A DNA stretch of 64,000 nt from Paenibacillus sp. BIHB 4019 (lineage in GTDB: Bacteria; Bacillota; Bacilli; Paenibacillales; Paenibacillaceae), in NCBI RefSeq assembly GCF_002741035.1, contig NZ_CP016808.1, positions 5,814,501 to 5,878,500 of the forward strand. Direction: 5' to 3'. How positions within the stretch are numbered: the stretch's first letter is position 1; each line of letters begins with the position of its first letter. The notes below the pieces were generated by a model, which worked only from the letters and a program-made list of their open reading frames with translations, was not told where the DNA came from and searched no databases. A program made the translations under genes and the position numbers. Positions 1 to 64,000 of the stretch are shown here, in pieces.

Positions 1-340
1 ACAGCTTTTCGGTTAATGATTCATCATCAAGCAGTACATAATCTGCGCCAAATTGCTTTAAAAAATCTGCTTTGTTTTTATCTCGGGTAGTCGATATACC
101 AGTTGCGCCAGCGGACTTGGCAAGCTGCATGGCTGCCATACCTACAGAACTGGTTCCTCCACGAATCAGCAATGTTTCACCCACGCTCAACCTTAGACAT
201 TCAAATAGCGAAGCATAAATAGTCCTTAGAATGATTGAAAAAATAATCGGATAGTTGCATCCATAAATTGACGCCCAATGTGACTCGCCCTTTATCCTCG
301 AAAAGTCATCGTATAATAGCTGCGACGTTTTACGGGGATG
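1..340 (-). pseudogene. Remnant of a zinc-type alcohol dehydrogenase / quinone reductase
   Basis: Reading leftward, an open frame carries the nucleotide-binding Rossmann start of the medium-chain dehydrogenase/quinone reductase family (GETLLIRGGTSSVGMAAMQL, then an STTR-like NADP region) and runs off the left edge. The roughly 100-residue GroES-like catalytic domain that should precede it is absent. The frame is closed by a TAG at 341-343, and the ~40 residues before the conserved part do not look like the family. No ATG, GTG or TTG with a ribosome binding site precedes the conserved part. I read it as a decayed or truncated gene. A MarR-type palindrome lies just upstream (391-414), so it probably once belonged to the regulon of the neighbouring MarR gene. 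Confidence 0.6.
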
Positions 341-390
341 CTAAGCGCCCATATTTAACACAAAAGTGCGCTTAAACCATTCATTCAAGC

Positions 391-414
391 ATTTAGTTTT
401 ATATAAAACTAAAT
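391..414. promoter_or_regulatory. 24-bp perfect palindrome, MarR operator candidate
   Basis: A perfect 24-bp palindrome whose central 16 bp (AGTTTTATATAAAACT, 395-410) is repeated exactly at 855-870 in the promoter of the adjacent marR-like gene. The position, between marR and the quinone-reductase remnant, fits control of the remnant gene by the same repressor. Confidence 0.7.
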
Positions 415-425
415 CGCCAAAAAAA

Positions 426-842
426 TTAGAACTCGATTTTGCGAAGAAGTTCTATGATTTGTTTTTTTTCCTCAATAGCGAACTTGCTATATATTTTGTC
501 TATTAGAGAATCAGATATTTCTTCAAAAACTTTTCTAAGATCGTATCCTTTCTCTGTAAGAGTTAGCCGATATATACGCGTATCCTTTAGATCCTTCTCT
601 TTTCGGATGTATCCTTTCTTCACCATTTTATCAACCAAAACGGTTACTGTTGATTTGTCTCGGTCGATTAGCTTGGATAACTCATGCATAGTAAGGCTTT
701 CTTGCTGATACAGTCTAAACAAGATATCACCATGTGATGGCGCAATATCCTTAATATTTCTTTCTCTTAGCTCACTTTCTATAAACCGATTACCCTGACG
801 ATGGATGCGGCCAACTAAAGATAAAATATATGTTTCATTCAT
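426..842 (-). CDS. MarR-family transcriptional regulator
   Basis: This is a winged-helix repressor of the MarR family, about 138 residues, near the family's usual 140-150. The helix-turn-helix and wing region is visible as LTMHELSKLIDRDKSTVTVL followed by KMVKKGYIRKEKDLKDTR; the DxRxxxL-type wing signature is present (DTRIYRLTLT). A longer frame opens at TTG 878, but that TTG is the first base triplet of a consensus -35 box and an operator lies inside the extra codons. I therefore place the start at ATG 842 (MNETYIL). It most likely represses itself and the downstream oxidoreductase remnant, as is common for MarR proteins answering to phenolic or oxidative signals; the ligand cannot be told. 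Confidence 0.85.
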   Translation of the reverse strand: MNETYILSLVGRIHRQGNRFIESELRERNIKDIAPSHGDILFRLYQQESLTMHELSKLIDRDKSTVTVLVDKMVKKGYIRKEKDLKDTRIYRLTLTEKGYDLRKVFEEISDSLIDKIYSKFAIEEKKQIIELLRKIEF

Positions 843-849
843 GAGCTTC

Positions 850-878
850 ATTTTAGTTTTATATAAAACTTTTGTCAA
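850..878 (-). promoter_or_regulatory. marR promoter with operator in the spacer
   Basis: On the minus strand TTGACA (878-873), a 17-nt spacer and TAAAAT (855-850) form a near-consensus sigma-A promoter. The palindrome AGTTTTATATAAAACT (855-870) fills the spacer and touches the -10 box, so a bound dimer would block RNA polymerase. The expected transcription start is at or next to the A of ATG 842, leaving little or no leader. Confidence 0.75.
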
Positions 879-939
879 GCACCGTGCTGTTACTTAAATC
901 AGTCAAACTGATTACTTAACAAAAGATTGCTTAACTTAA

Positions 940-966
940 AAGGCTGCCGATTTTGCCGGCAGCCTT
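940..966 (-). terminator. Terminator after the uvrA-like gene
   Basis: AAGGCTGCCG (940-949) pairs with CGGCAGCCTT (957-966); on the minus strand the hairpin is followed by TTTT. It lies 43 nt past the stop of the UvrA-like gene. Confidence 0.7.
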
Positions 967-1008
967 GGAGGAGCATATGAATATTTATCTGAATGTGGAT
1001 TTGATGCC

Positions 1009-3264
1009 TTACATCAGATATTTTCCTGTAATCGACTGCTCCGCATCGATGATCTGCGGAGGTGTGCCCTCGAACACTACCTGGCCGCCCTTGCTGCCTC
1101 CGTCCGGTCCCATATCAATGATCCAATCGGCTTGGCTGATCACATCGAGATTGTGTTCGATAACGATTACCGTATTGCCGGCATCCACGAGGCGGTTCAT
1201 GATCTCCAGAAGAAGACCGATATCTGACATATGCAGACCTGTCGTCGGCTCGTCCAGTACGTAGATGCTGCCCTGCTTATGCAGCTCGCTTGCCAGCTTG
1301 ATGCGCTGGCATTCCCCGCCCGAGAGCGTGCTGAGCGGTTGGCCAAGCGTTATATAGTTCAGCCCCACATCGCTCATCGCCTGCAGCTTGCGTACAACGA
1401 CTTTCAGCTCGAAAAAATCCAATGCCTGCTCCACAGTCATTTCCAGCACTTCTGCAATGGACTTGCCGTTCAGCTTGTACGCGAGCACCTCTTCCTTGAA
1501 CCGTCTGCCTCCACATTCTTCGCACGGCAGCTTTACGCTGTCGAGAAAGGCAAGGTCTGTATATACAACACCGAGCCCTTGGCAGTTCTCGCAGGCCCCC
1601 TTGGAGTTGAAGCTGAACAAACCTGGGCTGACCTTGTTCGCGGAAGCAAATGCCTTTCGCACATCATCCATAATCCCCGTGTAGGTCGCGGGATTAGAGC
1701 GCGTTGACACGCCTACCGCCGATTGGTCGATGACGATCGCATCCAGATGCTGGCTGAGGAACACTTCATTAATCAGCGTGCTTTTCCCCGAGCCGGCGAC
1801 ACCCGTAACTACCGTTAGCACGCCGGTTGGAATATCTACACTCACGTTTCGCAAGTTGTGCAGTGTGGCATTCTTGATGGAGAGCTTGCCAGACGGCTGC
1901 CTGCAATCATGCTTCAGCTGGAGCGGCCGCTTCATATGGGTGCCTGTCAATGTACCTGCCTCCAGCAAACCTTGGAAGCTTCCTTCATATACGATGTTGC
2001 CGCCGCGGCTGCCGGCGTGTGGCCCAACGTCGACAATATGATCTGCGAGCTTAATTACATCGGGATCATGCTCGACGACAATGACGCTATTGCCCTTGTC
2101 CCGGAGCTTTTGCAATAGCTCATTTAACTGATGCACATCGCGGGGGTGCAAGCCCACACTTGGCTCATCAAAAATGTAAGTGACGTCCACCAGACTGCCG
2201 CTCAGATGCTTAACCATCTTGACGCGCTGCGACTCGCCACCGGACAAAGTATCCGTCTCACGGTCCAATGTCAAGTAGTCAAGCCCAATATCCACTAGAT
2301 GCTGCAGACGTTCTGTCAGCGACTTGACGACCGGAGCGGCAACAGGATCGTTAATCTCCCGTATGACGCGAATGAGCTGTCCGACCTCCATTGAGGACAG
2401 TTCTGCAATATTGAGTCCATTGATCCTGCAATTGAGTGCAGCCTGACTAAGCCTCGCGCCGCAGCAGCTGGTGCAGGGGCCTTCAGAGATGTACGGCGCA
2501 ACAGTCTGTTGAGTGCGCTCGGACTTCGTCTTCACATCCTGCTTAATGTACTTGTTGGTGAACTTCTCAATGATGCCTTCCAGAGTAATGTTCATTGCCT
2601 TGCCGGCAAACTGCATTTCTACTTTCCCCGCCTTGGCGTACAGCAGCTGCTCCAGTTCCTCTTTCGAATAATCGCTCAGCTTCTTGTCGGCATCGAAGAA
2701 CCCCGTCTGCATGATCAAGTTCCAATCCCAGCCGTTCACCGAATAGCCCGGCAGCAGAATGGCCCCTTCATTCAACGACTTTGACATGTCCACCGCCTTG
2801 CTCATGTCGACGCCCAGCCTGCGACCGAGCCCATTGCACTCCGGACACATTCCTTGCGGATCGTTAAATGAGAACATATTGGCTTGTCCAATAAAAGGCT
2901 GACCCACTCGGGAGAAAAGAAGACGAAAAATGGGAGAAATATCGGTAATCGTGCCCATAGTGGAATGGGAACCGCCGCCAAGCCGCTTCTGATCGACAAT
3001 AACAGCCATGCTCAGATTCTCGATTCCGTCCGTATCCGGCTGTGGAACACGGGGCAGAAAATTGCGCACGAACATGCTGAAGTTCTCATTGAGCAACCGG
3101 GTGGATTCTGCAGCGATTGTATCAAAGACGATCGATGATTTGCCAGATCCGGATACCCCGGTGAAAATCGTGATCTTCCGCTTGGGAATGCGCAAGGAGA
3201 CGTTTTTGAGATTGTTTTCTCTCGCTCCCGAGATTACGATGTACTCTTGATTAGAGTCGCTCAT
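1009..3264 (-). CDS. UvrA-like ABC ATPase (short UvrA2/DrrC type)
   Basis: This 751-residue protein has two UvrA-type ABC ATPase domains. Walker A motifs are GVSGSGKS (36-43) and GVAGSGKS near residue 490; both signature motifs are present (LSGGESQRVKM, LSGGECQRIKL). Zinc-binding cysteine pairs include CPECNGLG, CTSCCG, CENCQGLG and CEECGG. Housekeeping UvrA is about 950 residues; this shorter form lacks much of the insertion region, as in the UvrA2/DrrC group linked to tolerance of DNA-intercalating drugs. The start ATG has GGAAGGATG upstream. It follows an ArsR regulator by 55 nt on the same strand and is probably co-transcribed. The role in drug resistance rather than general excision repair is inferred from family and context. 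Confidence 0.85.
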   Translation of the reverse strand: MSDSNQEYIVISGARENNLKNVSLRIPKRKITIFTGVSGSGKSSIVFDTIAAESTRLLNENFSMFVRNFLPRVPQPDTDGIENLSMAVIVDQKRLGGGSHSTMGTITDISPIFRLLFSRVGQPFIGQANMFSFNDPQGMCPECNGLGRRLGVDMSKAVDMSKSLNEGAILLPGYSVNGWDWNLIMQTGFFDADKKLSDYSKEELEQLLYAKAGKVEMQFAGKAMNITLEGIIEKFTNKYIKQDVKTKSERTQQTVAPYISEGPCTSCCGARLSQAALNCRINGLNIAELSSMEVGQLIRVIREINDPVAAPVVKSLTERLQHLVDIGLDYLTLDRETDTLSGGESQRVKMVKHLSGSLVDVTYIFDEPSVGLHPRDVHQLNELLQKLRDKGNSVIVVEHDPDVIKLADHIVDVGPHAGSRGGNIVYEGSFQGLLEAGTLTGTHMKRPLQLKHDCRQPSGKLSIKNATLHNLRNVSVDIPTGVLTVVTGVAGSGKSTLINEVFLSQHLDAIVIDQSAVGVSTRSNPATYTGIMDDVRKAFASANKVSPGLFSFNSKGACENCQGLGVVYTDLAFLDSVKLPCEECGGRRFKEEVLAYKLNGKSIAEVLEMTVEQALDFFELKVVVRKLQAMSDVGLNYITLGQPLSTLSGGECQRIKLASELHKQGSIYVLDEPTTGLHMSDIGLLLEIMNRLVDAGNTVIVIEHNLDVISQADWIIDMGPDGGSKGGQVVFEGTPPQIIDAEQSITGKYLM

Positions 3265-3319
3265 GCGTTACATCCTTCCGATCGTGTTAATGGGGTGGGT
3301 CCGTAATTTAATGTGAAAC

Positions 3320-3649
3320 TCATTCTTCTTCCTCATCAAATAGTTGGTTCAAGTCAAGCATATTCGCACTCCAAAACTTGCTGTAGAAGCTTACCCAATC
3401 TTGAATTTCTCTGAGTGGAGAGGCATTTAGCCTAAATCGTGTTTCTCTGCCGACTTTTCGATCAAGCACCAGCCCGGCCTCTTTCAGGATTGTCAAATGC
3501 TTGGATACGGCTGTTCGGCCCATTTGAAACTGTGCCGTTAACTCATGAAGCGGTATCTCGTCTGTTTCGGCTAACAGCTGAATCAGTCGGCGTCTAGTTG
3601 GATCTGCAATCGCGTCAAACACATCCCGCATCGGGTTGTTCTCGCTCAC
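3320..3649 (-). CDS. ArsR-family transcriptional regulator
   Basis: A 109-residue winged-helix protein beginning MRDVFDAIADPTRRRLIQLL, the typical opening of the ArsR/SdpR subgroup, with the recognition helix GRTAVSKHLTILKEAGL and wing DRKVGRETRFRL. No metal-binding cysteine motif is seen, so it is probably not a metal sensor. It uses a GTG start preceded by GGAGAGGG. It heads a two-gene operon with the UvrA-like ATPase and likely controls it; the pair of CACCATTTRGTG dyads upstream (3761-3801) are candidate operators. The inducer is unknown. Confidence 0.9.
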   Translation of the reverse strand: MSENNPMRDVFDAIADPTRRRLIQLLAETDEIPLHELTAQFQMGRTAVSKHLTILKEAGLVLDRKVGRETRFRLNASPLREIQDWVSFYSKFWSANMLDLNQLFDEEEE

Positions 3650-3760
3650 AACACCCTCTCCTAAAAATTATTACCAAGTGACCACCGAAAATTTCATAAC
3701 CTTCATAATTGATACGGCTCTTCGGATGCACCGCCCACGAGGCGATAATGGTTAATTCGA

Positions 3761-3801
3761 CACCATTTAGTGCCACTTAGATAATAGGTCACCATTTGGT
3801 G
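3761..3801. promoter_or_regulatory. Pair of CACCATTTRGTG dyads
   Basis: CACCATTTAGTG (3761-3772) and CACCATTTGGTG (3790-3801) are near-identical boxes 29 bp apart. The second is a 5-bp dyad (CACCA/TGGTG) around TT. The wider arms CGACACCA (3758-3765) and TGGTGTCG (3797-3804) also pair. They lie between the divergent arsR and nfo genes and may be ArsR operators. Confidence 0.45.
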
Positions 3802-3933
3802 TCGTGTCAACAACATTTTCAACTCCATTAATGTTGAATGTAAGGCTAATCCAGTCCCTCGAATAATGCTAAATAGTCAAGGGCAGACTTCTTTTAACTT
3901 GCTCTGCAAGATTATTAAACGGAGGCCATCTGC

Positions 3934-4836
3934 ATGCTAATCGGCAGTCATGTATCTATGGGTGGCAAAACGATGCTGCTAAGAGCAAGTGAAGAGGCTG
4001 CATCCTATGGTGCTAATACATTTTTGATATATACAGGAGCTCCTCAAAATAGTAAAAGAAAGCCCATAGCAGCCTATAACATTTCAGCGGGCCATGCACA
4101 TATGAAGGAACATGGCATTAGCCATATCGTTGTTCATGCCCCTTTCCTGGTCAATTTGGCTAATACGATTAACAGTAAAGTATTTGAATACAGCGTATCA
4201 TTTATGTGTGACGAATTAGAACGGACAGAAGCTCTAGGCTCAGATCAGATTGTTATGCATCCGGGGAGTCATGTCGGGGCAGGAGTGGATTTGGGAATCA
4301 AAAAAATAATAGAAGGACTGAACGAAGTGCTGGCCCATAAAATGGCCTACAAAACAAATCTTCAAATCTCCCTTGAAACGATGGCTGGCAAAGGAACTGA
4401 ATGTGGAAGAAGCTTTGAAGAGCTGGCTCGGATTATCGATGGAGTTACACACAATGAACGATTATCCATATGTCTGGACACTTGCCACGTGCATGATGCT
4501 GGATATGATATCGTTCACGATTTTGACGGTGTGTTGGAGGAATTTGAGCGGATCATCGGTTTAGAACGGTTAAAAGTGGTTCATATTAATGACTCTAAAA
4601 ATGAACGAGGCTCTCGTAAAGATAGACATGAGAACATTGGTCATGGATATATTGGCTTACAGGCGCTGGACTACATTGTACACCATCCTCAACTGATCGA
4701 TCTGCCCAAGCTGCTGGAGACGCCCTCGATAGGCAAAATCAAATATAAAGATCCGCCCTATAAGCATGAAATCGCGCTGCTCCGAAGAGAAATAACCGAA
4801 CCGGTTTTGAAACGGCATGAAATAACTGAATCATGA
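3934..4836 (+). CDS. nfo: Endonuclease IV (AP endonuclease)
   Basis: This is a zinc-dependent apurinic/apyrimidinic endonuclease of base-excision repair, 300 residues, close to family length. The TIM-barrel metal ligands are visible in [42 protein letters not shown] and [13 protein letters not shown], all diagnostic of the AP endonuclease 2 family. The ATG is preceded by CGGAGG. It is transcribed away from the arsR/uvrA-like operon, so two DNA-repair-type genes lie back to back, and it ends in a terminator at 4861-4887. Confidence 0.96.
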
Positions 4837-4860
4837 AAATAAATGAATAACACAAAAACA

Positions 4861-4887
4861 AAAGCTGCATCATTTAATTGCAGCTTT
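4861..4887. terminator. Bidirectional terminator between nfo and the lipase
   Basis: AAAGCTGCA (4861-4869) and TGCAGCTTT (4879-4887) form a 9-bp stem followed by TGTTTT on the plus strand and preceded by an A-rich run, so it can serve nfo and the convergent lipase gene. Confidence 0.8.
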
Positions 4888-4965
4888 TGTTTTATTTACG
4901 TAACCCTATTTGTTTTCATAACGCATCATGCTGGTGATTGCATAGCATAGGAGTGCCTATCCGGG

Positions 4966-5571
4966 CTATTCGTTTAAGGCTGTTTTGATCAAGGTGTTCA
5001 CTTGGGAATTGAGAAGCAGACCGATATGGGAAACCAGCGAAATCTGGATGTTGTTCGCCCCGTCTAAACGGGATAGTGCAGGCGATACGATCGTATCGCT
5101 TGTAGAATATATGGAAGTGACCTTGATTCCTGTTGGCGCTGTGGTTGTAGTCAGCCGATTGGCTCCTCCAAGGGTCACCAGCTTGTCCACTTTGGAAGCT
5201 CCGCTACGGTTCAGTATGTAATATAAGCTATTGGCCCCTCCCATGCTGTGAGCAACAATGTTGACTTTAGTGTGGCCGGTTTCACTGAGCGTATTATCTA
5301 CGAATTGGCTAATAGCTGCCGAATTCAATAGCTGATTCCCTTGTTTGCTGGGCAGATCAATCGCAAATAACTCATTACTGGACCAGCCCTGACTGCGCAG
5401 ATAACTTTCAATGTATATGAAATTGCTATCCGAACCTCCCAATCCGTGCACGAATACGACAGGCGTGCGTGCTGTGGCCGCAGAAGCCTTCGAGCTTTGC
5501 CCTATACCCGATAGAGTCAAGGCAAGAATCATGCTCATTACAGTTATAAAAATAAATTTGGTCTTTTTCAT
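4966..5571 (-). CDS. Secreted lipase, family I.4 (LipA/EstA-like)
   Basis: A small alpha/beta-hydrolase of 201 residues, the size of Bacillus subtilis LipA. A signal peptide (positively charged MKKTK, hydrophobic core to about residue 24, cleavage near ASA-A) sends it outside the cell. The oxyanion region is FVHGLGG (40-46). The nucleophile sits in the pentapeptide AHSMG, where the first Gly of the usual GxSxG is Ala, a hallmark of this family (Ser109); Asp159 (STSDT) and His182 (SHIGLL) complete the triad. It should hydrolyse short to medium acyl glycerides. I chose ATG 5571 over GTG 5580 because AGGAGAG is spaced 8 nt from it. Confidence 0.93.
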   Translation of the reverse strand: MKKTKFIFITVMSMILALTLSGIGQSSKASAATARTPVVFVHGLGGSDSNFIYIESYLRSQGWSSNELFAIDLPSKQGNQLLNSAAISQFVDNTLSETGHTKVNIVAHSMGGANSLYYILNRSGASKVDKLVTLGGANRLTTTTAPTGIKVTSIYSTSDTIVSPALSRLDGANNIQISLVSHIGLLLNSQVNTLIKTALNE

Positions 5572-5885
5572 TTTTTTCACTCTCCTATAAAATGTTTTAT
5601 TGTTTATATATTACAAGTGAATATATGGAATATATATGGACCATTAGTCTCATCTTTTTAACATAAGAATCGGGATAATTATAACTAATAGGACATGAAA
5701 GGACGGACTGAATAAAAATATTTATTCTCAAATTAGGTAAAAATGGATATCATTGAAATAAAAAAAGCCACCCTTCAGGTGACTTCCCCCATCCATCCTA
5801 TTAACTGCTATTCTTATCTCTTCATCTGCTAGGCTTCCGCTTGCAGCCATTCGGATGCCAGACCTGCTTCCTGCTTCGAAGCGGC
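5572..5885 (-). other. Intergenic region with the GH5 terminator
   Basis: No gene is visible. On the minus strand GTCACC-TGAA-GGGTGGC followed by TTTTTT (5760-5788) is an intrinsic terminator about 100 nt past the GH5 stop. The rest, nearest the lipase, is AT-rich and should hold the lipase promoter; I see no clear operator. Confidence 0.6.
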
Positions 5886-7040
5886 CTACTTAGTAGCGCC
5901 GTTCACAGGCTTCATGATTCTGGCAAGCATTTTCTGCTTAGGCTTGTTCCATGTCTGCCAATCGTCTAACAGCAGTCCGCCGGTATCTCCACTGTTCGGA
6001 TTGAGGCTCCAGTAGGTCCAATACAAATCATTTTGCCCGATGTAGTCGACAAGAGCATTTTGCCACTTGCCCTCCTTCGATGTTGAATCGACATTGCGGC
6101 CGCCGAACTCCCCGAGCAATATCGGTGCGATTTTTTCCTTATGAATATAGCCCCAATTAGCATCCCATACGCCAGACAGATTTGCGGGAAATGTCTGGCC
6201 TGCGAACCACGGCTGCGACGAAACGCCCGGGCCATAATCGTGCGGTGAGTAAACGAGCTGGTTAGGCACTTTCAGCCGGACTGGATATTTGCGAACCCCC
6301 GACAGATTGCCGCCCCACCAATAGGAACCGCTCTGGCCTTTTACATTCGCGTCCACCCCTTCCACAATGATCAGCCAGTCCGGATTGACAGCGAGAATTG
6401 CATTGCCCGCCCGCTCCGCAGCCAACCGCCAATCGCTGTCTGAATCGCCGCAACCCCAGCATACGGAACCGTGCGGCTCATTGTGCAAATCGGCGCCGAT
6501 TACCGTGTCGTTGGCCAAGTAGCGCTTTGCCAGCATCGTCCAATCCTTTATCCATGTTTTTTCCGGTACCCCTTGTGTATACCACCGCTCCGCTTGCTCG
6601 GAGGCGTTTGGGCGGTGACGGTCCAGAATGATTTTCATACCGCGCTTTTCCGCCTTCTGAACAAGCTTATCCAGCAGCTGGAGCGGTGTCAGCCCCTTTA
6701 GGTCGGGATTTTTCATATAGTCGATCCCGCTTGGTTTTTTACCAGCAAGCAGCATTTCATTCGTATAAGGAATACGCAGCAAGTTGTACCCTTCTTTTGC
6801 AAGCTGGTCCAGCATGCTGTCCAATGATCGCGTCCACAAGCCATGGGGTGAAAAATTGCCCGTCTCGAATCCGAACCAGTTCACCCCGTTGAAACTAGCA
6901 GGTTTACCTTGGGCATCGACGATTTGATTGCCTGACGTGTGGTAATAACTCAATGCTGCTGCGGGCTTGCCAGCAGCAGCAGCCCCGGTGCTCGAGATAA
7001 GCACCGCCGCCAGCAACAGGCACGTTCCTATCCATCTCAT
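5886..7040 (-). CDS. Secreted GH5 endoglucanase-type glycosidase
   Basis: A 384-residue glycoside hydrolase of family 5. A signal peptide spans about residues 1-23. The conserved N-terminal NGVNWFGFET (51-60) and LRIPY lead into a TIM barrel with the acid/base Glu188 in LHNEP and the nucleophile Glu311 in LLGEFGG; HDYGPG is the substrate-binding His/Tyr region. The protein ends just after the barrel, so no carbohydrate-binding module is attached, unlike many cellulases of this type. It should cut beta-1,4-glucans outside the cell; exact substrate cannot be fixed. It is divergent from a GH18-like secreted protein with a 330-nt region between. Confidence 0.92.
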   Translation of the reverse strand: MRWIGTCLLLAAVLISSTGAAAAGKPAAALSYYHTSGNQIVDAQGKPASFNGVNWFGFETGNFSPHGLWTRSLDSMLDQLAKEGYNLLRIPYTNEMLLAGKKPSGIDYMKNPDLKGLTPLQLLDKLVQKAEKRGMKIILDRHRPNASEQAERWYTQGVPEKTWIKDWTMLAKRYLANDTVIGADLHNEPHGSVCWGCGDSDSDWRLAAERAGNAILAVNPDWLIIVEGVDANVKGQSGSYWWGGNLSGVRKYPVRLKVPNQLVYSPHDYGPGVSSQPWFAGQTFPANLSGVWDANWGYIHKEKIAPILLGEFGGRNVDSTSKEGKWQNALVDYIGQNDLYWTYWSLNPNSGDTGGLLLDDWQTWNKPKQKMLARIMKPVNGATK

Positions 7041-7255
7041 CCAATTCTTCCTTTCTATTATCCACGATTAACCTTAACACGCAGCGTGCAGCCTCGCACG
7101 TATATAACGCCTGACATGGCCCGCTCTTGGAATATATCGGATAAATAGTGTAATTGCTGCAGCTTAATTGCATTAAACCCTCTTTTTCTTAGCGGTTCTC
7201 GGAAATCCCCCCTCATTATGACCCTTCTCTACTTTATGTATATGACTTCTTTTAA

Positions 7256-7284
7256 TTGGAACTATATAAAAATTTTGCTATACT
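7256..7284 (+). promoter_or_regulatory. Sigma-A promoter of the GH18-like gene
   Basis: TTGGAA (7256-7261), a 17-nt spacer and TATACT (7279-7284) lie 87 nt before the start codon, which has AAGGAGG at 7354-7360. The remaining 330-nt intergenic stretch (7041-7370) holds no gene and only a weak 5-bp hairpin at 7085-7100. Confidence 0.7.
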
Positions 7285-7370
7285 GACGTATGCTAGATTT
7301 ATGCTCTATCAATTGAAATTCTATTTTTTCTACTTTTACTAGTATCCAATGAGAAGGAGGAAAACAAGTT

Positions 7371-8645
7371 ATGTTCATAAAAAAAGTAGGAAAAACAGTT
7401 GCCGCCACCCTTCTTGCCTTATCCTTGATCGGTACTGCTCCAAATATCGGTGATGTCTATGCAGCGCCTGCAATATCGGTCACGCTGGATCATGTTCTCT
7501 TGCAATTTGATGCAGCGCCGCGGATAGACAAAGGGGTAACTTATGTCCCCTTCCGGACGGTTGGAGAGGCTCTTGGAATCCATATCACCTGGAACAGCAA
7601 GACACAAACGGTCAAAGCGGCAGGCAGTCTTAAAGGGAAAATAACGGAGGTACTTCTTCAAGTGGGGAGCACTACGGCTACCGTCAACGGAACAAAAGTG
7701 AAGCTGGCTGCAGCGCCGATTCAGCTAGAAGGCCGTGTGCTCATCCCGCTCAGTTCGTTCAGCAGCCAATTTGGTGTCGCTGTGGCCTGGAATCAAGCAA
7801 CACGCACAGTTTCCCTTCTATCACCACAACGCGAAATGCATTTGAGAGCCTTCTATGCCCTGCAATCTTTTCAGGAAAGAGATTTGGTTTCATCGATGAA
7901 TTCTGTAGCTTTTGGGTGGAGCCGCATCGATCGGGAAGGCCAGTTTACCCTGCAAGGTGACGAGTACCGATTGCCTGCTGCGGCAGGTGACATTACGCCT
8001 CAATCCATTGTGGCGGATGCAGCAAATCAGGACATCAAACCGTACCTTATGGTTTATGCTTTAGACGGGAACGGTGAACTAACCAAGGTTTTGAGTGACA
8101 GCAGCTTGCGCCAGAAGTCTATCCAGGGCATAACGGATTCCGTTGCAGAGAACGGTTTTGGCGGGATTGTTCTTGATTTTGAGGGGTTAGGATATAAGCT
8201 GGATGCTTTGCAGCAGCAGAAGCTGCTAAACGATTACGTTAAGCAGTTGAAAAATTCCTTGCCTAAGGATATCTCCTTATCTTTAGCAGTGCCACCATTG
8301 AATAGCGCCTATAAAGGCTACGATTATAAGACTCTTGCTTCCATGGCAGATGATCTTATCATTATGGCTTATCAGTTTAATCCGATTGGGACCAAATCAC
8401 AGGTACCCGAACCTAATAGTCTTGTAGATGAGGCGATTCAACTTGCACTGGATGCTGGTGCGCCTAAGCAAAAGCTCCTGCTTGGCATCAGCCTAAGCAG
8501 TGAAACGCCCTCTTCCATCAAAGATAAGCTAGGTCTTGCCAAGCGTTATGATTTGAAAGGAGCGGCCTTCTGGCGTCTAGGCTTATTCCGTGCCTATAAC
8601 GACCAGATGGAAAGCGCTGTGAATACTTCGGTTGTAAAAGAGTAA
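7371..8645 (+). CDS. Secreted protein: copper-amine-oxidase-type stalk repeats plus GH18-like domain
   Basis: A signal peptide (1 to about 31) is followed by two repeats of the copper amine oxidase N-terminal-like domain (about 38-150; YVPFRTVGEALGIHITWN and LIPLSSFSSQFGVAVAWN), a non-catalytic wall-associated module common in Paenibacillus. The remainder (about 155-420) is a GH18 barrel related to spore-cortex/peptidoglycan glucosaminidases such as YaaH/SleL: GGIVLDFEGL carries the Asp269-x-Glu271 catalytic pair, LSLAVPP and LIIMAYQF follow as in that family. It probably acts on cell-wall glycan or chitin-like substrate. It is monocistronic with a good promoter at 7256-7284. Confidence 0.85.
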   Translation: MFIKKVGKTVAATLLALSLIGTAPNIGDVYAAPAISVTLDHVLLQFDAAPRIDKGVTYVPFRTVGEALGIHITWNSKTQTVKAAGSLKGKITEVLLQVGSTTATVNGTKVKLAAAPIQLEGRVLIPLSSFSSQFGVAVAWNQATRTVSLLSPQREMHLRAFYALQSFQERDLVSSMNSVAFGWSRIDREGQFTLQGDEYRLPAAAGDITPQSIVADAANQDIKPYLMVYALDGNGELTKVLSDSSLRQKSIQGITDSVAENGFGGIVLDFEGLGYKLDALQQQKLLNDYVKQLKNSLPKDISLSLAVPPLNSAYKGYDYKTLASMADDLIIMAYQFNPIGTKSQVPEPNSLVDEAIQLALDAGAPKQKLLLGISLSSETPSSIKDKLGLAKRYDLKGAAFWRLGLFRAYNDQMESAVNTSVVKE

Positions 8646-8867
8646 GCTTATCAAAATGCCCTAGTTCCTAAATTTTTATTTAATCATTTGCCAATCATTG
8701 AACCGAATCTCCTGACTCGCCCATTTGCAGCATTGGTCTCAAATGAATCCCATAATGCTTGAGTGAACAATGGAGATATCGGTTCAATTCCTTTAGGTGG
8801 AGACAGGCTGGCGCAGCAGCAAGCGGCTGCGTTCCATGCTTCAACATAATTTGACCGGGTATAGAGG

Positions 8868-9347
8868 CTATATGAGATTAACCGGCTTGAGCACGAGATC
8901 TTTTTGAAACGCGAGTACCTCATCCCAATCCCCATGAAAAACCGGTATCCGGTAGTACCCTACTCTTTCATAAAGCGCTGCCGCTTCAGGCTGCTTGGGA
9001 CCTGTCTGCAGCTTCAGATTGCTGTAGGCAAATTCGAGCGCAAGACGCTCCGCTTCAGCCATAATGGCCTGAGCAACGCCCTTCCGGCGGAAATCTGAAC
9101 GTGTATATACGCGCTTGACCTCAACTGATGTTTCATCAAGCGGCCTGATTGCCCCGCAGCCTACAGGAAACCCATCCAGACGGGCAACAATAAAGGCTGA
9201 TCGCGGTGCCTCCACGTCGGATAGCTGGAATCCTGCTGTCCCATCCCCGCCATATAATAATCCCAGTTCTTCGCTTAGCTCCTTAATTAATTGCTCGGAA
9301 TCCTTGCTTCGTACATCTTCAGCAGCAGCAACCACAATAGACGGCAT
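8868..9347 (-). CDS. GNAT-family N-acetyltransferase
   Basis: A 159-residue GNAT. The acetyl-CoA binding motif A is RVYTRSDFRRKGVAQAIM (R-x-x-G/A-like: FRRKGVA), followed by ALYERVGYYRIP, the usual C-terminal motif. The start has AAAGGGG eight nt upstream. The substrate is not predictable. The 222 nt to the left (8646-8867) contain only an open frame without family resemblance. Confidence 0.88.
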   Translation of the reverse strand: MPSIVVAAAEDVRSKDSEQLIKELSEELGLLYGGDGTAGFQLSDVEAPRSAFIVARLDGFPVGCGAIRPLDETSVEVKRVYTRSDFRRKGVAQAIMAEAERLALEFAYSNLKLQTGPKQPEAAALYERVGYYRIPVFHGDWDEVLAFQKDLVLKPVNLI

Positions 9348-9792
9348 ATCAAAAACCCCTTTATCTCATTGGATTTATTGGTTTTAAAGTGTTTGATATA
9401 AATTATCATGAACGATGCTAAGCGTCAATTGCTCCATCGATTGAATTTTTCGATAAGCATTTCATGAAAAGCTATAATCACCTGCCAAATCAATCCCATT
9501 CATTTATAATGATGCATTTATTCAAGTTATATCACGCAACAGATTTGCGGAAAATACGGGAACTGTTTACGGTGCTATATCCAAATAAAAGAATTATACT
9601 AAATAAAAAAAGATCATCCTCGAAAGCAGTTATATATCGAATACGAAAAAACAAAATTGGAATATAACGGAACGAAATTTCCGATTCATAATTAAAAATG
9701 ATTTGTATGTATGTCATACATATTGCAGGAATATCGTCTATTGGTTTTCGTCAATCTAAGGCTTTTCCTATGCATAAAAATGAGGTGTTTAC
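9348..9792. other. AT-rich intergenic region, no convincing gene
   Basis: A 67-codon plus-strand frame at 9464-9667 has lysine/isoleucine-rich low-complexity content and no ribosome binding site, so I do not call it. Near the sigma gene are two dyads: CGGAA/TTCCG (9668-9672, 9679-9683) and ATGTATG-T-CATACAT (9707-9721). CGTCTA at 9735-9740 resembles an ECF -10 element, as expected for an autoregulated ECF sigma factor, but a matching AAC-type -35 is not clear. Confidence 0.4.
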
Positions 9793-10383
9793 TTGACAAG
9801 CAAGCTATTATTGCTGCTTTCTCCCGATTTTGGTAAACTAGGGCCAACGATCCAAGAAGAGGTTTTCAAAGACTTTTATCATTTAACGTACGGGCCAATC
9901 ATGTATATGGTCAAGGATCACAGCGCGGCGGAGGATATTATTCAGGAGGTCTTTTATAAATCCATCTCCCATACGCCACAAGTTCAGGATGAAAGGCAGT
10001 TAATAGCATGGATCAGAGTTTTAGTGAAAAATAAAACGCTAAATTATTTACGAAAACATAAAAAAATTCGTAACGAAGTAGAGCTGGAAAGTGTTTTTAT
10101 TGAGACGGGGGTTATGCAGTCCGCTCATTCTGAGACGGTGGAGCGCGAGGTCGAGGCGAAGCTGCTGGAAGAGGAATTAATAGCGTGCATGCTGGAAATG
10201 AAACCGGAATACCGCCTCTTAATTGAGCTTAAGTGGAAGCGACAGTTCTCCTACCGGGAAATAGCAGAACATTTAAACTCGACAGAGGATATTATCCGCC
10301 AGAAGCTGTACCGGGCTCGTAAAGCACTGAAAGACAAATGGGATAAGAAACGAGGTGATGCTGATGGAGGACGAAGACAATGA
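9793..10383 (+). CDS. ECF-type RNA polymerase sigma factor
   Basis: A 196-residue sigma-70 family factor with only regions 2 and 4. Region 2 spans about 24-90 (FKDFYHLTYGPIMYMVKDHSAAEDIIQEVF and WIRVLVKNKTLNYLRK); region 4 about 130-185 (MKPEYRLLIELKWKRQFSYREIAEHLN followed by the recognition helix and KLYRARKALK). The start is TTG with GAGGTG 6 nt upstream. It overlaps the next gene, whose product is a membrane protein likely to be its anti-sigma partner. It would direct transcription in response to an envelope signal. Confidence 0.93.
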   Translation: MTSKLLLLLSPDFGKLGPTIQEEVFKDFYHLTYGPIMYMVKDHSAAEDIIQEVFYKSISHTPQVQDERQLIAWIRVLVKNKTLNYLRKHKKIRNEVELESVFIETGVMQSAHSETVEREVEAKLLEEELIACMLEMKPEYRLLIELKWKRQFSYREIAEHLNSTEDIIRQKLYRARKALKDKWDKKRGDADGGRRQ

Positions 10384-11182
10384 TCCGTTATTTGATGAGG
10401 CCTTCGAGAAGGCTATCCAGCAAATGCCGCCAGCCTTTCATTCTACCCATCACAACTCATGGCAAATAACGCAAAAAAAATTAAAAGCACTTAACCGCAG
10501 AAAACGTCGAAATCGAGCTCTACGCTATGTCGCCCTAATAACGGCATCCATTATGATTGGCTCCTTTCTATTCGGGACTCCAGCAAAGACCAAGGCCTTT
10601 AGCCCTATATACCAATCGATCGTCGAGCTGCCCGGCCAAATGTTTTCATTCTTCTTTGGAAATCAGGATAAAAGCGATAAAGGAGCGAAGACCATCCCTC
10701 CTGAAGAACGGGATACCTCGCATGACAAAAGCAACAATGAATCATCTATTCATCCCCTTCCAGGGCTAGAGTCTCATACGATATCGGTCATGGAGGCTGA
10801 GGTTAATAATAAGCTTGCCTTTACACCTCCCTCCTTTCCTCAACTGCCAGAGGGCTATCAATTAAGCCGGATTGATATTTCCGTACAGCCAAACGATGCT
10901 AAGTCCAATGAAGTGCTGTATGTATTTAAAAATGACGAAGAAAAGCTGCTTAGAGTCAATTTGCAGCAATTGGAATCGGGCTCCGTAGTCGGCTCGCTTG
11001 CAAGTGCAGCTAGCTCCACCGTAGAGAGCATTTCACTTCAGCGCGGTAAAGGTTATTTGACCAGCATGCCGAATGAAACAAAAAAACTGGAATTCATGTT
11101 AGCTAACCTCTATATTCATATCGTTGGCAATCTCTCCAAAGCTGATTTAATCGCATTTGCTGAATCGATGAACCAAAAATAA
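10364..11182 (+). CDS. Membrane anti-sigma-like protein with DUF4367-type domain
   Basis: A 272-residue protein: an N-terminal cytoplasmic part (1 to about 45), one membrane helix (VALITASIMIGSFLF, near 50-65), then an outside part ending in a DUF4367-like region (PQLPEGYQLSRIDISV onward, about 155-270). This is the pattern of membrane partners of ECF sigma factors, although no zinc-binding HxxxCxxC motif is present. I place the start at ATG 10364, six nt from GAGGTG, overlapping the sigma gene by 20 nt, which implies translational coupling. Anti-sigma activity is inferred from this arrangement. Confidence 0.75.
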   Translation: MEDEDNDPLFDEAFEKAIQQMPPAFHSTHHNSWQITQKKLKALNRRKRRNRALRYVALITASIMIGSFLFGTPAKTKAFSPIYQSIVELPGQMFSFFFGNQDKSDKGAKTIPPEERDTSHDKSNNESSIHPLPGLESHTISVMEAEVNNKLAFTPPSFPQLPEGYQLSRIDISVQPNDAKSNEVLYVFKNDEEKLLRVNLQQLESGSVVGSLASAASSTVESISLQRGKGYLTSMPNETKKLEFMLANLYIHIVGNLSKADLIAFAESMNQK

Positions 11183-11214
11183 AACAGGGGCTCCGCGCAG
11201 CCGGCCCCTGTTTT
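11181..11214. terminator. Bidirectional terminator
   Basis: AAAACAGGGGC (11181-11191) pairs with GCCCCTGTTTT (11204-11214) and is followed by ATTTTTTTTT. It closes the sigma/anti-sigma operon on the plus strand. Read from the other strand it could also end the lipopeptide operon, whose last gene stops at 11222. Confidence 0.88.
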
Positions 11215-11221
11215 ATTTTTT

Positions 11222-11710
11222 TTATGACACAAGAATATGTTCGCTTATTACTTGGCCCTGCTCATAGTTGCCGTCTTCAATGACCCAATGGATGGTACGT
11301 ACACGATAGTAGTAACCGCTATTTGCGCTCATCGTCACAGAACTGCTAAAAGTATCTTTATTCAAATCGCTTCTGTTTACGCCTGTTCCGTGGGTCACCC
11401 ATTCATTCCCTGTCCATCTCTCCAAATAAAATGTAATTCCGAGGCTATCAAGCTGATAATAGCCATATGTATAACCTGAGAGCGTCACAGCTTGATTATT
11501 CACCTTAGTAATGCGGTTTGTTCCATCGAGCAAATAAATATGACTTGGATTCATAAAGCCCTTCAATGAAAAGGTTGAAGGTGGTGGTGCCGTAAGCGCA
11601 ATGCCTTTGCTTATGGTCGGTGCCGCATAGGTGGTAGTCGAAAATAATAAACTGGCAATCATCATTATTCCCATAGCAGCTTTCGACAATCTATTTTTGA
11701 ATAATATCAA
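11222..11710 (-). CDS. Small secreted protein at the end of the lipopeptide operon, unknown function
   Basis: A 162-residue protein with a signal peptide (MILFKNRLSKAAMGIMMIAS core, cleavage near TYA-A at about residue 29). The mature part is rich in Thr, Ser, Gly and aromatic residues and looks like a small beta-rich domain (YYQLDSLGITFYLERW, SGYYYRVRTIHWVI). Two copies of a stand-alone aromatic Tyr cluster but no catalytic motif are seen, and I do not recognise a characterised family. The TTG start has AAAGGTG upstream and lies only 20 nt after the thioesterase stop, with no promoter between, so it should be co-transcribed with the NRPS genes. A role in handling the surfactant or the cell surface is only a guess. 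Confidence 0.7.
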   Translation of the reverse strand: MILFKNRLSKAAMGIMMIASLLFSTTTYAAPTISKGIALTAPPPSTFSLKGFMNPSHIYLLDGTNRITKVNNQAVTLSGYTYGYYQLDSLGITFYLERWTGNEWVTHGTGVNRSDLNKDTFSSSVTMSANSGYYYRVRTIHWVIEDGNYEQGQVISEHILVS

Positions 11711-11730
11711 TTTGAATCACCTTTCCTCTT

Positions 11731-12471
11731 CTAGATATAGTGAGTTTCTTCTTTATTTGCTGGTTCAATAATGCTTCGGATGCTCGCGGCCACCTTCTCC
11801 GGCTCTGACAGCAGAAACATATGTCCTCCTTCAAAGCGATGCAGCCGGACATTATGGGCCCATTTCCTCCATCCGTCAGCTTCCTCCGCGCATTTATAGT
11901 CTTCAGCACCGTAAAACACGTGCATAGGCGCCTGAAGCGGCGTGTGATCGCAATGTTCAAAGGTTTCGAGTGCCTGAAAGTCCGCCCGGAAAGAGGGCAG
12001 GAAAAAGTCGAGCATTTCCCGCTGCTTTACTAGTTCCTCAGGTATGCCGCCTATGCGAATGACGTGATCGAGAAAGGCGTCATCCTTAAGATGCGCTGTT
12101 CGCTCACGCTTGTTTTGTGGCGGCTGAATAGCTGAAATAATGACTGCTTCGGCGACTATTCCTTGCTGCTCCAGCTTTTGTGCCAAACGGTATACAACCA
12201 TTCCACCCATGCTGTGTCCAAACAGGACGAATGGCTGTTGAAAATATGCAGCAAGCTCCCTCGCATACAGCTCAACCAATCCCTCCAAATTTGGAATCAA
12301 GGTCATGCTGTTCGTTCCATGTCCAGGGGGTTCAACCGCCAGCAGCTGGCAATCCTTTTGAACAAAATGGTGCAAAGGCCAGAATGCAGCAGAATATCCT
12401 CCCGCGAATGGAAAACAGATAAGTGGAATTTTTCCTGTTCCCGTGCCCAACGTTTTGAGCAATGGATTCAT
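11731..12471 (-). CDS. Type II thioesterase of the lipopeptide operon (SrfAD-like)
   Basis: A 246-residue alpha/beta-hydrolase that would remove wrongly loaded acyl groups from the carrier domains of the synthetases. The N-terminal ICFPFAGG motif, the nucleophile Ser87 in GHSMGG, Asp191 (YGAED) and His217 (EGGHMFL) are those of type II thioesterases such as SrfAD and GrsT. Its ATG overlaps the stop of the upstream NRPS gene by four bases (ATGA), with AAAGGAGG 11 nt before, so translation is coupled. Length matches SrfAD (about 242). Confidence 0.94.
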   Translation of the reverse strand: MNPLLKTLGTGTGKIPLICFPFAGGYSAAFWPLHHFVQKDCQLLAVEPPGHGTNSMTLIPNLEGLVELYARELAAYFQQPFVLFGHSMGGMVVYRLAQKLEQQGIVAEAVIISAIQPPQNKRERTAHLKDDAFLDHVIRIGGIPEELVKQREMLDFFLPSFRADFQALETFEHCDHTPLQAPMHVFYGAEDYKCAEEADGWRKWAHNVRLHRFEGGHMFLLSEPEKVAASIRSIIEPANKEETHYI

Positions 12472-15400
12472 TTGTTCACAGGCCTCCTTTCCAATAGAAA
12501 GCGGATGGTTTGAGCATTTAGTCTGGCAAAGCCCCCTTGCAGCATCTCCCCATGCTTCCCAAAGCCTTGATGCTCCACATATTCGCCCGTTCCCGTAGCC
12601 CTTTTCCAGGAAGAGAGCTCAGACGAAAGTGTAAATGCGGTTTCGGATTGAATCAGATGAATAGAAGCATGAACTTGCCCCGCCGCAATCCATTCTACGT
12701 AATATTTATAATAGGCCGCTGTTTTGCGAACGATTCCTTCACGAACTGCGTCTATTTGCAGCGCAATATTTTGCTTATTGGCTTCCATAAGCTCTGCAAC
12801 GTCACCTTCCACTGTACGTCCCTTCAAATCACTTACGTTATTTTTCCAATAAGAATCAATCATGATGAGAACGTCTACCTGCCTGCCGCCCCGTTCCAAT
12901 TGTTTGGCAACTTCGAACGCCAGAGCGCATCCAGCAGAATAACCGATCAAGATGAAGGAGCCATGCGGCTGAATGCTCTGCATTTGATTGGCGTAACGAG
13001 TGATGCGATCCTCCTCTTCAATAAAATCAAAAGCGTGAATGCAATAATTAGGCAGCTGGTCTGCAAGCTCCTTGAACACTATGCCATACCCAAGCACCGG
13101 AGGGAAAGCAAATAAATGGGCGCCACCCTTAGGGTTAAGCAGCGTCAGATGCGCTGAAGCTCTAGACACCGGTTGCCCACTTTCGACCAAACCCTGCAAA
13201 TAAGCTGCGATTTCAGCAATTGTCGGCGTCTCAAACAATAATTTTATAGGGATGTCGATCTGAAATTCCTTCAGCATGATAGAACAAACCGTCATTGCTT
13301 TCAGCGAATGACCCCCTAGAGCAAAAAAATCATCATGAATACCGACGCGTGCTACCCCGAGTACCTGCGACCATACGACAGCGAGCCTGGCCTCGGTATC
13401 ATTGCGAGGAGGTGCGTAGTGTTCGAATTCATTCATGAACGCTGTCACTGCAGGCAAGCTTCGCCGATCCACTTTTCCATTGGCGGTCAACGGCAGTCGC
13501 TCAAGAAAAACAAAGGTTGGCGGAACCATATAGTTTGGCAAGGTGCTTAGCAAATAAATGCGAAGCTGATCCTTGCTTAACTTCATTTGAGGCTTCAATA
13601 CAACATAAGCGCAAAGCGATGCCTCGCCCGAAGCACTCCCTGCAACAGACAGGAACGCTTCTTTAACCTGCTCAAGTGTTGCAATCTGCTTCTCGATCTC
13701 ACCTAGCTCAATGCGATGGCCGCGAATTTTCACTTGATCGTCGACGCGTCCTATAAACTCGATATTCCCATCGGGCAGCCACCTTGCCAAATCACCGCTG
13801 CGGTAAATACGCTGTCCTTGTACGAACGGATTTGGAGCAAATTTCTCTGCGGTTAAAGCTGTCCGATTCAAATACCCTAGCGCCAGCCCCTCACCGCCCA
13901 GGATCAACTCCCCGACCGCTTCAATTGGCTGAAGCTGGTTCGTCTCATTTACAATATAAGCTGAAGTTTGATTAAGCGGCTGGCCAATGGGGATGGAAGC
14001 CATATCCTCCGAAAGCGCATGAACCGGATAAAAGGTCGCAAACACCGTACTTTCCGTTGGGCCATATACATGTATGATTTTATCCGGTCCCATGCTATGC
14101 AGCGCTTTGCGTACATGATTCACCGAGGAGCGTTCTCCGCCGAACAGCACCTTGCGGATGCTCTTCATCCACGTATCCTCCTCATCTACGAGCAGGTTGA
14201 ACAGCGCCGTCGTGACGAACATGACCGTAATTTTCTCTTCCTTAATGAACTGCACGAGCTTGCCAGCATGCATAATCGTATCGCTTGGAGCAAGCACCAG
14301 TGCAGCCCCATTTAACAATGCGCCGAATAAGTCAAAGGTGAAGCCGTCAAAAGCATAATTGGATAACGATAGCACGTTGTCATTCTTAGTTATTTCAATA
14401 TAATTCGTATTTACTGCAATCCGCGAAATATTAGCATGTGTGATCAGCGCCCCCTTAGGCTGGCCAGTCGTACCAGAGGTGTACATTACATAAGCAAGCC
14501 TGTCCAAGCCTCCGGGAGTCGTCGCTAATAGGTCTCTTGGCGCTTCCCCAGTATCCAAATTGCTGGCGGCAGCTTCCTTAAACAGCTCTGGATCATCGAG
14601 GTACAGCAGATTTCCTTGATACACTACTTTCTCGATAACGCTTGTCAATGAATATTGCGTGAGCAGCAGCTTCGCTCCGCTATCCTCCAGCATGTAGCTG
14701 ATTCGCTGCTCTGGGTAGGCAGGATCAATCGGGACGTATGCCGCTCCAGCCTTAAGAACGGCTAAAATAGCTGCAATCATATCTGATGAGCGGTGAACGA
14801 GCAGACCAACGATAGTCCCGTCGTTAACTCCTCTGCCACGAAGCACGTGAGCGAGCTTATTTGCACGAGCATTCAGCTCAGCATAAGTTAATAATCCATC
14901 TGGAGCAGAAAGGGCAAGATGTTCCGGCGTATTCTCCACCTGCCATTCGAATCGCTGAGCAAGCGTCATCTTGCTTGCTGCTGCCATTTCCCCGTCCCGG
15001 CCATTCAAACGGTTAAAAGCTAATAAGCGGTGTGCTTCTTCCTCCGGCACAATTCCAAGCTCGCCAAGCGGCTTATTGAACTCCCTCGCGAGCTGGCGGA
15101 TCATGTAGATGAGCTGCGCCTTCAGACGTTTAATGAAGGAGCCTTCATACACATTGGCATTGTATGCTAGCTTCATCACCATTTCTTTGCCAGGCCCAGC
15201 GAGTAGATTAAGATCATAATTGCTTTTTTCGAAAATATGAATGTCACCCATCGTAAATCCCAGACTCTGCTCGTCACTTTGTTTGCCGGCCTCTTGAAGC
15301 GGATAATTCTCGAACACAACAATATGATCAATTAACGTCTGCTGGCCTATTCGGCTCTGGATATCATAGAGCGGCACGTATTGATGCGCTTCGGTTTGCA

Positions 15401-16385
15401 CCGAAAGCCTCTGCATTTCCGTTATTAATTGCTTGAAGGTCATATCTGGTACGATCTGGACACGGGTTGGAATTACGTTGATAAACAGGCCCACCATGCT
15501 CTCCACACCGCTAATCTCAGCAGGACGACCCGATACAACTGCTCCAAACAACACATCGCTGCTGCGCTGGTAACGGCTAAGCAGAATAGCCCAAACGGCT
15601 TGAATTGCCGTGCTTAACGTAACCTGCTGCTCTCTTGCCAGTCTAGAGAAAGCCTCACTGTCTTCCTCTCCAAGCTTAAAATGAAGCTCGCCTGACGAAT
15701 AGCCTTCCTTCCTGCATCTGCTGCGCTGCTCGGCGAAAGACTCCTGCCCTTCAAATTCAGCTAAATAGCTCGACCAAAAGACAAGCGAAGCCTCCTTATC
15801 CTGCTTGCCAAGCCAATTAATATATTCCTTATATGGTTTGGAGACGGGCAGCTCGTATGGCTTATGATTCAGCAAGGCGCTGTATATCTGGAACAGCTCC
15901 TTTACAATAATGCCAAAGCACCAGCCGTCCAGCATGATGTGGTGATAGCTCCATATCCATTCATACGTGTCCTCAGCTGTCTTAAAAACGGTCGTCCGCA
16001 TTAAAATATCTTTGGACAGATCAAATCCCAGCATTTTATCCTGCTGCTTGAAAGCAGCAAGCTGTCGCTGCTGCTCCTCATGCGGCTGATCACATAGATC
16101 CATTTCCTGAACGCGGAACGCTCGCTGCTTGAATACAACTTGAACCGGCCGGTTGATTTTCTCGTGCAGGAATACGGTACGAAAAATATCGTACCGATCC
16201 ATCAACACGTTCATGCTTTGTTCCAGCAACTCTTTGCGAAAAGAGCCTTTCACCGAAATGGCCAGCTGCTCCATGTAATAGCTCTGTCCGGGGTGCAGAA
16301 GCGTGTGAAACAGCATGCCCTCTTGCATAGGCGATAAAAAATATATATCTTGTACTTGATCCTTCTGAAAAGTAATCCCGTTCAC
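12468..16385 (-). CDS. Lipopeptide synthetase subunit 3: C-A(Ile)-T-TE
   Basis: This 1305-residue NRPS is the counterpart of SrfAC/LchAC (about 1275) and adds residue 7, then releases the product. Domains: C (about 10-450, YHHIMLDGW; the opening SPMQEGMLFH is of the type that accepts a D-residue donor), A (about 475-975; YTSGTTGQPKG, YGPTEST), T (about 990-1060; LGGHSLKAM) and a C-terminal thioesterase (about 1080-1300; nucleophile in GYSAGCALAF). Specificity residues read D-G-F-F-L-G-V-V-F-K, the classical isoleucine code (A-domain core near 14320-14360). The TE should cyclise the heptapeptide onto the fatty-acid hydroxyl. The start is GTG with AAGGAGG ten nt upstream. A module-6 to module-7 docking region is visible in the first 20 residues. 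Confidence 0.95.
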   Translation of the reverse strand: MNGITFQKDQVQDIYFLSPMQEGMLFHTLLHPGQSYYMEQLAISVKGSFRKELLEQSMNVLMDRYDIFRTVFLHEKINRPVQVVFKQRAFRVQEMDLCDQPHEEQQRQLAAFKQQDKMLGFDLSKDILMRTTVFKTAEDTYEWIWSYHHIMLDGWCFGIIVKELFQIYSALLNHKPYELPVSKPYKEYINWLGKQDKEASLVFWSSYLAEFEGQESFAEQRSRCRKEGYSSGELHFKLGEEDSEAFSRLAREQQVTLSTAIQAVWAILLSRYQRSSDVLFGAVVSGRPAEISGVESMVGLFINVIPTRVQIVPDMTFKQLITEMQRLSVQTEAHQYVPLYDIQSRIGQQTLIDHIVVFENYPLQEAGKQSDEQSLGFTMGDIHIFEKSNYDLNLLAGPGKEMVMKLAYNANVYEGSFIKRLKAQLIYMIRQLAREFNKPLGELGIVPEEEAHRLLAFNRLNGRDGEMAAASKMTLAQRFEWQVENTPEHLALSAPDGLLTYAELNARANKLAHVLRGRGVNDGTIVGLLVHRSSDMIAAILAVLKAGAAYVPIDPAYPEQRISYMLEDSGAKLLLTQYSLTSVIEKVVYQGNLLYLDDPELFKEAAASNLDTGEAPRDLLATTPGGLDRLAYVMYTSGTTGQPKGALITHANISRIAVNTNYIEITKNDNVLSLSNYAFDGFTFDLFGALLNGAALVLAPSDTIMHAGKLVQFIKEEKITVMFVTTALFNLLVDEEDTWMKSIRKVLFGGERSSVNHVRKALHSMGPDKIIHVYGPTESTVFATFYPVHALSEDMASIPIGQPLNQTSAYIVNETNQLQPIEAVGELILGGEGLALGYLNRTALTAEKFAPNPFVQGQRIYRSGDLARWLPDGNIEFIGRVDDQVKIRGHRIELGEIEKQIATLEQVKEAFLSVAGSASGEASLCAYVVLKPQMKLSKDQLRIYLLSTLPNYMVPPTFVFLERLPLTANGKVDRRSLPAVTAFMNEFEHYAPPRNDTEARLAVVWSQVLGVARVGIHDDFFALGGHSLKAMTVCSIMLKEFQIDIPIKLLFETPTIAEIAAYLQGLVESGQPVSRASAHLTLLNPKGGAHLFAFPPVLGYGIVFKELADQLPNYCIHAFDFIEEEDRITRYANQMQSIQPHGSFILIGYSAGCALAFEVAKQLERGGRQVDVLIMIDSYWKNNVSDLKGRTVEGDVAELMEANKQNIALQIDAVREGIVRKTAAYYKYYVEWIAAGQVHASIHLIQSETAFTLSSELSSWKRATGTGEYVEHQGFGKHGEMLQGGFARLNAQTIRFLLERRPVNK

Positions 16386-16446
16386 TTGTGCTTGGCCTCC
16401 TTCTATCCATTCCGCAGCAAATTAAGCTGCGCGCTAATTCATTCTT

Positions 16447-19400
16447 TTAGCCAAACTTCTCTGCCAGCATGTCAAAAATATCTCCGACCTCTTCGAGCTG
16501 CAATTCGCTCGCCGTAAAGTCGCTAGGTGTGAAATCTCTGTCCGTCTTGGCTGTGCAATGCTGAATTAATACAAGCAAATGATGGTGGAAGCGATCCATT
16601 AGCTGATCTATCGTAGCTCGCATATATTGCTTTTTATTGTAGGCGCAAGACACAACCAGGCGTCCGCCTCTCACCATGCCGCTTAAGCTGAGCGCATACA
16701 GCGCTTCAGATTCCGGGCTAGTTTGCGCGCCCATATCGTATACGGATGGTGAAAACAAGTCTGTTTGCACCTCGCTGTCGAATTGCCCCAAATAGTTAAA
16801 GCTTATTTCCGGCTTCAGCGTAAAAACAAGTCCTGACTTATGCTTCTCGCTCGACAAATAGCGGAGCATGCCGTACCCTATGCCTTTATCAGGAATTTGG
16901 CGCTGGTTCTCCTTAATCGTTTTGATCAGTAATGGAAGATCGCCCGCATGCTCCATATTCAGCACAATCGGATATTGTGCGCTAAACCAGCCAACCGTCC
17001 GGGATACATTCAGCTCCGAAATAATCTCCTCCCGGCCATGTCCCTCCAAATTAAGGCCAATTGCTTTGCCATTCGTCCATTGGTGAATAGCAAGCCCAAC
17101 AGCTGTGAGCAAAATATCGTTGATCTCTGTGCCATAAGGCCGGTGTACATCCGTCAGCAGCAGCAAAGTCTCCTCATTCGATAGCTCTATCGAAACGGCT
17201 GCCGAGTCCTTCGCCTTTCTTTCCCTAACGACATTATCGCTCGGCAGTGGCGATATGCTCATCCGCTCGATTTGCCGCCAGTAGTCCGCCTGTTTAAGAA
17301 AAGCTTCCGAGTCCGCATAAGCAGCAAGCCCTGCTGCCCAATCCTTATAGGAATTCGTTTTTTCCTGAAAAACAATGTTCTGGCCCTGCTTGGCTTGTGC
17401 ATAGCCCGATGCAAAATCCTCCAATAAAATTCGCCAGGATACCCCGTCTATGACCAGATGATGAATGATGATCAACAGATGATCGCCATCTGGTGTTTTA
17501 TACTGGACAAGCTTAACAAGCGGCCCGCTTGTTAGGTCAATGCTTCTCTGCACTTGCTCGGCATGACGGGCAACTGCCGCCGCAGCATTGGAAGCATCCT
17601 CCAAATGGATAACTTCCAAGGTGTAGGTAGAATGCTGCACATCACGGTATAGCTGTCTGTACTCGTTTGTGTTCTTCAAAGGAGCATAATTCATGCGAAG
17701 CGCATCATGATGCTCGGTAATCTTGTTCATCGTTGTGCGGATAAGCGCTGTATCCCATCCAGCAGGCGCATGAAGCATAATGGATTGGTTCCAATGATGC
17801 GGATTGATAAAGCTCTGTTCGAAAAACCATTGTTGAATCGGAGTGAGCTGCGCTTCACCCTCCACCGGCCCCTGCTCGACCTGCTGACCTTTCACCCATT
17901 GCAAATAAGGGCTTACCTGCTCAATTGCCGGATGCTGGAATAAATGCTTCATTTCCAGTTTCCAGCCGTGTTTATACAGGCGGCTTGCCATTTGGATCGC
18001 TTTGATAGAGTCGCCGCCGAGCGTAAAGAAATTATCGCTTATACCGACTCGTTCAGCGCCGAGAACATCCTGCCAAATCGAAGCAAGAAAACGCTCCAGC
18101 TCATTTCTTGGTTCCTTATAATCTGCTGATTCTGCATTCATTGACGGCACGGGCAGTGCTCTGCGATCAACCTTGCCATTTGGTGTTACCGGCAGCGAAT
18201 CTAAATGCACCCAATATGGCGGAATCATATATTCGGGCAGTCTTTGCGCCAAGTCTGTGCGCAATTGTGCAAAGTCGAACGCACCTGCCGGGACAATGTA
18301 AGCGCACAGCGACGTGTGGCCTGCAGCATCCTGAACAGCTGCAACAGTGGAGGCTTTGACCGTTGGCAACTGGGTTAACTGCGCCTCAATTTCCGCCAGC
18401 TCAATTCGATAACCCCGTACCTTCACCTGATGGTCAATTCGCCCCAAATATTCAATGCTGCCATCTTCCAGCCATCTGCCCAAATCCCCCGTACGGTATA
18501 TGCGCTCATTGGGATTATACGGGTTTGATACGAATTTCCGTGCCGTCTCCTCCGGCAAATTCCAATAACCGCGGGCAAGTCCCCGTCCAGCTATACAAAT
18601 TTCTCCGGCCACACCCTGCGGCTGCAGCGCATGACCATTACCGAGAATATAGATCCGCGTATTGCCGATCGGCCTTCCGATTGGCAGCAATGGTGCACCG
18701 GACTCGATCCTCATACTCGTTGCTACTACTGTACTCTCCGTTGGGCCATAGTTGTTGATTAAACAATACCGCGTCGCAATTGAGCGCTTGAGCTTGTCTC
18801 CACCCGTAAGCAAAATTCGCAAGGAGTCGTTATCCAGTTCCATAAACTGTTCGCATAGCTGTGTTGGCAGGAAGGTGACCGTAATACGATGCTGTTCAAA
18901 ATACGCATTGAGACTTACAACGTCCATACGGATAGCTTCCTCAATCATATGAATTTGCGCACCAGCTATCCAATAAGGGAACATCTCCCACACCGTAGCG
19001 TCAAAGCCAAAGCCGGCATATTTGGCACTGCGATCCTGATCGCTGATCTCAAACGCCTCATTATGCCAAAAGCATAGATTGACCAAAGAACGATGCTCAA
19101 TCATGACTCCCTTAGGCTGGCCTGTCGTTCCCGACGTATAAATAATATAGGCCAGCTTGTCCGAAGTGGTTGTTGCCGCTGGATTAGGCTCCTCATATAA
19201 GCAGGCCTCGTCCTCCCTGCTTAACGGTTCATCGCTCAGCAGCATAACCTCTCCGCGGAATGCCGCTGGCACGGTAATACCCGCTTGTGTGAGCAAAACC
19301 TTCGCTCCGCTGTCAGCAAGCATATACGTGATTCGCGGCTCAGGATAATCCGGGTCAATCGGCACAAATGCGCCGCCCGCCTTGAGAATAGCTAATACTC

Positions 19401-22400
19401 CGGCTGCCATTGCAAGGGAGGGCTTCACCATAATGCCTACTGGCTGTTCTGCATAGATTCCTTTGGCAATAAGCTGCCGCGCCAATAGGTTCGCTCTAGC
19501 GTTCAGCTCATGGTACGTCCATTGCTGTCCTTTGTACACAACGGCCGCATGGTCTGGCGTTCGCAGCGCTTGAGCCTCGAACAGCTCGTGAATCGTCTGA
19601 TGCTGCGGCACTGCTTGACCCGTATCGTTCCAGGTATGCAGAATAAGCTGCTGCTCGGCAGGCGCCAGCATCTCTATCTCGGACAATACGATATCCGGGT
19701 TCAACGCAGCCGCTTGCAGGATACGGAGAATATAGACGCTCCAGCATGCTATCGTTTCCCTGCTGAACAAGTCTGTCGCATATTCCAGCTGAAGCCCCAT
19801 TCCTGCGGGGCTCTCGAATGCGCCTAATGTGAGATCAAACTTAGCCGTTCTGTGTGCTGTCTCATAAGGCGCTATAGTCAAGCGTTCAAGCTGCAGCTCC
19901 TGCTTGTCTGGCAGTTCAACCGTAAGCATCACATTAAAGAGAGGATTCCGGCTCATATCCCTTGGCAAATCCAGCTTATTGACCAGTTCCTCAAACGGAT
20001 ATGACTGATTCTCCAGCGCCCGCAAGCACGTTTCCTTCGCCTCGGCAAGCAGCTGCTTGAACGTTTTCCCATGTTCCGGGGCAAAACGCAGCGCAAGCGT
20101 ATTGACGAACATGCCTGGCATAGTCTGAACCTCAGCCGTCGTTCTGCCCGTTACGGCAGAACCGATGACAATGTCCTCCTGGCCTGAAATACGGGCCAGA
20201 AAGGTACTAAATGCGGCGAGTAATGCCATATGCAAAGTTGTACCCGTATCGAGCGCCAGCTTTCGAAGCTGGCGAGCTGTCGCCTCAGGAACATCAAAGC
20301 GAAGCAGGTCGCCTGCAAAACTCTGCACAGCAGGCCGCGGAAAATCGGTTGGCAGATGCAAATCAGCAGCAGGCTGCTGGAATTGCTCCAGCCAATACTG
20401 CTCCTGCTCGCCAATACGCTGCTGCTGGCCAGGCTCCAGATTCCAAACGGTATAGTCCTTATAGTGCAGCTCTGGCTTCTCCAGAATCTCGCCTGCATGT
20501 AAGCCGGCAAGCTCCTTGATGAAGACGCTTCGTGAAATGCCATCCGCAATAATATGATGCATATCGATAAGCAGCAAATGCTGTTGATTATTCAGTTGAA
20601 TAACTCCAGCGCGCAGCAGCGGTGCCTTGTTTAGATCGAAAGGACGAATAAATTGTCGAATCGTTTCATCCATCTGCTCCTCCACTGTGTTAAGTACGTT
20701 TAGCTGGAAATCCACAGAAGCATGCACCATTTGCACGGGAGTCCCATCTAATTCTGCAAATGAGGTTCGAAGCGTCTCATGGCGATCAATCATCGCTGCA
20801 AGTGCCTTCTCCAGACGTCCTAGCTCAAGCTCACCCTCAAGCAGCAGCGCCGAAGGCATATTATAGCTGATACTCTCAGGCTCCAACTGATGCAAAATGT
20901 ACATTCTTTTCTGTGCAGACGATACCGGATAATGTGCTTTAATCTGTGCCGGAGCTATGCATTCAGCCTTGAGGCTATCCACTGTGACCGCAGCCTCCTC
21001 CATGTATCGGGCGAGCTGGCGAATGGTAGGCTGCTCAAACAAAACCTTAAGCGGGACCTTGCGGTTCATATGATTTTGCATATTGCTGATCAGCATAATC
21101 GCCTTTAACGAATGACCGCCCAAATCAAAAAAGCTATCCTCTGTGCCAATTGCTTCGATACCAAGCACTTCTTTCCACAGCAGGCATAATTGATGCTCCA
21201 GCTCGTTGTTTGGCAGAGCCAAGACGGGACGCGTCTGCGCCGTTATAGGCTCAGGCGCTGGCAGCAGGCGGCGATCAACCTTGCCGTTAGAAGTGAGCGG
21301 AATCACATTAAGCCTTATGAATCGGGTCGGAACCATATAGCTTGGAAGCCTCGCAGTCAGCCAATCTCGCAAATCAGATACGGTCAGTTCCTGGTCTGCC
21401 GAATAATAAGCACACAGCTCCGGCAATTGTCCCTCCGCAGAGAAGGGCATAACAACCACTTTCGTTATAGGCTCATGCTCCAGCAGCTGCATTTCAATCT
21501 CGCCAAGCTCAATGCGGTAGCCGCGAATTTTCACCTGATCATCCACACGACCGATATAGGCGAGCTTTTCATCTGGGAGCTGGCGTACCAAATCCCCTGT
21601 TTTATAGAGCAGCTCTCCGGCTGCGAAAGGACTGGCCATAAATCGCTCTGCCGTCAACTCCGGTTGATTCAAGTAGCCGTGCGCAAGTCCAGGACCGCTA
21701 AGATGCAGCTCGCCGACCACTCCAGCAGGCACGAGCTGGTTGCCCGCACCTAGAACATAAGCAGCCGCATTATAGATCGGCTGGCCGATGGTCGGTTGCT
21801 GGGCATAGCTGTCCAGCCGCGATGTATCAATATACTGCGCAATCGCTCCAATCGTCGATTCCGTAGGCCCGTAATGATTCATTAGTTCCGTATTTGCATA
21901 TTGCGCATGGAATAATGCCAGGTCAGACGTATGAATGCGTTCCCCTCCCAGTACAACCAGCCGCAGCGAGGCGAACGGTTTGGAAGTGAGGAAGCTGTGT
22001 GAATGCACAAGCAGATGGAACAGGGACGGTGTCAGCTTCAAATAGGTGATCCCTCGTTCATACAAATAATGGCTTAGTTCATCCGGTTCGGTCACGATTT
22101 CGGATGCTACGATATGAAGCTCTCCTCCGGCAAGAAGTACCGGAAACAGGCTCGTATAGCCCAAGTCGAACGCGAAGGATGACAAAAGGACTGTTTTGTC
22201 CAACGCGGTTACGTTCGCCTCGCTCATAAACCAGAAAGCATAGTTAACCAAGCCGCGATGCCCAAGCTGCACCCCTTTAGGCAACCCCGTGGTGCCAGAC
22301 GTATAAATAACGTAAGCCAGATCATTCACCTGCTCGTCTGGATCAGGCACGTCAGCATGTTTCATAATTGCCGTAGGCTCCGACTGAAGCTGATGAGCAC

Positions 22401-25400
22401 GAAGATCCACGACTTCCCCTTTGTAAGCGGCAACGCTTTGCAAATGCTCACGCTGAGTAACAAGCCATCCCGCTCCGCTATCTTCCAATATATACAACAT
22501 ACGCTGCGCCGGAATTTCCGGGTCAATCGGGAGGAATGCGCCTCCAGCCTTCATAGTGGCAAGGATGGAGATGATCATATCCTCCGTGCGATCGACGAGC
22601 AGTGCGACGAGCTGATTACGTGCTACTCCTCGCTTGCGAAGTATCGAAGCGAGACGGTTAGCCTGCTCGTTAAGCTCACTATACGTAAGCCGCTTCTCAC
22701 CGCAGACGACCGCAATATGTTCAGGCATGAGCTGCACCCGCTCCTCGAACAGGCGATGCAGCGGACGATTCGCCGGCGCGTCTGTCCGCTGGCCACGTTG
22801 TACCTCCAGCATACGGGTTGTCTCTTCTTCGCTCAGCAACGAGAGTTCAGACAATAAGCTTTCTGGATTGTCCAAAGCTCCCTTGACCAGTTGCAGCAAA
22901 TGCCCGCTCCAGCGGCGGATCGTCTCCTGCTGATACAGGGCAGAGGCATATTCAAAGCTGAGGCTGACCGCACCCTCGTGCTCGAAGGCTTCGAGCTTGA
23001 GATCAAATTTCACCGTAGGATACAGCAGCGAATAAGGTGAAATATGCAGGTTGCCAAGCACAAGCGGCGGCATTTCTGCATTTTGCAAATGAAACATAAC
23101 ATTGAATAAAGCGCTGCGCTTCGTATCCCGCACTAGCGGCAGCTGCTCGACCAGCTGTTCAAACGGATAATCCTGATGGTCGAACGCCTGCAGGCTAGCT
23201 TCCTTTACTTCGAGCAAAAAGGCCTTGAACGTTTTTGCCCCTTCGGGCCTGCTCTGCAGCGCAAGCGTATTAATAAACATGCCAGGAATAGCAGCCGTGT
23301 CCGCATGTGTTCGGCCTGCTGCTGGGGAGCCGACGATAATTTGCTCCTGATTCGCATATTTGGAAAGAAAGACCTTGAACACCGCGAGCAGGAACATATA
23401 CATCGTCGTCCCCGTTTCCGCCGTCAATCGCTGAATTTGCTTCGTTAGCATTTCATCCATGCCGAAAACAAATCGTTCCCCCGCAAAATTCTGCTCCTCT
23501 GGACGCGGGAAATCCGTCGGCAAATCGAGCATAGGGATTTCGCCGGCGAAGCAATCAAGCCAATATTGCTCTAGCTGCTTCAGCCGCTCCTGCTGCTCGG
23601 GCGCATGTTGCCAAACGGCAAAATCCTTGTAATGCAGCTTAGGCTCAGGCAGGCTCGCCCCATCGTACAGCTGCGTCAAATCGCGGACGAACAAGCCCAT
23701 CGAGGTGCCGTCCGATATAATATGATGCATATCGATTAAGAGCAAATGGCGAAATTCCGCAAGCTCAACCAGCTTGGCACGAACAAGCGGCGCCTGATGA
23801 AGCGCAAACGGACGAATAAATTCACTAATGATTACCTGCGCCTCGGACTCCGCTGCCTGGACTACATTTAATGGAATGCTTGCATGCTCATTTATGCGCT
23901 GTACAATGCGGCCATCGGCCAGCTCAAACGAGGTTCGCAATATTTCATGCCGATTAACCAATTGCTGTAAAGCCGCCTCCAAACGGACTCGATCCAGCTC
24001 CCCTTCCAGCAACAGTACAGCAGGGATGTTGTAGCTGATGCTCGCTTCTTCCAATTGGTTCAAAATGTACATGCGGCTCTGCGCCGAGGAGACAGGATAA
24101 TAGTTCTGATAAGGCGCTTTCTCAATAGGGGCATAGCTTATCTCGCTCCTCCCCCGTTCAGCCGACCGCTTCATTTCTTCCAAATATACAGCAAGCCGCC
24201 GAATCGTCGGGCGCTCAAACAGTGTTTTAATGGGAAGCTCGACCTGGCATTTCTGGTGAATTTTCGCCGAGAGCATCATTGCATTGAGCGAATGTCCGCC
24301 TACCGCAAAGAAATCATCGTCAATGCCTGGTTTAGCTCCTAGCACCTCCTGCCAAATTTCGCAGAGGAGCTTCTCCTGCTCGCTAACGGGCTCCGCGTAT
24401 TCTATACCTCCTGTCAGACTCGCATCCGGCTCAGGCAGAGCCCTGCGATCGACTTTGCCATTGGGCGTAAGCGGAAGCTTCTCCAGTTGAATAAAAACAG
24501 CAGGCACCATATATTCCGGCAGCGTCCGCAATAACGCCGAACGCAGCTCCACGCCTGATAAATCAAGCGCTCCCGTGAAATAAGCGCATATGTAATTTTG
24601 CCCTGCTTCATCCTGCCTCGTCATGACGGCTGCATCGTCTACCTTATCCACCTGCAGGAGCTCGGATTCAATCTCTCCAAGCTCAATTCGAAAGCCGCGT
24701 ACCTTTACCTGATGATCCATTCGGCCTAAAAATTCGATGTTGCCATCCGGCAGCCATCTTGCCAGATCCCCCGTTAAGTACATCCGCTCACCAGGTGCAT
24801 AGGGATTGTCTACAAACTTCTCCTTCGTCAAATCTTGACGATGCAAATAGCCGAGCGCTACCCCATCTCCGCCAACGCATAGCTGCCCCGGTATGCCTAC
24901 GGGCTGAAGCTGGTTGCTGGCATCCAAAATATATGCGGAGGAATGGCCGAGCGGCTTGCCAATCGGAATATGCCCGGTGTATTCCTTCTCGATCAGGAAA
25001 CAGGTGGAGAAGGTCGTGTTCTCCGTTGGACCATAACCGTTCCATAGCGACAGCTCAGGACACGCATTTCTCACCTGATTGACATGTTTAGGCGACAGCG
25101 CATCTCCACCAATAATTAAATGCTGGACGCTTGCGAACATATTCGCATTTTTCTGCGCCAATTGATTGAATAATGGTGAAGTCAGCCACATCGTCGTAAT
25201 GTTATGCCACCGCAAAAATTGGGCAAATTCCGCTGCATCAAGCAGTACCGATTTGGGGACGGGATGCAAGGATGCCCCATGCAGCAGCGCTCCAAATATT
25301 TCAAACGTGCTGGCATCGAAGCTGATTGCCCCTGTCTGTGCCATCTTCATTTTGTCATGGAACGGAATATATCCAGCATTTTTCACCAAGCGAACGACAT

Positions 25401-27291
25401 TTCTTTGTGAAACCATAACGCCTTTAGGCCGGCCCGTCGAACCGGAAGTATACATCACGTAAGCGAGATCATTCGGCAGACACACGGGCATAAGGTTGCC
25501 CGAATCCAGCAGCTCGTAAGAAGGGCTGTCAATATCAAATTGTTTATATCCCTGCAAACGGCTGGAAAACGGCTCAGAGGTCAGCACCATAGCCGCGGCG
25601 CTGTCCTGCAAAATATAGTTCACCCGATCATCTGGATTGTCGGGATCTATGGGCAAATATGCGCCGCCCGCTTTCAGAATCGCCATAATGCCGACAAACA
25701 TGTCGATCGATTGCTCCACCATAATGCCTACGACGGTATTAGGCTGCACACCGTTAGTTCGCAGCCATTTCGCTAAGCGATTCGCCTTGGCATTCAGCTC
25801 TCCGTACGTCAGCCTGTGATTTTTGAACACGATTGCCAGATGGTCTGGCGTAAGCTCGACCTGCTTCTCGAATAGCTCGCCTATCGTGCTCTCCCGCGGA
25901 TAATCGGCTTTAGTAGCGTTAAACGTCCTCAGCAGCAGCTTCTTATTTTGATCAGTTAGCAGTTGAAGCTGATTCATCGTTGTTTCAGGTGCGCGAACGA
26001 GCAGCTTGGCAAGATGCGTTAAATGTCCAGCCACCTCCTTGACCCACCGATTGTCATACTTGACTGCGTTATACATTAGCTTGAGCGTCCATTGCTTGGC
26101 AGGGTGAACGATGAGATTGAAATCATAATTCGTTTGCTCGAATGCCCCTGCCACCTTGACGGCGAAGCCTAACCGCTGCTCTTCTGTCCCATTTTTCAAC
26201 TGCTGGTCCAATGGATAGTTCTCAAAGGCTACTAGATGGTTGACGAGATGCTGCTTGAGCGCGGTACGCTTCTGAATCTCATACAGCGGGACGTAATCGT
26301 AAGGCTCTGCCGCAAGAGCTGCTTGCTGCATCGTTTGCATTAGCTCGCTGAAAGGGGCGTCTTGCCCGATTCGCAAGCGCATAGGGACCGTATTGATAAA
26401 CAAGCCAACCATGCTTTCAATGCCAGGAATGGCAGAAGGCCGTCCAGACACTACCGTGCCAAATACGACATCATTCGTATTATTGAATTTGCCCAGCAAT
26501 AGACCCCACATCGCTTGCAGCAGGTTCGGAAGGGTCACCTGATAGCGGCCTGCCAAGTCGGTTAGCGCTTGAACCTGCTCCTCTTGCCAAATGACGGCAA
26601 CCTCTTCGCTGACGTAGCTGGCGGCGTTCGCCGCAGCAGAATGGTTCCAGTGCGGAACAGAGGCAGGCTGCTCGAAATCAGCCAAAGCCTGCTCCCAATA
26701 GGCGTAAGCCTCGTCCTTGTCCTGCTTTTCAAGCCATTTAATATAATCGGCGTACGGCTTTTCAATTGCTCCAGGCAGCGGCAGCCCGCTGCGAAGAGCT
26801 TCATAATTTTCAAATAGACGCTTCATCAGAACGCCCAGGCTCCAGCCATCCAATAAAATATGATGATTGCTCCAAATCAAGTGGTAAGTGCTGTCCGTCA
26901 GTTGAAATACAGCGATTCTCAGCAGCAAATCCTTCGCCAAATGAAAGCCCTTCGCCTGATTATCCCGCTTGAAGGACGCAAGACGCTGCTGCTGGCGATC
27001 TGGCTGCAAATGAGCTATATTTTCAAAATAAACCTCTGCTTTACGCTCTCCTAGCACGATTTGCCGCGGGCGCTGCAGCTGCTGATGGACAAATACCGTT
27101 CGTAAAATATCGTAGGTACGGATTAAATAATCCACGCTTTGCTCAAGTAAGGCTACATCCAGCTCGCCCATAAGCTCCAGCTCCAATTGGGTAAAATAAG
27201 AGCTGGAATCCGGTTCCAGCATTGCATGATAAAGCATGCCTTCCTGCATCGGTGTTAATGGATATACTTTTTGAATTTTAGGCTGAGTCAT
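16447..27291 (-). CDS. Lipopeptide synthetase subunit 2: C-A(Val)-T, C-A(Asp)-T, C-A(Leu)-T-E
   Basis: A 3614-residue trimodular NRPS, the counterpart of SrfAB/LchAB (about 3580). Rough domains: C 10-450, A 470-960, T 980-1050; C 1070-1500, A 1520-2020, T 2035-2105; C 2120-2560, A 2580-3080, T 3095-3165, E 3180-3600. The first C opens PLTPMQEGMLYH, the form that takes a D-residue from the preceding E domain; the two others open SSAQxRMYILxQLE, the L-L form. Specificity codes are D-A-F-W-I-G-G-T-F-K (Val; core near 25281-25330), D-L-T-K-V-G-H-I-G-K (Asp; near 22140-22185) and D-A-W-F-L-G-N-V-V-K (Leu; near 18985-19015). The last carrier has the LGGDSIKA form seen before E domains, and the E domain (HHLVIDGVSWR, NYLGQFD) makes D-Leu6. 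No out-of-frame comS-like gene was found inside it. Confidence 0.96.
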   Translation of the reverse strand: MTQPKIQKVYPLTPMQEGMLYHAMLEPDSSSYFTQLELELMGELDVALLEQSVDYLIRTYDILRTVFVHQQLQRPRQIVLGERKAEVYFENIAHLQPDRQQQRLASFKRDNQAKGFHLAKDLLLRIAVFQLTDSTYHLIWSNHHILLDGWSLGVLMKRLFENYEALRSGLPLPGAIEKPYADYIKWLEKQDKDEAYAYWEQALADFEQPASVPHWNHSAAANAASYVSEEVAVIWQEEQVQALTDLAGRYQVTLPNLLQAMWGLLLGKFNNTNDVVFGTVVSGRPSAIPGIESMVGLFINTVPMRLRIGQDAPFSELMQTMQQAALAAEPYDYVPLYEIQKRTALKQHLVNHLVAFENYPLDQQLKNGTEEQRLGFAVKVAGAFEQTNYDFNLIVHPAKQWTLKLMYNAVKYDNRWVKEVAGHLTHLAKLLVRAPETTMNQLQLLTDQNKKLLLRTFNATKADYPRESTIGELFEKQVELTPDHLAIVFKNHRLTYGELNAKANRLAKWLRTNGVQPNTVVGIMVEQSIDMFVGIMAILKAGGAYLPIDPDNPDDRVNYILQDSAAAMVLTSEPFSSRLQGYKQFDIDSPSYELLDSGNLMPVCLPNDLAYVMYTSGSTGRPKGVMVSQRNVVRLVKNAGYIPFHDKMKMAQTGAISFDASTFEIFGALLHGASLHPVPKSVLLDAAEFAQFLRWHNITTMWLTSPLFNQLAQKNANMFASVQHLIIGGDALSPKHVNQVRNACPELSLWNGYGPTENTTFSTCFLIEKEYTGHIPIGKPLGHSSAYILDASNQLQPVGIPGQLCVGGDGVALGYLHRQDLTKEKFVDNPYAPGERMYLTGDLARWLPDGNIEFLGRMDHQVKVRGFRIELGEIESELLQVDKVDDAAVMTRQDEAGQNYICAYFTGALDLSGVELRSALLRTLPEYMVPAVFIQLEKLPLTPNGKVDRRALPEPDASLTGGIEYAEPVSEQEKLLCEIWQEVLGAKPGIDDDFFAVGGHSLNAMMLSAKIHQKCQVELPIKTLFERPTIRRLAVYLEEMKRSAERGRSEISYAPIEKAPYQNYYPVSSAQSRMYILNQLEEASISYNIPAVLLLEGELDRVRLEAALQQLVNRHEILRTSFELADGRIVQRINEHASIPLNVVQAAESEAQVIISEFIRPFALHQAPLVRAKLVELAEFRHLLLIDMHHIISDGTSMGLFVRDLTQLYDGASLPEPKLHYKDFAVWQHAPEQQERLKQLEQYWLDCFAGEIPMLDLPTDFPRPEEQNFAGERFVFGMDEMLTKQIQRLTAETGTTMYMFLLAVFKVFLSKYANQEQIIVGSPAAGRTHADTAAIPGMFINTLALQSRPEGAKTFKAFLLEVKEASLQAFDHQDYPFEQLVEQLPLVRDTKRSALFNVMFHLQNAEMPPLVLGNLHISPYSLLYPTVKFDLKLEAFEHEGAVSLSFEYASALYQQETIRRWSGHLLQLVKGALDNPESLLSELSLLSEEETTRMLEVQRGQRTDAPANRPLHRLFEERVQLMPEHIAVVCGEKRLTYSELNEQANRLASILRKRGVARNQLVALLVDRTEDMIISILATMKAGGAFLPIDPEIPAQRMLYILEDSGAGWLVTQREHLQSVAAYKGEVVDLRAHQLQSEPTAIMKHADVPDPDEQVNDLAYVIYTSGTTGLPKGVQLGHRGLVNYAFWFMSEANVTALDKTVLLSSFAFDLGYTSLFPVLLAGGELHIVASEIVTEPDELSHYLYERGITYLKLTPSLFHLLVHSHSFLTSKPFASLRLVVLGGERIHTSDLALFHAQYANTELMNHYGPTESTIGAIAQYIDTSRLDSYAQQPTIGQPIYNAAAYVLGAGNQLVPAGVVGELHLSGPGLAHGYLNQPELTAERFMASPFAAGELLYKTGDLVRQLPDEKLAYIGRVDDQVKIRGYRIELGEIEMQLLEHEPITKVVVMPFSAEGQLPELCAYYSADQELTVSDLRDWLTARLPSYMVPTRFIRLNVIPLTSNGKVDRRLLPAPEPITAQTRPVLALPNNELEHQLCLLWKEVLGIEAIGTEDSFFDLGGHSLKAIMLISNMQNHMNRKVPLKVLFEQPTIRQLARYMEEAAVTVDSLKAECIAPAQIKAHYPVSSAQKRMYILHQLEPESISYNMPSALLLEGELELGRLEKALAAMIDRHETLRTSFAELDGTPVQMVHASVDFQLNVLNTVEEQMDETIRQFIRPFDLNKAPLLRAGVIQLNNQQHLLLIDMHHIIADGISRSVFIKELAGLHAGEILEKPELHYKDYTVWNLEPGQQQRIGEQEQYWLEQFQQPAADLHLPTDFPRPAVQSFAGDLLRFDVPEATARQLRKLALDTGTTLHMALLAAFSTFLARISGQEDIVIGSAVTGRTTAEVQTMPGMFVNTLALRFAPEHGKTFKQLLAEAKETCLRALENQSYPFEELVNKLDLPRDMSRNPLFNVMLTVELPDKQELQLERLTIAPYETAHRTAKFDLTLGAFESPAGMGLQLEYATDLFSRETIACWSVYILRILQAAALNPDIVLSEIEMLAPAEQQLILHTWNDTGQAVPQHQTIHELFEAQALRTPDHAAVVYKGQQWTYHELNARANLLARQLIAKGIYAEQPVGIMVKPSLAMAAGVLAILKAGGAFVPIDPDYPEPRITYMLADSGAKVLLTQAGITVPAAFRGEVMLLSDEPLSREDEACLYEEPNPAATTTSDKLAYIIYTSGTTGQPKGVMIEHRSLVNLCFWHNEAFEISDQDRSAKYAGFGFDATVWEMFPYWIAGAQIHMIEEAIRMDVVSLNAYFEQHRITVTFLPTQLCEQFMELDNDSLRILLTGGDKLKRSIATRYCLINNYGPTESTVVATSMRIESGAPLLPIGRPIGNTRIYILGNGHALQPQGVAGEICIAGRGLARGYWNLPEETARKFVSNPYNPNERIYRTGDLGRWLEDGSIEYLGRIDHQVKVRGYRIELAEIEAQLTQLPTVKASTVAAVQDAAGHTSLCAYIVPAGAFDFAQLRTDLAQRLPEYMIPPYWVHLDSLPVTPNGKVDRRALPVPSMNAESADYKEPRNELERFLASIWQDVLGAERVGISDNFFTLGGDSIKAIQMASRLYKHGWKLEMKHLFQHPAIEQVSPYLQWVKGQQVEQGPVEGEAQLTPIQQWFFEQSFINPHHWNQSIMLHAPAGWDTALIRTTMNKITEHHDALRMNYAPLKNTNEYRQLYRDVQHSTYTLEVIHLEDASNAAAAVARHAEQVQRSIDLTSGPLVKLVQYKTPDGDHLLIIIHHLVIDGVSWRILLEDFASGYAQAKQGQNIVFQEKTNSYKDWAAGLAAYADSEAFLKQADYWRQIERMSISPLPSDNVVRERKAKDSAAVSIELSNEETLLLLTDVHRPYGTEINDILLTAVGLAIHQWTNGKAIGLNLEGHGREEIISELNVSRTVGWFSAQYPIVLNMEHAGDLPLLIKTIKENQRQIPDKGIGYGMLRYLSSEKHKSGLVFTLKPEISFNYLGQFDSEVQTDLFSPSVYDMGAQTSPESEALYALSLSGMVRGGRLVVSCAYNKKQYMRATIDQLMDRFHHHLLVLIQHCTAKTDRDFTPSDFTASELQLEEVGDIFDMLAEKFG

Positions 27292-27346
27292 AGGCCACCG
27301 CTTTCATTAGATAGTAAATTTTTCAGTGCCGCTTGCCGTCGCTTGC

Positions 27347-30300
27347 TTAAATCATTTGCAGCAGGTTATCCAGCTCTTCCAAAGTGAGCTCATCGTCCCC
27401 CAGATCGCTCGGCGTCAGCTCGCCGCCCTTCTGGCTGATGCAATGCTCGATGAGGCGCAGCAGTGCAGCTTGTATCCTCTCGCTAAATGAAACCATCGTC
27501 TGCTCCTCAAACTCCAGCCCGTTATATGCGATCGTCACGCTCAACACATCCCCTTCAATGAAGCCGATCACATCGATTGCCGTTACCCTCTCCGTATTTG
27601 GGCTGAGCGGATTCCCAGGCGATAATGGAGAGCGGCCAAATAGGCCTGATTCCGTCATCTCATCAAACTGCCCCAAATAGTTAAAGCTGATCTCCGGTTT
27701 GGAGGAGAAGGCGAGCCCCGCTTTATGCCCATCAGCTGCCAAATATCGCAGCAGGCCATAGCCGATTCCCTTATGGGGAATATGGCGCAAATCTTCTTTC
27801 ACCCGTTTTATTTGATAGGCTATATCATCCGTATAACTCATATCGAGCACAACTGGATATTGGGAGGTGAACCAGCCTACCGTACGTGATACGTTAATAG
27901 CTTCCACTATTTCTTCGCGCCCGTGGCCCTCCATGTTAAGAAGAATTTGATTATGCTCGCTCCACTCCTTAACAGCCAGGCCGAGCGCAGTAAGCAATAT
28001 ATCATTCATTTCGGTGCGATAGGTCAGATGGACACTGGTAGTCAACTGCTTCGTCTCGTTCTCGCTGAGCGAAAAGGCAGTTGTCCGCGTATGCCGCATG
28101 CGCTGATCCGTCGCAGCATGGTCTTTGGGCAGCGGGTTTACCGCAATACTCTCCAGCTGCTTCCAATACTCTTTTTCCTTAAGCAGCGCTTTGGAATTTG
28201 CATATAGCTGCAGCTGAGAGGCCCATTCTTGATAGGAGTGTGTTTTGTCCGCAAGCACGATGGTTTCTCCCTTGGAGGCCTGTAAATAGCCTATCGCGAA
28301 ATCCTCCAGCAAAATGCGCCATGATACGCCGTCTACGACCAAATGATGAATGACCAGCAGCAGATGATCACCTTGACTCGTTTGAAAAATGGCTGCTTTC
28401 AGAAGGGGCCCGTTATGCAGATCAATACTTGCATGAATCCGCTCTGTCTCCAGCAAAATAGCTTGCTCAAGCTCTTCCGCAGCGACAGCCCCCGGCCTAA
28501 TCACCTCCAGCTTCACTGCACAATCGGCTGGTTTGCCATTATGCTGAGCAATTGCTTCGTTTCCTTCCTGCGTGAATACGATGCGAAGCGCATCGTGATG
28601 CTCCATAATCGCGCCAAGCGCCTGCTCGGTAAACTGCGGATCCAAGCCCGATGCAGCGTGCAGCATGACGGACTGATTCCAGTGGTGCTTGTCCGTAAAG
28701 TCCCGTTCGAAAAACCACTTTTGCACAGGCGTTAAGGCTACTTCTCCCTCAACGGCACCTTGATCCACTTGTCCCCCTGCTATCACTTGCAAGTAGGAGC
28801 TCACCTGTTCAATGGTTGGGTGCTGGAATAAATCCTTCATCTCAAGCTTCCATCCATGCTTGTATAATCGATTCGCCATTTGAATGGATCTAATGGAATC
28901 CCCACCCAAGGAGAAGAAGTTGTCACTGATTCCGATGCTTGAAGCGCCAAGTACCTCCTGCCAAACTTGTACTAGCAATTCCTCCTGTGCATTCCGTGGC
29001 GCCTTATAGTCCGCTGCTCCGTTATCAAGCACTGGCTGCGGCAGCGACTTGCGATCTACCTTGCCGTTAGGCGTGAGCGGGAGCCTATCCATATTCACCC
29101 AATATTTCGGAACCATGTAGGCGGGTATGCTTTGAGCCAGATCTGCTCTCCATTGTTCGGAATCGAGCTGTGAATCGTTAATCGGAACGACATAACCGCA
29201 TAGCGCCGTGTCTCCCTGGGCATCCTGCACCGCTACGACTGCTGCCGCCTGTACATGCGGATTTCGAAGCAAATGTGCCTCAATCTCGGATATCTCGATT
29301 CGATAACCACGAACCTTCACCTGTTGGTCGATCCGTCCACCGTATTCTATGCTGCCATCCGCTTGCCATCTGCCGGAATCGCCGGTGCGATACATCCGCT
29401 CGCCAGGCTGAAAAGGATCGGGAACAAAACGCTGCTCCGTCTCCTCAGGGCGGTTCATGTATCCACGAGCCAGCCCGCTGCCTGCAATCCATATTTCTCC
29501 GAACGTACCGATCGGCTGCAGCTGTTGGTCAGGACCGAGAATATAGATGCGCGTGTTGTCAATTGGCATACCGATTGGCAGCGCCTGTGCCATAGGAGGA
29601 ATGGCGATGCTGGTTGCTACGACGGTATTTTCGGTTGGCCCGTAATTATTGACAAGCGTGTATGCATGCGGAGCAAGACGCTTCAGCTTATCGCCTCCAG
29701 TCAGCAGTACACGCAAGGACCGATTATCCAGCTCCATAAATTGCTCACAGATTTGCGTCGGCAAAAATGTAATCGATATATGATTTTGCTCGAAATAAGC
29801 ATTAAGCTGCATCATATCAAGGCGAAGAGCCTCATCAATGACATGAACCTGCGCTCCGGCCAGCCAATACGGGAACATTTCCCACACGGAGGCATCAAAC
29901 CCGAATCCGGCATATTTAGCACTGCGATCCAAATCAGTAACGAAGAAAGCTTCATTATGCCAATAGCATAGGTTCACAAGTGATTGATGCTCAATCATCA
30001 CTCCCTTAGGCTGGCCCGTCGTCCCCGAGGTATAGATGATATAGGCTAAATGGTTCGGGCCTGTCGCGGTTTGCGGGTTTGCTTCCTCGCTGAGATCCGT
30101 TGTATCTGCCCAGCAGCCGCACTCCCCATCCAGCAAAATCACCTCTCCATTAAAGATAGCCGGAACAGATGACGTCGTTTGCGTCAGCAAAATCGCAGCT
30201 CCGCTGTCCGCGAGCATATAGGCAATGCGTTCCTCCGGGTATTCAGGGTCGATCGGCACAAACGCGCCGCCCGCCTTAAGAATGGCAAGCACACCGGCAG

Positions 30301-33300
30301 CCATTTCTAGCGAAGGCTTGGACATAATGCCAACTGGCTTATCCGCGCCAATTCCTTTAGCTATCAGTACTCGTGCTAAGCGATTTGCTCTCGCATTCAG
30401 CTCCAGATACGTCCACTTCCGTCCATTGAATATGACGGCGTGCTGACTTGGTGTTCGCAGAACTTGCAGCTCGAACAATTGCTGAACCGTATAATGCTGT
30501 GGATAGTGGACAGCCGTATCATTAAATTCAACTAATAACCGTTCCCGCTCCGCTTCAGGAAGCATGCTCGCATCTTTAAGCAGAATACCGGATTCGGCTG
30601 TTATATGGCGGACCAGTTCGGTGAAATAAACGCTCCAGCGCTTTATCGTCTCCTGTTTGAACAAGGCGGTGTTGTAAATAAAGCGGCATTCAATAATACC
30701 GTCTTCCTGTTCTACTGCGCTTAAGGTTAAATCGAATTTAGCCGTCTTGTCCTCGAACGGATAAAGCTCCAGACGCATGCCCTCCAGGCTCAAATGCTGC
30801 GTTTCCAGCATTTGCAGATCAAACATGGCGTCGAACAATGGATTGCGGCTCATATCCCGCTGCAGCTTAACCTTTGCCACCAGCTCCTCGAATGGGTAGT
30901 CCTGATTCTCCAATGCGCCAAGTGCCATTTGTCTTACTTCCTGCAAGTAAGCCGCAAACGATTTATCGCCGTTCGGAAAACTGCGCACAGCGAGTGTGTT
31001 GATGAACATGCCTACAAGGCTTGACAGATCCGCATGTGCTCTGCCAGCAATCGGCGAGCCGACCACGATGTCCTCCTGCCCGCTCAGCTTGGACAAGAAC
31101 AAGCTATATGCTGCAAGCAGCGTCATATGCAGTGTCGTGCCTGCCGCTTGGCCCAAGCGATGAAGCGCCTCGGTCAGCTCGGGATTTAAATGAAACGCAA
31201 CCTGCTCGCCTTCAAAGCTTTGAATGGAAGGACGGCTGCAATCGGTCGGCCATTCTAGCACCGGAGGCTCTTCAGCAAATTGCTCCAGCCAATAGCTTTC
31301 TTGTTTCCCGTAAGCTTCCGTCTGCAGAAATGACTGCTGCCAAACCGCATAATCTTTATATTGAATGCGCAGCGGTTCAAGCTGCTTACCGGCATACAAT
31401 TGGGTCAGATCCTCAAGCAGCAATCCAACGGACATACCGTCAGAAATAATATGGTGCATATCAAACAGCAGCAGATGCTCCTCTTCCGACAGCTTTACAA
31501 GCATAGCTCGAACAAGCGGCGCCGTATTCAAGGAGAATGGACGGATAAACGCTTTAATTATTTGCTGTATATCAGCATCAGCAGCTTTGGAAGCAGCATC
31601 AACAGCAGATGTTGCTATAGCAGCAGCTTCGTCTGCTTCATGGAAAACGATAGAAAAATCCACTTCCTCATGGATGCGCTGCACCGGCTTTCCAGAGTCC
31701 GTTATTTCAAACGATGTGCGAAGTGCCTCATGCCGCTGCACGAGCGACCTAATGGCCGTTTCCAGCTGCTCCTTGTCAAGCAGCCCCTTGAGCTTCAGCA
31801 CGGTTGGCATGTTATAGCTTTGCTCCGCGCCTTCGAGCTGCTGAAGCACGTATAATCTTCTCTGGGCGGAGGATGCAGGATAAACCTCCTGAGTCCCAGC
31901 AGCAGTTATTGCTGCATAATGCTGCTCCCCTGCTTGCAATACAGTTTGCGACACAACAACCGCCAAGCTTGCTATCGTTGGTGCCTGGAATAGCACCCTA
32001 AGCGGCAGCTCGACCTTCATAACTTGATGGATATGCGCGAGCAGCGCCATCGCTTTAAGGGAATGCCCGCCCAGCTCGAAGAAATTATGCTGTACGCCAA
32101 TCGGCTCTATACCTAGAACCTCCTGCCATATTGTTACAAGCTGCTTCTCGGTCTCATTGCGTGCAGCTTCATAGTTCACACTGGATATGGCGCCAAGATC
32201 TGGCACAGGCAGCGCCCGGCGATCGACCTTCCCGTTGCCAGTAAGCGGCAGCTCATCCAGCTGTATAAAGACAGACGGCACCATGTAGGCTGGCAGCTCC
32301 TTCGCCGCTAGCTCTCCTAATTCGCTGTTTGAAATCGGCAGATCAGTGACGACATAGGCACAAAGCAGCTTATCGCCTACTGCTGTATCTACAGCAAGCA
32401 CAATAGCCTCCCGTATCGCCTCCGCCCTGCGCAATTGATGCTCAATTTCGCCTAATTCAATGCGCTGTCCGCGAATTTTAATCTGCTGATCGATGCGCCC
32501 AATAAACTCAATATTTCCATCTGGCAGCCATCGGGCTAAATCGCCTGTACGGTAAAGCCTGCCCGCATCCGCAAAGAGATGTGGAACAAACTTTTCAGCA
32601 GTCAGCTCTGGGCGGTTCGCATAACCGAGCACAAGCCCATCGCCCCCTACACACAGCTCCCCAGCTGCGCCAATCGGCTGAAGCTGGTTAAAGGCATCGA
32701 CGATATATACGCTCGTATTGCTTACAGGTCGGCCGATTGGAATAGCTGCAGCCTCATCTGCTACTGCGTCTACTTCATAGTAAGTAGTGAAAACCGTGCT
32801 TTCCGATGGCCCATACATATGCAGCAGCTTTCCTGGTCCCGCAGCCTGAACCGCTTTGCGCACATGCTCAACCGATGCCCGCTCCCCGCCAAACAGCACT
32901 TTGCGAATGCCGCAAATGCTGGCCGGATGAATATCGACAAGCAGATTGAACAACGCCGTTGTAATCATAAGCACCGAGATTCGTTCCTGTTCAATAACCT
33001 GCGGCAATCTGGAAATGTCCAGTATAGTGTCCTTGCTGGCAAGCACCAGCTTGGAGCCATGCAGCAGGGAGCCGAACATATCAAACATAAAAGCGTCAAA
33101 TACGTAATTAGAAAGCGACAGGAATACGTCCTGCGCAGATATGGATAAATAATTCGTATTTATGACCGTCCGGATGATGTTGGCATGGGTTACCATATTC
33201 CCTTTAGGCGTACCTGTCGTTCCTGATGTATAAGTCAGATTGGCGAGCATTCCCGAGCTGATTGGAATGTCCAAATTGGAAGCATCCCCTTCGTACAAAT

Positions 33301-36300
33301 TCGCATTATCAGCAGCTATGCAGCCCCCGGCAAAATCAAGATTTTCCACCTCAGACAGCAAGGCATGCTCCGTCAGCAGCAAAACGGCTTCGCTATCGGC
33401 TAGCAAATATTTCATTCGCTCCTGCGGATGCTCGGGATCAATGGGAACGTATGCGCCGCCCGCCTTCAAGATTGCGAGAATGCCGATGACCATTTCGGCC
33501 GAGCGATGTGTCCATACAGCCGCTACTTTTCCAGGGCGCACGCCCCGGGAATAAAGCGTTCTGGCCAGCTGATTCACCCTGCTATTTAGCTCCTGATAAG
33601 TAAGTTCCGTTTTGCCAAATACGAGCGCCGTGCGATCAGGCGTCCTGTTCACCTGCTGCTCAAAAAGCTCGACGAGCGTGCTTTCCTTAGGATAGACGGT
33701 TGCTCGTGGATTAAAGCCAGCAACCAGCTGCTCCTTCTCCTCCATTAGCAAAATATCCACTGCTCCCAGCTTCAGCGAAGGCTGGTTTGCAATCTCCTCA
33801 AGCAGCTTCACATAATGCGTAAGCAGCTGATTGATCGTAGTCCGTCCATACAGCTTAATGCTGTAATCCATATCTAGCGTAATGCTGTCTAATTCTTCTT
33901 TCGCCTGCAGCGTCAAATCGAATTTAGCCACATGAACGTTCGTCTCCTGAATGGACATGCGCAAATTCCCAAGCACCGGAAGCCCCTCATAGGCATTCTG
34001 CAAAATAAATATCGTATCAAAAAGTGGATTGCGGCTCATATCTCTCGGCAAATGAAGCTTTCCCACAAGTCTCTCGAACGGATAGTCCTGATGCTCAAAA
34101 GCATCAAGCACATTGCTGCGCACCTGTTGCAGCAGTTCACCGAAGGAGCCTTGGCGGTTAATCTCCGTCCGAATCGCCAATGTTTGAATGAACATTCCGA
34201 CGATTCCATCCAGCTCTGCATGGTTTCTTCCCGCTACAGGCGTCCCGATTACCAGCTCCTCCTGCCCCGTATATTTGGCGAGCGCAGCATAATAAGCTGC
34301 AAGCAGCACCATATACAGCGTCGCCCCGCTTTCCTCTGCCAGCTTGTTCAGCTTATCCTTGAGCCTGCGATCAAGCATCGCTGATACTCTGTCGCCTTCG
34401 AAGCTCTGTACAGCCGGTCGCGGATAATCGGTTAGCAGCTGCAGCACAGGCAGCTCTCCAGAAAGCTTATCCAGCCAGTACTTTTCTTCCTTCAAGTAGC
34501 CCGTTTCCGCCTGCTTCGCTTGCCATACGGCGTAATCCTTATATTGCAGCCTAAGCTCTGGCAGCTTCTCTCCAGCATAAAGCTGAGACAGCTCCTTCAA
34601 AATAATGCCAATTGAAACTCCATCAGAAATCAAATGATGCATATCAAAAAGCAGCAAATGCTCGTCCTTGGAAAGCGGCTGAAGCTCTGCTCTTATTAAT
34701 GGCGCCACACCGAGGTCAAAGGGGCGGACGAACGCGCTCAGTGCTGCTTGGGCAGACTGTCCCCCGGACTTTTTCACCGTGATGACAAACGGAGCAGAAG
34801 CATGGATGGTCTGCACAGGAACACCCTGTAGAACCGAGAAAGAGGTACGCAGCGCTTCATGCCTCTGAACGAGCTGTCCAAAAGCGTCCTTTAAGCGCGG
34901 AATGTCTATATCCCCTTCCAGCAGCACTGCAGCCGGCATATTGTATCCGATTCCAGCTGACTCTAGCTGGCTAACGATGTACACCCGCTGCTGCGCAAAA
35001 GAGAGCGGATACGTTTCATTGGATTCCGCGCACTCTATCGCAGTATACGTTGAACGCTCAGCCTCCCCGATATATTGCGCCAGCGCATAGACGGTTGGGC
35101 TCTCGAACAACACCTGCAGCGGAATGGCTGCGCCAAACTTCTGATGTGCCCGTGCCAGCATCTCCATCGCCTTAAGCGAATGTCCCCCAAGCTCGAAGAA
35201 GGAGTCATATAAACCAATCCGCTCTACTCCAAGAACAGCCTGCCAAATTTGCGCGAGCTGTACTTCTAATTCCAATGCCGGAGAGGCATAATCGCTGTCG
35301 CTGATCGACATAACCACTTGAAGCAGCAGCTTCTTGCGGTCCACTTTACCGCTTGAGGTTAGCGGAATCTGATCCAGCTGCGCAAAATAAGACGGTATCA
35401 TATACATAGGCAGCTGTTTGGATAAAAATTCTCTTAACTCCGCGATGGATAGCGTTTCCTCTGCTGCATTCAACACCACATAAGCGCAAAGCTCTTCTGA
35501 ACGAAGCAGTACAACTGCCCTGCTGATCTTCTCATGCTTCTGCAAAGCAGCAGCTATTTCTCCAAGTTCAATCCGGTACCCGCGGATTTTCACCTGATCG
35601 TCCTGCCGTCCCAAAAATTCAAGCATGCCATTAGGCTTCCAACGAGCCAAATCGCCTGTTTTAAAAAGTCTTTCTCCGGGTACATAAGGATTGTCTATGA
35701 ATGTCTCAGCCGTTAATTCCGGCAAATTCAAATAGCCGCGCCCGACGCCAGCCCCGCCGATGTACAGCTCGCCCGCTGCACCTGCTGGCTGCATTCTTCC
35801 ATTAGCGTCGAAAATATACAATCGGTTGTTTCCAAGTGCGCGCCCAATAGACAGATAAGCGCTATCCAATTCTAATTCCATATCGGGCCGCGCTATATGC
35901 AGGGCGGAAGCGTCAACGCAGCATTCCGTTGGCCCATAGACATTCGTAATCGTTGGCAGCCGTGCTGCTGCTCCACTTGCCTTAAAATGTTTGGCAAATT
36001 CTCGTATCGTCGCATGCGGAAGCGCCTCGCCGCCAATCAGCATATGCGCAAGCTTAATACCGTCCAGCTGTTTTGCAGCAAGCAGCATTTGCAGATGTGC
36101 CGGTGTACCATCCGCCACATCAATCTGTTTGCTTCGGTAATAATCCGCTAAGGCTTGTCCGCTTGTAAGCGATGCTTTAGGAATAATGTGCAACGTATGC
36201 CCTAGCAGCAGCGCTGCAAAAATTTGCTGTACGGACGCATCAAAATGGAATGGAGCAACGAGTGACAGCTTTAAGCCCGGTCCATACTGCTCGTACACAG

Positions 36301-38215
36301 AGCTGTGCAAAGCTGTAATTAGATGAGCGACTTGAAGATGCTCAATCATGACGCCCTTCGGGTTGCCGGTTGTGCCGGATGTATAAATGATATAAGCCAG
36401 ATGATGGCTGCTCACTGGCTCATCCAAATTGCTGCATTCCCCATAGAGCAGCGTAGCCTTATCCAGAACTAATACGTCTATTGCATCAGGCACAGTCAGG
36501 CTTTCCAGCAAATTCGGCTCGGTTAGCAGCATCTTGGCTCCCGAATCCTGCAGCATAAACTGGATTCTTTCTTGCGGGAAGTCGGGATCCATCGGCACAT
36601 AGGCGCCGCCTGCTTTCAATACCCCCATAATAGCTGTAATAATCTGCTTTGATCGTCCCATGCATATGGCTACTGGCGTATCGGGCCCAACACCTTTGGC
36701 TTTTAAAATCCGCCCTAATCGATTGGAACGCTCATTCAGCTCCTTGTAGGTCAGTTCCCCTTCTTCATCAACTACAGCTGTCTGCCATGGCAGGATCGCC
36801 GCCTGCTGCTCAAATAGCCCATGAAGCATCTGATCATTGGGAACGTTTAAATGCACATTACCCGCTTGCGCCAGCAGCTTGCGCTTCTCCTCCAACGTAC
36901 AAATCTCCAGCTCGCCAATTGCTTTTGCGGGATCATTGAGCGCATCTTCAAGCAAAACGAGGATGCCATTGTAAATATGATCCACTTCTTCCTTCGCAAA
37001 CAGCTCTGTACGGTAATCCATGTCTATCGTTATCTGGCTTGTATCCCAGCGCTCCTTCACATGGATGGAAATATCATTGACTTCATGCTCGCTGAATAGA
37101 GGTTCGATTATGAACGACAAGCCCTCCTTCTGCTCCCAATTCATCACCTGGTATTCGAGTGATAAGCCAAATAATCTTCCTGCCTGACCATGAAGCTCCC
37201 GTAAATCATTCACCAGCACATTATAGGGGTATTTCTGATGGCGAATAAGCGTTAGTTGATCCTTCATCCGCTGCTGCACAAAACGGAGAAAATCTTGACT
37301 CTCATCGACATATGCGCGCATTGGAATGGTGGAGACAAACATGCCAAGCATCTGCTTTTCCTTCTTGCTCGTCCGATTTCCCATAAACGTTCCAAGTACT
37401 GCTTCCTGCTCCCCTGTTATCCGGTACATATAGATGTACAGAAGCGACAGAAACAAAGACAGCATGCTCACGCTGTTATCCTTGCAGAAATGCTGAAGCT
37501 TGTGCTGGAGCGGCTGCGGAAGCACTTGTGAAAACCGCGCTGCTTCCGTACGTATGCGATTGATGTCACATTGCTTTAGCGATGTGGACTCTGGAAGAGC
37601 CTTGAACTGCATATTCCAATAATTTTTATCCTTCTGAAAGCGATCGGACTGTTCATATTCCAGCTCGCTTTCTATGTAATCCGCATACGAAATTTGCTGC
37701 GGCAGCAGCTTGCCGCTATCAAGTACCAGTTCCAGGTAGCCGTCAATAATTTGGTTCCCCATTAAGACGTTCGAGATGCCGTCAGAAATAATATGGTGGA
37801 TTTTGGAGAACAGCCAAATCTCCCTGCTGCTTATTTTGAATAGACGAAAATAAAATAAAGGACTATCATAAAGCGGCATTGGTGTACGCGCCTCTGCCTG
37901 CCCCCAAGCCATAATAGCTTCCATGTCTCCAGCTTCGCTGAAATCAGCCGTTTCTAGTTCAAATGGTGCATATTCAGCTATATATTGCTTGGGCTCTTCA
38001 CCGCTGCTGCCACTCCCGGCTATTCTAAGCCTCAAAGCATCATTGCTGCGAACAACCTGCTGGATTACGTTTATAAGCCTGGTGTTATCCATTCCCTCAT
38101 GCGATCTAAGCTTGAGAAACCCGCTCAAATTGGCCATACTGGTCCCGGGGTAAAACTGCTCGGTATACCAAATTCGTTTTTGCGCATGTGTTAATGGATA
38201 ATAAAAACGTTTCAT
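27347..38215 (-). CDS. Lipopeptide synthetase subunit 1: starter C-A(Gln)-T, C-A(Leu)-T, C-A(Leu)-T-E
   Basis: A 3622-residue trimodular NRPS, the counterpart of SrfAA/LchAA (about 3585). It begins directly with a condensation domain (about 1-440; KIHHIISDGIS) with no loading module before it, as in lipopeptide starter C domains that attach a beta-hydroxy fatty acid to residue 1. Rough later domains: A 455-960, T 975-1045, C 1065-1490, A 1510-2000, T 2015-2085, C 2105-2560, A 2580-3075, T 3085-3155, E 3170-3610. Codes read D-A-Q-D-L-G-V-V-D-K (Gln; core near 36220-36250), D-A-F-M-L-G-M-V-F-K (Leu; near 33065-33110) and D-A-W-F-L-G-N-V-V-K (Leu; near 29880-29915). The Gln code is the one that separates lichenysin from surfactin (Glu has Lys at the third place). 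The start has GGGGG upstream and sits behind a c-di-GMP riboswitch. Confidence 0.96.
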   Translation of the reverse strand: MKRFYYPLTHAQKRIWYTEQFYPGTSMANLSGFLKLRSHEGMDNTRLINVIQQVVRSNDALRLRIAGSGSSGEEPKQYIAEYAPFELETADFSEAGDMEAIMAWGQAEARTPMPLYDSPLFYFRLFKISSREIWLFSKIHHIISDGISNVLMGNQIIDGYLELVLDSGKLLPQQISYADYIESELEYEQSDRFQKDKNYWNMQFKALPESTSLKQCDINRIRTEAARFSQVLPQPLQHKLQHFCKDNSVSMLSLFLSLLYIYMYRITGEQEAVLGTFMGNRTSKKEKQMLGMFVSTIPMRAYVDESQDFLRFVQQRMKDQLTLIRHQKYPYNVLVNDLRELHGQAGRLFGLSLEYQVMNWEQKEGLSFIIEPLFSEHEVNDISIHVKERWDTSQITIDMDYRTELFAKEEVDHIYNGILVLLEDALNDPAKAIGELEICTLEEKRKLLAQAGNVHLNVPNDQMLHGLFEQQAAILPWQTAVVDEEGELTYKELNERSNRLGRILKAKGVGPDTPVAICMGRSKQIITAIMGVLKAGGAYVPMDPDFPQERIQFMLQDSGAKMLLTEPNLLESLTVPDAIDVLVLDKATLLYGECSNLDEPVSSHHLAYIIYTSGTTGNPKGVMIEHLQVAHLITALHSSVYEQYGPGLKLSLVAPFHFDASVQQIFAALLLGHTLHIIPKASLTSGQALADYYRSKQIDVADGTPAHLQMLLAAKQLDGIKLAHMLIGGEALPHATIREFAKHFKASGAAARLPTITNVYGPTECCVDASALHIARPDMELELDSAYLSIGRALGNNRLYIFDANGRMQPAGAAGELYIGGAGVGRGYLNLPELTAETFIDNPYVPGERLFKTGDLARWKPNGMLEFLGRQDDQVKIRGYRIELGEIAAALQKHEKISRAVVLLRSEELCAYVVLNAAEETLSIAELREFLSKQLPMYMIPSYFAQLDQIPLTSSGKVDRKKLLLQVVMSISDSDYASPALELEVQLAQIWQAVLGVERIGLYDSFFELGGHSLKAMEMLARAHQKFGAAIPLQVLFESPTVYALAQYIGEAERSTYTAIECAESNETYPLSFAQQRVYIVSQLESAGIGYNMPAAVLLEGDIDIPRLKDAFGQLVQRHEALRTSFSVLQGVPVQTIHASAPFVITVKKSGGQSAQAALSAFVRPFDLGVAPLIRAELQPLSKDEHLLLFDMHHLISDGVSIGIILKELSQLYAGEKLPELRLQYKDYAVWQAKQAETGYLKEEKYWLDKLSGELPVLQLLTDYPRPAVQSFEGDRVSAMLDRRLKDKLNKLAEESGATLYMVLLAAYYAALAKYTGQEELVIGTPVAGRNHAELDGIVGMFIQTLAIRTEINRQGSFGELLQQVRSNVLDAFEHQDYPFERLVGKLHLPRDMSRNPLFDTIFILQNAYEGLPVLGNLRMSIQETNVHVAKFDLTLQAKEELDSITLDMDYSIKLYGRTTINQLLTHYVKLLEEIANQPSLKLGAVDILLMEEKEQLVAGFNPRATVYPKESTLVELFEQQVNRTPDRTALVFGKTELTYQELNSRVNQLARTLYSRGVRPGKVAAVWTHRSAEMVIGILAILKAGGAYVPIDPEHPQERMKYLLADSEAVLLLTEHALLSEVENLDFAGGCIAADNANLYEGDASNLDIPISSGMLANLTYTSGTTGTPKGNMVTHANIIRTVINTNYLSISAQDVFLSLSNYVFDAFMFDMFGSLLHGSKLVLASKDTILDISRLPQVIEQERISVLMITTALFNLLVDIHPASICGIRKVLFGGERASVEHVRKAVQAAGPGKLLHMYGPSESTVFTTYYEVDAVADEAAAIPIGRPVSNTSVYIVDAFNQLQPIGAAGELCVGGDGLVLGYANRPELTAEKFVPHLFADAGRLYRTGDLARWLPDGNIEFIGRIDQQIKIRGQRIELGEIEHQLRRAEAIREAIVLAVDTAVGDKLLCAYVVTDLPISNSELGELAAKELPAYMVPSVFIQLDELPLTGNGKVDRRALPVPDLGAISSVNYEAARNETEKQLVTIWQEVLGIEPIGVQHNFFELGGHSLKAMALLAHIHQVMKVELPLRVLFQAPTIASLAVVVSQTVLQAGEQHYAAITAAGTQEVYPASSAQRRLYVLQQLEGAEQSYNMPTVLKLKGLLDKEQLETAIRSLVQRHEALRTSFEITDSGKPVQRIHEEVDFSIVFHEADEAAAIATSAVDAASKAADADIQQIIKAFIRPFSLNTAPLVRAMLVKLSEEEHLLLFDMHHIISDGMSVGLLLEDLTQLYAGKQLEPLRIQYKDYAVWQQSFLQTEAYGKQESYWLEQFAEEPPVLEWPTDCSRPSIQSFEGEQVAFHLNPELTEALHRLGQAAGTTLHMTLLAAYSLFLSKLSGQEDIVVGSPIAGRAHADLSSLVGMFINTLAVRSFPNGDKSFAAYLQEVRQMALGALENQDYPFEELVAKVKLQRDMSRNPLFDAMFDLQMLETQHLSLEGMRLELYPFEDKTAKFDLTLSAVEQEDGIIECRFIYNTALFKQETIKRWSVYFTELVRHITAESGILLKDASMLPEAERERLLVEFNDTAVHYPQHYTVQQLFELQVLRTPSQHAVIFNGRKWTYLELNARANRLARVLIAKGIGADKPVGIMSKPSLEMAAGVLAILKAGGAFVPIDPEYPEERIAYMLADSGAAILLTQTTSSVPAIFNGEVILLDGECGCWADTTDLSEEANPQTATGPNHLAYIIYTSGTTGQPKGVMIEHQSLVNLCYWHNEAFFVTDLDRSAKYAGFGFDASVWEMFPYWLAGAQVHVIDEALRLDMMQLNAYFEQNHISITFLPTQICEQFMELDNRSLRVLLTGGDKLKRLAPHAYTLVNNYGPTENTVVATSIAIPPMAQALPIGMPIDNTRIYILGPDQQLQPIGTFGEIWIAGSGLARGYMNRPEETEQRFVPDPFQPGERMYRTGDSGRWQADGSIEYGGRIDQQVKVRGYRIEISEIEAHLLRNPHVQAAAVVAVQDAQGDTALCGYVVPINDSQLDSEQWRADLAQSIPAYMVPKYWVNMDRLPLTPNGKVDRKSLPQPVLDNGAADYKAPRNAQEELLVQVWQEVLGASSIGISDNFFSLGGDSIRSIQMANRLYKHGWKLEMKDLFQHPTIEQVSSYLQVIAGGQVDQGAVEGEVALTPVQKWFFERDFTDKHHWNQSVMLHAASGLDPQFTEQALGAIMEHHDALRIVFTQEGNEAIAQHNGKPADCAVKLEVIRPGAVAAEELEQAILLETERIHASIDLHNGPLLKAAIFQTSQGDHLLLVIHHLVVDGVSWRILLEDFAIGYLQASKGETIVLADKTHSYQEWASQLQLYANSKALLKEKEYWKQLESIAVNPLPKDHAATDQRMRHTRTTAFSLSENETKQLTTSVHLTYRTEMNDILLTALGLAVKEWSEHNQILLNMEGHGREEIVEAINVSRTVGWFTSQYPVVLDMSYTDDIAYQIKRVKEDLRHIPHKGIGYGLLRYLAADGHKAGLAFSSKPEISFNYLGQFDEMTESGLFGRSPLSPGNPLSPNTERVTAIDVIGFIEGDVLSVTIAYNGLEFEEQTMVSFSERIQAALLRLIEHCISQKGGELTPSDLGDDELTLEELDNLLQMI

Positions 38216-38243
38216 CTAATTACCCCCAATAACTTGTTTTGAT

Positions 38244-38273
38244 AAATAAAAAACTGCCCGGATGTTGGACAGT
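38244..38273 (-). terminator. Riboswitch-controlled intrinsic terminator
   Basis: On the minus strand ACTGTCC-AACATCC-GGGCAGT followed by TTTTTT forms an intrinsic terminator between the c-di-GMP aptamer and the start of the first NRPS gene (38215). The upstream arm CTGTC-CAAC can instead pair with GTTGACAG inside the 3' part of the aptamer, giving an antiterminator with one bulge. Confidence 0.85.
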
Positions 38274-38283
38274 CTGCTCCCAT

Positions 38284-38372
38284 TTTCCGGCAACCTGTCA
38301 ACCGTAGCATCGTCTGATGCCTTAGGCCATGGCTTTGCGTCCCTATGTTTCCATAGGTATGCCTTTATCCAT
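38284..38372 (-). promoter_or_regulatory. c-di-GMP-I (GEMM) riboswitch controlling the lipopeptide operon
   Basis: The leader RNA contains the hallmark GGGACGCAAAGCC after a P2 hairpin CCUAUG-GAAA-CAUAGG with its GAAA tetraloop. P3 carries CCUAAG opposite UACGG, nearly the canonical 11-nt tetraloop receptor, topped by GCAUC-AGAC-GAUGC. P1 is GGCAUACC with GGUUGCC. All these are conserved elements of the class I cyclic di-GMP aptamer. An intrinsic terminator follows 11 nt downstream and the NRPS start another ~30 nt on, so the element should control read-through. The competing antiterminator uses the aptamer's 3' strand, predicting that bound c-di-GMP favours termination. Confidence 0.93.
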
Positions 38373-38412
38373 TTTATGTTTGTTTTATTCCATTCCTAAT
38401 CTATAAACAATC

Positions 38413-38439
38413 CATTCGGCAAATAGTTACGTTTTTTTA
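38413..38439 (-). promoter_or_regulatory. Possible sigma-D-type promoter of the lipopeptide operon
   Basis: On the minus strand TAAA (38439-38436), exactly 15 nt, and GCCGAATG (38420-38413) resemble the sigma-D motility promoter TAAA-N15-GCCGATAT; the first five bases of the -10 match. It would start the transcript about 35 nt before the aptamer. The TAAA lies in an A-rich run, which weakens it. A sigma-A alternative (TTGTTT, 17 nt, TAAAAC) is poor. Confidence 0.35.
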
Positions 38440-38488
38440 CATTTTTTTATATTTTCATTCGACAAAAAGTTTTTGGGAGAGGGGTCCT

Positions 38489-38620
38489 ATGAAAATGAAG
38501 AGGATGAAAGTCTATGGGAGGAATCGAAACGGGGCTTGGCTAGAACGAAATAACCCTGCGCAGATGAATTCGCGGATTAATAAGGAGGATATACCCATGA
38601 CTGAGCCACAGTTCTCATAG
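38489..38620 (+). CDS. Possible 43-aa small protein divergent from the lipopeptide operon
   Basis: An ATG at 38489 preceded by GGGAGAGGGG opens a 43-codon frame with a basic N-terminus (MKMKRMKVYGRNRNG). Within the same frame a second ATG at 38597 has an even better AAGGAGG eight nt upstream, giving a 7-residue peptide MTEPQFS. The two strong ribosome binding sites in one frame are unusual, and nothing homologous comes to mind. It lies in the 370-nt gap between the riboswitch and the histidine kinase, which holds no other gene. It might be a signalling or leader peptide, or chance. Confidence 0.35.
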   Translation: MKMKRMKVYGRNRNGAWLERNNPAQMNSRINKEDIPMTEPQFS

Positions 38621-38699
38621 ATAATAGCAATTTGCTGCTTTAAATCTAGCTGTGCAGATTCATCTTCTTTAATTCGTTAAACTATGAAAATTTTAAAGC

Positions 38700-38721
38700 A
38701 AAAAAACCGCCATTTAGGCGG
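38700..38721 (-). terminator. Terminator after the histidine kinase gene
   Basis: On the minus strand CCGCC-TAAAT-GGCGG followed by seven T residues, 20 nt past the kinase stop codon. Confidence 0.85.
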
Positions 38722-38741
38722 CATGGCGGCATATTGGTTAT

Positions 38742-40163
38742 TCATTTACGATGCAATGTAAAAAAGAAGCTTGTTCCCCTATCGTTCGATTCGACCGCAA
38801 TCGTCTCCTTTAATTGCGTGAGAATTTCCTTGGCGAGCGAAAGCCCAAGCCCCGTTCCCATTCCCGTGTGCGACTTGTCAGACTTATAAAAACGGTCAAA
38901 CACGTAAGGGAGCTCCTCTTCGTCGATTCCAATACCCGTATCAGAAATCGAAATCGTAATGGCATCCTCTTCCCAAGTCGCATTCAGGATGACCGAACCA
39001 TCCGGTTCCGTAAATTTCAAGGCATTATCCAGCAAAATAGTGAGCACTTGTTCTACCCGATCCGCATGCCCAAAAAAATCCGGCATCGTGGAAGCTTGCT
39101 TCGTAATTATAAAATGAACCCCCATTTCTTCTGCAAGAACGGAAAAGCGGCCGTGCACTCTTTCTATGATGGGTTTTGCCTGAATCACTGATTTCATCAT
39201 AGCAGACGAGCCCGATTGCAGCCGGGAGAGCTCCAGCATGTCGTCGATTAGCCGCTGCAGTCGAATGGATTCACGCAAAATCGCATGATAAAACCGTTGC
39301 TTTCCTTCCTCGTCATGAAGCATTTGATCACAAAGTGTTTCACTCATAGCACGAATTGATGCCAGCGGCGTTCTGAGCTCATGCGTAACATTTGCAACAT
39401 AATCGCGCCTTACTTGCTCTAATCGTACAGCTGCTTGATGGTTGTGTTCCAATTTGGATGTTAATATGTTCAACGAATGAGAGAGTTCCCCTAATTCGCC
39501 ATAACCGTTCTCAGGAACTCTAACCTCATAATTTCCGCTTGCCATCGCTTCGGATGCATGCGTCATAACCCGTATTGGCATTAACATAGGTTTGATGATT
39601 CGATAAATAATATAAAGCGTGAGGATAAGAGCCGTGCTGGCCGACAAAGCTAACGTAAAATAAAACCCTGTCCGAGCGCTAGTAAAATCTGAAACGGGCT
39701 TCAGTAGAAAAAGGCCGCCGATTACATGACCGCTGCTCCTGATAGGCTCACCAATAACAATCGAATAACCACCCATCTCATCGGACTGCGTTATTGTCGC
39801 AACTTGAGCTCCCGTAAGAACCTTGCTAATGAAAGGTTTCACCACCGTGTGGATGTCCGCCTCCGAGAAAGGAAGCTGCGGCTTCATGTCAGCAATCAAA
39901 TCATGCTCCAACACGTCCATTTCTTTGGAATAAAGATCGAAAGCTTTAAGAATAAAGCCTTGATCCTTTAAGTAAGTAGAAGCATGTCCACCCGCCCCAA
40001 TCTCCTTTGCAATCGTTTCTAATTGTGGCTGAAGTTCCGTCAATTTATTATTTAAAAAATAAGATTCAAGTGCTTCTCTCCCGATAATGACGGATATCGC
40101 AAAGGTCAGTATAAGAACGGTAGCTATAGAAATAAATAATTTCCTCAATAATGACTGCTTCAT
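38742..40163 (-). CDS. Sensor histidine kinase (two-component system)
   Basis: A 473-residue membrane sensor kinase. Membrane helices at about 8-26 and 160-185 enclose an outside sensor domain; a HAMP linker follows (IKPMLMPIRVMTHASEAMASG), then the phosphoacceptor His in YVANVTHELRTPLASI and the ATP-binding domain with N box (LTILLDNALKF), DTGIGI and GLGLSLAKEIL. This is the PhoR/ResE-type layout. Its start overlaps the stop of the response regulator gene (ATGA, 40160-40163), so the pair is translated together. Targets are unknown; it lies next to the lipopeptide operon but is separated by a terminator. Confidence 0.94.
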   Translation of the reverse strand: MKQSLLRKLFISIATVLILTFAISVIIGREALESYFLNNKLTELQPQLETIAKEIGAGGHASTYLKDQGFILKAFDLYSKEMDVLEHDLIADMKPQLPFSEADIHTVVKPFISKVLTGAQVATITQSDEMGGYSIVIGEPIRSSGHVIGGLFLLKPVSDFTSARTGFYFTLALSASTALILTLYIIYRIIKPMLMPIRVMTHASEAMASGNYEVRVPENGYGELGELSHSLNILTSKLEHNHQAAVRLEQVRRDYVANVTHELRTPLASIRAMSETLCDQMLHDEEGKQRFYHAILRESIRLQRLIDDMLELSRLQSGSSAMMKSVIQAKPIIERVHGRFSVLAEEMGVHFIITKQASTMPDFFGHADRVEQVLTILLDNALKFTEPDGSVILNATWEEDAITISISDTGIGIDEEELPYVFDRFYKSDKSHTGMGTGLGLSLAKEILTQLKETIAVESNDRGTSFFFTLHRK

Positions 40164-40858
40164 CCAAGCACCTCAAACTTGTAGCCTACGCCATAAATGG
40201 ATTTTAAGCTCCAGCCTGCGCTTTCCTCCGGAAGTTTTTTTCTCAGCCGTTTGACATGCGTATCGACAGCCCGGGTATCTCCAAGGTAATCGTACCCCCA
40301 AATCGAAGTCAAAATTTGTTCTCGACTTAACACTTTGTTCGCATGAGTGGCTAGCAAATACAAAATTTCGATTTCTTTTGGTGTAGACGGGATGACTTTA
40401 CCATCAATCGATAGCTCATACCCTTCCAAATCAATGCGAAGCTGTTCGCATTCATAAATTTTGTTTTTTTCGGAAAAGGTTTCGTTCGGGGTAATCCTTC
40501 TTAATATCGTTTTTATACGAACTACAACTTCTCTAGGGGAAAATGGCTTTACAATATAATCATCGGCTCCAATTTCCAAGCCAATAATTCTGTCCACTTC
40601 TTCTCCTCTAGCAGATAACATAATAATGGGAACTTGGCTGTCTTTCCTTAATTGTTTGCATACTTCCGTCCCGAATAGCTCTGGCATCATAATGTCTAAT
40701 ATAATCAAATCCGTTTTTTTGCTCCATGCGAGCGTAAGCGCCTCTTTACCGTTGTAGGCCGAACTGTACGTCATCCCCTCCGCCTGAAGATAGGCACCTA
40801 TCGTTTCGTGTACAGCCGGGTTGTCGTCGCATATTAAAATGTGAGCGGGGTTTGCCAT
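40160..40858 (-). CDS. OmpR/PhoB-family response regulator
   Basis: A receiver domain (ILICDDNPAVHE; phosphoacceptor Asp in LIILDIMMP; conserved Lys in IVKPFS) is joined to a winged-helix DNA-binding domain (about 135-230; LTSIWGYDYLGDTRAVDTHVKRLRKKL). I start at ATG 40858 because GGAGG sits seven nt upstream, rather than at the GTG-type extension to 40882. It forms a two-component pair with the overlapping kinase gene. Confidence 0.95.
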   Translation of the reverse strand: MANPAHILICDDNPAVHETIGAYLQAEGMTYSSAYNGKEALTLAWSKKTDLIILDIMMPELFGTEVCKQLRKDSQVPIIMLSARGEEVDRIIGLEIGADDYIVKPFSPREVVVRIKTILRRITPNETFSEKNKIYECEQLRIDLEGYELSIDGKVIPSTPKEIEILYLLATHANKVLSREQILTSIWGYDYLGDTRAVDTHVKRLRKKLPEESAGWSLKSIYGVGYKFEVLG

Positions 40859-40921
40859 CTGTCTTCCTCCGTCTCTTCCCAATCAGATTGCAATACGAAC
40901 TTGTTGATGAATACAAAAACG

Positions 40922-40963
40922 GAGCTATCCCTGAGGTCATTTTTTGACCTTTTGAGATAGCTC
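40922..40963 (-). terminator. Terminator after the lipoprotein esterase
   Basis: GAGCTATC (40922-40929) pairs with GATAGCTC (40956-40963), with an inner AGGTCA/TGACCT stem; on the minus strand the hairpin is followed by CGTTTTT. It lies 72 nt past the esterase stop. Confidence 0.75.
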
Positions 40964-41034
40964 ATATTGACGGCTTAATCCTTCAAGCATGAGTTTATGC
41001 TGTGCACTATGAATGAGTATTAATTAGATTGCGC

Positions 41035-42099
41035 TCACTTCATGTATTTATCCAAAAATTCAAACACCAGCTCTACATTTTGCTCTTCGTCGAACTGCGA
41101 TCCTCCATGCTGCGCACCATCGAGAAGTGTCAGCGTCACTTTGTCTTGACCGAGAACACTTTCTAATTTGGAGGCGAAATCTACGGATTGCTGCGTAGGA
41201 ACGTTAGCGTCTGCTGTTCCATGCTCAATGAAAAAGGGTGGATCATCAGCTGTGATGTAGGTTTCAGGGTTGGCGGCAGCTACAAGATCAGGCGCTTCCG
41301 TAATCAGTTGTCCAATATATTTGGATTCCGCTGAATTTGCCGAGCTTGTCTGGCCCATCATAGGGGTAATTCCCGATTCGTCAAACTGTTCGTCAAATTT
41401 AAGGAAGTTGATAGGTCCGAACCAATCTACAACGGCTGTCAGTTTATCTGAAACATCGGGATATCCCAGCGAGTCATCATAAAGCTCATTCGTTCCGCTT
41501 GTTGTACCCGCGAGCGATGCCAAATTACCGCCAGCGGAATCTCCCCATGCGGCGATTTTATCCGCATTCAACTGGTATTTGTCCGCATTGGCACGAATGA
41601 ATCGGATCGCGGCTTTGACGTCGTTGATGGCTGCCGGGAATGTCTCTTCTCCAGACATTCGATATTCGACCGTCACTACAGCGTAACCATGGTTAACACC
41701 CTCCAGCATGGACGCAAGATCACCTCCTGTACGATTCCCCATCATAAATCCGCCACCATGGATGGCAATAATAACAGGAAACGGGCCTTCCCCTTCGTTA
41801 GGCAAATAAATATTCAGCTTTTGATTTTCCGATTGATTTGCATATGAAACATCTAGGAACTGTGTCGCAATCGTTGAGGCATCAAAGGAACCTCCGCCAA
41901 GTCCGCCTCCTGGTCCTTCTCCCATAGGAGGCAGCCCTTGGCCATCAGTTGGTATCGTCCCTTCGGCTATAGAAGAAGCCGCTTGGCTAGTGTTTGTATC
42001 CCCGGCCTGTACGTTGCTTTCTTGCTTTGTTCCTGAGCATGCTGCAAGTGCGGCAGTCAACAATATGCTGGCGCTAATGATCAGCATCGTTCTTTTCAT
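41035..42099 (-). CDS. Lipoprotein alpha/beta-hydrolase (HSL/BD-FAE-type esterase)
   Basis: A 354-residue surface lipoprotein. The lipobox LAAC puts the lipidated Cys at residue 21, followed by a flexible Gln/Ser/Gly-rich linker to about 75. The hydrolase domain has the oxyanion HGGG (114-117), nucleophile Ser188 in GDSAGG and a C-terminal His in GAQHGG, as in acetyl-esterases of the HSL/BD-fae group. Substrate unknown. The start at ATG 42099 has GGAGG upstream; a longer frame to 42204 would add a non-secretory N-terminus and is rejected. Confidence 0.9.
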   Translation of the reverse strand: MKRTMLIISASILLTAALAACSGTKQESNVQAGDTNTSQAASSIAEGTIPTDGQGLPPMGEGPGGGLGGGSFDASTIATQFLDVSYANQSENQKLNIYLPNEGEGPFPVIIAIHGGGFMMGNRTGGDLASMLEGVNHGYAVVTVEYRMSGEETFPAAINDVKAAIRFIRANADKYQLNADKIAAWGDSAGGNLASLAGTTSGTNELYDDSLGYPDVSDKLTAVVDWFGPINFLKFDEQFDESGITPMMGQTSSANSAESKYIGQLITEAPDLVAAANPETYITADDPPFFIEHGTADANVPTQQSVDFASKLESVLGQDKVTLTLLDGAQHGGSQFDEEQNVELVFEFLDKYMK

Positions 42100-42234
42100 T
42101 TTACAATCGCCTCCATCACTTTTCATCGTTATGTTCTGTCTTGCAATTACATCATAACGTTCGTTTGTGGCGAAAATATGGCGCAAATCAGAACCCATTC
42201 GCACATTTTCTCTTTCCGTGCGCTGACGCTAAAA

Positions 42235-43101
42235 CTATTTAGTAGCAAATCGCCGCGCGATCGCTACACAAAGCACGACACCAATATTCACAATAAAGAT
42301 TGGCCAGCCAATGGATTCGTGCAGAACGAGTGCAGCAAGCAGCAGGCCGAAGAAAGGCTGAAGGAGCTGCAATTGGCCAACCGCGGCTATTCCGCCTTGG
42401 GCAAGACCCCGATACCAGAATACAAAGCCGATGAGCATGCTGAACAAGGAAACATAAACAAGGCTAATGAAAGAGGAAACGGAAATACCCGACCACGATG
42501 CTGGCATGTAATAAAACGAGAGCAGCAACATAACGGGAAGCGAAAGCACGAGCGCCCATGAGATTACCTGCCAGCCGCCTAGCGTGCGTGAGAGCCTTCC
42601 CCCTTCCGCATAACCGTAGCCGCAGACGATAATTGAAGCCAGCATCAAGGCATCGCCGGCAGGAGAAGAGCTCCCGCCTTCCATTAAGGCGAATCCTGCT
42701 ACTAGAAAGCTGCCTAAAGCTGATAATATCCAAAAAGCTGGCCGAGGGCGTTCACCCCCGCGCAATACACCAAAAATAGCCGTCGATAGCGGCAGCAGCC
42801 CAATATAAATAATGGCATGCGCGGATGTGGCATACTGAAGCGCCAAGGCTGTCAGCAGCGGGAAACCTACCACCACGCAGAGTGCTACTAATAACAGGGG
42901 AACGATGTCGCTGCGGACAGGCCGTTGCTGCCGGAAGATGAGGAGCAGCGCTCCAGCTAATACACCAGCAATTGCGGCTCGGCATACGGTGAGGAAAATC
43001 GGATCAAAATCCATTACAGCCAACCGTGTGGCGGGCAGCGAGCCGCTGAAAATAAGTACGCCCAGGAAACCATTGATCCAGCCGCTAGTTGTTTTGTTCA
43101 T
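42235..43101 (-). CDS. DMT-family (EamA) membrane exporter
   Basis: About 288 residues with ten predicted membrane helices in two EamA halves (first half from GWINGFLGVLIFSGSLPATR; second from GDALMLASIIVCGYGYAEGG). Such proteins usually export amino acids, metabolites or drugs. ATG 43101 with GAGGTG seven nt upstream is preferred to the start ten codons earlier. It is divergent from a MocR-type regulator at 43263, a common regulator/exporter pairing, so MocR probably controlled it. Confidence 0.92.
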   Translation of the reverse strand: MNKTTSGWINGFLGVLIFSGSLPATRLAVMDFDPIFLTVCRAAIAGVLAGALLLIFRQQRPVRSDIVPLLLVALCVVVGFPLLTALALQYATSAHAIIYIGLLPLSTAIFGVLRGGERPRPAFWILSALGSFLVAGFALMEGGSSSPAGDALMLASIIVCGYGYAEGGRLSRTLGGWQVISWALVLSLPVMLLLSFYYMPASWSGISVSSFISLVYVSLFSMLIGFVFWYRGLAQGGIAAVGQLQLLQPFFGLLLAALVLHESIGWPIFIVNIGVVLCVAIARRFATK

Positions 43102-43262
43102 TACAATCACCTCAAAAAAAATTTTGTGCAAAAATGCATACGGTACTATTTTCGTATGAATATGTGTATTATATTAGATACAAAATACGATGTATATTGA
43201 TCATTTATTCATCTGTAAGGGTACAGAAAACAGATTGATTCATACAAGCTGGAGGTTTATTT

Positions 43263-44638
43263 ATGAAAAATAAAAAACAAGCGATTGTTGAAAGCATCCG
43301 CTCGGACATCGTTAACGGCCTCATCAAGCCCGGTCAGAAGCTGCCTTCTATCCGTGTGCAAAGCCAAAGATTCGACTGCAGTCTCAACACCATCATTGCT
43401 GTTTATCAGGAGCTTGAAAATCACTATCTCATTTATTCTCGTCCGAAGAGTGGTTATTTTGTCGTGGCCCAAGAAGCGCTCCTTCCCCTGCTGAAAACAA
43501 AACGAATCGATTTTGCATCAGCTGCCCCTGATCCCGAGACGATACCGCAAGTCGACTTTCGCCAATGCTTGAATAAAGCAATGGAATTATTTGAGACTTC
43601 CATATTTACATATTCAGATCCTCAAGGCTTGCTTTCTCTTCGCCAGGAGATCGTGAAGCTGTTTCAGCAGCAGCAGGTTTTCCCTTCGGCCCAGCAAATT
43701 TTTGTGTTTTCAGGCGCTCAGCAGGCGCTTCATCTTCTAGCAGGGATGCCTTTCCCAAATGGCAAAACGAACATTCTCGTCGAGCAGCCCACGTATTGGG
43801 GAATGCTTGCTGCACTTAAGACACATAGGCAAACCGTCATCGGTATTGAAAGAACGGCAGATGGGATAGATTGGGAGACGTTGGAGCGCCATTTTCAAAG
43901 CAATATGATCAAGTTCTTCTATACCATTCCGCGATTCCATAATCCATTAGGCACTTCATACACAGCGGAAGAAAAGCAGCGATTGGCAGAGCTTGCCAAA
44001 GCCTATGATGTTTATATCGTTGAGGATGACTACTTGGCTGATTTGGAAACAAACAGCAAAGAAGACCCCATTCACGCTTATAATGGGGCTAGCCATGTCA
44101 TCTATCTCAGAAGCTTTTCCAAAGTCATGCTGCCCGGATTAAGGATTGCCGCTGCCGCTGTACCCGATTCTTTTATTCCGCTGCTTCAATGGCATAAACA
44201 TACGGCTGACCTAAGCACCTCGGTGCTTTCCCAAGGAGTGCTTGAAATTTATATGAAGTCAGGCATGTATGCTCATCATGCAAAGCAGATGAAATCCTTA
44301 TACAATCATCGGATCAACTACCTAAAAGAAGTTTCACAGCGACTATTGCCCAAAGAATGTTTATATACGATCCAATCTTGTGGGGGCTATTTGCTTCCAT
44401 TCACCTGGAGGACTCCATTCATACAGAAGATTTGGTTATGCGGCTGGAAAATCGCGGCGTTGATGTATTGGGTACCGACAAACAGTTCCTCTCCTCTTTC
44501 CCAAAGCTGAATTTATTGCGCCTTAGCATCATCCGAACCGATGAGAAGGCTATTGAGGAAGGAATCCGCATCATTGCCGAGGAACTGGAGTTTGCCAAAT
44601 ATACAAGCAGCACCCATAAGCCTTTTTTTCGGCTATAG
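43263..44638 (+). pseudogene. MocR-type regulator (GntR HTH + aminotransferase domain), frameshifted
   Basis: A GntR winged-helix (about 1-70; IKPGQKLPSIRVQSQRF) is fused to a PLP-dependent class I aminotransferase-like domain (about 100-450; HNPLGTSYTAEEKQRL, PLP-Lys in LRSFSKVMLPGLR). The frame runs normally to CGGY near 44390. The expected continuation (FASIHLEDSIHTEDLVMRLENRGVDVL to FFRL, stop 44638) is then in the third frame, while the first frame runs into unrelated sequence and stops at 44510. One T missing in the run at about 44390-44392 explains this. Either the gene is broken at its last quarter or the assembly has a one-base error. A functional protein would have about 458 residues. 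Confidence 0.85.
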
Positions 44639-44650
44639 GCTAGAAGATGA

Positions 44651-44689
44651 ATGCAAAAAGCTCCTGCAGGCTGCAGGAGCTTTTTGCAT
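44651..44689. terminator. Bidirectional terminator, 19-bp perfect inverted repeat
   Basis: Arms 44651-44669 and 44671-44689 are perfect complements around a single G and contain AAAAAGCTCC/GGAGCTTTTT, so T runs occur on both strands. It separates the convergent mocR-like and MFS genes. Confidence 0.9.
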
Positions 44690-44720
44690 GACACATATCC
44701 TTTGTTTCTATCGGGTACAA

Positions 44721-45881
44721 TTACTGATGACCAACCTGTAATGATTTTTTATTTTTCAACAAACGTTTCACAAATAAAGTGAACAGCAGCAAGGAAATCG
44801 CAACAGACAAAGCGCTGACCGTGAATAGCGCCTGATAGCTCATGTACTGGGAAACCCAGCCTAGCACGATCGCACCGAGCCCGATGCCAAGATCATTAGC
44901 GGTCGATATCGAGGCGTTGGCAACTCCGATTCGCTCTGGATGGGCTAGGCGGATTGTTGCCGCTTGAAGGGCCGGCTGCGCGGAGCCAAAGCCGATGCCA
45001 TATAAAATCGCCGCTGCAAGCACACCGCCTAAGCCGGTCGACATGCTGAGCACAATCAAGGCGCCGATCGTAATGACAAGAGCCGGTACGATGACCAAAA
45101 TCTCTCCATATCGATCCGAAAGTTTTCCTGAGATAGGACGGCTGAGCGCCAATGATGCAGCAAAGGCCAGAAAGAAAGCGCCGGAATTAACCTGGATCGA
45201 CTTAGCGAACAGCGGAACAAATGTTGTAATGCCGCCATACGCGATAAACAGAAAAAAAACAGATGCCGCGATGGGCAAAACCGATTTTTCGAACAATTCG
45301 ATTTTTCTTACGCCCGTTTTCGGCTGGAAGGGCATTTTTGCGCCTAATGTCAGGAACAGCGCTATCGCAGAGAGGACGACGGCGATTAAAAACAAAGCGC
45401 TGTACGACTGGTTCTCTGTCACCCAAAGCCCGAACATCGGACCAACTGCCATAGCCAAGGTCATGGATGTGCTGAACCATCCCATTCCTTCGCCGCGGCG
45501 GCCCGCTGGAATCATGTCTGTAATCGCTGTCATTGAGGCGGTTGTAGAAACGGCCCAGCTCATTCCATGCAAAATTCTGAGCCCCATCAGTACAACAATA
45601 CCTCCTACCCAGTTATACATATACATTGCCAGGATGAACAGAATAAGCCCCCAAATGAGAAACGGGCGCCTGCCGAATCGGTCCAGCATCCCGCCGACGA
45701 TGGGGCGAAAAATAACGGCGGACAGCATAAACGCGCCCATCGCCAGTCCGACCTGCGATTCGCTGCCTCCCATCTGTGTGATGAATAGCGGCATCGTCGG
45801 ATACAGCATATAAAAGGCATTAAACAAAAATAGGTTTCCAATAGTCATGAGCGTAAAAGATTTCGTCCATAGACGTTCCAT
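44721..45881 (-). CDS. MFS transporter 1
   Basis: A 386-residue major facilitator with twelve predicted membrane helices; the loop-2 motif is GGMLDRFGRRPFL (G-x-x-D-R-x-G-R-R), and the middle loop is about 195-210. It is probably a drug or metabolite exporter. It is transcribed divergently from a TetR gene and has a good promoter (45989-46016) next to a predicted TetR operator (46034-46053). Confidence 0.93.
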   Translation of the reverse strand: MERLWTKSFTLMTIGNLFLFNAFYMLYPTMPLFITQMGGSESQVGLAMGAFMLSAVIFRPIVGGMLDRFGRRPFLIWGLILFILAMYMYNWVGGIVVLMGLRILHGMSWAVSTTASMTAITDMIPAGRRGEGMGWFSTSMTLAMAVGPMFGLWVTENQSYSALFLIAVVLSAIALFLTLGAKMPFQPKTGVRKIELFEKSVLPIAASVFFLFIAYGGITTFVPLFAKSIQVNSGAFFLAFAASLALSRPISGKLSDRYGEILVIVPALVITIGALIVLSMSTGLGGVLAAAILYGIGFGSAQPALQAATIRLAHPERIGVANASISTANDLGIGLGAIVLGWVSQYMSYQALFTVSALSVAISLLLFTLFVKRLLKNKKSLQVGHQ

Positions 45882-45988
45882 TGTTTTTTCCCCCCGTTTT
45901 TTACGTATAATCCCTCGATGCTTTTTTCGGACATCAAAAACATTGAATTTCTACTATTCCTTGATTCATTAATGTACTCACGTCTATA

Positions 45989-46053
45989 ATTATAAACAGA
46001 CACCGGATATCTGCAATTGCTAAATGGGCTGGATTTGTTAAGTAATGAACAGA
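45989..46053 (-). promoter_or_regulatory. MFS1 promoter and adjoining TetR operator
   Basis: On the minus strand TTGCAG (46016-46011), 16 nt and TATAAT (45994-45989). The imperfect dyad at 46034-46053 (TTTGTT...AACAGA) aligns with the perfect 20-bp palindrome at 48035-48054 of the second unit and lies at the same distance from the -35 box (18 nt) and from the TetR start (about 46 nt). Confidence 0.6.
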
Positions 46054-46098
46054 TGCATCATCATTGTCTATTATTAAAGAAAGTTTGGTGATTCCCAG

Positions 46099-46644
46099 TT
46101 GGCTAAAGTGGATCGGAGAATACTCAAAACCCAGGAAGCGTTAAAAAAAGCGGTTATTGATTTGATGTCAGAGAAAAATTTTGATGATATTACGATTCAG
46201 GATCTTTCCGATAGGGCGAATGTGAGCCGCGGAACGATCTATCTTCATTACATGGATAAATTTGATCTGCTGGACAAGCTTATCGAAGAACATATCAACG
46301 TGTTAAGGGAAATGTGCAAATCTGCAGCCGAATTGGATTTTACCGAATCCACTTTGATGTGGACGCAATACTTCGAGCTTCATTATTCCTTTTTTTCCAT
46401 GATGCTGGCGAGTAAAGGCGCCCCCTATTTTCGCGGCCGGTTTCTCGACTTGCTTATCGAAGAATTAACGAATGAGGTTGAGGTAACCAAAGGGAAAAAC
46501 GAGAAGTTAAATGAAAATCTTCTAGTCAGGTTTATTGCATCTGCTTACGTTGGGGTTGTGGAATGGTGGTTTACGAATGACAAGCCTGTCCCCCATCCTA
46601 TCTTGGCAGAGCAATTGGGGACATTGCTTGAGAGAAATGTGTAA
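46099..46644 (+). CDS. TetR-family regulator 1
   Basis: A 181-residue TetR protein: N-terminal helix-turn-helix (about 8-55; DDITIQDLSDRANVSRGTIYLHYMDK) and an alpha-helical ligand domain ending ASAYVGVVEWWF, as in the TetR C-terminal group 33-like family. The start is TTG; GGTGATTCC precedes it at the same spacing as in its close paralogue at 48101. It likely represses the divergent MFS transporter 1 and itself. Confidence 0.9.
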   Translation: MAKVDRRILKTQEALKKAVIDLMSEKNFDDITIQDLSDRANVSRGTIYLHYMDKFDLLDKLIEEHINVLREMCKSAAELDFTESTLMWTQYFELHYSFFSMMLASKGAPYFRGRFLDLLIEELTNEVEVTKGKNEKLNENLLVRFIASAYVGVVEWWFTNDKPVPHPILAEQLGTLLERNV

Positions 46645-46741
46645 GGAAAGGCCCTCATCATGCTGAGGGCGGAAGCATCCCTTTTTATTGGCAGGCGCAG
46701 CTTCAACTAAAGTCCTCGAATTAGCTGCATGCCTGCACCTC

Positions 46742-47911
46742 TTATCTAGAATGCTGCTTTGTCGGACGATACATGTACATTCTTATTAATATAGCTAACA
46801 AACTAAATGCCAGAAATAATATTCCTCCTAACACGATGTATCGTGTACCCATCCCTGATAAAAACAATCCGCCTACCGCAGTACCAATCGTTATTCCTAA
46901 ATTACTGCACGATAAAAACAATCCGTTTGAGAAATCAGGAGCTTCTGGAGCTGCAGAGGAAACCCAATATTGATTGATTAAATTACTTATTGCAAATAAG
47001 GAGCCCCAAAATAAAATGGTTACGACCATAGGCACAGTTGACGTACCCGTAACAAATGATAATAGATAAAAGAACCCTAATACTATTGGGTAAGACACGA
47101 CTGTTCTCAATGGATTTTTAGAGAGCAGCCTCCCTCCGATTAAGTTGCCCAGCAAGCTGGCCAAGCCATATATAAATAACGTCAAGCTTAACATTTTCCC
47201 CGTAATATGAGTAATGGCTTCAAGGTACTCTGCAATGTAACTGCTAACACTAGCCCCTGCTGAGCCTATAAGTACAACAGCCGCAATAGCTAGCCAAGTA
47301 ATCGGTTTTTTCAATACGCTTAACTGGGCTCCGTATGAAAGTTTTTCCGTAACAGGCATGGATGGTATAAATAGCCATGTTGCGATGAAGGCCAAAGCGT
47401 TTACGACAGCAAAAAAGACCATCGCCATTTCTATGGAGGTTTCATTAGCTATAAAATTTGTGATGGGCACACCAAGTACCATTCCCGCGGTCACGCCAAG
47501 CATCACTTTAGAAATAGCTTTTGGAGCCTCTTCCTTGCTTACAGAGCTAGCGGCTGCTGTCAAAGCCAAGGAACAATAAATGGGATGGAAAAAGCCTGGA
47601 ATAATACGGGCAATTAGGGCAACGGTAAAGGTTGGCGCAAATAGGGATACTATATTGCAAACAACAAAAATCCCGAGGACCAGCAGCATGACTTTCTTGC
47701 GATTTATACCGGAAAATAATAACGGCATTGTGGGACCTGCGATTGAAACGGCAAGGGCAAAGAGACTTACTAACAATCCCGCTTGCGAAACGCTGACTTG
47801 AAAATGACCGGCAATTTGGGGCAATATCCCAACGATCCCCATTTCAGTCGTTAAAATGCCGAAAACCCCGATAATTAAAATATACATAAATAAATGATTT
47901 TGCTTAACCAT
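46742..47911 (-). CDS. MFS transporter 2 (DHA1 / AraJ-like)
   Basis: A roughly 389-residue, twelve-helix MFS protein of the drug:proton antiporter-1/arabinose-efflux type (MYILIIGVFGILTTEMGIVGILPQIA start, GINRKKVMLLVLG loop). It is not a close relative of MFS transporter 1. I prefer ATG 47911 with AAGGAG nine nt upstream over the extension to 47959. It is divergent from a second TetR paralogue and has its own promoter at 47989-48017. Confidence 0.92.
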   Translation of the reverse strand: MVKQNHLFMYILIIGVFGILTTEMGIVGILPQIAGHFQVSVSQAGLLVSLFALAVSIAGPTMPLLFSGINRKKVMLLVLGIFVVCNIVSLFAPTFTVALIARIIPGFFHPIYCSLALTAAASSVSKEEAPKAISKVMLGVTAGMVLGVPITNFIANETSIEMAMVFFAVVNALAFIATWLFIPSMPVTEKLSYGAQLSVLKKPITWLAIAAVVLIGSAGASVSSYIAEYLEAITHITGKMLSLTLFIYGLASLLGNLIGGRLLSKNPLRTVVSYPIVLGFFYLLSFVTGTSTVPMVVTILFWGSLFAISNLINQYWVSSAAPEAPDFSNGLFLSCSNLGITIGTAVGGLFLSGMGTRYIVLGGILFLAFSLLAILIRMYMYRPTKQHSR

Positions 47912-47988
47912 GCCTAATGACTCCTTCACTTTCTGAATTTCTACCATATCTCTGAACAATACATTGATGAATTATTGCTCGTATGTGT

Positions 47989-48054
47989 ATTATTGTAGAT
48001 AAAAGAAGTATTCGCAATTACTAAAAGCGGACGATTTGTGCATTAATGCACAAA
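47989..48054 (-). promoter_or_regulatory. MFS2 promoter and perfect 20-bp TetR operator
   Basis: On the minus strand TTGCGA (48017-48012), 17 nt and AATAAT (47994-47989). TTTGTGCATTAATGCACAAA at 48035-48054 is a perfect palindrome of TetR-operator size lying between the divergent starts, 18 nt from the -35 box and 47 nt before the TetR start. Confidence 0.75.
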
Positions 48055-48100
48055 AATCAGAGAGTTGCATAATAATTCAAGAAAGTCAGGTGACTTCATC

Positions 48101-48649
48101 GTGTCTAAGGTAGATCGAAGAATACTGAAATCTCAAGAAGCGATTAAAAAAGCGGTTATTTCGTTGATGTCTGAAAAAAATTTCGATCAAATTACAATAC
48201 AGGATATTTCCGACAGAGCAAATGTTAGCCGGAGAACGATATATCTCCACTACATGGATAAATTTGATTTATTGGATAAGCTCATTGAAGAACATATGAA
48301 CGAGCTAAAGATATTGTGCGAAGCGGAGGTTGAATCAGAATCCAAAGATGGGGGCATGAGCTGGTTCGAATATTTTGAGTGTCATTATTTGTTCTTTTCA
48401 GCCATGTTGGCAAGCAAAGGAGCTCCCTTCTTTCGCAGCCGCTTCCTAGAATTTGTCATCGAGGATATTAAGCGCAGCTGGGAAATGACAGAGGGGAAAA
48501 ATCGTGGAATCACTGAAGATGTAATGGTTCAGTTTTTTGCACCCGCTTACGTAGGAATTGTGGAATGGTGGTTTCTAAATGGAATGCCCTATTCCCCTCG
48601 TGTCATGGGAGAGCAAGTAGAAAAGCTGCTGAATATGAATCTTTCATAG
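48101..48649 (+). CDS. TetR-family regulator 2
   Basis: About 182 residues from a GTG start (VSKVDRRIL), closely similar along its length to TetR regulator 1: the helix-turn-helix differs at few places (NVSRRTIYLHYMDKFDLLDKLIEEH) and the C-terminal PAYVGIVEWWF is shared. The GTG follows GGTGACTTC at the same spacing as in the paralogue; an in-frame ATG 12 codons earlier would run through that site. It likely binds the palindrome at 48035-48054. Confidence 0.9.
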   Translation: MSKVDRRILKSQEAIKKAVISLMSEKNFDQITIQDISDRANVSRRTIYLHYMDKFDLLDKLIEEHMNELKILCEAEVESESKDGGMSWFEYFECHYLFFSAMLASKGAPFFRSRFLEFVIEDIKRSWEMTEGKNRGITEDVMVQFFAPAYVGIVEWWFLNGMPYSPRVMGEQVEKLLNMNLS

Positions 48650-48691
48650 TTCAATTTGCCTCTGGCAGACAGCGAGAAGCCTAGCTTTAAC

Positions 48692-48728
48692 GCCAAAATC
48701 CCCCAGACTGAGGCTGGGGGATTTTGGC
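48692..48728. terminator. Bidirectional terminator, 15-bp perfect stem
   Basis: GCCAAAATCCCCCAG (48692-48706) and its exact complement (48714-48728) separate the convergent TetR2 and esterase genes. Confidence 0.85.
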
Positions 48729-48759
48729 TAGGTATGAAAATAGAGCTTGCCACACTGCC

Positions 48760-49671
48760 CTATCCTTGTTGGCCTTTTGAGAAAGCTTCTTTCAGTTTGT
48801 CGCTTATCAGGTGCCAGGCATCTTCTGCGACGGCTAGATCACCATAATGGGTAAATCCGTGCGCTGCTCCCTCATATTGTTTATGCAGCACCTTCACACC
48901 ATTTTGTTGCAGCTTTGCAGCATAGGCGCTGCCTTCTTCAGCCAATGAATCTTTTCCAGCGGTAATAACCAATGCTTCGGGCAGTCCTTGAAGAGCTTCC
49001 GCATATACAGGCGAAGCTAGCGGACTATGGGCATCGTCTGCGGATGCCAAATACATGGAGTTAAATATTTTTGCCATTTCCGCCGGGATCGCTTCCTCAA
49101 AGCTTGGTTTTAAAGCAGGATCCATTGCCAAATCCAATGGCGCATAATCAATAATTTGCAATACGATCGGAAGCTCGCTCCCACTCTGTTGATTTAACAA
49201 GCATACAGCGGCAGCCAGATTGCCGCCTGCACTATGTCCCCCGATCGCCATAATCGCTGAGTTGATTGAAAAAGATTCTGGATGCTCGTGAACCCACTTG
49301 GCAACGTCATAACATTCATGAACGGCCGTCGGGAACCTATGCTCAGGAGCAAGGAGATAATCGACATTAATGACGACACAGCCAGCTCGATGGGCAATCA
49401 ATCGACACCAAGGATCATCCATTTCTGCCTTTCCCAAAATAAAACCGCCCCCGTGCATATTAATGTATACAGGTAGAGAATTAGGCAAAGCAGATTCTGG
49501 TGTATACACCAGGACACGAGTATCCCCAGCGCTGGTAGGAATGATGACCTCTTGCCTTTGTATAGCAAAGCTTGCGCTTGGCTGGAGCGCGGCTCCCGTA
49601 CCCACCACATTTTCACGAAATCTTCGTACCATTTCTATTTGCTGCTTATGATCCATTTGCTGTCCATCCAT
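48760..49671 (-). CDS. HSL-family alpha/beta-hydrolase (carboxylesterase)
   Basis: A 303-residue cytoplasmic esterase/lipase of the hormone-sensitive-lipase family: HGGG oxyanion at 73-76, Ser147 in GHSAGG, a catalytic Asp in TAGKDSLAEEG and His in EGAAHGF. No signal peptide. It should hydrolyse short-chain esters. ATG 49671 has GGAGTGA eight nt upstream and is preferred to TTG 49677. Confidence 0.92.
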   Translation of the reverse strand: MDGQQMDHKQQIEMVRRFRENVVGTGAALQPSASFAIQRQEVIIPTSAGDTRVLVYTPESALPNSLPVYINMHGGGFILGKAEMDDPWCRLIAHRAGCVVINVDYLLAPEHRFPTAVHECYDVAKWVHEHPESFSINSAIMAIGGHSAGGNLAAAVCLLNQQSGSELPIVLQIIDYAPLDLAMDPALKPSFEEAIPAEMAKIFNSMYLASADDAHSPLASPVYAEALQGLPEALVITAGKDSLAEEGSAYAAKLQQNGVKVLHKQYEGAAHGFTHYGDLAVAEDAWHLISDKLKEAFSKGQQG

Positions 49672-49701
49672 TGTCAATCACTCCATTCTATTTTTTAAAT
49701 T

Positions 49702-51156
49702 TTATTTAGAGCTTTTCTCAATTAATTCCTGCAGCCGAATGCTGGAGTTGTTAATATTGCCGATAAAATCGTAGATGACATCGATATTTTTCTCCTGCTC
49801 TTGTGTCGTGGTCAGTACCCCTTCGGTTGCTGCTGCATGCTTTTGAGAAATTCCCGAAATATGATCAACCTGCGTCCGCACTTGAGAAAAGATTACACTC
49901 ATTTGATCCGTCATGTCCAATTCCTGGGCTATGTAGTGATCAATCCGTTGAAAAGAGGATCTAATGCTGTCAAAGCTATCCAGCACTTGACCGGTGAGCG
50001 CTTCCCCTTCTTTGGCTGCCACGCTGCCGTTGCTGGCCTTGTCAACCACAAGCTGCGTTTTGCTTTTAATATTATGAATAATCATATTGATTTGTTTAAC
50101 CGAGTTTAAGCATTCCTGGGCAAGCTTCTGAACTTCATTCGCCACGACCGCAAATCCCGCTCCGGCTTCCCCCGCCCTGGCGGCTTCAATATTAGCATTT
50201 AAAGCGAGAATGCTGGTCTGATCGGAAATCTGCTTAATGGCTAGCAGGAAAGTATTCACATCGTCCACGCTTTTGTTTAATTCCTGAACGGTAGTTAATG
50301 AATCCGATACGGCCGAGTTGATGATATTCATTTGTTTGCCCATTTGAACGATTCGCTCCGAGCTTTGGCGAACGGCCCTTCCGTTGCTGCCTGAGAGGTC
50401 GGCGAGATTGTGGGACAGCTGATTGATTTCCGACATCTTCCCATCCGCATGGTTCATCATTTCGCTTATATGAGCCATGCTTTCAGACTGATCTCGAATT
50501 CCCGCCGTCACTTCCTGTATGCTGGCCGTTATCGTATTGCTCATCTTCTTTAACACGCCCATATCGTGATTACAGTTGGCAATATCGGCATTTAACGAGG
50601 ACGTGTTCTCGTGAACGACACCGACCATATTATCCCGCTCGTCCAACAGCTCCCGGGCTTCGGCTTCTTTATGCCGGCTTACATGAATGAGATCATTTCC
50701 GCGTTTGCAGACAAAATATAACGCCACAATCGTCAGTTCGATGAAACCAATCGTCATATAAAAGGTTGTATCGAATTGCTCGTGTTTGGAGTAGTAAATC
50801 ACAATATAGGATATATTGTACAAGCCTCCAAATCCGAATAGCAGCACTCTATTCAAATAAAGCGAAACGACACAAAGCACGACCATAATGAGCATGCCCG
50901 CCCCAGCCGATTCTATATACGGGGTTGTACAGGTTAATATGGCGATCATCAAAGTAACCATCGTCTGAATCGGGTATTTTTTTCTAGACATTAGTACCGT
51001 CGCAACGACCAGCTCCAAAAACAGCGAGAAAACCACTTCAACTTTAACTTGACCACTGGCAAGAAAGAAACAGAAGGATAACAAAGCAAGCCATAAAATG
51101 CACGCGATTATTGGGTTGACTTTTTCAGTGTTGCTTCTCAAAAAGCTGTTTTTCAT
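49702..51156 (-). CDS. Membrane methyl-accepting chemotaxis-like protein
   Basis: About 484 residues. The N-terminal ~165 residues form about six membrane helices with hardly any outside loop ([34 protein letters not shown], and others), instead of the usual two helices around a sensor domain. The C-terminal two thirds is a coiled-coil signalling domain with the CheA-contact hairpin tip [20 protein letters not shown] followed by NEVQKLAQ. No HAMP region is evident. It probably senses something in or at the membrane, like MCPs with multi-helix sensors. The ATG 51156 has GGGGGAAG upstream. The membrane-protein genes at 51233 and 51934 lie upstream on the same strand and may be co-transcribed. 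Confidence 0.88.
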
Positions 51157-51232
51157 TTGTCTTCTTCCCCCGGATGATAGTGTCTGATAATTTTTATAAT
51201 GATTAAACAAATATTAAGCAGAAACAAGCCAA

Positions 51233-51895
51233 TTACATAGATGGGTCCACACCCTCTTCCTCTGACAAAGACTCCTTCTTCTTTTTGTACAGCATATAAA
51301 TGCCTATGAGAAAAAACAAAGCACTGCATGCCATCCCAAACAAAGCGCTGACGCTTATGGCATAAGGTGAGGCTTGCATCGTTAGCAAAGTCGTTTGGGT
51401 GACAACAATGGACACCATTGCATCAATAAAATTAAACATTTTTAGTGTGGAAATTATGGGATTTTTCAGCTGCCGGTAAACGATATTCCCATAGATGGCA
51501 ACCGCCAGCTTCGTAAAGGCGACGGCCGCTACCAGATATACAATAAAACCGTCGAAAATAAAGACGTCTCTAGCCAGATACATGCGCAAGCAGACCAGCA
51601 TATAAGAGACACCTAGCAGGCAGAGGAAAATGCCGCTGCGTTTATACACGCTGAATTCCAAGTCATACTTTTGCTTAGGAGATTCAATCTTTTTGGCCAC
51701 GGTATACATGTGGAGGGCCTGCCCTTTGGCGGCGCAAAGGACCAAATAATATAACGCATTCGTAATGAACCAGCCGGAAAGAAGATAGAAGCCAAGGACT
51801 AGCTTGCCGATGCCAATAAAAATATTAATGACAAGCGATGCCGTATTTACTATAGCCGTCCGATCCTGAGCATTTCTGAGGTAATAAGCTAGCAT
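51233..51895 (-). CDS. Membrane protein, six helices, unknown function
   Basis: A 220-residue protein with about six hydrophobic helices and a charged C-terminal tail (KKKKESLSEEEG). The opening, NAQDRTAIVNTASLVINIFIGIGKLVLGFYLLSGWFITNALYY, faintly recalls the start of cation diffusion facilitators, but the conserved HxxxD metal sites are missing. I do not assign a function. It lies 77 nt upstream of the MCP-like gene and 38 nt downstream of another membrane-protein gene on the same strand. Confidence 0.75.
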   Translation of the reverse strand: MLAYYLRNAQDRTAIVNTASLVINIFIGIGKLVLGFYLLSGWFITNALYYLVLCAAKGQALHMYTVAKKIESPKQKYDLEFSVYKRSGIFLCLLGVSYMLVCLRMYLARDVFIFDGFIVYLVAAVAFTKLAVAIYGNIVYRQLKNPIISTLKMFNFIDAMVSIVVTQTTLLTMQASPYAISVSALFGMACSALFFLIGIYMLYKKKKESLSEEEGVDPSM

Positions 51896-51933
51896 CTCCT
51901 AAATTTATATCCTCCCTTCGGATCGTCATTCCT

Positions 51934-52488
51934 TTACTTGGCCAGCAAGCTATTTCCCTTCTGGCATACCTCATAAATTTCGTCATATTTTTTGTCAATG
52001 AACGGCGCAACTTTGTCCGTTTTTTTCTTGCGAATGCTGCTGTAGCCATAATACGGGATGATCCACCCAGTGAGACCGAGAACGGCCAAAATAATCGTAA
52101 GCGGCAGCATGCCTGCAAGATATGCAAATGTTGAGCCCGCCATCAACCCCGTTCCGGCTACACCGACAACATAAGCAGCTGTAGAGGCAGCCATCGTTAT
52201 GGAGCGTTCCAGCCTCTCGATATCCTTTACACAGGCTTCAAATTGCCGCTGTAAACGGGTCAGTTCCGCTTTATTGCGGATATTGCGATCCCGCTTGTAC
52301 TTCATCGTTACAGCACCGACGCTTTGGATTGGAGTCGAGGTTCCCTCCATCATCCAGCCAAAATGGGTATAGCCATCTGCATAAAGGGATTCCTTGGCGC
52401 GCTTTACCGTAATATCCTTGTATTCATAGCCAACGAAGTTATTTTCATTTTTAATAATCTCGCTCAAAACCTCTATCACTCCTTGCAT
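51934..52488 (-). CDS. Two-helix membrane protein, unknown function
   Basis: A 184-residue protein. Residues 1-75 are soluble (YEYKDITVKRAKESLYADGYTHFGW), 76-97 may form a short coiled coil (RLQRQFEACVKDIERLERS), then two membrane helices (about 98-125 and 128-150) joined by a short loop, and a basic tail. No recognised family. It is probably the first gene of a three-gene run ending in the MCP-like gene. Confidence 0.7.
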   Translation of the reverse strand: MQGVIEVLSEIIKNENNFVGYEYKDITVKRAKESLYADGYTHFGWMMEGTSTPIQSVGAVTMKYKRDRNIRNKAELTRLQRQFEACVKDIERLERSITMAASTAAYVVGVAGTGLMAGSTFAYLAGMLPLTIILAVLGLTGWIIPYYGYSSIRKKKTDKVAPFIDKKYDEIYEVCQKGNSLLAK

Positions 52489-52582
52489 AATGACCCTTCA
52501 TTTGGTGTACCTATCGTATCGAACATTTGTTTATAAGTTGCTTATGAAATGTTTGAGAAATGTTAATACGTTAGGATTGGCA

Positions 52583-52622
52583 TAAAAAAAGCCTGGATTC
52601 GAGGTTTTCGAATTCAGACTGG
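52583..52622 (-). terminator. Terminator after the sirtuin gene
   Basis: On the minus strand AGTCTGAATTCGA pairs with TCGAATCCAGGCT (one mismatch, one G-T) and is followed by seven T residues, 35 nt past the sirtuin stop. Confidence 0.8.
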
Positions 52623-52656
52623 TTGTTAGCGATAGCTTCTCAATTTTAAACTTTTG

Positions 52657-53451
52657 TCACTTTGATAAGGCTGGCACAATCTCTTGAATATCCTCGTTAA
52701 ATGAAATGATCGTGCCTTCTTTTTTTTCAAAATGATCTGCATCGCCTTTTTTCAACAAAACTAAAGGTTCATCCTTTACACCCAAGCCTATAAACAGCCG
52801 CTCCTTGCCGATGGATTCGAGCACGAAGTTTTTGTATAACGCTTCTAATTCATAAAACTTCTCATCCTGCACAAAACATTTGTTGATTCTGATATTTGGA
52901 GCCATTTCGTCGCCGCAGACAGGACATTTAGGCACAAGCTCATGGGGAATTTTGCAATCCACTGTGTTCTCGACCATATCTCTGATTAGTATTTCATTAT
53001 TGTAGAGCCGGTCATGGCAGCCGGCTGCACATTGCAAGTATCTGTAATTGCCATGCGTTTCAAATACTTTGTCGGGCGAAAAACCTGCCAGCTCAAATTG
53101 GCTGTCGAGCGTAGTGGTGAGAACGAAATATTGCTTGTCCTTAACCAAACGATATATGTCCTGGTAAAGCTTTGTCGGCCCCGTCTCAAAGCGATTAAGG
53201 CGGATACGTTTTGCCCAATACCCCCATCTGTCCTCCTGTGTAGGAAACGGGTAAAAACCGGAAGAATACATATCTGTTAAATCGAACTTGCGAATAAATG
53301 GGCCGAAATGATCTGTAAATCTTTTTCCGCTATAGGTAATACCAGCAGCAGCCGAGACGCCCGCTCCACCGCCTAACAAAATATATTCCGCCCCTTCTAT
53401 TGCCTCTTTTGCCTTCTCGATACGCGATTGATAATCGTCCATTTTCCCCAT
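52657..53451 (-). CDS. SIR2-family protein, class-M-like sirtuin
   Basis: A 264-residue NAD-binding sirtuin. The NAD loop GGGAGVSAAAG (27-37) followed by YSGKRF and GFYPF matches bacterial class M sirtuins (SirTM), which act as protein ADP-ribosyl transferases with a macrodomain partner. Zinc ligands are C141/C145 and C176/C179. Two oddities: the usual TTN-x-D near the active site reads TTTLD (Asn replaced by Thr114, Asp116 kept), while a His (THGNY, 133) sits where class M proteins usually have Gln. No macrodomain, GcvH-like or LplA-like gene is next to it. ATG 53451 is close to AAGGAT; ATG 53442 is an alternative. Activity as deacylase or ADP-ribosyl transferase cannot be decided. Confidence 0.8.
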   Translation of the reverse strand: MGKMDDYQSRIEKAKEAIEGAEYILLGGGAGVSAAAGITYSGKRFTDHFGPFIRKFDLTDMYSSGFYPFPTQEDRWGYWAKRIRLNRFETGPTKLYQDIYRLVKDKQYFVLTTTLDSQFELAGFSPDKVFETHGNYRYLQCAAGCHDRLYNNEILIRDMVENTVDCKIPHELVPKCPVCGDEMAPNIRINKCFVQDEKFYELEALYKNFVLESIGKERLFIGLGVKDEPLVLLKKGDADHFEKKEGTIISFNEDIQEIVPALSK

Positions 53452-53754
53452 CCAATCCTTCTAAAGTTATAGTATCAATTAAGAAAGCGATTACAAAATG
53501 TTAGCTGCCATGAAAGCAGCGGCTGTGAAAAGGGGCTTGCCCACTTGGCGATTTACTTGCTTCCCCCTGTTATCCGATATTATCGCATTTGGAGTTAACT
53601 CCATGTCAAGAGCTTTTCGGAATGTCTTGTCTACCCCCTATCATGGAAAACAATAGTTGGTGTCATTGAAGATGAAAAGTTGTTTGACTTTTATTAAAAA
53701 TAAAAAAAGTCGCCCTATTGGCGACTTTCTCTGCACAGACGACTCTACTCGATC
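53452..53754 (-). other. Intergenic region with the amidohydrolase terminator
   Basis: No gene is seen. AAAGTCGCC (53706-53714) and GGCGACTTT (53720-53728) form a terminator whose minus-strand exit is TTTTTTT, closing the operon of the amidohydrolase that stops at 53755. The part near 53460-53560 should contain the sirtuin promoter. Confidence 0.7.
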
Positions 53755-54621
53755 CTAATGATCTCCAATCAGCTGCTTCAGCTTCGGAAATACCCGCAGC
53801 GCATTGTTATAAAAAACATCCTCCCAGTGAGCCTGTGGAATCAGATGCTTCACAAATTGGATATAGGCATCCAGTTGAACAAGCGGCCAATCGGTACCGA
53901 ACACAAGCCGGTCATATTTTTCGGCAAACACAATGGCACGCCGGAAATGATCCGTATAGGTTTGCTCCATTAGCAACCGTTCTACCTTTGCGGCATCGCC
54001 TACTATCCAGCCCGACAGATCTGCGTAGAGATTCGGATTTTTTTCCAGCAATGCGGCTGTTTCCATGACCCAAGGATCACCGAGATGGCAAAGCATAAAG
54101 GTTAGATCACGGTGCTTCAAAAAGGTTTCTTCCATCGACAGCGGATGCGAATATTTCAGCAAGCCTTTGTCCGAATAAGTCAGTCCTCCATGAATGACGA
54201 TGGGCAGCTGGTAAGCGGAAGCGAGCCTGTACACCGGGTCATAAATTTCATCACCGACATTGTAATGGTAATATCCCGCATACAGCTTAATACCAACGAC
54301 ATCCTTCGAGCGCAACGATTGTTCCAGCGCTTCGAGCTGACCATCCAGATGCAGGGTTAATGGATTAATGCCGACACAAGTGAATAGATTGTCAGGAAGC
54401 TGGCCGCTCAAATCAAGCAGCATAGGATTAAGGGCTGCCGAATCCGGGAAGGCCCCTTCAACCGTTTCTGTAACGCCCATCCCTACACCAGCGATAACAC
54501 CAGCGTTTCTGAACTCCTCCAGCAAACCGCTTGCTGTGTAATCAATAGCGGCCAACGTTTGTGCGGTCTCTTTAAAAGCTGCAATATTGGAAAAATGGAC
54601 ATGTGCATCTATAATTTTCAT
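53755..54621 (-). CDS. Metal-dependent TIM-barrel amidohydrolase (amidohydrolase 2 family)
   Basis: A 288-residue hydrolase with the metal ligands DAHVHF at the N-terminus, IHGG in the middle, CHLGDPW and the catalytic Asp in VFGTDWP. This set is typical of the amidohydrolase-related family that includes lactonases, decarboxylases and small-ring hydrolases. Its ATG follows the stop of the GNAT fusion gene by 14 nt with AAAGGAT between, so the two form one operon. The substrate is unknown; the context points to breakdown or modification of a small compound. Confidence 0.9.
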   Translation of the reverse strand: MKIIDAHVHFSNIAAFKETAQTLAAIDYTASGLLEEFRNAGVIAGVGMGVTETVEGAFPDSAALNPMLLDLSGQLPDNLFTCVGINPLTLHLDGQLEALEQSLRSKDVVGIKLYAGYYHYNVGDEIYDPVYRLASAYQLPIVIHGGLTYSDKGLLKYSHPLSMEETFLKHRDLTFMLCHLGDPWVMETAALLEKNPNLYADLSGWIVGDAAKVERLLMEQTYTDHFRRAIVFAEKYDRLVFGTDWPLVQLDAYIQFVKHLIPQAHWEDVFYNNALRVFPKLKQLIGDH

Positions 54622-54635
54622 CAATTTATCCTTTC

Positions 54636-57600
54636 TTAAGTCAGCTGGTCAAAACGAATGTTGAGCAAATCCTGATAAGCTTCCTCTGGGGCAAACAGAT
54701 CAGAAACGATATAGAACTGGGGCTTGGTGAACTGCTGCTTCCCGTGTTGCAAAAATAGTTTTTCTATTGCCACGGATGCCGCTACATGGGTATTTACATG
54801 CAGCTCGCTTGAATCTAGCTCGGGATGGGCAATGAAAGTCAGCCGCTGCTTCCGTTCACGGGAACCATACTGGATGATTCCGTTTGGACTGCTGGCGCTA
54901 TACTGAACCCTGCCAGCCTTATAGATAATATTTTCACCATTGTTATTTTTAACATACCCCCTGCTTTCCTGAATATCGCTGCTTGCCTGGTAGAAGGTCG
55001 AATTGGAAAGGGTCAGCGGATGCAGCGGCGCACCTGTATTTTGCTCCACCCGAATGGCAGTTGCAAGTACAGGTACTCCTGGAAGCATTAAGAAATAGTG
55101 ATGGAGCACAAGCCCTCTGAATTTTGCATGGTTGCTGATCGTCACACTCATACGAATACCCGACCAGCTATTTCCCATATTATCAGTAATTGCTGCAAAG
55201 GCTGCCTCACGCGGCTGTTCCAGGAAGCTCGCCCCAGACATGCCGGATACTTCTGCTGCAAGGCCGCCGACCCAAGGATTCCACCAAGACTTAGGCCCTG
55301 GATGAGGAAAGGAAGAATCGAGCCATTCCACGCCGTGATGCTTTAATGAAAATAGGGCCGGGGCAAAGCTGCTGCTTGCCTGAATTTGCATAACCCCATT
55401 GCCCGCAGTAAGTACCTCGCCATATTCCGTATGTTCCGTTTGTTGTGTTATTAGGAAATCCGACACTGGAAAAACAAGGCGGCTTCTTCCTGCCCCATAG
55501 GATTCCATATCGAGACGCAGAGTTAGAATATCCGCCTCGGGGCTGGATTTCCAGGTTACAGGCGTTACGATCTCGGTTAGCTGCTGCTCGCCGGATATAA
55601 GGTGTTTTGCCGTTTCTATGCTGTCTAGTGCAGATGAGATTTCAATCTCGCCTTCCAAAAAGGCATTTTTCCGTTCAACAATCCGGACCTCCAGCGATCC
55701 TTGCAGAAAAGGATTGCCCTGATTCACAATCGTCTCCAGCTGCTCGGTAGTCTCCAGCTCCTGTGAAGTTCCCCTGTTCAGGGCAAAAGAACGGAAATCA
55801 CGCCAATTTCTCCACGTTCCTAAAGCAATGCGGATAGGCTCAGTCTGTGCAATACCTCCGGCGGGAATGATGCCCAAAGCATGCTCAATGCCGTAATGCC
55901 AGCCCTCTGATACGATCTCCAATTGTTCTGGCCAGGTAATTCCCCGTGACGACTCTCCGTTTTGAGCAAAAATCCAATTTTCCGTTAACCGAGTTTTCTC
56001 CCAATAATCGGAATTGGAGGCGTCGGGCCCTTTGCTTAAATCCACATATTGGCCTTCATAAGGAATAACGCTGTCTTCAAGGCTGAAGTTAAAGCCTTCC
56101 TTCAAAAATAGCGGTTCATCCCGAGCCGCTGTCGCCTTGTTCTGTACAACATGATGGCGGGTAATTATACCATTGCTGTACAATTTGACGACTAGAGTTA
56201 GCAGCAGGTTAGCGGAAGTCAAATCATACTCGGCTTCAAGCACCATAGCTTCGTCATGACGGCAAGTGACTTGAGATACACGATTTTTCTCAAAGGCGCT
56301 GCTATAAGGCAACCCAAACTTAGGATAATACAAACTTATGGTGCTGTGAGTTCCCTCGCAAATGGATAGTGTGTTGCTTGATTTGCTTAGGCGAGCGGAA
56401 TATTGTCCGTTAAAGATTACCCAGTCCTGATCGGTTTCGCCTCCGAAAGCAGCATGTATCCCCGGGAATACAAGACTGACCTCCTGCTGCGATACGAGTA
56501 ATTCGCCAGTACTAACCACCTTATGAATAGCAAGGCGATGATGCCAAATGCCATAGGTCAGCAATCTAGCTTCAATGGTAATGGTCCTCCGGCCTTTAGC
56601 AGGTACCTTGATACGGACAGAAGGCTCGCTGAAGGAAAGAACAGCATCATCCGCCAGCTCGAAAGCAAACACCGTCTCCGCTTCGTACTCATTTTCTACT
56701 GTTAAGTCAATCGTAATAGGTTCACCTGCATAAAGGGGCCCAGCTGGCGCTTGAAGCTTTAGCTTCGCTGGAAATTTTGGCTCAATGCCGATTTTGAAGG
56801 TAGCTGGCAAGCCATTAATGAGCAGCTCGGCTTCAACAACCGGATGTGTCTGAAACTGGTTCTGATCCTCTTCAGTGGCATGGACTAAAAAACTGCCTTC
56901 AATTCGCTCCTGTGACTCAACCACTCTCGATTCATGCAGCTCAAAGCTAATAGCAGCGCTGCCAACGCTCTTGATTTCCACAGCTAGAGCCTTCCCACTT
57001 TTATTGACAGCTTCATATATGATCGGATAGCTAGCACCGAAAGGCAGTTTATGGTGATCAGGAATCGTTGCCTTAATGAGGTAGTCATCCGTTTCAATTA
57101 GTCTTAACCCGCGTCCTGTTCGTTCATATTCCATCCTCAGGTGTAAATTGCCTTTTCTCCACTCATAAGTAAAATAATCAAAACCTTGTTCCTGACGTCC
57201 ATCGGGGCTGACGGCAATTTCGCGTATGCTATCCGTGTACCAGTTGATTTCTTCAAAATAAGCCTGTACAGCACCGGTCTGCAAGACGGATGGAATCAAG
57301 TTCATTAGATGTGTGGTGTCATCCCGTTTTTCCCAGAAAAACCCGCTTTTCTTATAGGCAGGGACAGCTTTAGTATTGCCTGGCCACGTATAGAGGTCGA
57401 GTCTCGGCCAGCCAAGCTTCAAGGTCTCCTCAATTGCGCGCAAAATAAGCCGCTTGCCAACTTTATGACCGTGATAATCAGGCCGAACATTAAGTAAAGG
57501 AATGTACAGGGCACCGGCATCTTCCTTGTAATGGGAGAAGCTGCAATATCCCACAACCTCCCCGCCAGCTATCGCCAAAAATACATGAAGAAAGGTACTG

Positions 57601-57746
57601 TTGTGATGTTCTTTAAGAATGCTTTCCTCCGTCTGGAGCGAATTGTCTCCACCCCAACTCTCATTGCTTGTATTCCACATTGCGGCGATGGAGGCTGCAT
57701 ATCGGGGTTCATATTCGACGATAGTCATTTCTTGATTTGTATTCAT
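54636..57746 (-). CDS. 1036-aa fusion: GNAT acetyltransferase plus large unknown beta-rich region
   Basis: The first ~165 residues are a GNAT acetyltransferase (LLNVRPDYHGHKVGKRLILRAIEE with the acetyl-CoA loop HGHKVGK, then AVPAYKKSGFFWEKRDD). The remaining ~870 residues have no signal peptide or membrane segment. They look like consecutive beta-sandwich modules: one resembles an NPCBM/CARDB-like accessory domain (AGEPITIDLTVENEYEAETVFAFEL), and later parts (ISLYYPKFGLPYS, SWWNPWVGGL) recall carbohydrate-active beta-sandwiches. I know no characterised protein with this layout. I start at ATG 57746 because AGGAGG lies upstream; the longer GTG frame overlaps that site. It is co-transcribed with the amidohydrolase that follows. 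Confidence 0.75.
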   Translation of the reverse strand: MNTNQEMTIVEYEPRYAASIAAMWNTSNESWGGDNSLQTEESILKEHHNSTFLHVFLAIAGGEVVGYCSFSHYKEDAGALYIPLLNVRPDYHGHKVGKRLILRAIEETLKLGWPRLDLYTWPGNTKAVPAYKKSGFFWEKRDDTTHLMNLIPSVLQTGAVQAYFEEINWYTDSIREIAVSPDGRQEQGFDYFTYEWRKGNLHLRMEYERTGRGLRLIETDDYLIKATIPDHHKLPFGASYPIIYEAVNKSGKALAVEIKSVGSAAISFELHESRVVESQERIEGSFLVHATEEDQNQFQTHPVVEAELLINGLPATFKIGIEPKFPAKLKLQAPAGPLYAGEPITIDLTVENEYEAETVFAFELADDAVLSFSEPSVRIKVPAKGRRTITIEARLLTYGIWHHRLAIHKVVSTGELLVSQQEVSLVFPGIHAAFGGETDQDWVIFNGQYSARLSKSSNTLSICEGTHSTISLYYPKFGLPYSSAFEKNRVSQVTCRHDEAMVLEAEYDLTSANLLLTLVVKLYSNGIITRHHVVQNKATAARDEPLFLKEGFNFSLEDSVIPYEGQYVDLSKGPDASNSDYWEKTRLTENWIFAQNGESSRGITWPEQLEIVSEGWHYGIEHALGIIPAGGIAQTEPIRIALGTWRNWRDFRSFALNRGTSQELETTEQLETIVNQGNPFLQGSLEVRIVERKNAFLEGEIEISSALDSIETAKHLISGEQQLTEIVTPVTWKSSPEADILTLRLDMESYGAGRSRLVFPVSDFLITQQTEHTEYGEVLTAGNGVMQIQASSSFAPALFSLKHHGVEWLDSSFPHPGPKSWWNPWVGGLAAEVSGMSGASFLEQPREAAFAAITDNMGNSWSGIRMSVTISNHAKFRGLVLHHYFLMLPGVPVLATAIRVEQNTGAPLHPLTLSNSTFYQASSDIQESRGYVKNNNGENIIYKAGRVQYSASSPNGIIQYGSRERKQRLTFIAHPELDSSELHVNTHVAASVAIEKLFLQHGKQQFTKPQFYIVSDLFAPEEAYQDLLNIRFDQLT

Positions 57747-57797
57747 AAGAGCACTCACCTCCTAAATTCGTTACACAGGGCTGAAACAAATTTCGAC

Positions 57798-57820
57798 ATT
57801 ATACTGACTGAACGTTCAGT
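57798..57820 (-). promoter_or_regulatory. -10 box and perfect palindrome controlling the GNAT-fusion operon
   Basis: On the minus strand a consensus TATAAT (57803-57798) lies directly after ACTGAACGTTCAGT (57807-57820), a perfect 14-bp palindrome of the kind bound by TetR-family repressors. It occupies the position of the promoter spacer. No TetR gene is adjacent. Confidence 0.6.
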
Positions 57821-57894
57821 ATATATTGTAGCATGTGCATTTTTGCTGGTCAATTTTCCTGAATCTCTTAATCTACTGGATTCCTCGCCTATCT

Positions 57895-57936
57895 GTTTAC
57901 AAATTGTGTAAAAATCTGTAATCTATATTTGTAAAC
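57895..57936. promoter_or_regulatory. 10-bp inverted repeat before the amidohydrolase gene
   Basis: GTTTACAAAT (57895-57904) and ATTTGTAAAC (57927-57936) are exact complements 22 nt apart, ending nine nt before the AAAGGAG of the plus-strand gene. Extra TGTAA copies lie between (57907, 57917). It may be an operator or a leader hairpin. Confidence 0.45.
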
Positions 57937-57960
57937 TCAAATGTAAAGGAGATGAATAGG

Positions 57961-59319
57961 TTGAGTAATCGCTACTTAATTAAAAACGGCTATTTTTTAA
58001 CAATGGATCAAGCTCTAGGAGATTTTAAGAAAGCTGATATGTTAATTGAGGACTCTATCATTGTCTCGATTCAAGAAGAGCTAGATGCTTCAGACTGCGA
58101 AATCGTTGATGCAACGGATATGATTGTCATGCCGGGCTTTGTAGATACCCATCGGCATGTTTGGGAGTCTTTGGTTCGAACGATAGGAGCGGACTGGTCA
58201 CTGCCAACCTATTTGCAAAATATTTATTATGGCGGATTTGGCAGCAAATTGCGCCCGGCAGATAGCTATGCTGCCAATTTGCTGGGAGCTTTGGAAGCGC
58301 TGAATGCTGGCGTAACTACCCTATTGGATTGGACGATGATTTATTCTCCGGAGCATGCAGACGGATTGATTGAGGGCTTGCAAAATGCCGGCATTCGCGC
58401 CGTATTCGCGTATGGAGCTTCCGGTGAGACTGAATATTGGGACCGCAGCAGCAAAAAAATCGTTTCCGATGACGTCTACCGCGTAAAAAGGCAGCACTTT
58501 TCCTCCAATGATCAACTGCTAACGATGGGCTTAGCCATTAGAGGACCGGAATTCAGCCATTGGGACGCTACCGTTCGGGAAATACGTCTCGCAAGGGAAC
58601 TCGATGCAATCTGTTCCATGCATGTTGGCTTTGGCAGCTGGGGCCCTGATGATCGCTCCATCGAAAAGCTATACCAAGCAGGCCTGCTTGGTCCCGATTT
58701 AAACATGGTTCACGCTAATACGATGGGCTATGACGAGTATAAAATGCTTGCAGATTCAGGAGCCTCGATATCGATTACTCCTGAGGTGGAGATGATGATG
58801 GGGCATGGCTATCCAGCTACTGGGCTATTTATTGAAAATGGCGGTACTCCTACTCTTGGCGTAGATGTGGTGACTTCAACCAGCGGGGACATGTTTACGC
58901 AAATGAAATTTATGCTGCAGGCTGAGCGGGCAAGAAAGAATCAGAACATTTTGGCGTCCAAAAGCATGCCTGGCGAATTAGGTTTAAAGGCACAGCAAGT
59001 ATTACATTTTGCAACACTAGCCGGAGCCAAAGCCTTAGGATTAGACCGCAAAGTTGGAACCCTGACGCCTGGCAAAGAAGCCGATTTCATTATGGTTCGG
59101 ATGACGGATTTGAATCTGTTCCCTGCCTCCGATCCGGTTGGAGCCATCGTACAATTTGCAAACCCGTCCAACGTTGATTCTGTATTTGTTGCCGGTCGTC
59201 CGGTCAAGCGTCACGGCCAGCTGCAGCATGTCGATTTAAATCATGTACGTAAAATTGCAAACGAAAGTAAAGAATACTTATTTTCTGCCTTTGCAGATAC
59301 CGCGAACGGAGTCATTTAA
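57961..59319 (+). CDS. AtzA/TrzA-type amidohydrolase (deaminase/chlorohydrolase family)
   Basis: A 452-residue member of the amidohydrolase superfamily subgroup that includes guanine/cytosine-type deaminases, TrzA and AtzA. Metal ligands are H64/H66 in VDTHRHVW, a His in SMHVGFG, a His in VHANTM and the Asp in TLGVDVVTS; the C-terminus has the usual TLTPGKEADFIMVR. It should hydrolyse a C-N bond on a ring or amidine; the substrate is not predictable. The start is TTG 57961, nine nt after AAAGGAG; ATG 57952 would be too close to that site. It diverges from the GNAT-fusion operon. Confidence 0.9.
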   Translation: MSNRYLIKNGYFLTMDQALGDFKKADMLIEDSIIVSIQEELDASDCEIVDATDMIVMPGFVDTHRHVWESLVRTIGADWSLPTYLQNIYYGGFGSKLRPADSYAANLLGALEALNAGVTTLLDWTMIYSPEHADGLIEGLQNAGIRAVFAYGASGETEYWDRSSKKIVSDDVYRVKRQHFSSNDQLLTMGLAIRGPEFSHWDATVREIRLARELDAICSMHVGFGSWGPDDRSIEKLYQAGLLGPDLNMVHANTMGYDEYKMLADSGASISITPEVEMMMGHGYPATGLFIENGGTPTLGVDVVTSTSGDMFTQMKFMLQAERARKNQNILASKSMPGELGLKAQQVLHFATLAGAKALGLDRKVGTLTPGKEADFIMVRMTDLNLFPASDPVGAIVQFANPSNVDSVFVAGRPVKRHGQLQHVDLNHVRKIANESKEYLFSAFADTANGVI

Positions 59320-59370
59320 GCCATCCAGCTTAGAAATATTTTCAAGGGCGCATACATGCCTATATTTGAA

Positions 59371-59407
59371 CAAAAACCGGTCTCCAAAGGATGGAAACCG
59401 GTTTTTG
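59371..59407. terminator. Terminator between convergent amidohydrolase and dehydrogenase genes
   Basis: CAAAAACCGGT (59371-59381) and ACCGGTTTTTG (59397-59407) form a stem with T runs on both strands. Confidence 0.8.
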
Positions 59408-59458
59408 ACCCGAAAATTCACTACTCTGCCTGTTAACATTTGAACCTGTTTGCCATTA

Positions 59459-60496
59459 TTATTTCATCATATCGGCAATAAGTACCTTCTGCCCAAGCCG
59501 CGCGCTCTCCAGCGATGCAAGTACCATCGCCATGCTGTAAATATTATCGCTGCTATCGGTTTCCGGCTTGCGGCCTTCATCAAGCGCTGCGAACATTTCA
59601 TCAAGACAGCCTTCGTGGAACTCATTATTCAGCTGCACAAGTCCGCCCTCTACGCGCACATAATCACGAATAAATTTGCCCGTTTGATCGCTTGGAGCAA
59701 CAACTTCAGCATAGGGCTCACCGTTTCCGTCCCAAATGGCTGTACCAAACTCTCCTGTAATACGCCACTGCGCTTCCCATGAGGTAATCGCCCCCTCCGC
59801 ACACCATGAGCCGCGATAATTAAATAGTGAGCCATCGGACATTTCAAAAATACAGATTGCTGCGGCATTTCCTTCATACCAGGAGCCAGGAGGGTTAAAT
59901 TCATGGCAGTAGACCGATACCGGATTCGCCCCCGATATATACCGCGCCTGATCAAACGTATGAATCGCCATATCAAGCAGCAGCGGGCTGCTCATCGCAT
60001 CCCGAAATCCGCCAAAGTGCGCGCCGATAAAAAAATCTGCACCGATAAAGCCGGTTCGACCAATATGGCCATCCGACAGCAGCTTGCGCAAAGCACGAAT
60101 GCGCCCATCATAACGGCGATTTTGCATAACAGCATGTGTACGGTCCGTGCGCTCCGCCAGCTTTACAATAGACAGGCACTCTTCCATGGTTTCTGCCAAG
60201 GGCTTCTCGCCAAATACATGACAGCCCTGCTCTAGCGCTTTTTTGCCAATTGAATAGTGACTAGATGGAATTGTAATATCAAAAACAAGGTTCGCTCCCG
60301 TCTCCACAAGCGCAGTCTGCAAGCTTGTAAAAGTCGGACAGCTCAATTGTTTACGCTCAGCCATCGCCTGGGCAAATTCCTGTTTTATATCGACCAGACC
60401 AACGATTTCCGTATCCTTCCTGCCTAATGCATAGTCCACCCATCTGTTCGCCATTCCGCCGCAGCCTGCGACAACCACCCGATATTTTGCTGGCAT
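59459..60496 (-). CDS. Gfo/Idh/MocA-family NAD(P)-dependent oxidoreductase
   Basis: A 345-residue dehydrogenase: N-terminal Rossmann fold with VVVAGCGGMANRW, the EKP motif in FGEKPLAETMEE, and the C-terminal alpha/beta domain with the catalytic-region His in DMAIHTFDQARYI. Such enzymes oxidise sugars, inositols or related polyols. I use ATG 60496, nine nt after GGAGG; the longer frame to 60562 would overlap the upstream gene. It follows the sugar isomerase/epimerase gene by 34 nt as an operon. Confidence 0.93.
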   Translation of the reverse strand: MPAKYRVVVAGCGGMANRWVDYALGRKDTEIVGLVDIKQEFAQAMAERKQLSCPTFTSLQTALVETGANLVFDITIPSSHYSIGKKALEQGCHVFGEKPLAETMEECLSIVKLAERTDRTHAVMQNRRYDGRIRALRKLLSDGHIGRTGFIGADFFIGAHFGGFRDAMSSPLLLDMAIHTFDQARYISGANPVSVYCHEFNPPGSWYEGNAAAICIFEMSDGSLFNYRGSWCAEGAITSWEAQWRITGEFGTAIWDGNGEPYAEVVAPSDQTGKFIRDYVRVEGGLVQLNNEFHEGCLDEMFAALDEGRKPETDSSDNIYSMAMVLASLESARLGQKVLIADMMK

Positions 60497-60530
60497 TGTG
60501 CTATTCCTCCCGCTTCTTTTCTGCTCGTTT

Positions 60531-61421
60531 TTATACGCTTGGATTTGGAATAAAATCGCCACCGCGGCAGCGCTTTAAATAATTTAAGGCATGAACCTGA
60601 CCCGTCATTTCCAGCTCGTCCTTGTACACAGGATCATGCCAGCCTTCGATGTCAATCGTGCCTTTATAGCCATTTTGACGCAAAATCGTTATAATATCGC
60701 TCCAGTTGCTGTCGCCAAAGCCCGGCGTCCGGTGCCACACAAATGGCTGGGGACCGTGCACACCGTGCTCCTTCACAATATCCCAAGCGATCGTCGCATC
60801 TTTGCCGTGAACATGGAATACTTTGCTTGCCCATTTGCGAAGCTGCGGGATCGGATCAATCAGGCTGACCATCTGGTGGCAAGGCTCCCACTCCAGGCCA
60901 ATATTATCCTCTGGTACTGCGTTGAACATAAGCTCCCATGCAGTCGGATTATGTGCGATATTCCAGTCTCCCTGCTTCCACGTGCCACCCATATCGCAGT
61001 TTTCGAACGCAATCCGCACGCCTTTGTCCGCCGCACGCCTCGTTAGCTCCCCGAACACTTCCTTAAAACGCGGGATGGATTCATCAATCGGCTGGTCCGT
61101 CAATCGCCCAGTAAACCCGGATACAATATTAGCGCCAAAAAGCGATGCGTGGTCGATTAAGCGCTCCCAACTGGTTAACGTATCCGCATTGTCGCCCGCT
61201 CCCGTAAGCGGATTGCCAAATACGCTAAGCGCCGACACCACAAAACCATGCTCATCGGATAGAGCGCTTACACGTTTGGCCAACTCCGGCAGATCTGTTT
61301 GGCCCGTCGTTTGCCAAAACGTTAAATTAAAAGATTCAAAACCATGTCCCACGATTTGCGGTATAATCTTATCAGCATTCCCGCCGCCTACCAAGGTACC
61401 TATTCGCATTTGTTCACTCAC
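60531..61421 (-). CDS. Sugar phosphate isomerase/epimerase (xylose-isomerase-like TIM barrel)
   Basis: A 296-residue AP-endonuclease-2-type barrel of the IolE/IolI class. Metal-binding residues appear in IAFENCDMGG (Glu), LEWEPCHQM (Glu/His), FHVHGKDA (His) and IDIEGWHDP (Glu). The start is GTG with GGAGTGA upstream. Together with the adjacent dehydrogenase it forms the usual two-gene unit of sugar or inositol catabolism, divergent from an AraC regulator. Confidence 0.92.
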   Translation of the reverse strand: MSEQMRIGTLVGGGNADKIIPQIVGHGFESFNLTFWQTTGQTDLPELAKRVSALSDEHGFVVSALSVFGNPLTGAGDNADTLTSWERLIDHASLFGANIVSGFTGRLTDQPIDESIPRFKEVFGELTRRAADKGVRIAFENCDMGGTWKQGDWNIAHNPTAWELMFNAVPEDNIGLEWEPCHQMVSLIDPIPQLRKWASKVFHVHGKDATIAWDIVKEHGVHGPQPFVWHRTPGFGDSNWSDIITILRQNGYKGTIDIEGWHDPVYKDELEMTGQVHALNYLKRCRGGDFIPNPSV

Positions 61422-61545
61422 TTGAATATCACTCCAATATTGGCTTATAGTATGCTTAGCACCTTCATTATAACGAGAGAATTACGAGATGACTCTAAAC
61501 AATCTTGAGCAAAAGTAGTCTAATCTTGTGGTGGTGAAATTAATT

Positions 61546-62445
61546 ATGACGTATCCAAAGGAACTTTGGGAAAATACGCGGCTAGAGCATAAGGCTTATC
61601 CCATTCAATTATTTCATAACCAAGTGCTTGCTATTAAACCGGGGGACAGCATGCTGTATTTGCACTGGCATGAGCATTTCGAGATTATTCTGATGCGAGA
61701 AGGCAATGCGCTATTGCATATCGACAGCAGACCTTACGAGATTTCGCAGGGGGAGCTGATCGTCATTCCGGGAGGCGGACTGCATGTTGGCTATGCGCTG
61801 AGCGCGGGCGATATTCGTTATGATTGTATCGTTTTTAATGCTTCGTTGTTCAATGAGTGGGTTCATGATCCTGTGCATGCGCAGCTTGTTGCGCCTTATC
61901 TGGAGGGAACGCTAAGATTTCCCGTCAAACCGCTGGAGCATGAGCAGCATGGCGGTGCTATCGTGAAGCTGCTGAATGAGCTGGTGGGAGAGCTTGACGA
62001 CAAGCAGGCCGGCTATCAACTGCTTGTCAAAGCGAAGTTGTACAGCGTGCTGGCACTGCTTGCCCGCCGATACGACAGCCAGCCGCCGAACAGTGGCAAA
62101 GGCGCAGCAGCCTCTCATTTGGCTAACCGCGACCGCTTCAAGCAGCTGATCAAACGGTTGGAGTCCGATTTTCAAACCAAAATAACGGTAGAAGCAGCGG
62201 CACGGCAGGTTAATCTGAATCCGTTCCATTTTTGCAAGCAGTTCAAAAAGCTGACTGGGCGCACCTTCATCGAATATGTCAACGTTTGCCGCGTCAACGA
62301 GGCGCAGAGGCTGCTGCTGCAAACGACAAGCACCATTGCCGAAATTGCTGCAGCGGTAGGCTGCGACAATCCGAATTATTTTACGAAGCTATATAAGCAA
62401 TACAAAGGCGTAACCCCGTCGGAAGCGCGCAAACGGCCATTGTAG
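61546..62445 (+). CDS. AraC-family transcriptional regulator
   Basis: About 299 residues with an N-terminal cupin-type ligand domain (LHWHEHFEIILMREGNALLHID, IPGGGLHVGY) and two C-terminal helix-turn-helices (about 200-297; TVEAAARQVNLNPFHFCKQFKKLTG and TIAEIAAAVGCDNPNYFTKLYKQYKGVTPSE). It is divergent from the isomerase/dehydrogenase operon and should activate it in the presence of its sugar. ATG 61546 is chosen over GTG 61528, with GGTGGTGA upstream. Confidence 0.92.
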   Translation: MTYPKELWENTRLEHKAYPIQLFHNQVLAIKPGDSMLYLHWHEHFEIILMREGNALLHIDSRPYEISQGELIVIPGGGLHVGYALSAGDIRYDCIVFNASLFNEWVHDPVHAQLVAPYLEGTLRFPVKPLEHEQHGGAIVKLLNELVGELDDKQAGYQLLVKAKLYSVLALLARRYDSQPPNSGKGAAASHLANRDRFKQLIKRLESDFQTKITVEAAARQVNLNPFHFCKQFKKLTGRTFIEYVNVCRVNEAQRLLLQTTSTIAEIAAAVGCDNPNYFTKLYKQYKGVTPSEARKRPL

Positions 62446-62454
62446 GGCAACAAA

Positions 62455-62499
62455 AAAACCTGACAAACCCTTGGTTTCACAAGGCTTTTGTCAGGTTTT
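62455..62499. terminator. Long terminator hairpin after the AraC gene
   Basis: AAAACCTGACAAA (62455-62467) pairs with TTTGTCAGGTTTT (62487-62499), with an inner CCTTG/CAAGG stem. Confidence 0.85.
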
Positions 62500-62573
62500 G
62501 CTTTACTTGCTGTTTCACTAACGAATAATGCCAGTAATAGCTTAATGCTTAGCCAGCATTCCAACTCCCTTAT

Positions 62574-62882
62574 TTAACGAATGCTTTCATTGTGCTTCTT
62601 CCACCCTTGAATTCCCCCTTCGAGACGGTAAGCCTTGTATCCTTCACGGTTCATCTTACTTACGGCCTGTGCAGAATATATGCAATAATACCCTCTGCAA
62701 TAAGCAGCAACCTCAACATCCGTAGGCAACGTTTGAAGGCACGTATCAAGCTCCTCCATTGGAACTGAAATAGCTCCCGCTATATGCCCTGCTTCAAACT
62801 CGTCATGTGGACGAACATCTAACAACAAAATGGTGCCGGACTCCATCTTCTTCGTTAATGCCTCTTTCGTGATCGTTAACAC
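62574..62882 (-). CDS. Stand-alone rhodanese-domain protein
   Basis: A 102-residue single rhodanese domain. LLLDVRPHDEFEAGHIAGAISVPMEEL is the family opening and the active-site loop reads YCRGYYCIYSAQAV, with the persulfide Cys in CRGYYC. The sequence matches the C-terminal half of ArsR-HTH/rhodanese fusion proteins, but the frame upstream of GTG 62882 closes within ten codons and no HTH is encoded, so it is either a genuine short form or a truncated fusion. It may carry sulfane sulfur in sulfide or persulfide handling. Confidence 0.82.
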   Translation of the reverse strand: MLTITKEALTKKMESGTILLLDVRPHDEFEAGHIAGAISVPMEELDTCLQTLPTDVEVAAYCRGYYCIYSAQAVSKMNREGYKAYRLEGGIQGWKKHNESIR

Positions 62883-62896
62883 ATCCTCAGATTGGA

Positions 62897-62960
62897 TTGA
62901 ATAATTGAATTAAACATTAAACTAGCATCATATTCAATCATTTAATTGGATAGTTGAATA
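62897..62960. promoter_or_regulatory. TTGAAT/ATTCAA repeats upstream of the rhodanese gene
   Basis: TATTCAA (62931-62937) and TTGAATA (62954-62960) form a dyad, and TTGAAT occurs twice more at 62897 and 62905. Similar ATTCAA/TTGAAT boxes are bound by persulfide-sensing ArsR proteins of the BigR/SqrR type, though none is encoded here. Confidence 0.4.
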
Positions 62961-63029
62961 ATGTGCATTTTTAATTCAGCAATGCCTTATATATGCTCTA
63001 AAGGCTTGGTAATCCTCTGTATGCTAGAG

Positions 63030-63064
63030 AACGGCCGGAACATGTCTAGCACATTCCGGCCGTT
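63030..63064 (-). terminator. Strong hairpin after the P450 gene
   Basis: AACGGCCGGAA (63030-63040) and TTCCGGCCGTT (63054-63064) form an 11-bp GC-rich stem 31 nt past the P450 stop. The following T run is weak, so termination is likely but not certain. Confidence 0.6.
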
Positions 63065-63094
63065 CACTAAGTTACGGTATTTGTTAATCTATGA

Positions 63095-64000
63095 TTAAAG
63101 GATCTTCATCGGCAAATGGGTTAACGACTGTCCTACGGCGGAAGTTGTAAGATGACGCTCCAGGTCAAAGGAGTCAACCGCTTCAATTCCAGAAACCTGC
63201 TCCACAAATGCCTTCAGGGCAATGTTCAGCTCCATCCTTGCCAAAGGCGCACCTAGACAAAAGTGAGGGCCATTGCCAAAGGTTAAATGCTTTTTGTTAT
63301 TGGCACGATGAATATTGAGCTCAAACGGATTTTCAAACATGCGCTCGTCCATATTCGCCGCACTCATCCACGAGATGACAACGTCACCTTTTTTCAAATG
63401 GACCCCTAACAGATTGTTATCCTGCTTAACTGTACGATGTCGTTTGGAGCAGTGGAATCGATAGCGAAGCATTTCCTCAACCGCTTGAGGAGCCAGATTC
63501 GGATCTTTTCTTAATTGCTCATACAACGGTTTTCCTTCATGCAAAAAAGAATAGAACATGCTGGAAATCGTGTGGCTCGTTGTTTCTATCCCTGCTCCCA
63601 GCAAAAGCATCGATGTCCGTACCACTTCGTCTTCGGTGAATTTTTCCCCGTCTACCTCTACATTCAATAGATCCGAAATAATATCATCGCCAGGATGTGT
63701 CCGCTTATGAACGACCATAGGATATAAAAATTGATAATATTCCTGCGCGGCTGCCTGTTTTTTCAATTCAATCTCTTCTGCGTTCTCCTCGCCGGCCGGC
63801 TGAAACAAAATGTCTACCCAGCCTTTAAAAAGGGTGCTATCCGTAAGAGGAATGCCCAGCAAATCAGCCATAACCATTGCGGGCAGCGGGGTTGCCAGTG
63901 CCTGAACGATATCAATTGTCGTATTTGGTTCAATGTCCTCTACCAGCCGCTTTGCGATGCTGTTGATGCGAGGCTCCCAGTTTTTTAAGCTGCGGGGGGT
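63095..64000 (-). CDS. Cytochrome P450 (partial, runs off the right edge)
   Basis: The C-terminal ~300 residues of a bacterial cytochrome P450 of the CYP107/PksS-like type. The frame stays open to the window end (...PRSLKNWEPRINSIAKRL), so the start lies beyond 64000. The I-helix oxygen-activation motif is GAGIETTSHT, the K-helix ExxR is EEMLRYR, and the haem-binding loop is FGNGPHFCLGAPLARMEL with the ligand Cys. The stretch after ExxR (FHCSKRHRTVKQD) differs from the usual P-V-x-x-x-x-R pattern. It should hydroxylate a small or carrier-bound substrate; the redox partner is not in view. Confidence 0.93.
   Translation of the reverse strand, partial: TPRSLKNWEPRINSIAKRLVEDIEPNTTIDIVQALATPLPAMVMADLLGIPLTDSTLFKGWVDILFQPAGEENAEEIELKKQAAAQEYYQFLYPMVVHKRTHPGDDIISDLLNVEVDGEKFTEDEVVRTSMLLLGAGIETTSHTISSMFYSFLHEGKPLYEQLRKDPNLAPQAVEEMLRYRFHCSKRHRTVKQDNNLLGVHLKKGDVVISWMSAANMDERMFENPFELNIHRANNKKHLTFGNGPHFCLGAPLARMELNIALKAFVEQVSGIEAVDSFDLERHLTTSAVGQSLTHLPMKIL

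Follow-up and report, generated by a model that had tools for sequence, protein, structure and literature searches.

Does the second messenger c-di-GMP directly gate the synthesis of a lipopeptide surfactant in Paenibacillus sp. BIHB 4019 and, if so, in which direction, and how far does such control extend among related operons? The question is raised by the leader of a 26-kb nonribosomal peptide synthetase (NRPS) operon in the 64,000-nucleotide stretch of DNA analyzed here (hereafter, the window), for which an initial annotation proposed a c-di-GMP class I (c-di-GMP-I) riboswitch. We document here the aptamer, the terminator, the alternative pairings, the type of the operon, and the recurrence of the leader in relatives.

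A c-di-GMP-I aptamer precedes a lichenysin-type operon

The leader and the operon comprise the following features.

38286..38373, minus strand: c-di-GMP class I aptamer with a GAAA-capped P2 and its receptor (RF01051, 74.8 bits; residues checked on the alignment)
27347..38215, minus strand: lchAA/srfAA-like NRPS, 3622 aa, three modules (predicted Gln, Leu, Leu; Pfam: 4 Condensation, 3 AMP-binding and 3 PP-binding stretches; pocket motifs)
16447..27291, minus strand: lchAB/srfAB-like NRPS, 3614 aa, three modules (predicted Val, Asp, Leu; motifs alone)
12468..16385, minus strand: lchAC/srfAC-like NRPS, 1305 aa, one module (predicted Ile) and a thioesterase domain (Pfam, motifs)
11731..12471, minus strand: external thioesterase, 246 aa (Pfam PF00975, 182.9 bits)

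In an Rfam scan of the whole window, RF01051 (c-di-GMP-I, GEMM-I) is the sole family with a match reaching the gathering threshold, and this match, at 38286-38373 on the minus strand, covers the model from end to end (1-87 of 87) with 74.8 bits against a gathering score of 35 and an E value of 7.5e-13, which rules out a chance resemblance. The initial annotation, which expected a covariance model hit at 38284-38372 on the minus strand, had both the class and the strand right and the coordinates right within a few bases. The aptamer falls within the normal range of the family and is predicted to bind its ligand. Class Ib variants of the family sense cGAMP, and G20 is characteristic of the c-di-GMP type whereas A20 is characteristic of the cGAMP type; the existence of such variants speaks for another cyclic dinucleotide as the ligand, but the window has a G where Vc2 has G20 (the row reads AAGGCA, Vc2 numbering), so that we regard this alternative as extremely improbable.

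The synthetase genes encode 3+3+1 modules on three proteins plus an external thioesterase (the second protein read from motifs alone), the same layout as in srfA. Read by eye from the motifs with the Stachelhaus key, the seven A-domain pockets give Gln-Leu-Leu-Val-Asp-Leu-Ile, the residue order of lichenysin A; the first A domain, DAQDLGVVD (Gln), and the seventh, DGFFLGVVF (Ile), distinguish the predicted product as lichenysin rather than surfactin. Pfam domains and pocket motifs thus agree with the earlier description of a lichenysin-type operon on the strand of the aptamer; the operon is intact, and its predicted product has the lichenysin A order. Elsewhere in the window, at 54636-57758, a 1040-aa ORF has an N-terminal match to GNAT acetyltransferases (residues 31-140), with no further Pfam match at E 1e-5.

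The host genome (7.25 Mb, a single contig) encompasses five c-di-GMP-I aptamers, along with 21 GGDEF and 8 EAL matches. The class is common in the genus, with at least one such aptamer in 50 of the 51 genomes. No relative of the window's NRPS was found within about 1.5 kb of any of 34 other aptamer loci that were taken, out of a longer list, from the host genome and the genus; within the loci examined, the regulated gene is of an unusual type for RF01051. Further aptamers in the host precede a chemoreceptor-like gene (L135, read by eye) and a gene for a transglutaminase-like protein. Tandem c-di-GMP-I aptamers (L004/L005, C1:1868621-1868878) precede the gene of a GH26-family secreted protein.

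The leader recurs in Bacillus and Paenibacillaceae

We collected 97 loci (L037-L133), 32 of them from named genomes, with the first 453 residues of the synthetase as the query, and the rest from whole-genome searches, the latter holding only about 1.5 kb upstream, and scanned all of these with Rfam. A c-di-GMP-I aptamer lies just upstream of the orthologous gene in 13 of the 97 loci, three of which (L098, L126, and L127) duplicate a leader already counted. Altogether, the riboswitch leader accompanies the orthologous operon in 11 organisms of Bacillus and Paenibacillaceae, namely, the window, Paenibacillus piri, B. paralicheniformis, B. haynesii, B. swezeyi, B. glycinifermentans, Aneurinibacillus tyrosinisolvens, a Cohnella MAG, G185, G532, and G817 (the last two branch inside Bacillus in the tree described below), plus one diverged copy. 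The latter, in P. xerothermodurans (L073:4823-4961; L100 has the same leader), is missed at the Rfam threshold; with R1, a covariance model that we built from nine leaders, its score is 73.4 bits (E 1.8e-15). This leader may be decaying.

The comparison with other surfactin and lichenysin operons that had been suggested at the outset thus yields the riboswitch in 10 other organisms and in none of the 10 leaders of the B. subtilis complex (L075-L082, L085, and L131; L130 and L132 repeat two of these), which have nothing at the Rfam gathering threshold and no significant R1 match (the best being L078 with 13.3 bits, E 0.36; L082 has 8.6 bits, E 2.8). No riboswitch at the gathering threshold was detected in the MAG RYN_352 (L069), in the more distant starter modules, or in 14 clostridial loci.

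Within the genus of the host, the starter domain has no close orthologue in any other genome (51 searched), the best match being 46% identical, and among the 394 genomes of the family, an E value of 1e-140 for this domain is reached by two, the host and G435, the leader of which is that of the Cohnella MAG (identical over 200 bases). The aptamer of P. piri (L066:4841-4928) has a C in the column of Vc2 G20, where the eight other leaders of the alignment have G; its ligand specificity may be different or lost.

Terminator and competing helices of the expression platform

The segment directly behind the aptamer is an expression platform that consists of a terminator and the helices competing with it.

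38251..38275, minus strand: intrinsic terminator, a hairpin with a T-rich tail behind it (terminator scan, 9 pairs; hairpin alone -10.7 kcal/mol)
38286..38290, minus strand: CCGGA, 5' strand of the antiterminator common to the relatives, overlapping the 3' CC of the aptamer (alignment)
38258..38262, minus strand: TCCGG, 3' strand of this shared antiterminator, in the loop and 3' arm of the terminator (alignment)
38295..38302, minus strand: GTTGACAG, 5' strand of the window-specific antiterminator, proposed in the initial annotation (alignment, folding)
38264..38272, minus strand: CTGTCCAAC, 3' strand of the window-specific antiterminator, in the 5' arm and loop of the terminator (alignment, folding)

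The scan confirmed the intrinsic terminator that had been noticed behind the aptamer: the hairpin at 38275-38251 (minus strand) is located between the aptamer and the ATG, with the first gene starting at 38215, about 35 nt past the terminator. Three terminator-like sites were found in the 801 bases scanned, compared with a shuffled mean of 0.8; the remaining two overlap each other and lie behind the upstream gene. A simple promoter scan of 38100-38900 identified no sigma-70-like site on the minus strand (two were found, both on the plus strand), which counts against the OFF-switch explanation.

We aligned nine leaders (A1) and, with the diverged P. xerothermodurans copy included, 12 leaders (A2). 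The helix formed by the 3' CC of the aptamer and the adjoining tail with the loop and 3' arm of the terminator appears to be shared, being paired in 93.7% of 79 cells in A1 and in 93.4% of 106 cells in A2; shifts by 1-3 columns leave no more than 58.5%. Changes on both sides of this helix were detected at two pairs in A1 (106 of 500 shuffles were as good) and at three pairs in A2 (10-21 of 500), so that covariation lends it modest support. Of the shared helix, the window retains five core pairs; three outer pairs are broken, and a gap falls at a fourth. Conversely, the pairing GTTGACAG:CTGTCCAAC that the initial annotation put forward is complete in the window alone, where it is the leading alternative fold in silico; as a general antiterminator of the relatives it was rejected, with 41.7% of 72 cells paired in A1 and 43.2% of 95 in A2. 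We read this as a rewiring of the expression platform of the window relative to the shared antiterminator, as suggested by alignment and folding.

Folding of the growing transcript was modeled for four of the 12 leaders (the window, B. paralicheniformis, the Cohnella MAG, and L128), with the aptamer either free or clamped, the clamp being a hard constraint that holds the CC unpaired and includes no ligand energy. When the RNA of the window is free, the predicted GTTGACAG:CTGTCCAAC helix reaches 0.46-0.79 at lengths 109-119, compared with at most 0.41 for the shared helix; with the aptamer clamped, the former is at 0.00 at all lengths. In the free RNAs of the three relatives, the shared helix reaches 0.95-1.00. 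Clamping did not abolish the shared helix of these relatives at intermediate lengths, where leftover pairs persist at some lengths (means up to 0.90, with those pairs alone present), and the terminator merely forms earlier. Such an advance of the terminator was predicted in all four leaders: the summed pairing of the terminator, clamped vs free, is 6.6 vs 0.3 in B. paralicheniformis (length 122), 7.3 vs 0.2 in the Cohnella MAG (length 123), 8.8 vs 1.2 in L128 (length 130), and 6.6 vs 3.6 in the window (length 121). After completion of the 3' arm, the terminator dominates the free RNA as well in three of the four leaders, the exception being the Cohnella MAG; for the window, the free-energy minimum is -41.6 with the terminator vs -38.5 with the GTTGACAG:CTGTCCAAC helix and -36.9 with the shared helix. 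Given that the terminator wins in the full-length free RNA, switching would have to be kinetic.

Quorum sensing genes coexist with the riboswitch

The initial annotation surmised that the riboswitch replaces the ComX/ComA control of srfA. However, the host genome contains a run of consecutive homologues of ComQ, ComX, ComP, and ComA at a distance of about 2.4 Mb from the operon (L134:3379-7664, C1 about 3397878-3402163).

L134:3379-4302: ComQ homologue, polyprenyl synthetase (homology)
L134:4427-4600: ComX homologue, 57-aa peptide ending in WT (weak match)
L134:4634-7030: ComP homologue, HisKA_3 kinase (homology)
L134:7008-7664: ComA homologue, LuxR-type regulator (homology)

Given that the ComX match is weak (25.8 bits in the genome, with a cut-off of 25, and 30.7 bits as a protein), the identification of comQXPA relies on the ComQ, ComP, and ComA neighbors; the same ComX search gave no match in 14 control genomes, including B. 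subtilis. In the licheniformis group, furthermore, the promoter region can be aligned to its counterpart in the B. subtilis complex, so that an srfA-type promoter region and the riboswitch coexist there. On these two grounds, the notion of a replacement was abandoned.

The ComA box consensus is TTGCGG-N4-CCGCAA. No match to it with up to three mismatches was found in 38216-38741, but the ComA of the host may use another box; in the whole window, there are 29 such matches, compared with 36.5 expected by chance.

In the MAG RYN_352, which is the nearest neighbor of P. piri in the tree, homologues of ComQ, ComP, and ComA (36, 35, and 57% identity; L069:584-4817) are located directly before the riboswitch-less lch-type operon. 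The remaining 39 sequences searched, several of which hold only 1.5 kb upstream, gave no match to these genes; a quorum sensing set without the riboswitch is one case, not a rule.

The riboswitch as a probable transcriptional OFF switch

A single-cell reporter in B. subtilis is said to have been described by Weiss et al. in J Bacteriol in 2019. As to whether such a riboswitch had been reported before, which the initial annotation left open, the literature answers in the affirmative for B. licheniformis: a c-di-GMP-specific riboswitch upstream of the lch operon (the lchAA leader) has been used as a c-di-GMP reporter, in which bound c-di-GMP causes termination before yfp, that is, OFF, and the yfp reporter drops in a B. 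subtilis nrnA nrnB mutant that contains threefold more c-di-GMP by LC-MS/MS (PMC6256023). A riboswitch reporter of this kind is also used in PMC9757072. The circuit is accordingly already known from B. licheniformis lchAA, and the window is an orthologous member; by analogy with that leader, OFF, the sign proposed in the initial annotation, is the likely one here.

Both leaders combine a class I aptamer with a terminator right behind it, before orthologous lichenysin operons. The window differs from B. licheniformis lchAA (the licheniformis-group orthologues in this analysis being L067, L068, L070, and L074) in belonging to another family, with starter domains 57-58% identical, in a weaker hairpin (-10.7 vs -18.0 kcal/mol), in a terminator-to-ATG distance of about 35 nt vs about 150, and, by alignment and folding, in its antiterminator; no licheniformis-type ComA promoter region was recognized in the window.

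Some c-di-GMP-I riboswitches act as ON switches, which lends a measure of plausibility to the possibility that c-di-GMP promotes read-through of the window leader. Both antiterminators, however, consume aptamer nucleotides and predict an OFF switch, and clamping the aptamer advances the terminator in each of the leaders folded; together with the OFF response of the orthologous leader (PMC6256023), this renders an ON switch very improbable.

A more serious concern is that c-di-GMP is bound by the aptamer with little effect on the platform in vivo, which would be locked OFF or leaky, so that a promoter or a regulator such as the host ComA dominates. Even in free RNA, no full-length fold surpasses the terminator in stability, the host encodes comQXPA, and Bc1 of B. 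thuringiensis, which, like the window, has a c-di-GMP-I aptamer with intrinsic terminators but, unlike it, controls mcpE and contains two terminators, appeared locked OFF in vivo (PMC11218506). Against this stand the response of the orthologous B. licheniformis leader in vivo (PMC6256023), the terminator-excluding helices predicted in the window and, built differently, in the relatives, and the lack of a recognizable ComA-like box in 38216-38741. We consider poor switching unlikely.

Very probably, then, this class I c-di-GMP riboswitch is a transcriptional OFF switch of the lichenysin-type operon, where the binding, the sign, the promoter, and the physiology are the inferred components. The OFF switch is favored by the aptamer, the terminator before the ATG, the operon type, the occurrence of the leader in 10 other organisms, the shared helix, the predicted folds, the B. 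licheniformis reporter, and the GGDEF and EAL proteins of the host; the stability of the terminator in full-length free RNA, the modest covariation, the lost outer pairs of the window, and the apparently locked Bc1 count against it. Under this mechanism, bound c-di-GMP would lock the 3' part of the aptamer, the adjacent hairpin would form, and transcription would end some 35 nt short of the first gene. When c-di-GMP is scarce, the 3' part of the aptamer would pair instead with the 5' arm and loop of the terminator (GTTGACAG:CTGTCCAAC, favored in the window) or, alternatively, with the loop and 3' arm (the shared helix of the relatives), and the antiterminated polymerase would enter the 26-kb operon, so that surfactant would be produced in low-c-di-GMP cells.

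Apparent loss of the riboswitch in the B. subtilis line

In the B. subtilis complex, the orthologue of the window operon is srfA, with starter domains 48-51% identical; there, unlike in the window, no riboswitch was recognized at the Rfam gathering threshold or with R1 in the 10 leaders examined. In a midpoint-rooted tree of 29 starter domains (L128, L129, L131, and L133 were included, and the frameshifted L082 as well as long outgroups, L105, L106, and L109, were left out), L128 and L129, both riboswitch-bearing, group with the B. subtilis complex (99/98); the licheniformis group, which also bears the riboswitch, attaches to this assemblage (100/99). With the diverged copy counted, riboswitch presence requires four changes on the tree, compared with a shuffled mean of 9.6, and none of 500 shuffles was as low. 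Given this placement and the four changes, the absence from the B. subtilis complex is most simply explained by one loss, a reading that the tree favors, although, as a tree of a single domain, it is also compatible with transfer.

The leader of B. atrophaeus (L085:4696-4851) aligns nearly end to end with the aptamer and terminator of L128, with a score of 54 compared with 39 for the largest of 1000 dinucleotide shuffles (for L129, 49 compared with 37). When three leaders of the licheniformis group served as references, the score was reached by 1, 3, and 7 of 2000 shuffles, the alignments covering the 3' part and the terminator only, and the R1 model gave 7.3 bits (E 9.1). The srfA leader of this one genome resembles a degenerate c-di-GMP riboswitch and its terminator. 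The nine other leaders of the B. subtilis complex, compared with L128 and L129, were matched or exceeded by 40 to 734 of 1000 shuffles, so that a relic is claimed for B. atrophaeus alone; in the first alignment round, the counts for eight other leaders were 6 to 370 of 500. Among these, B. tequilensis (L076) at first seemed a candidate, with 6 of 500, but then gave 724 and 734 of 1000 and is not claimed.

On balance, we lean towards the scenario in which the c-di-GMP riboswitch is ancestral to the surfactin and lichenysin operons of Bacillus and Paenibacillaceae, srfA being a derived state that lost it and left a relic in B. atrophaeus, RYN_352, with its comQXPA-like set directly upstream, having lost it separately, and the window having kept the aptamer but rewired the antiterminator. 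In our literature search, outside of which most subscription papers lie, we recognized no description of the riboswitch outside B. licheniformis or of its loss in B. subtilis. New in this work are the breadth across relatives, the shared and rewired antiterminators, and the probable loss of the riboswitch from the B. subtilis line.

Implications

A switch driven by a second messenger, so far described for a single leader in B. licheniformis, now extends to a family of surfactant operons, in which the supply of surfactant would be linked to the motile/sessile signal. With the shared and the rewired expression platforms joined to nearly identical aptamers, these leaders form a natural pair for comparison. 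The evolutionary claim, that the best-studied surfactin operon formerly had the switch and lost it, is thereby made testable.
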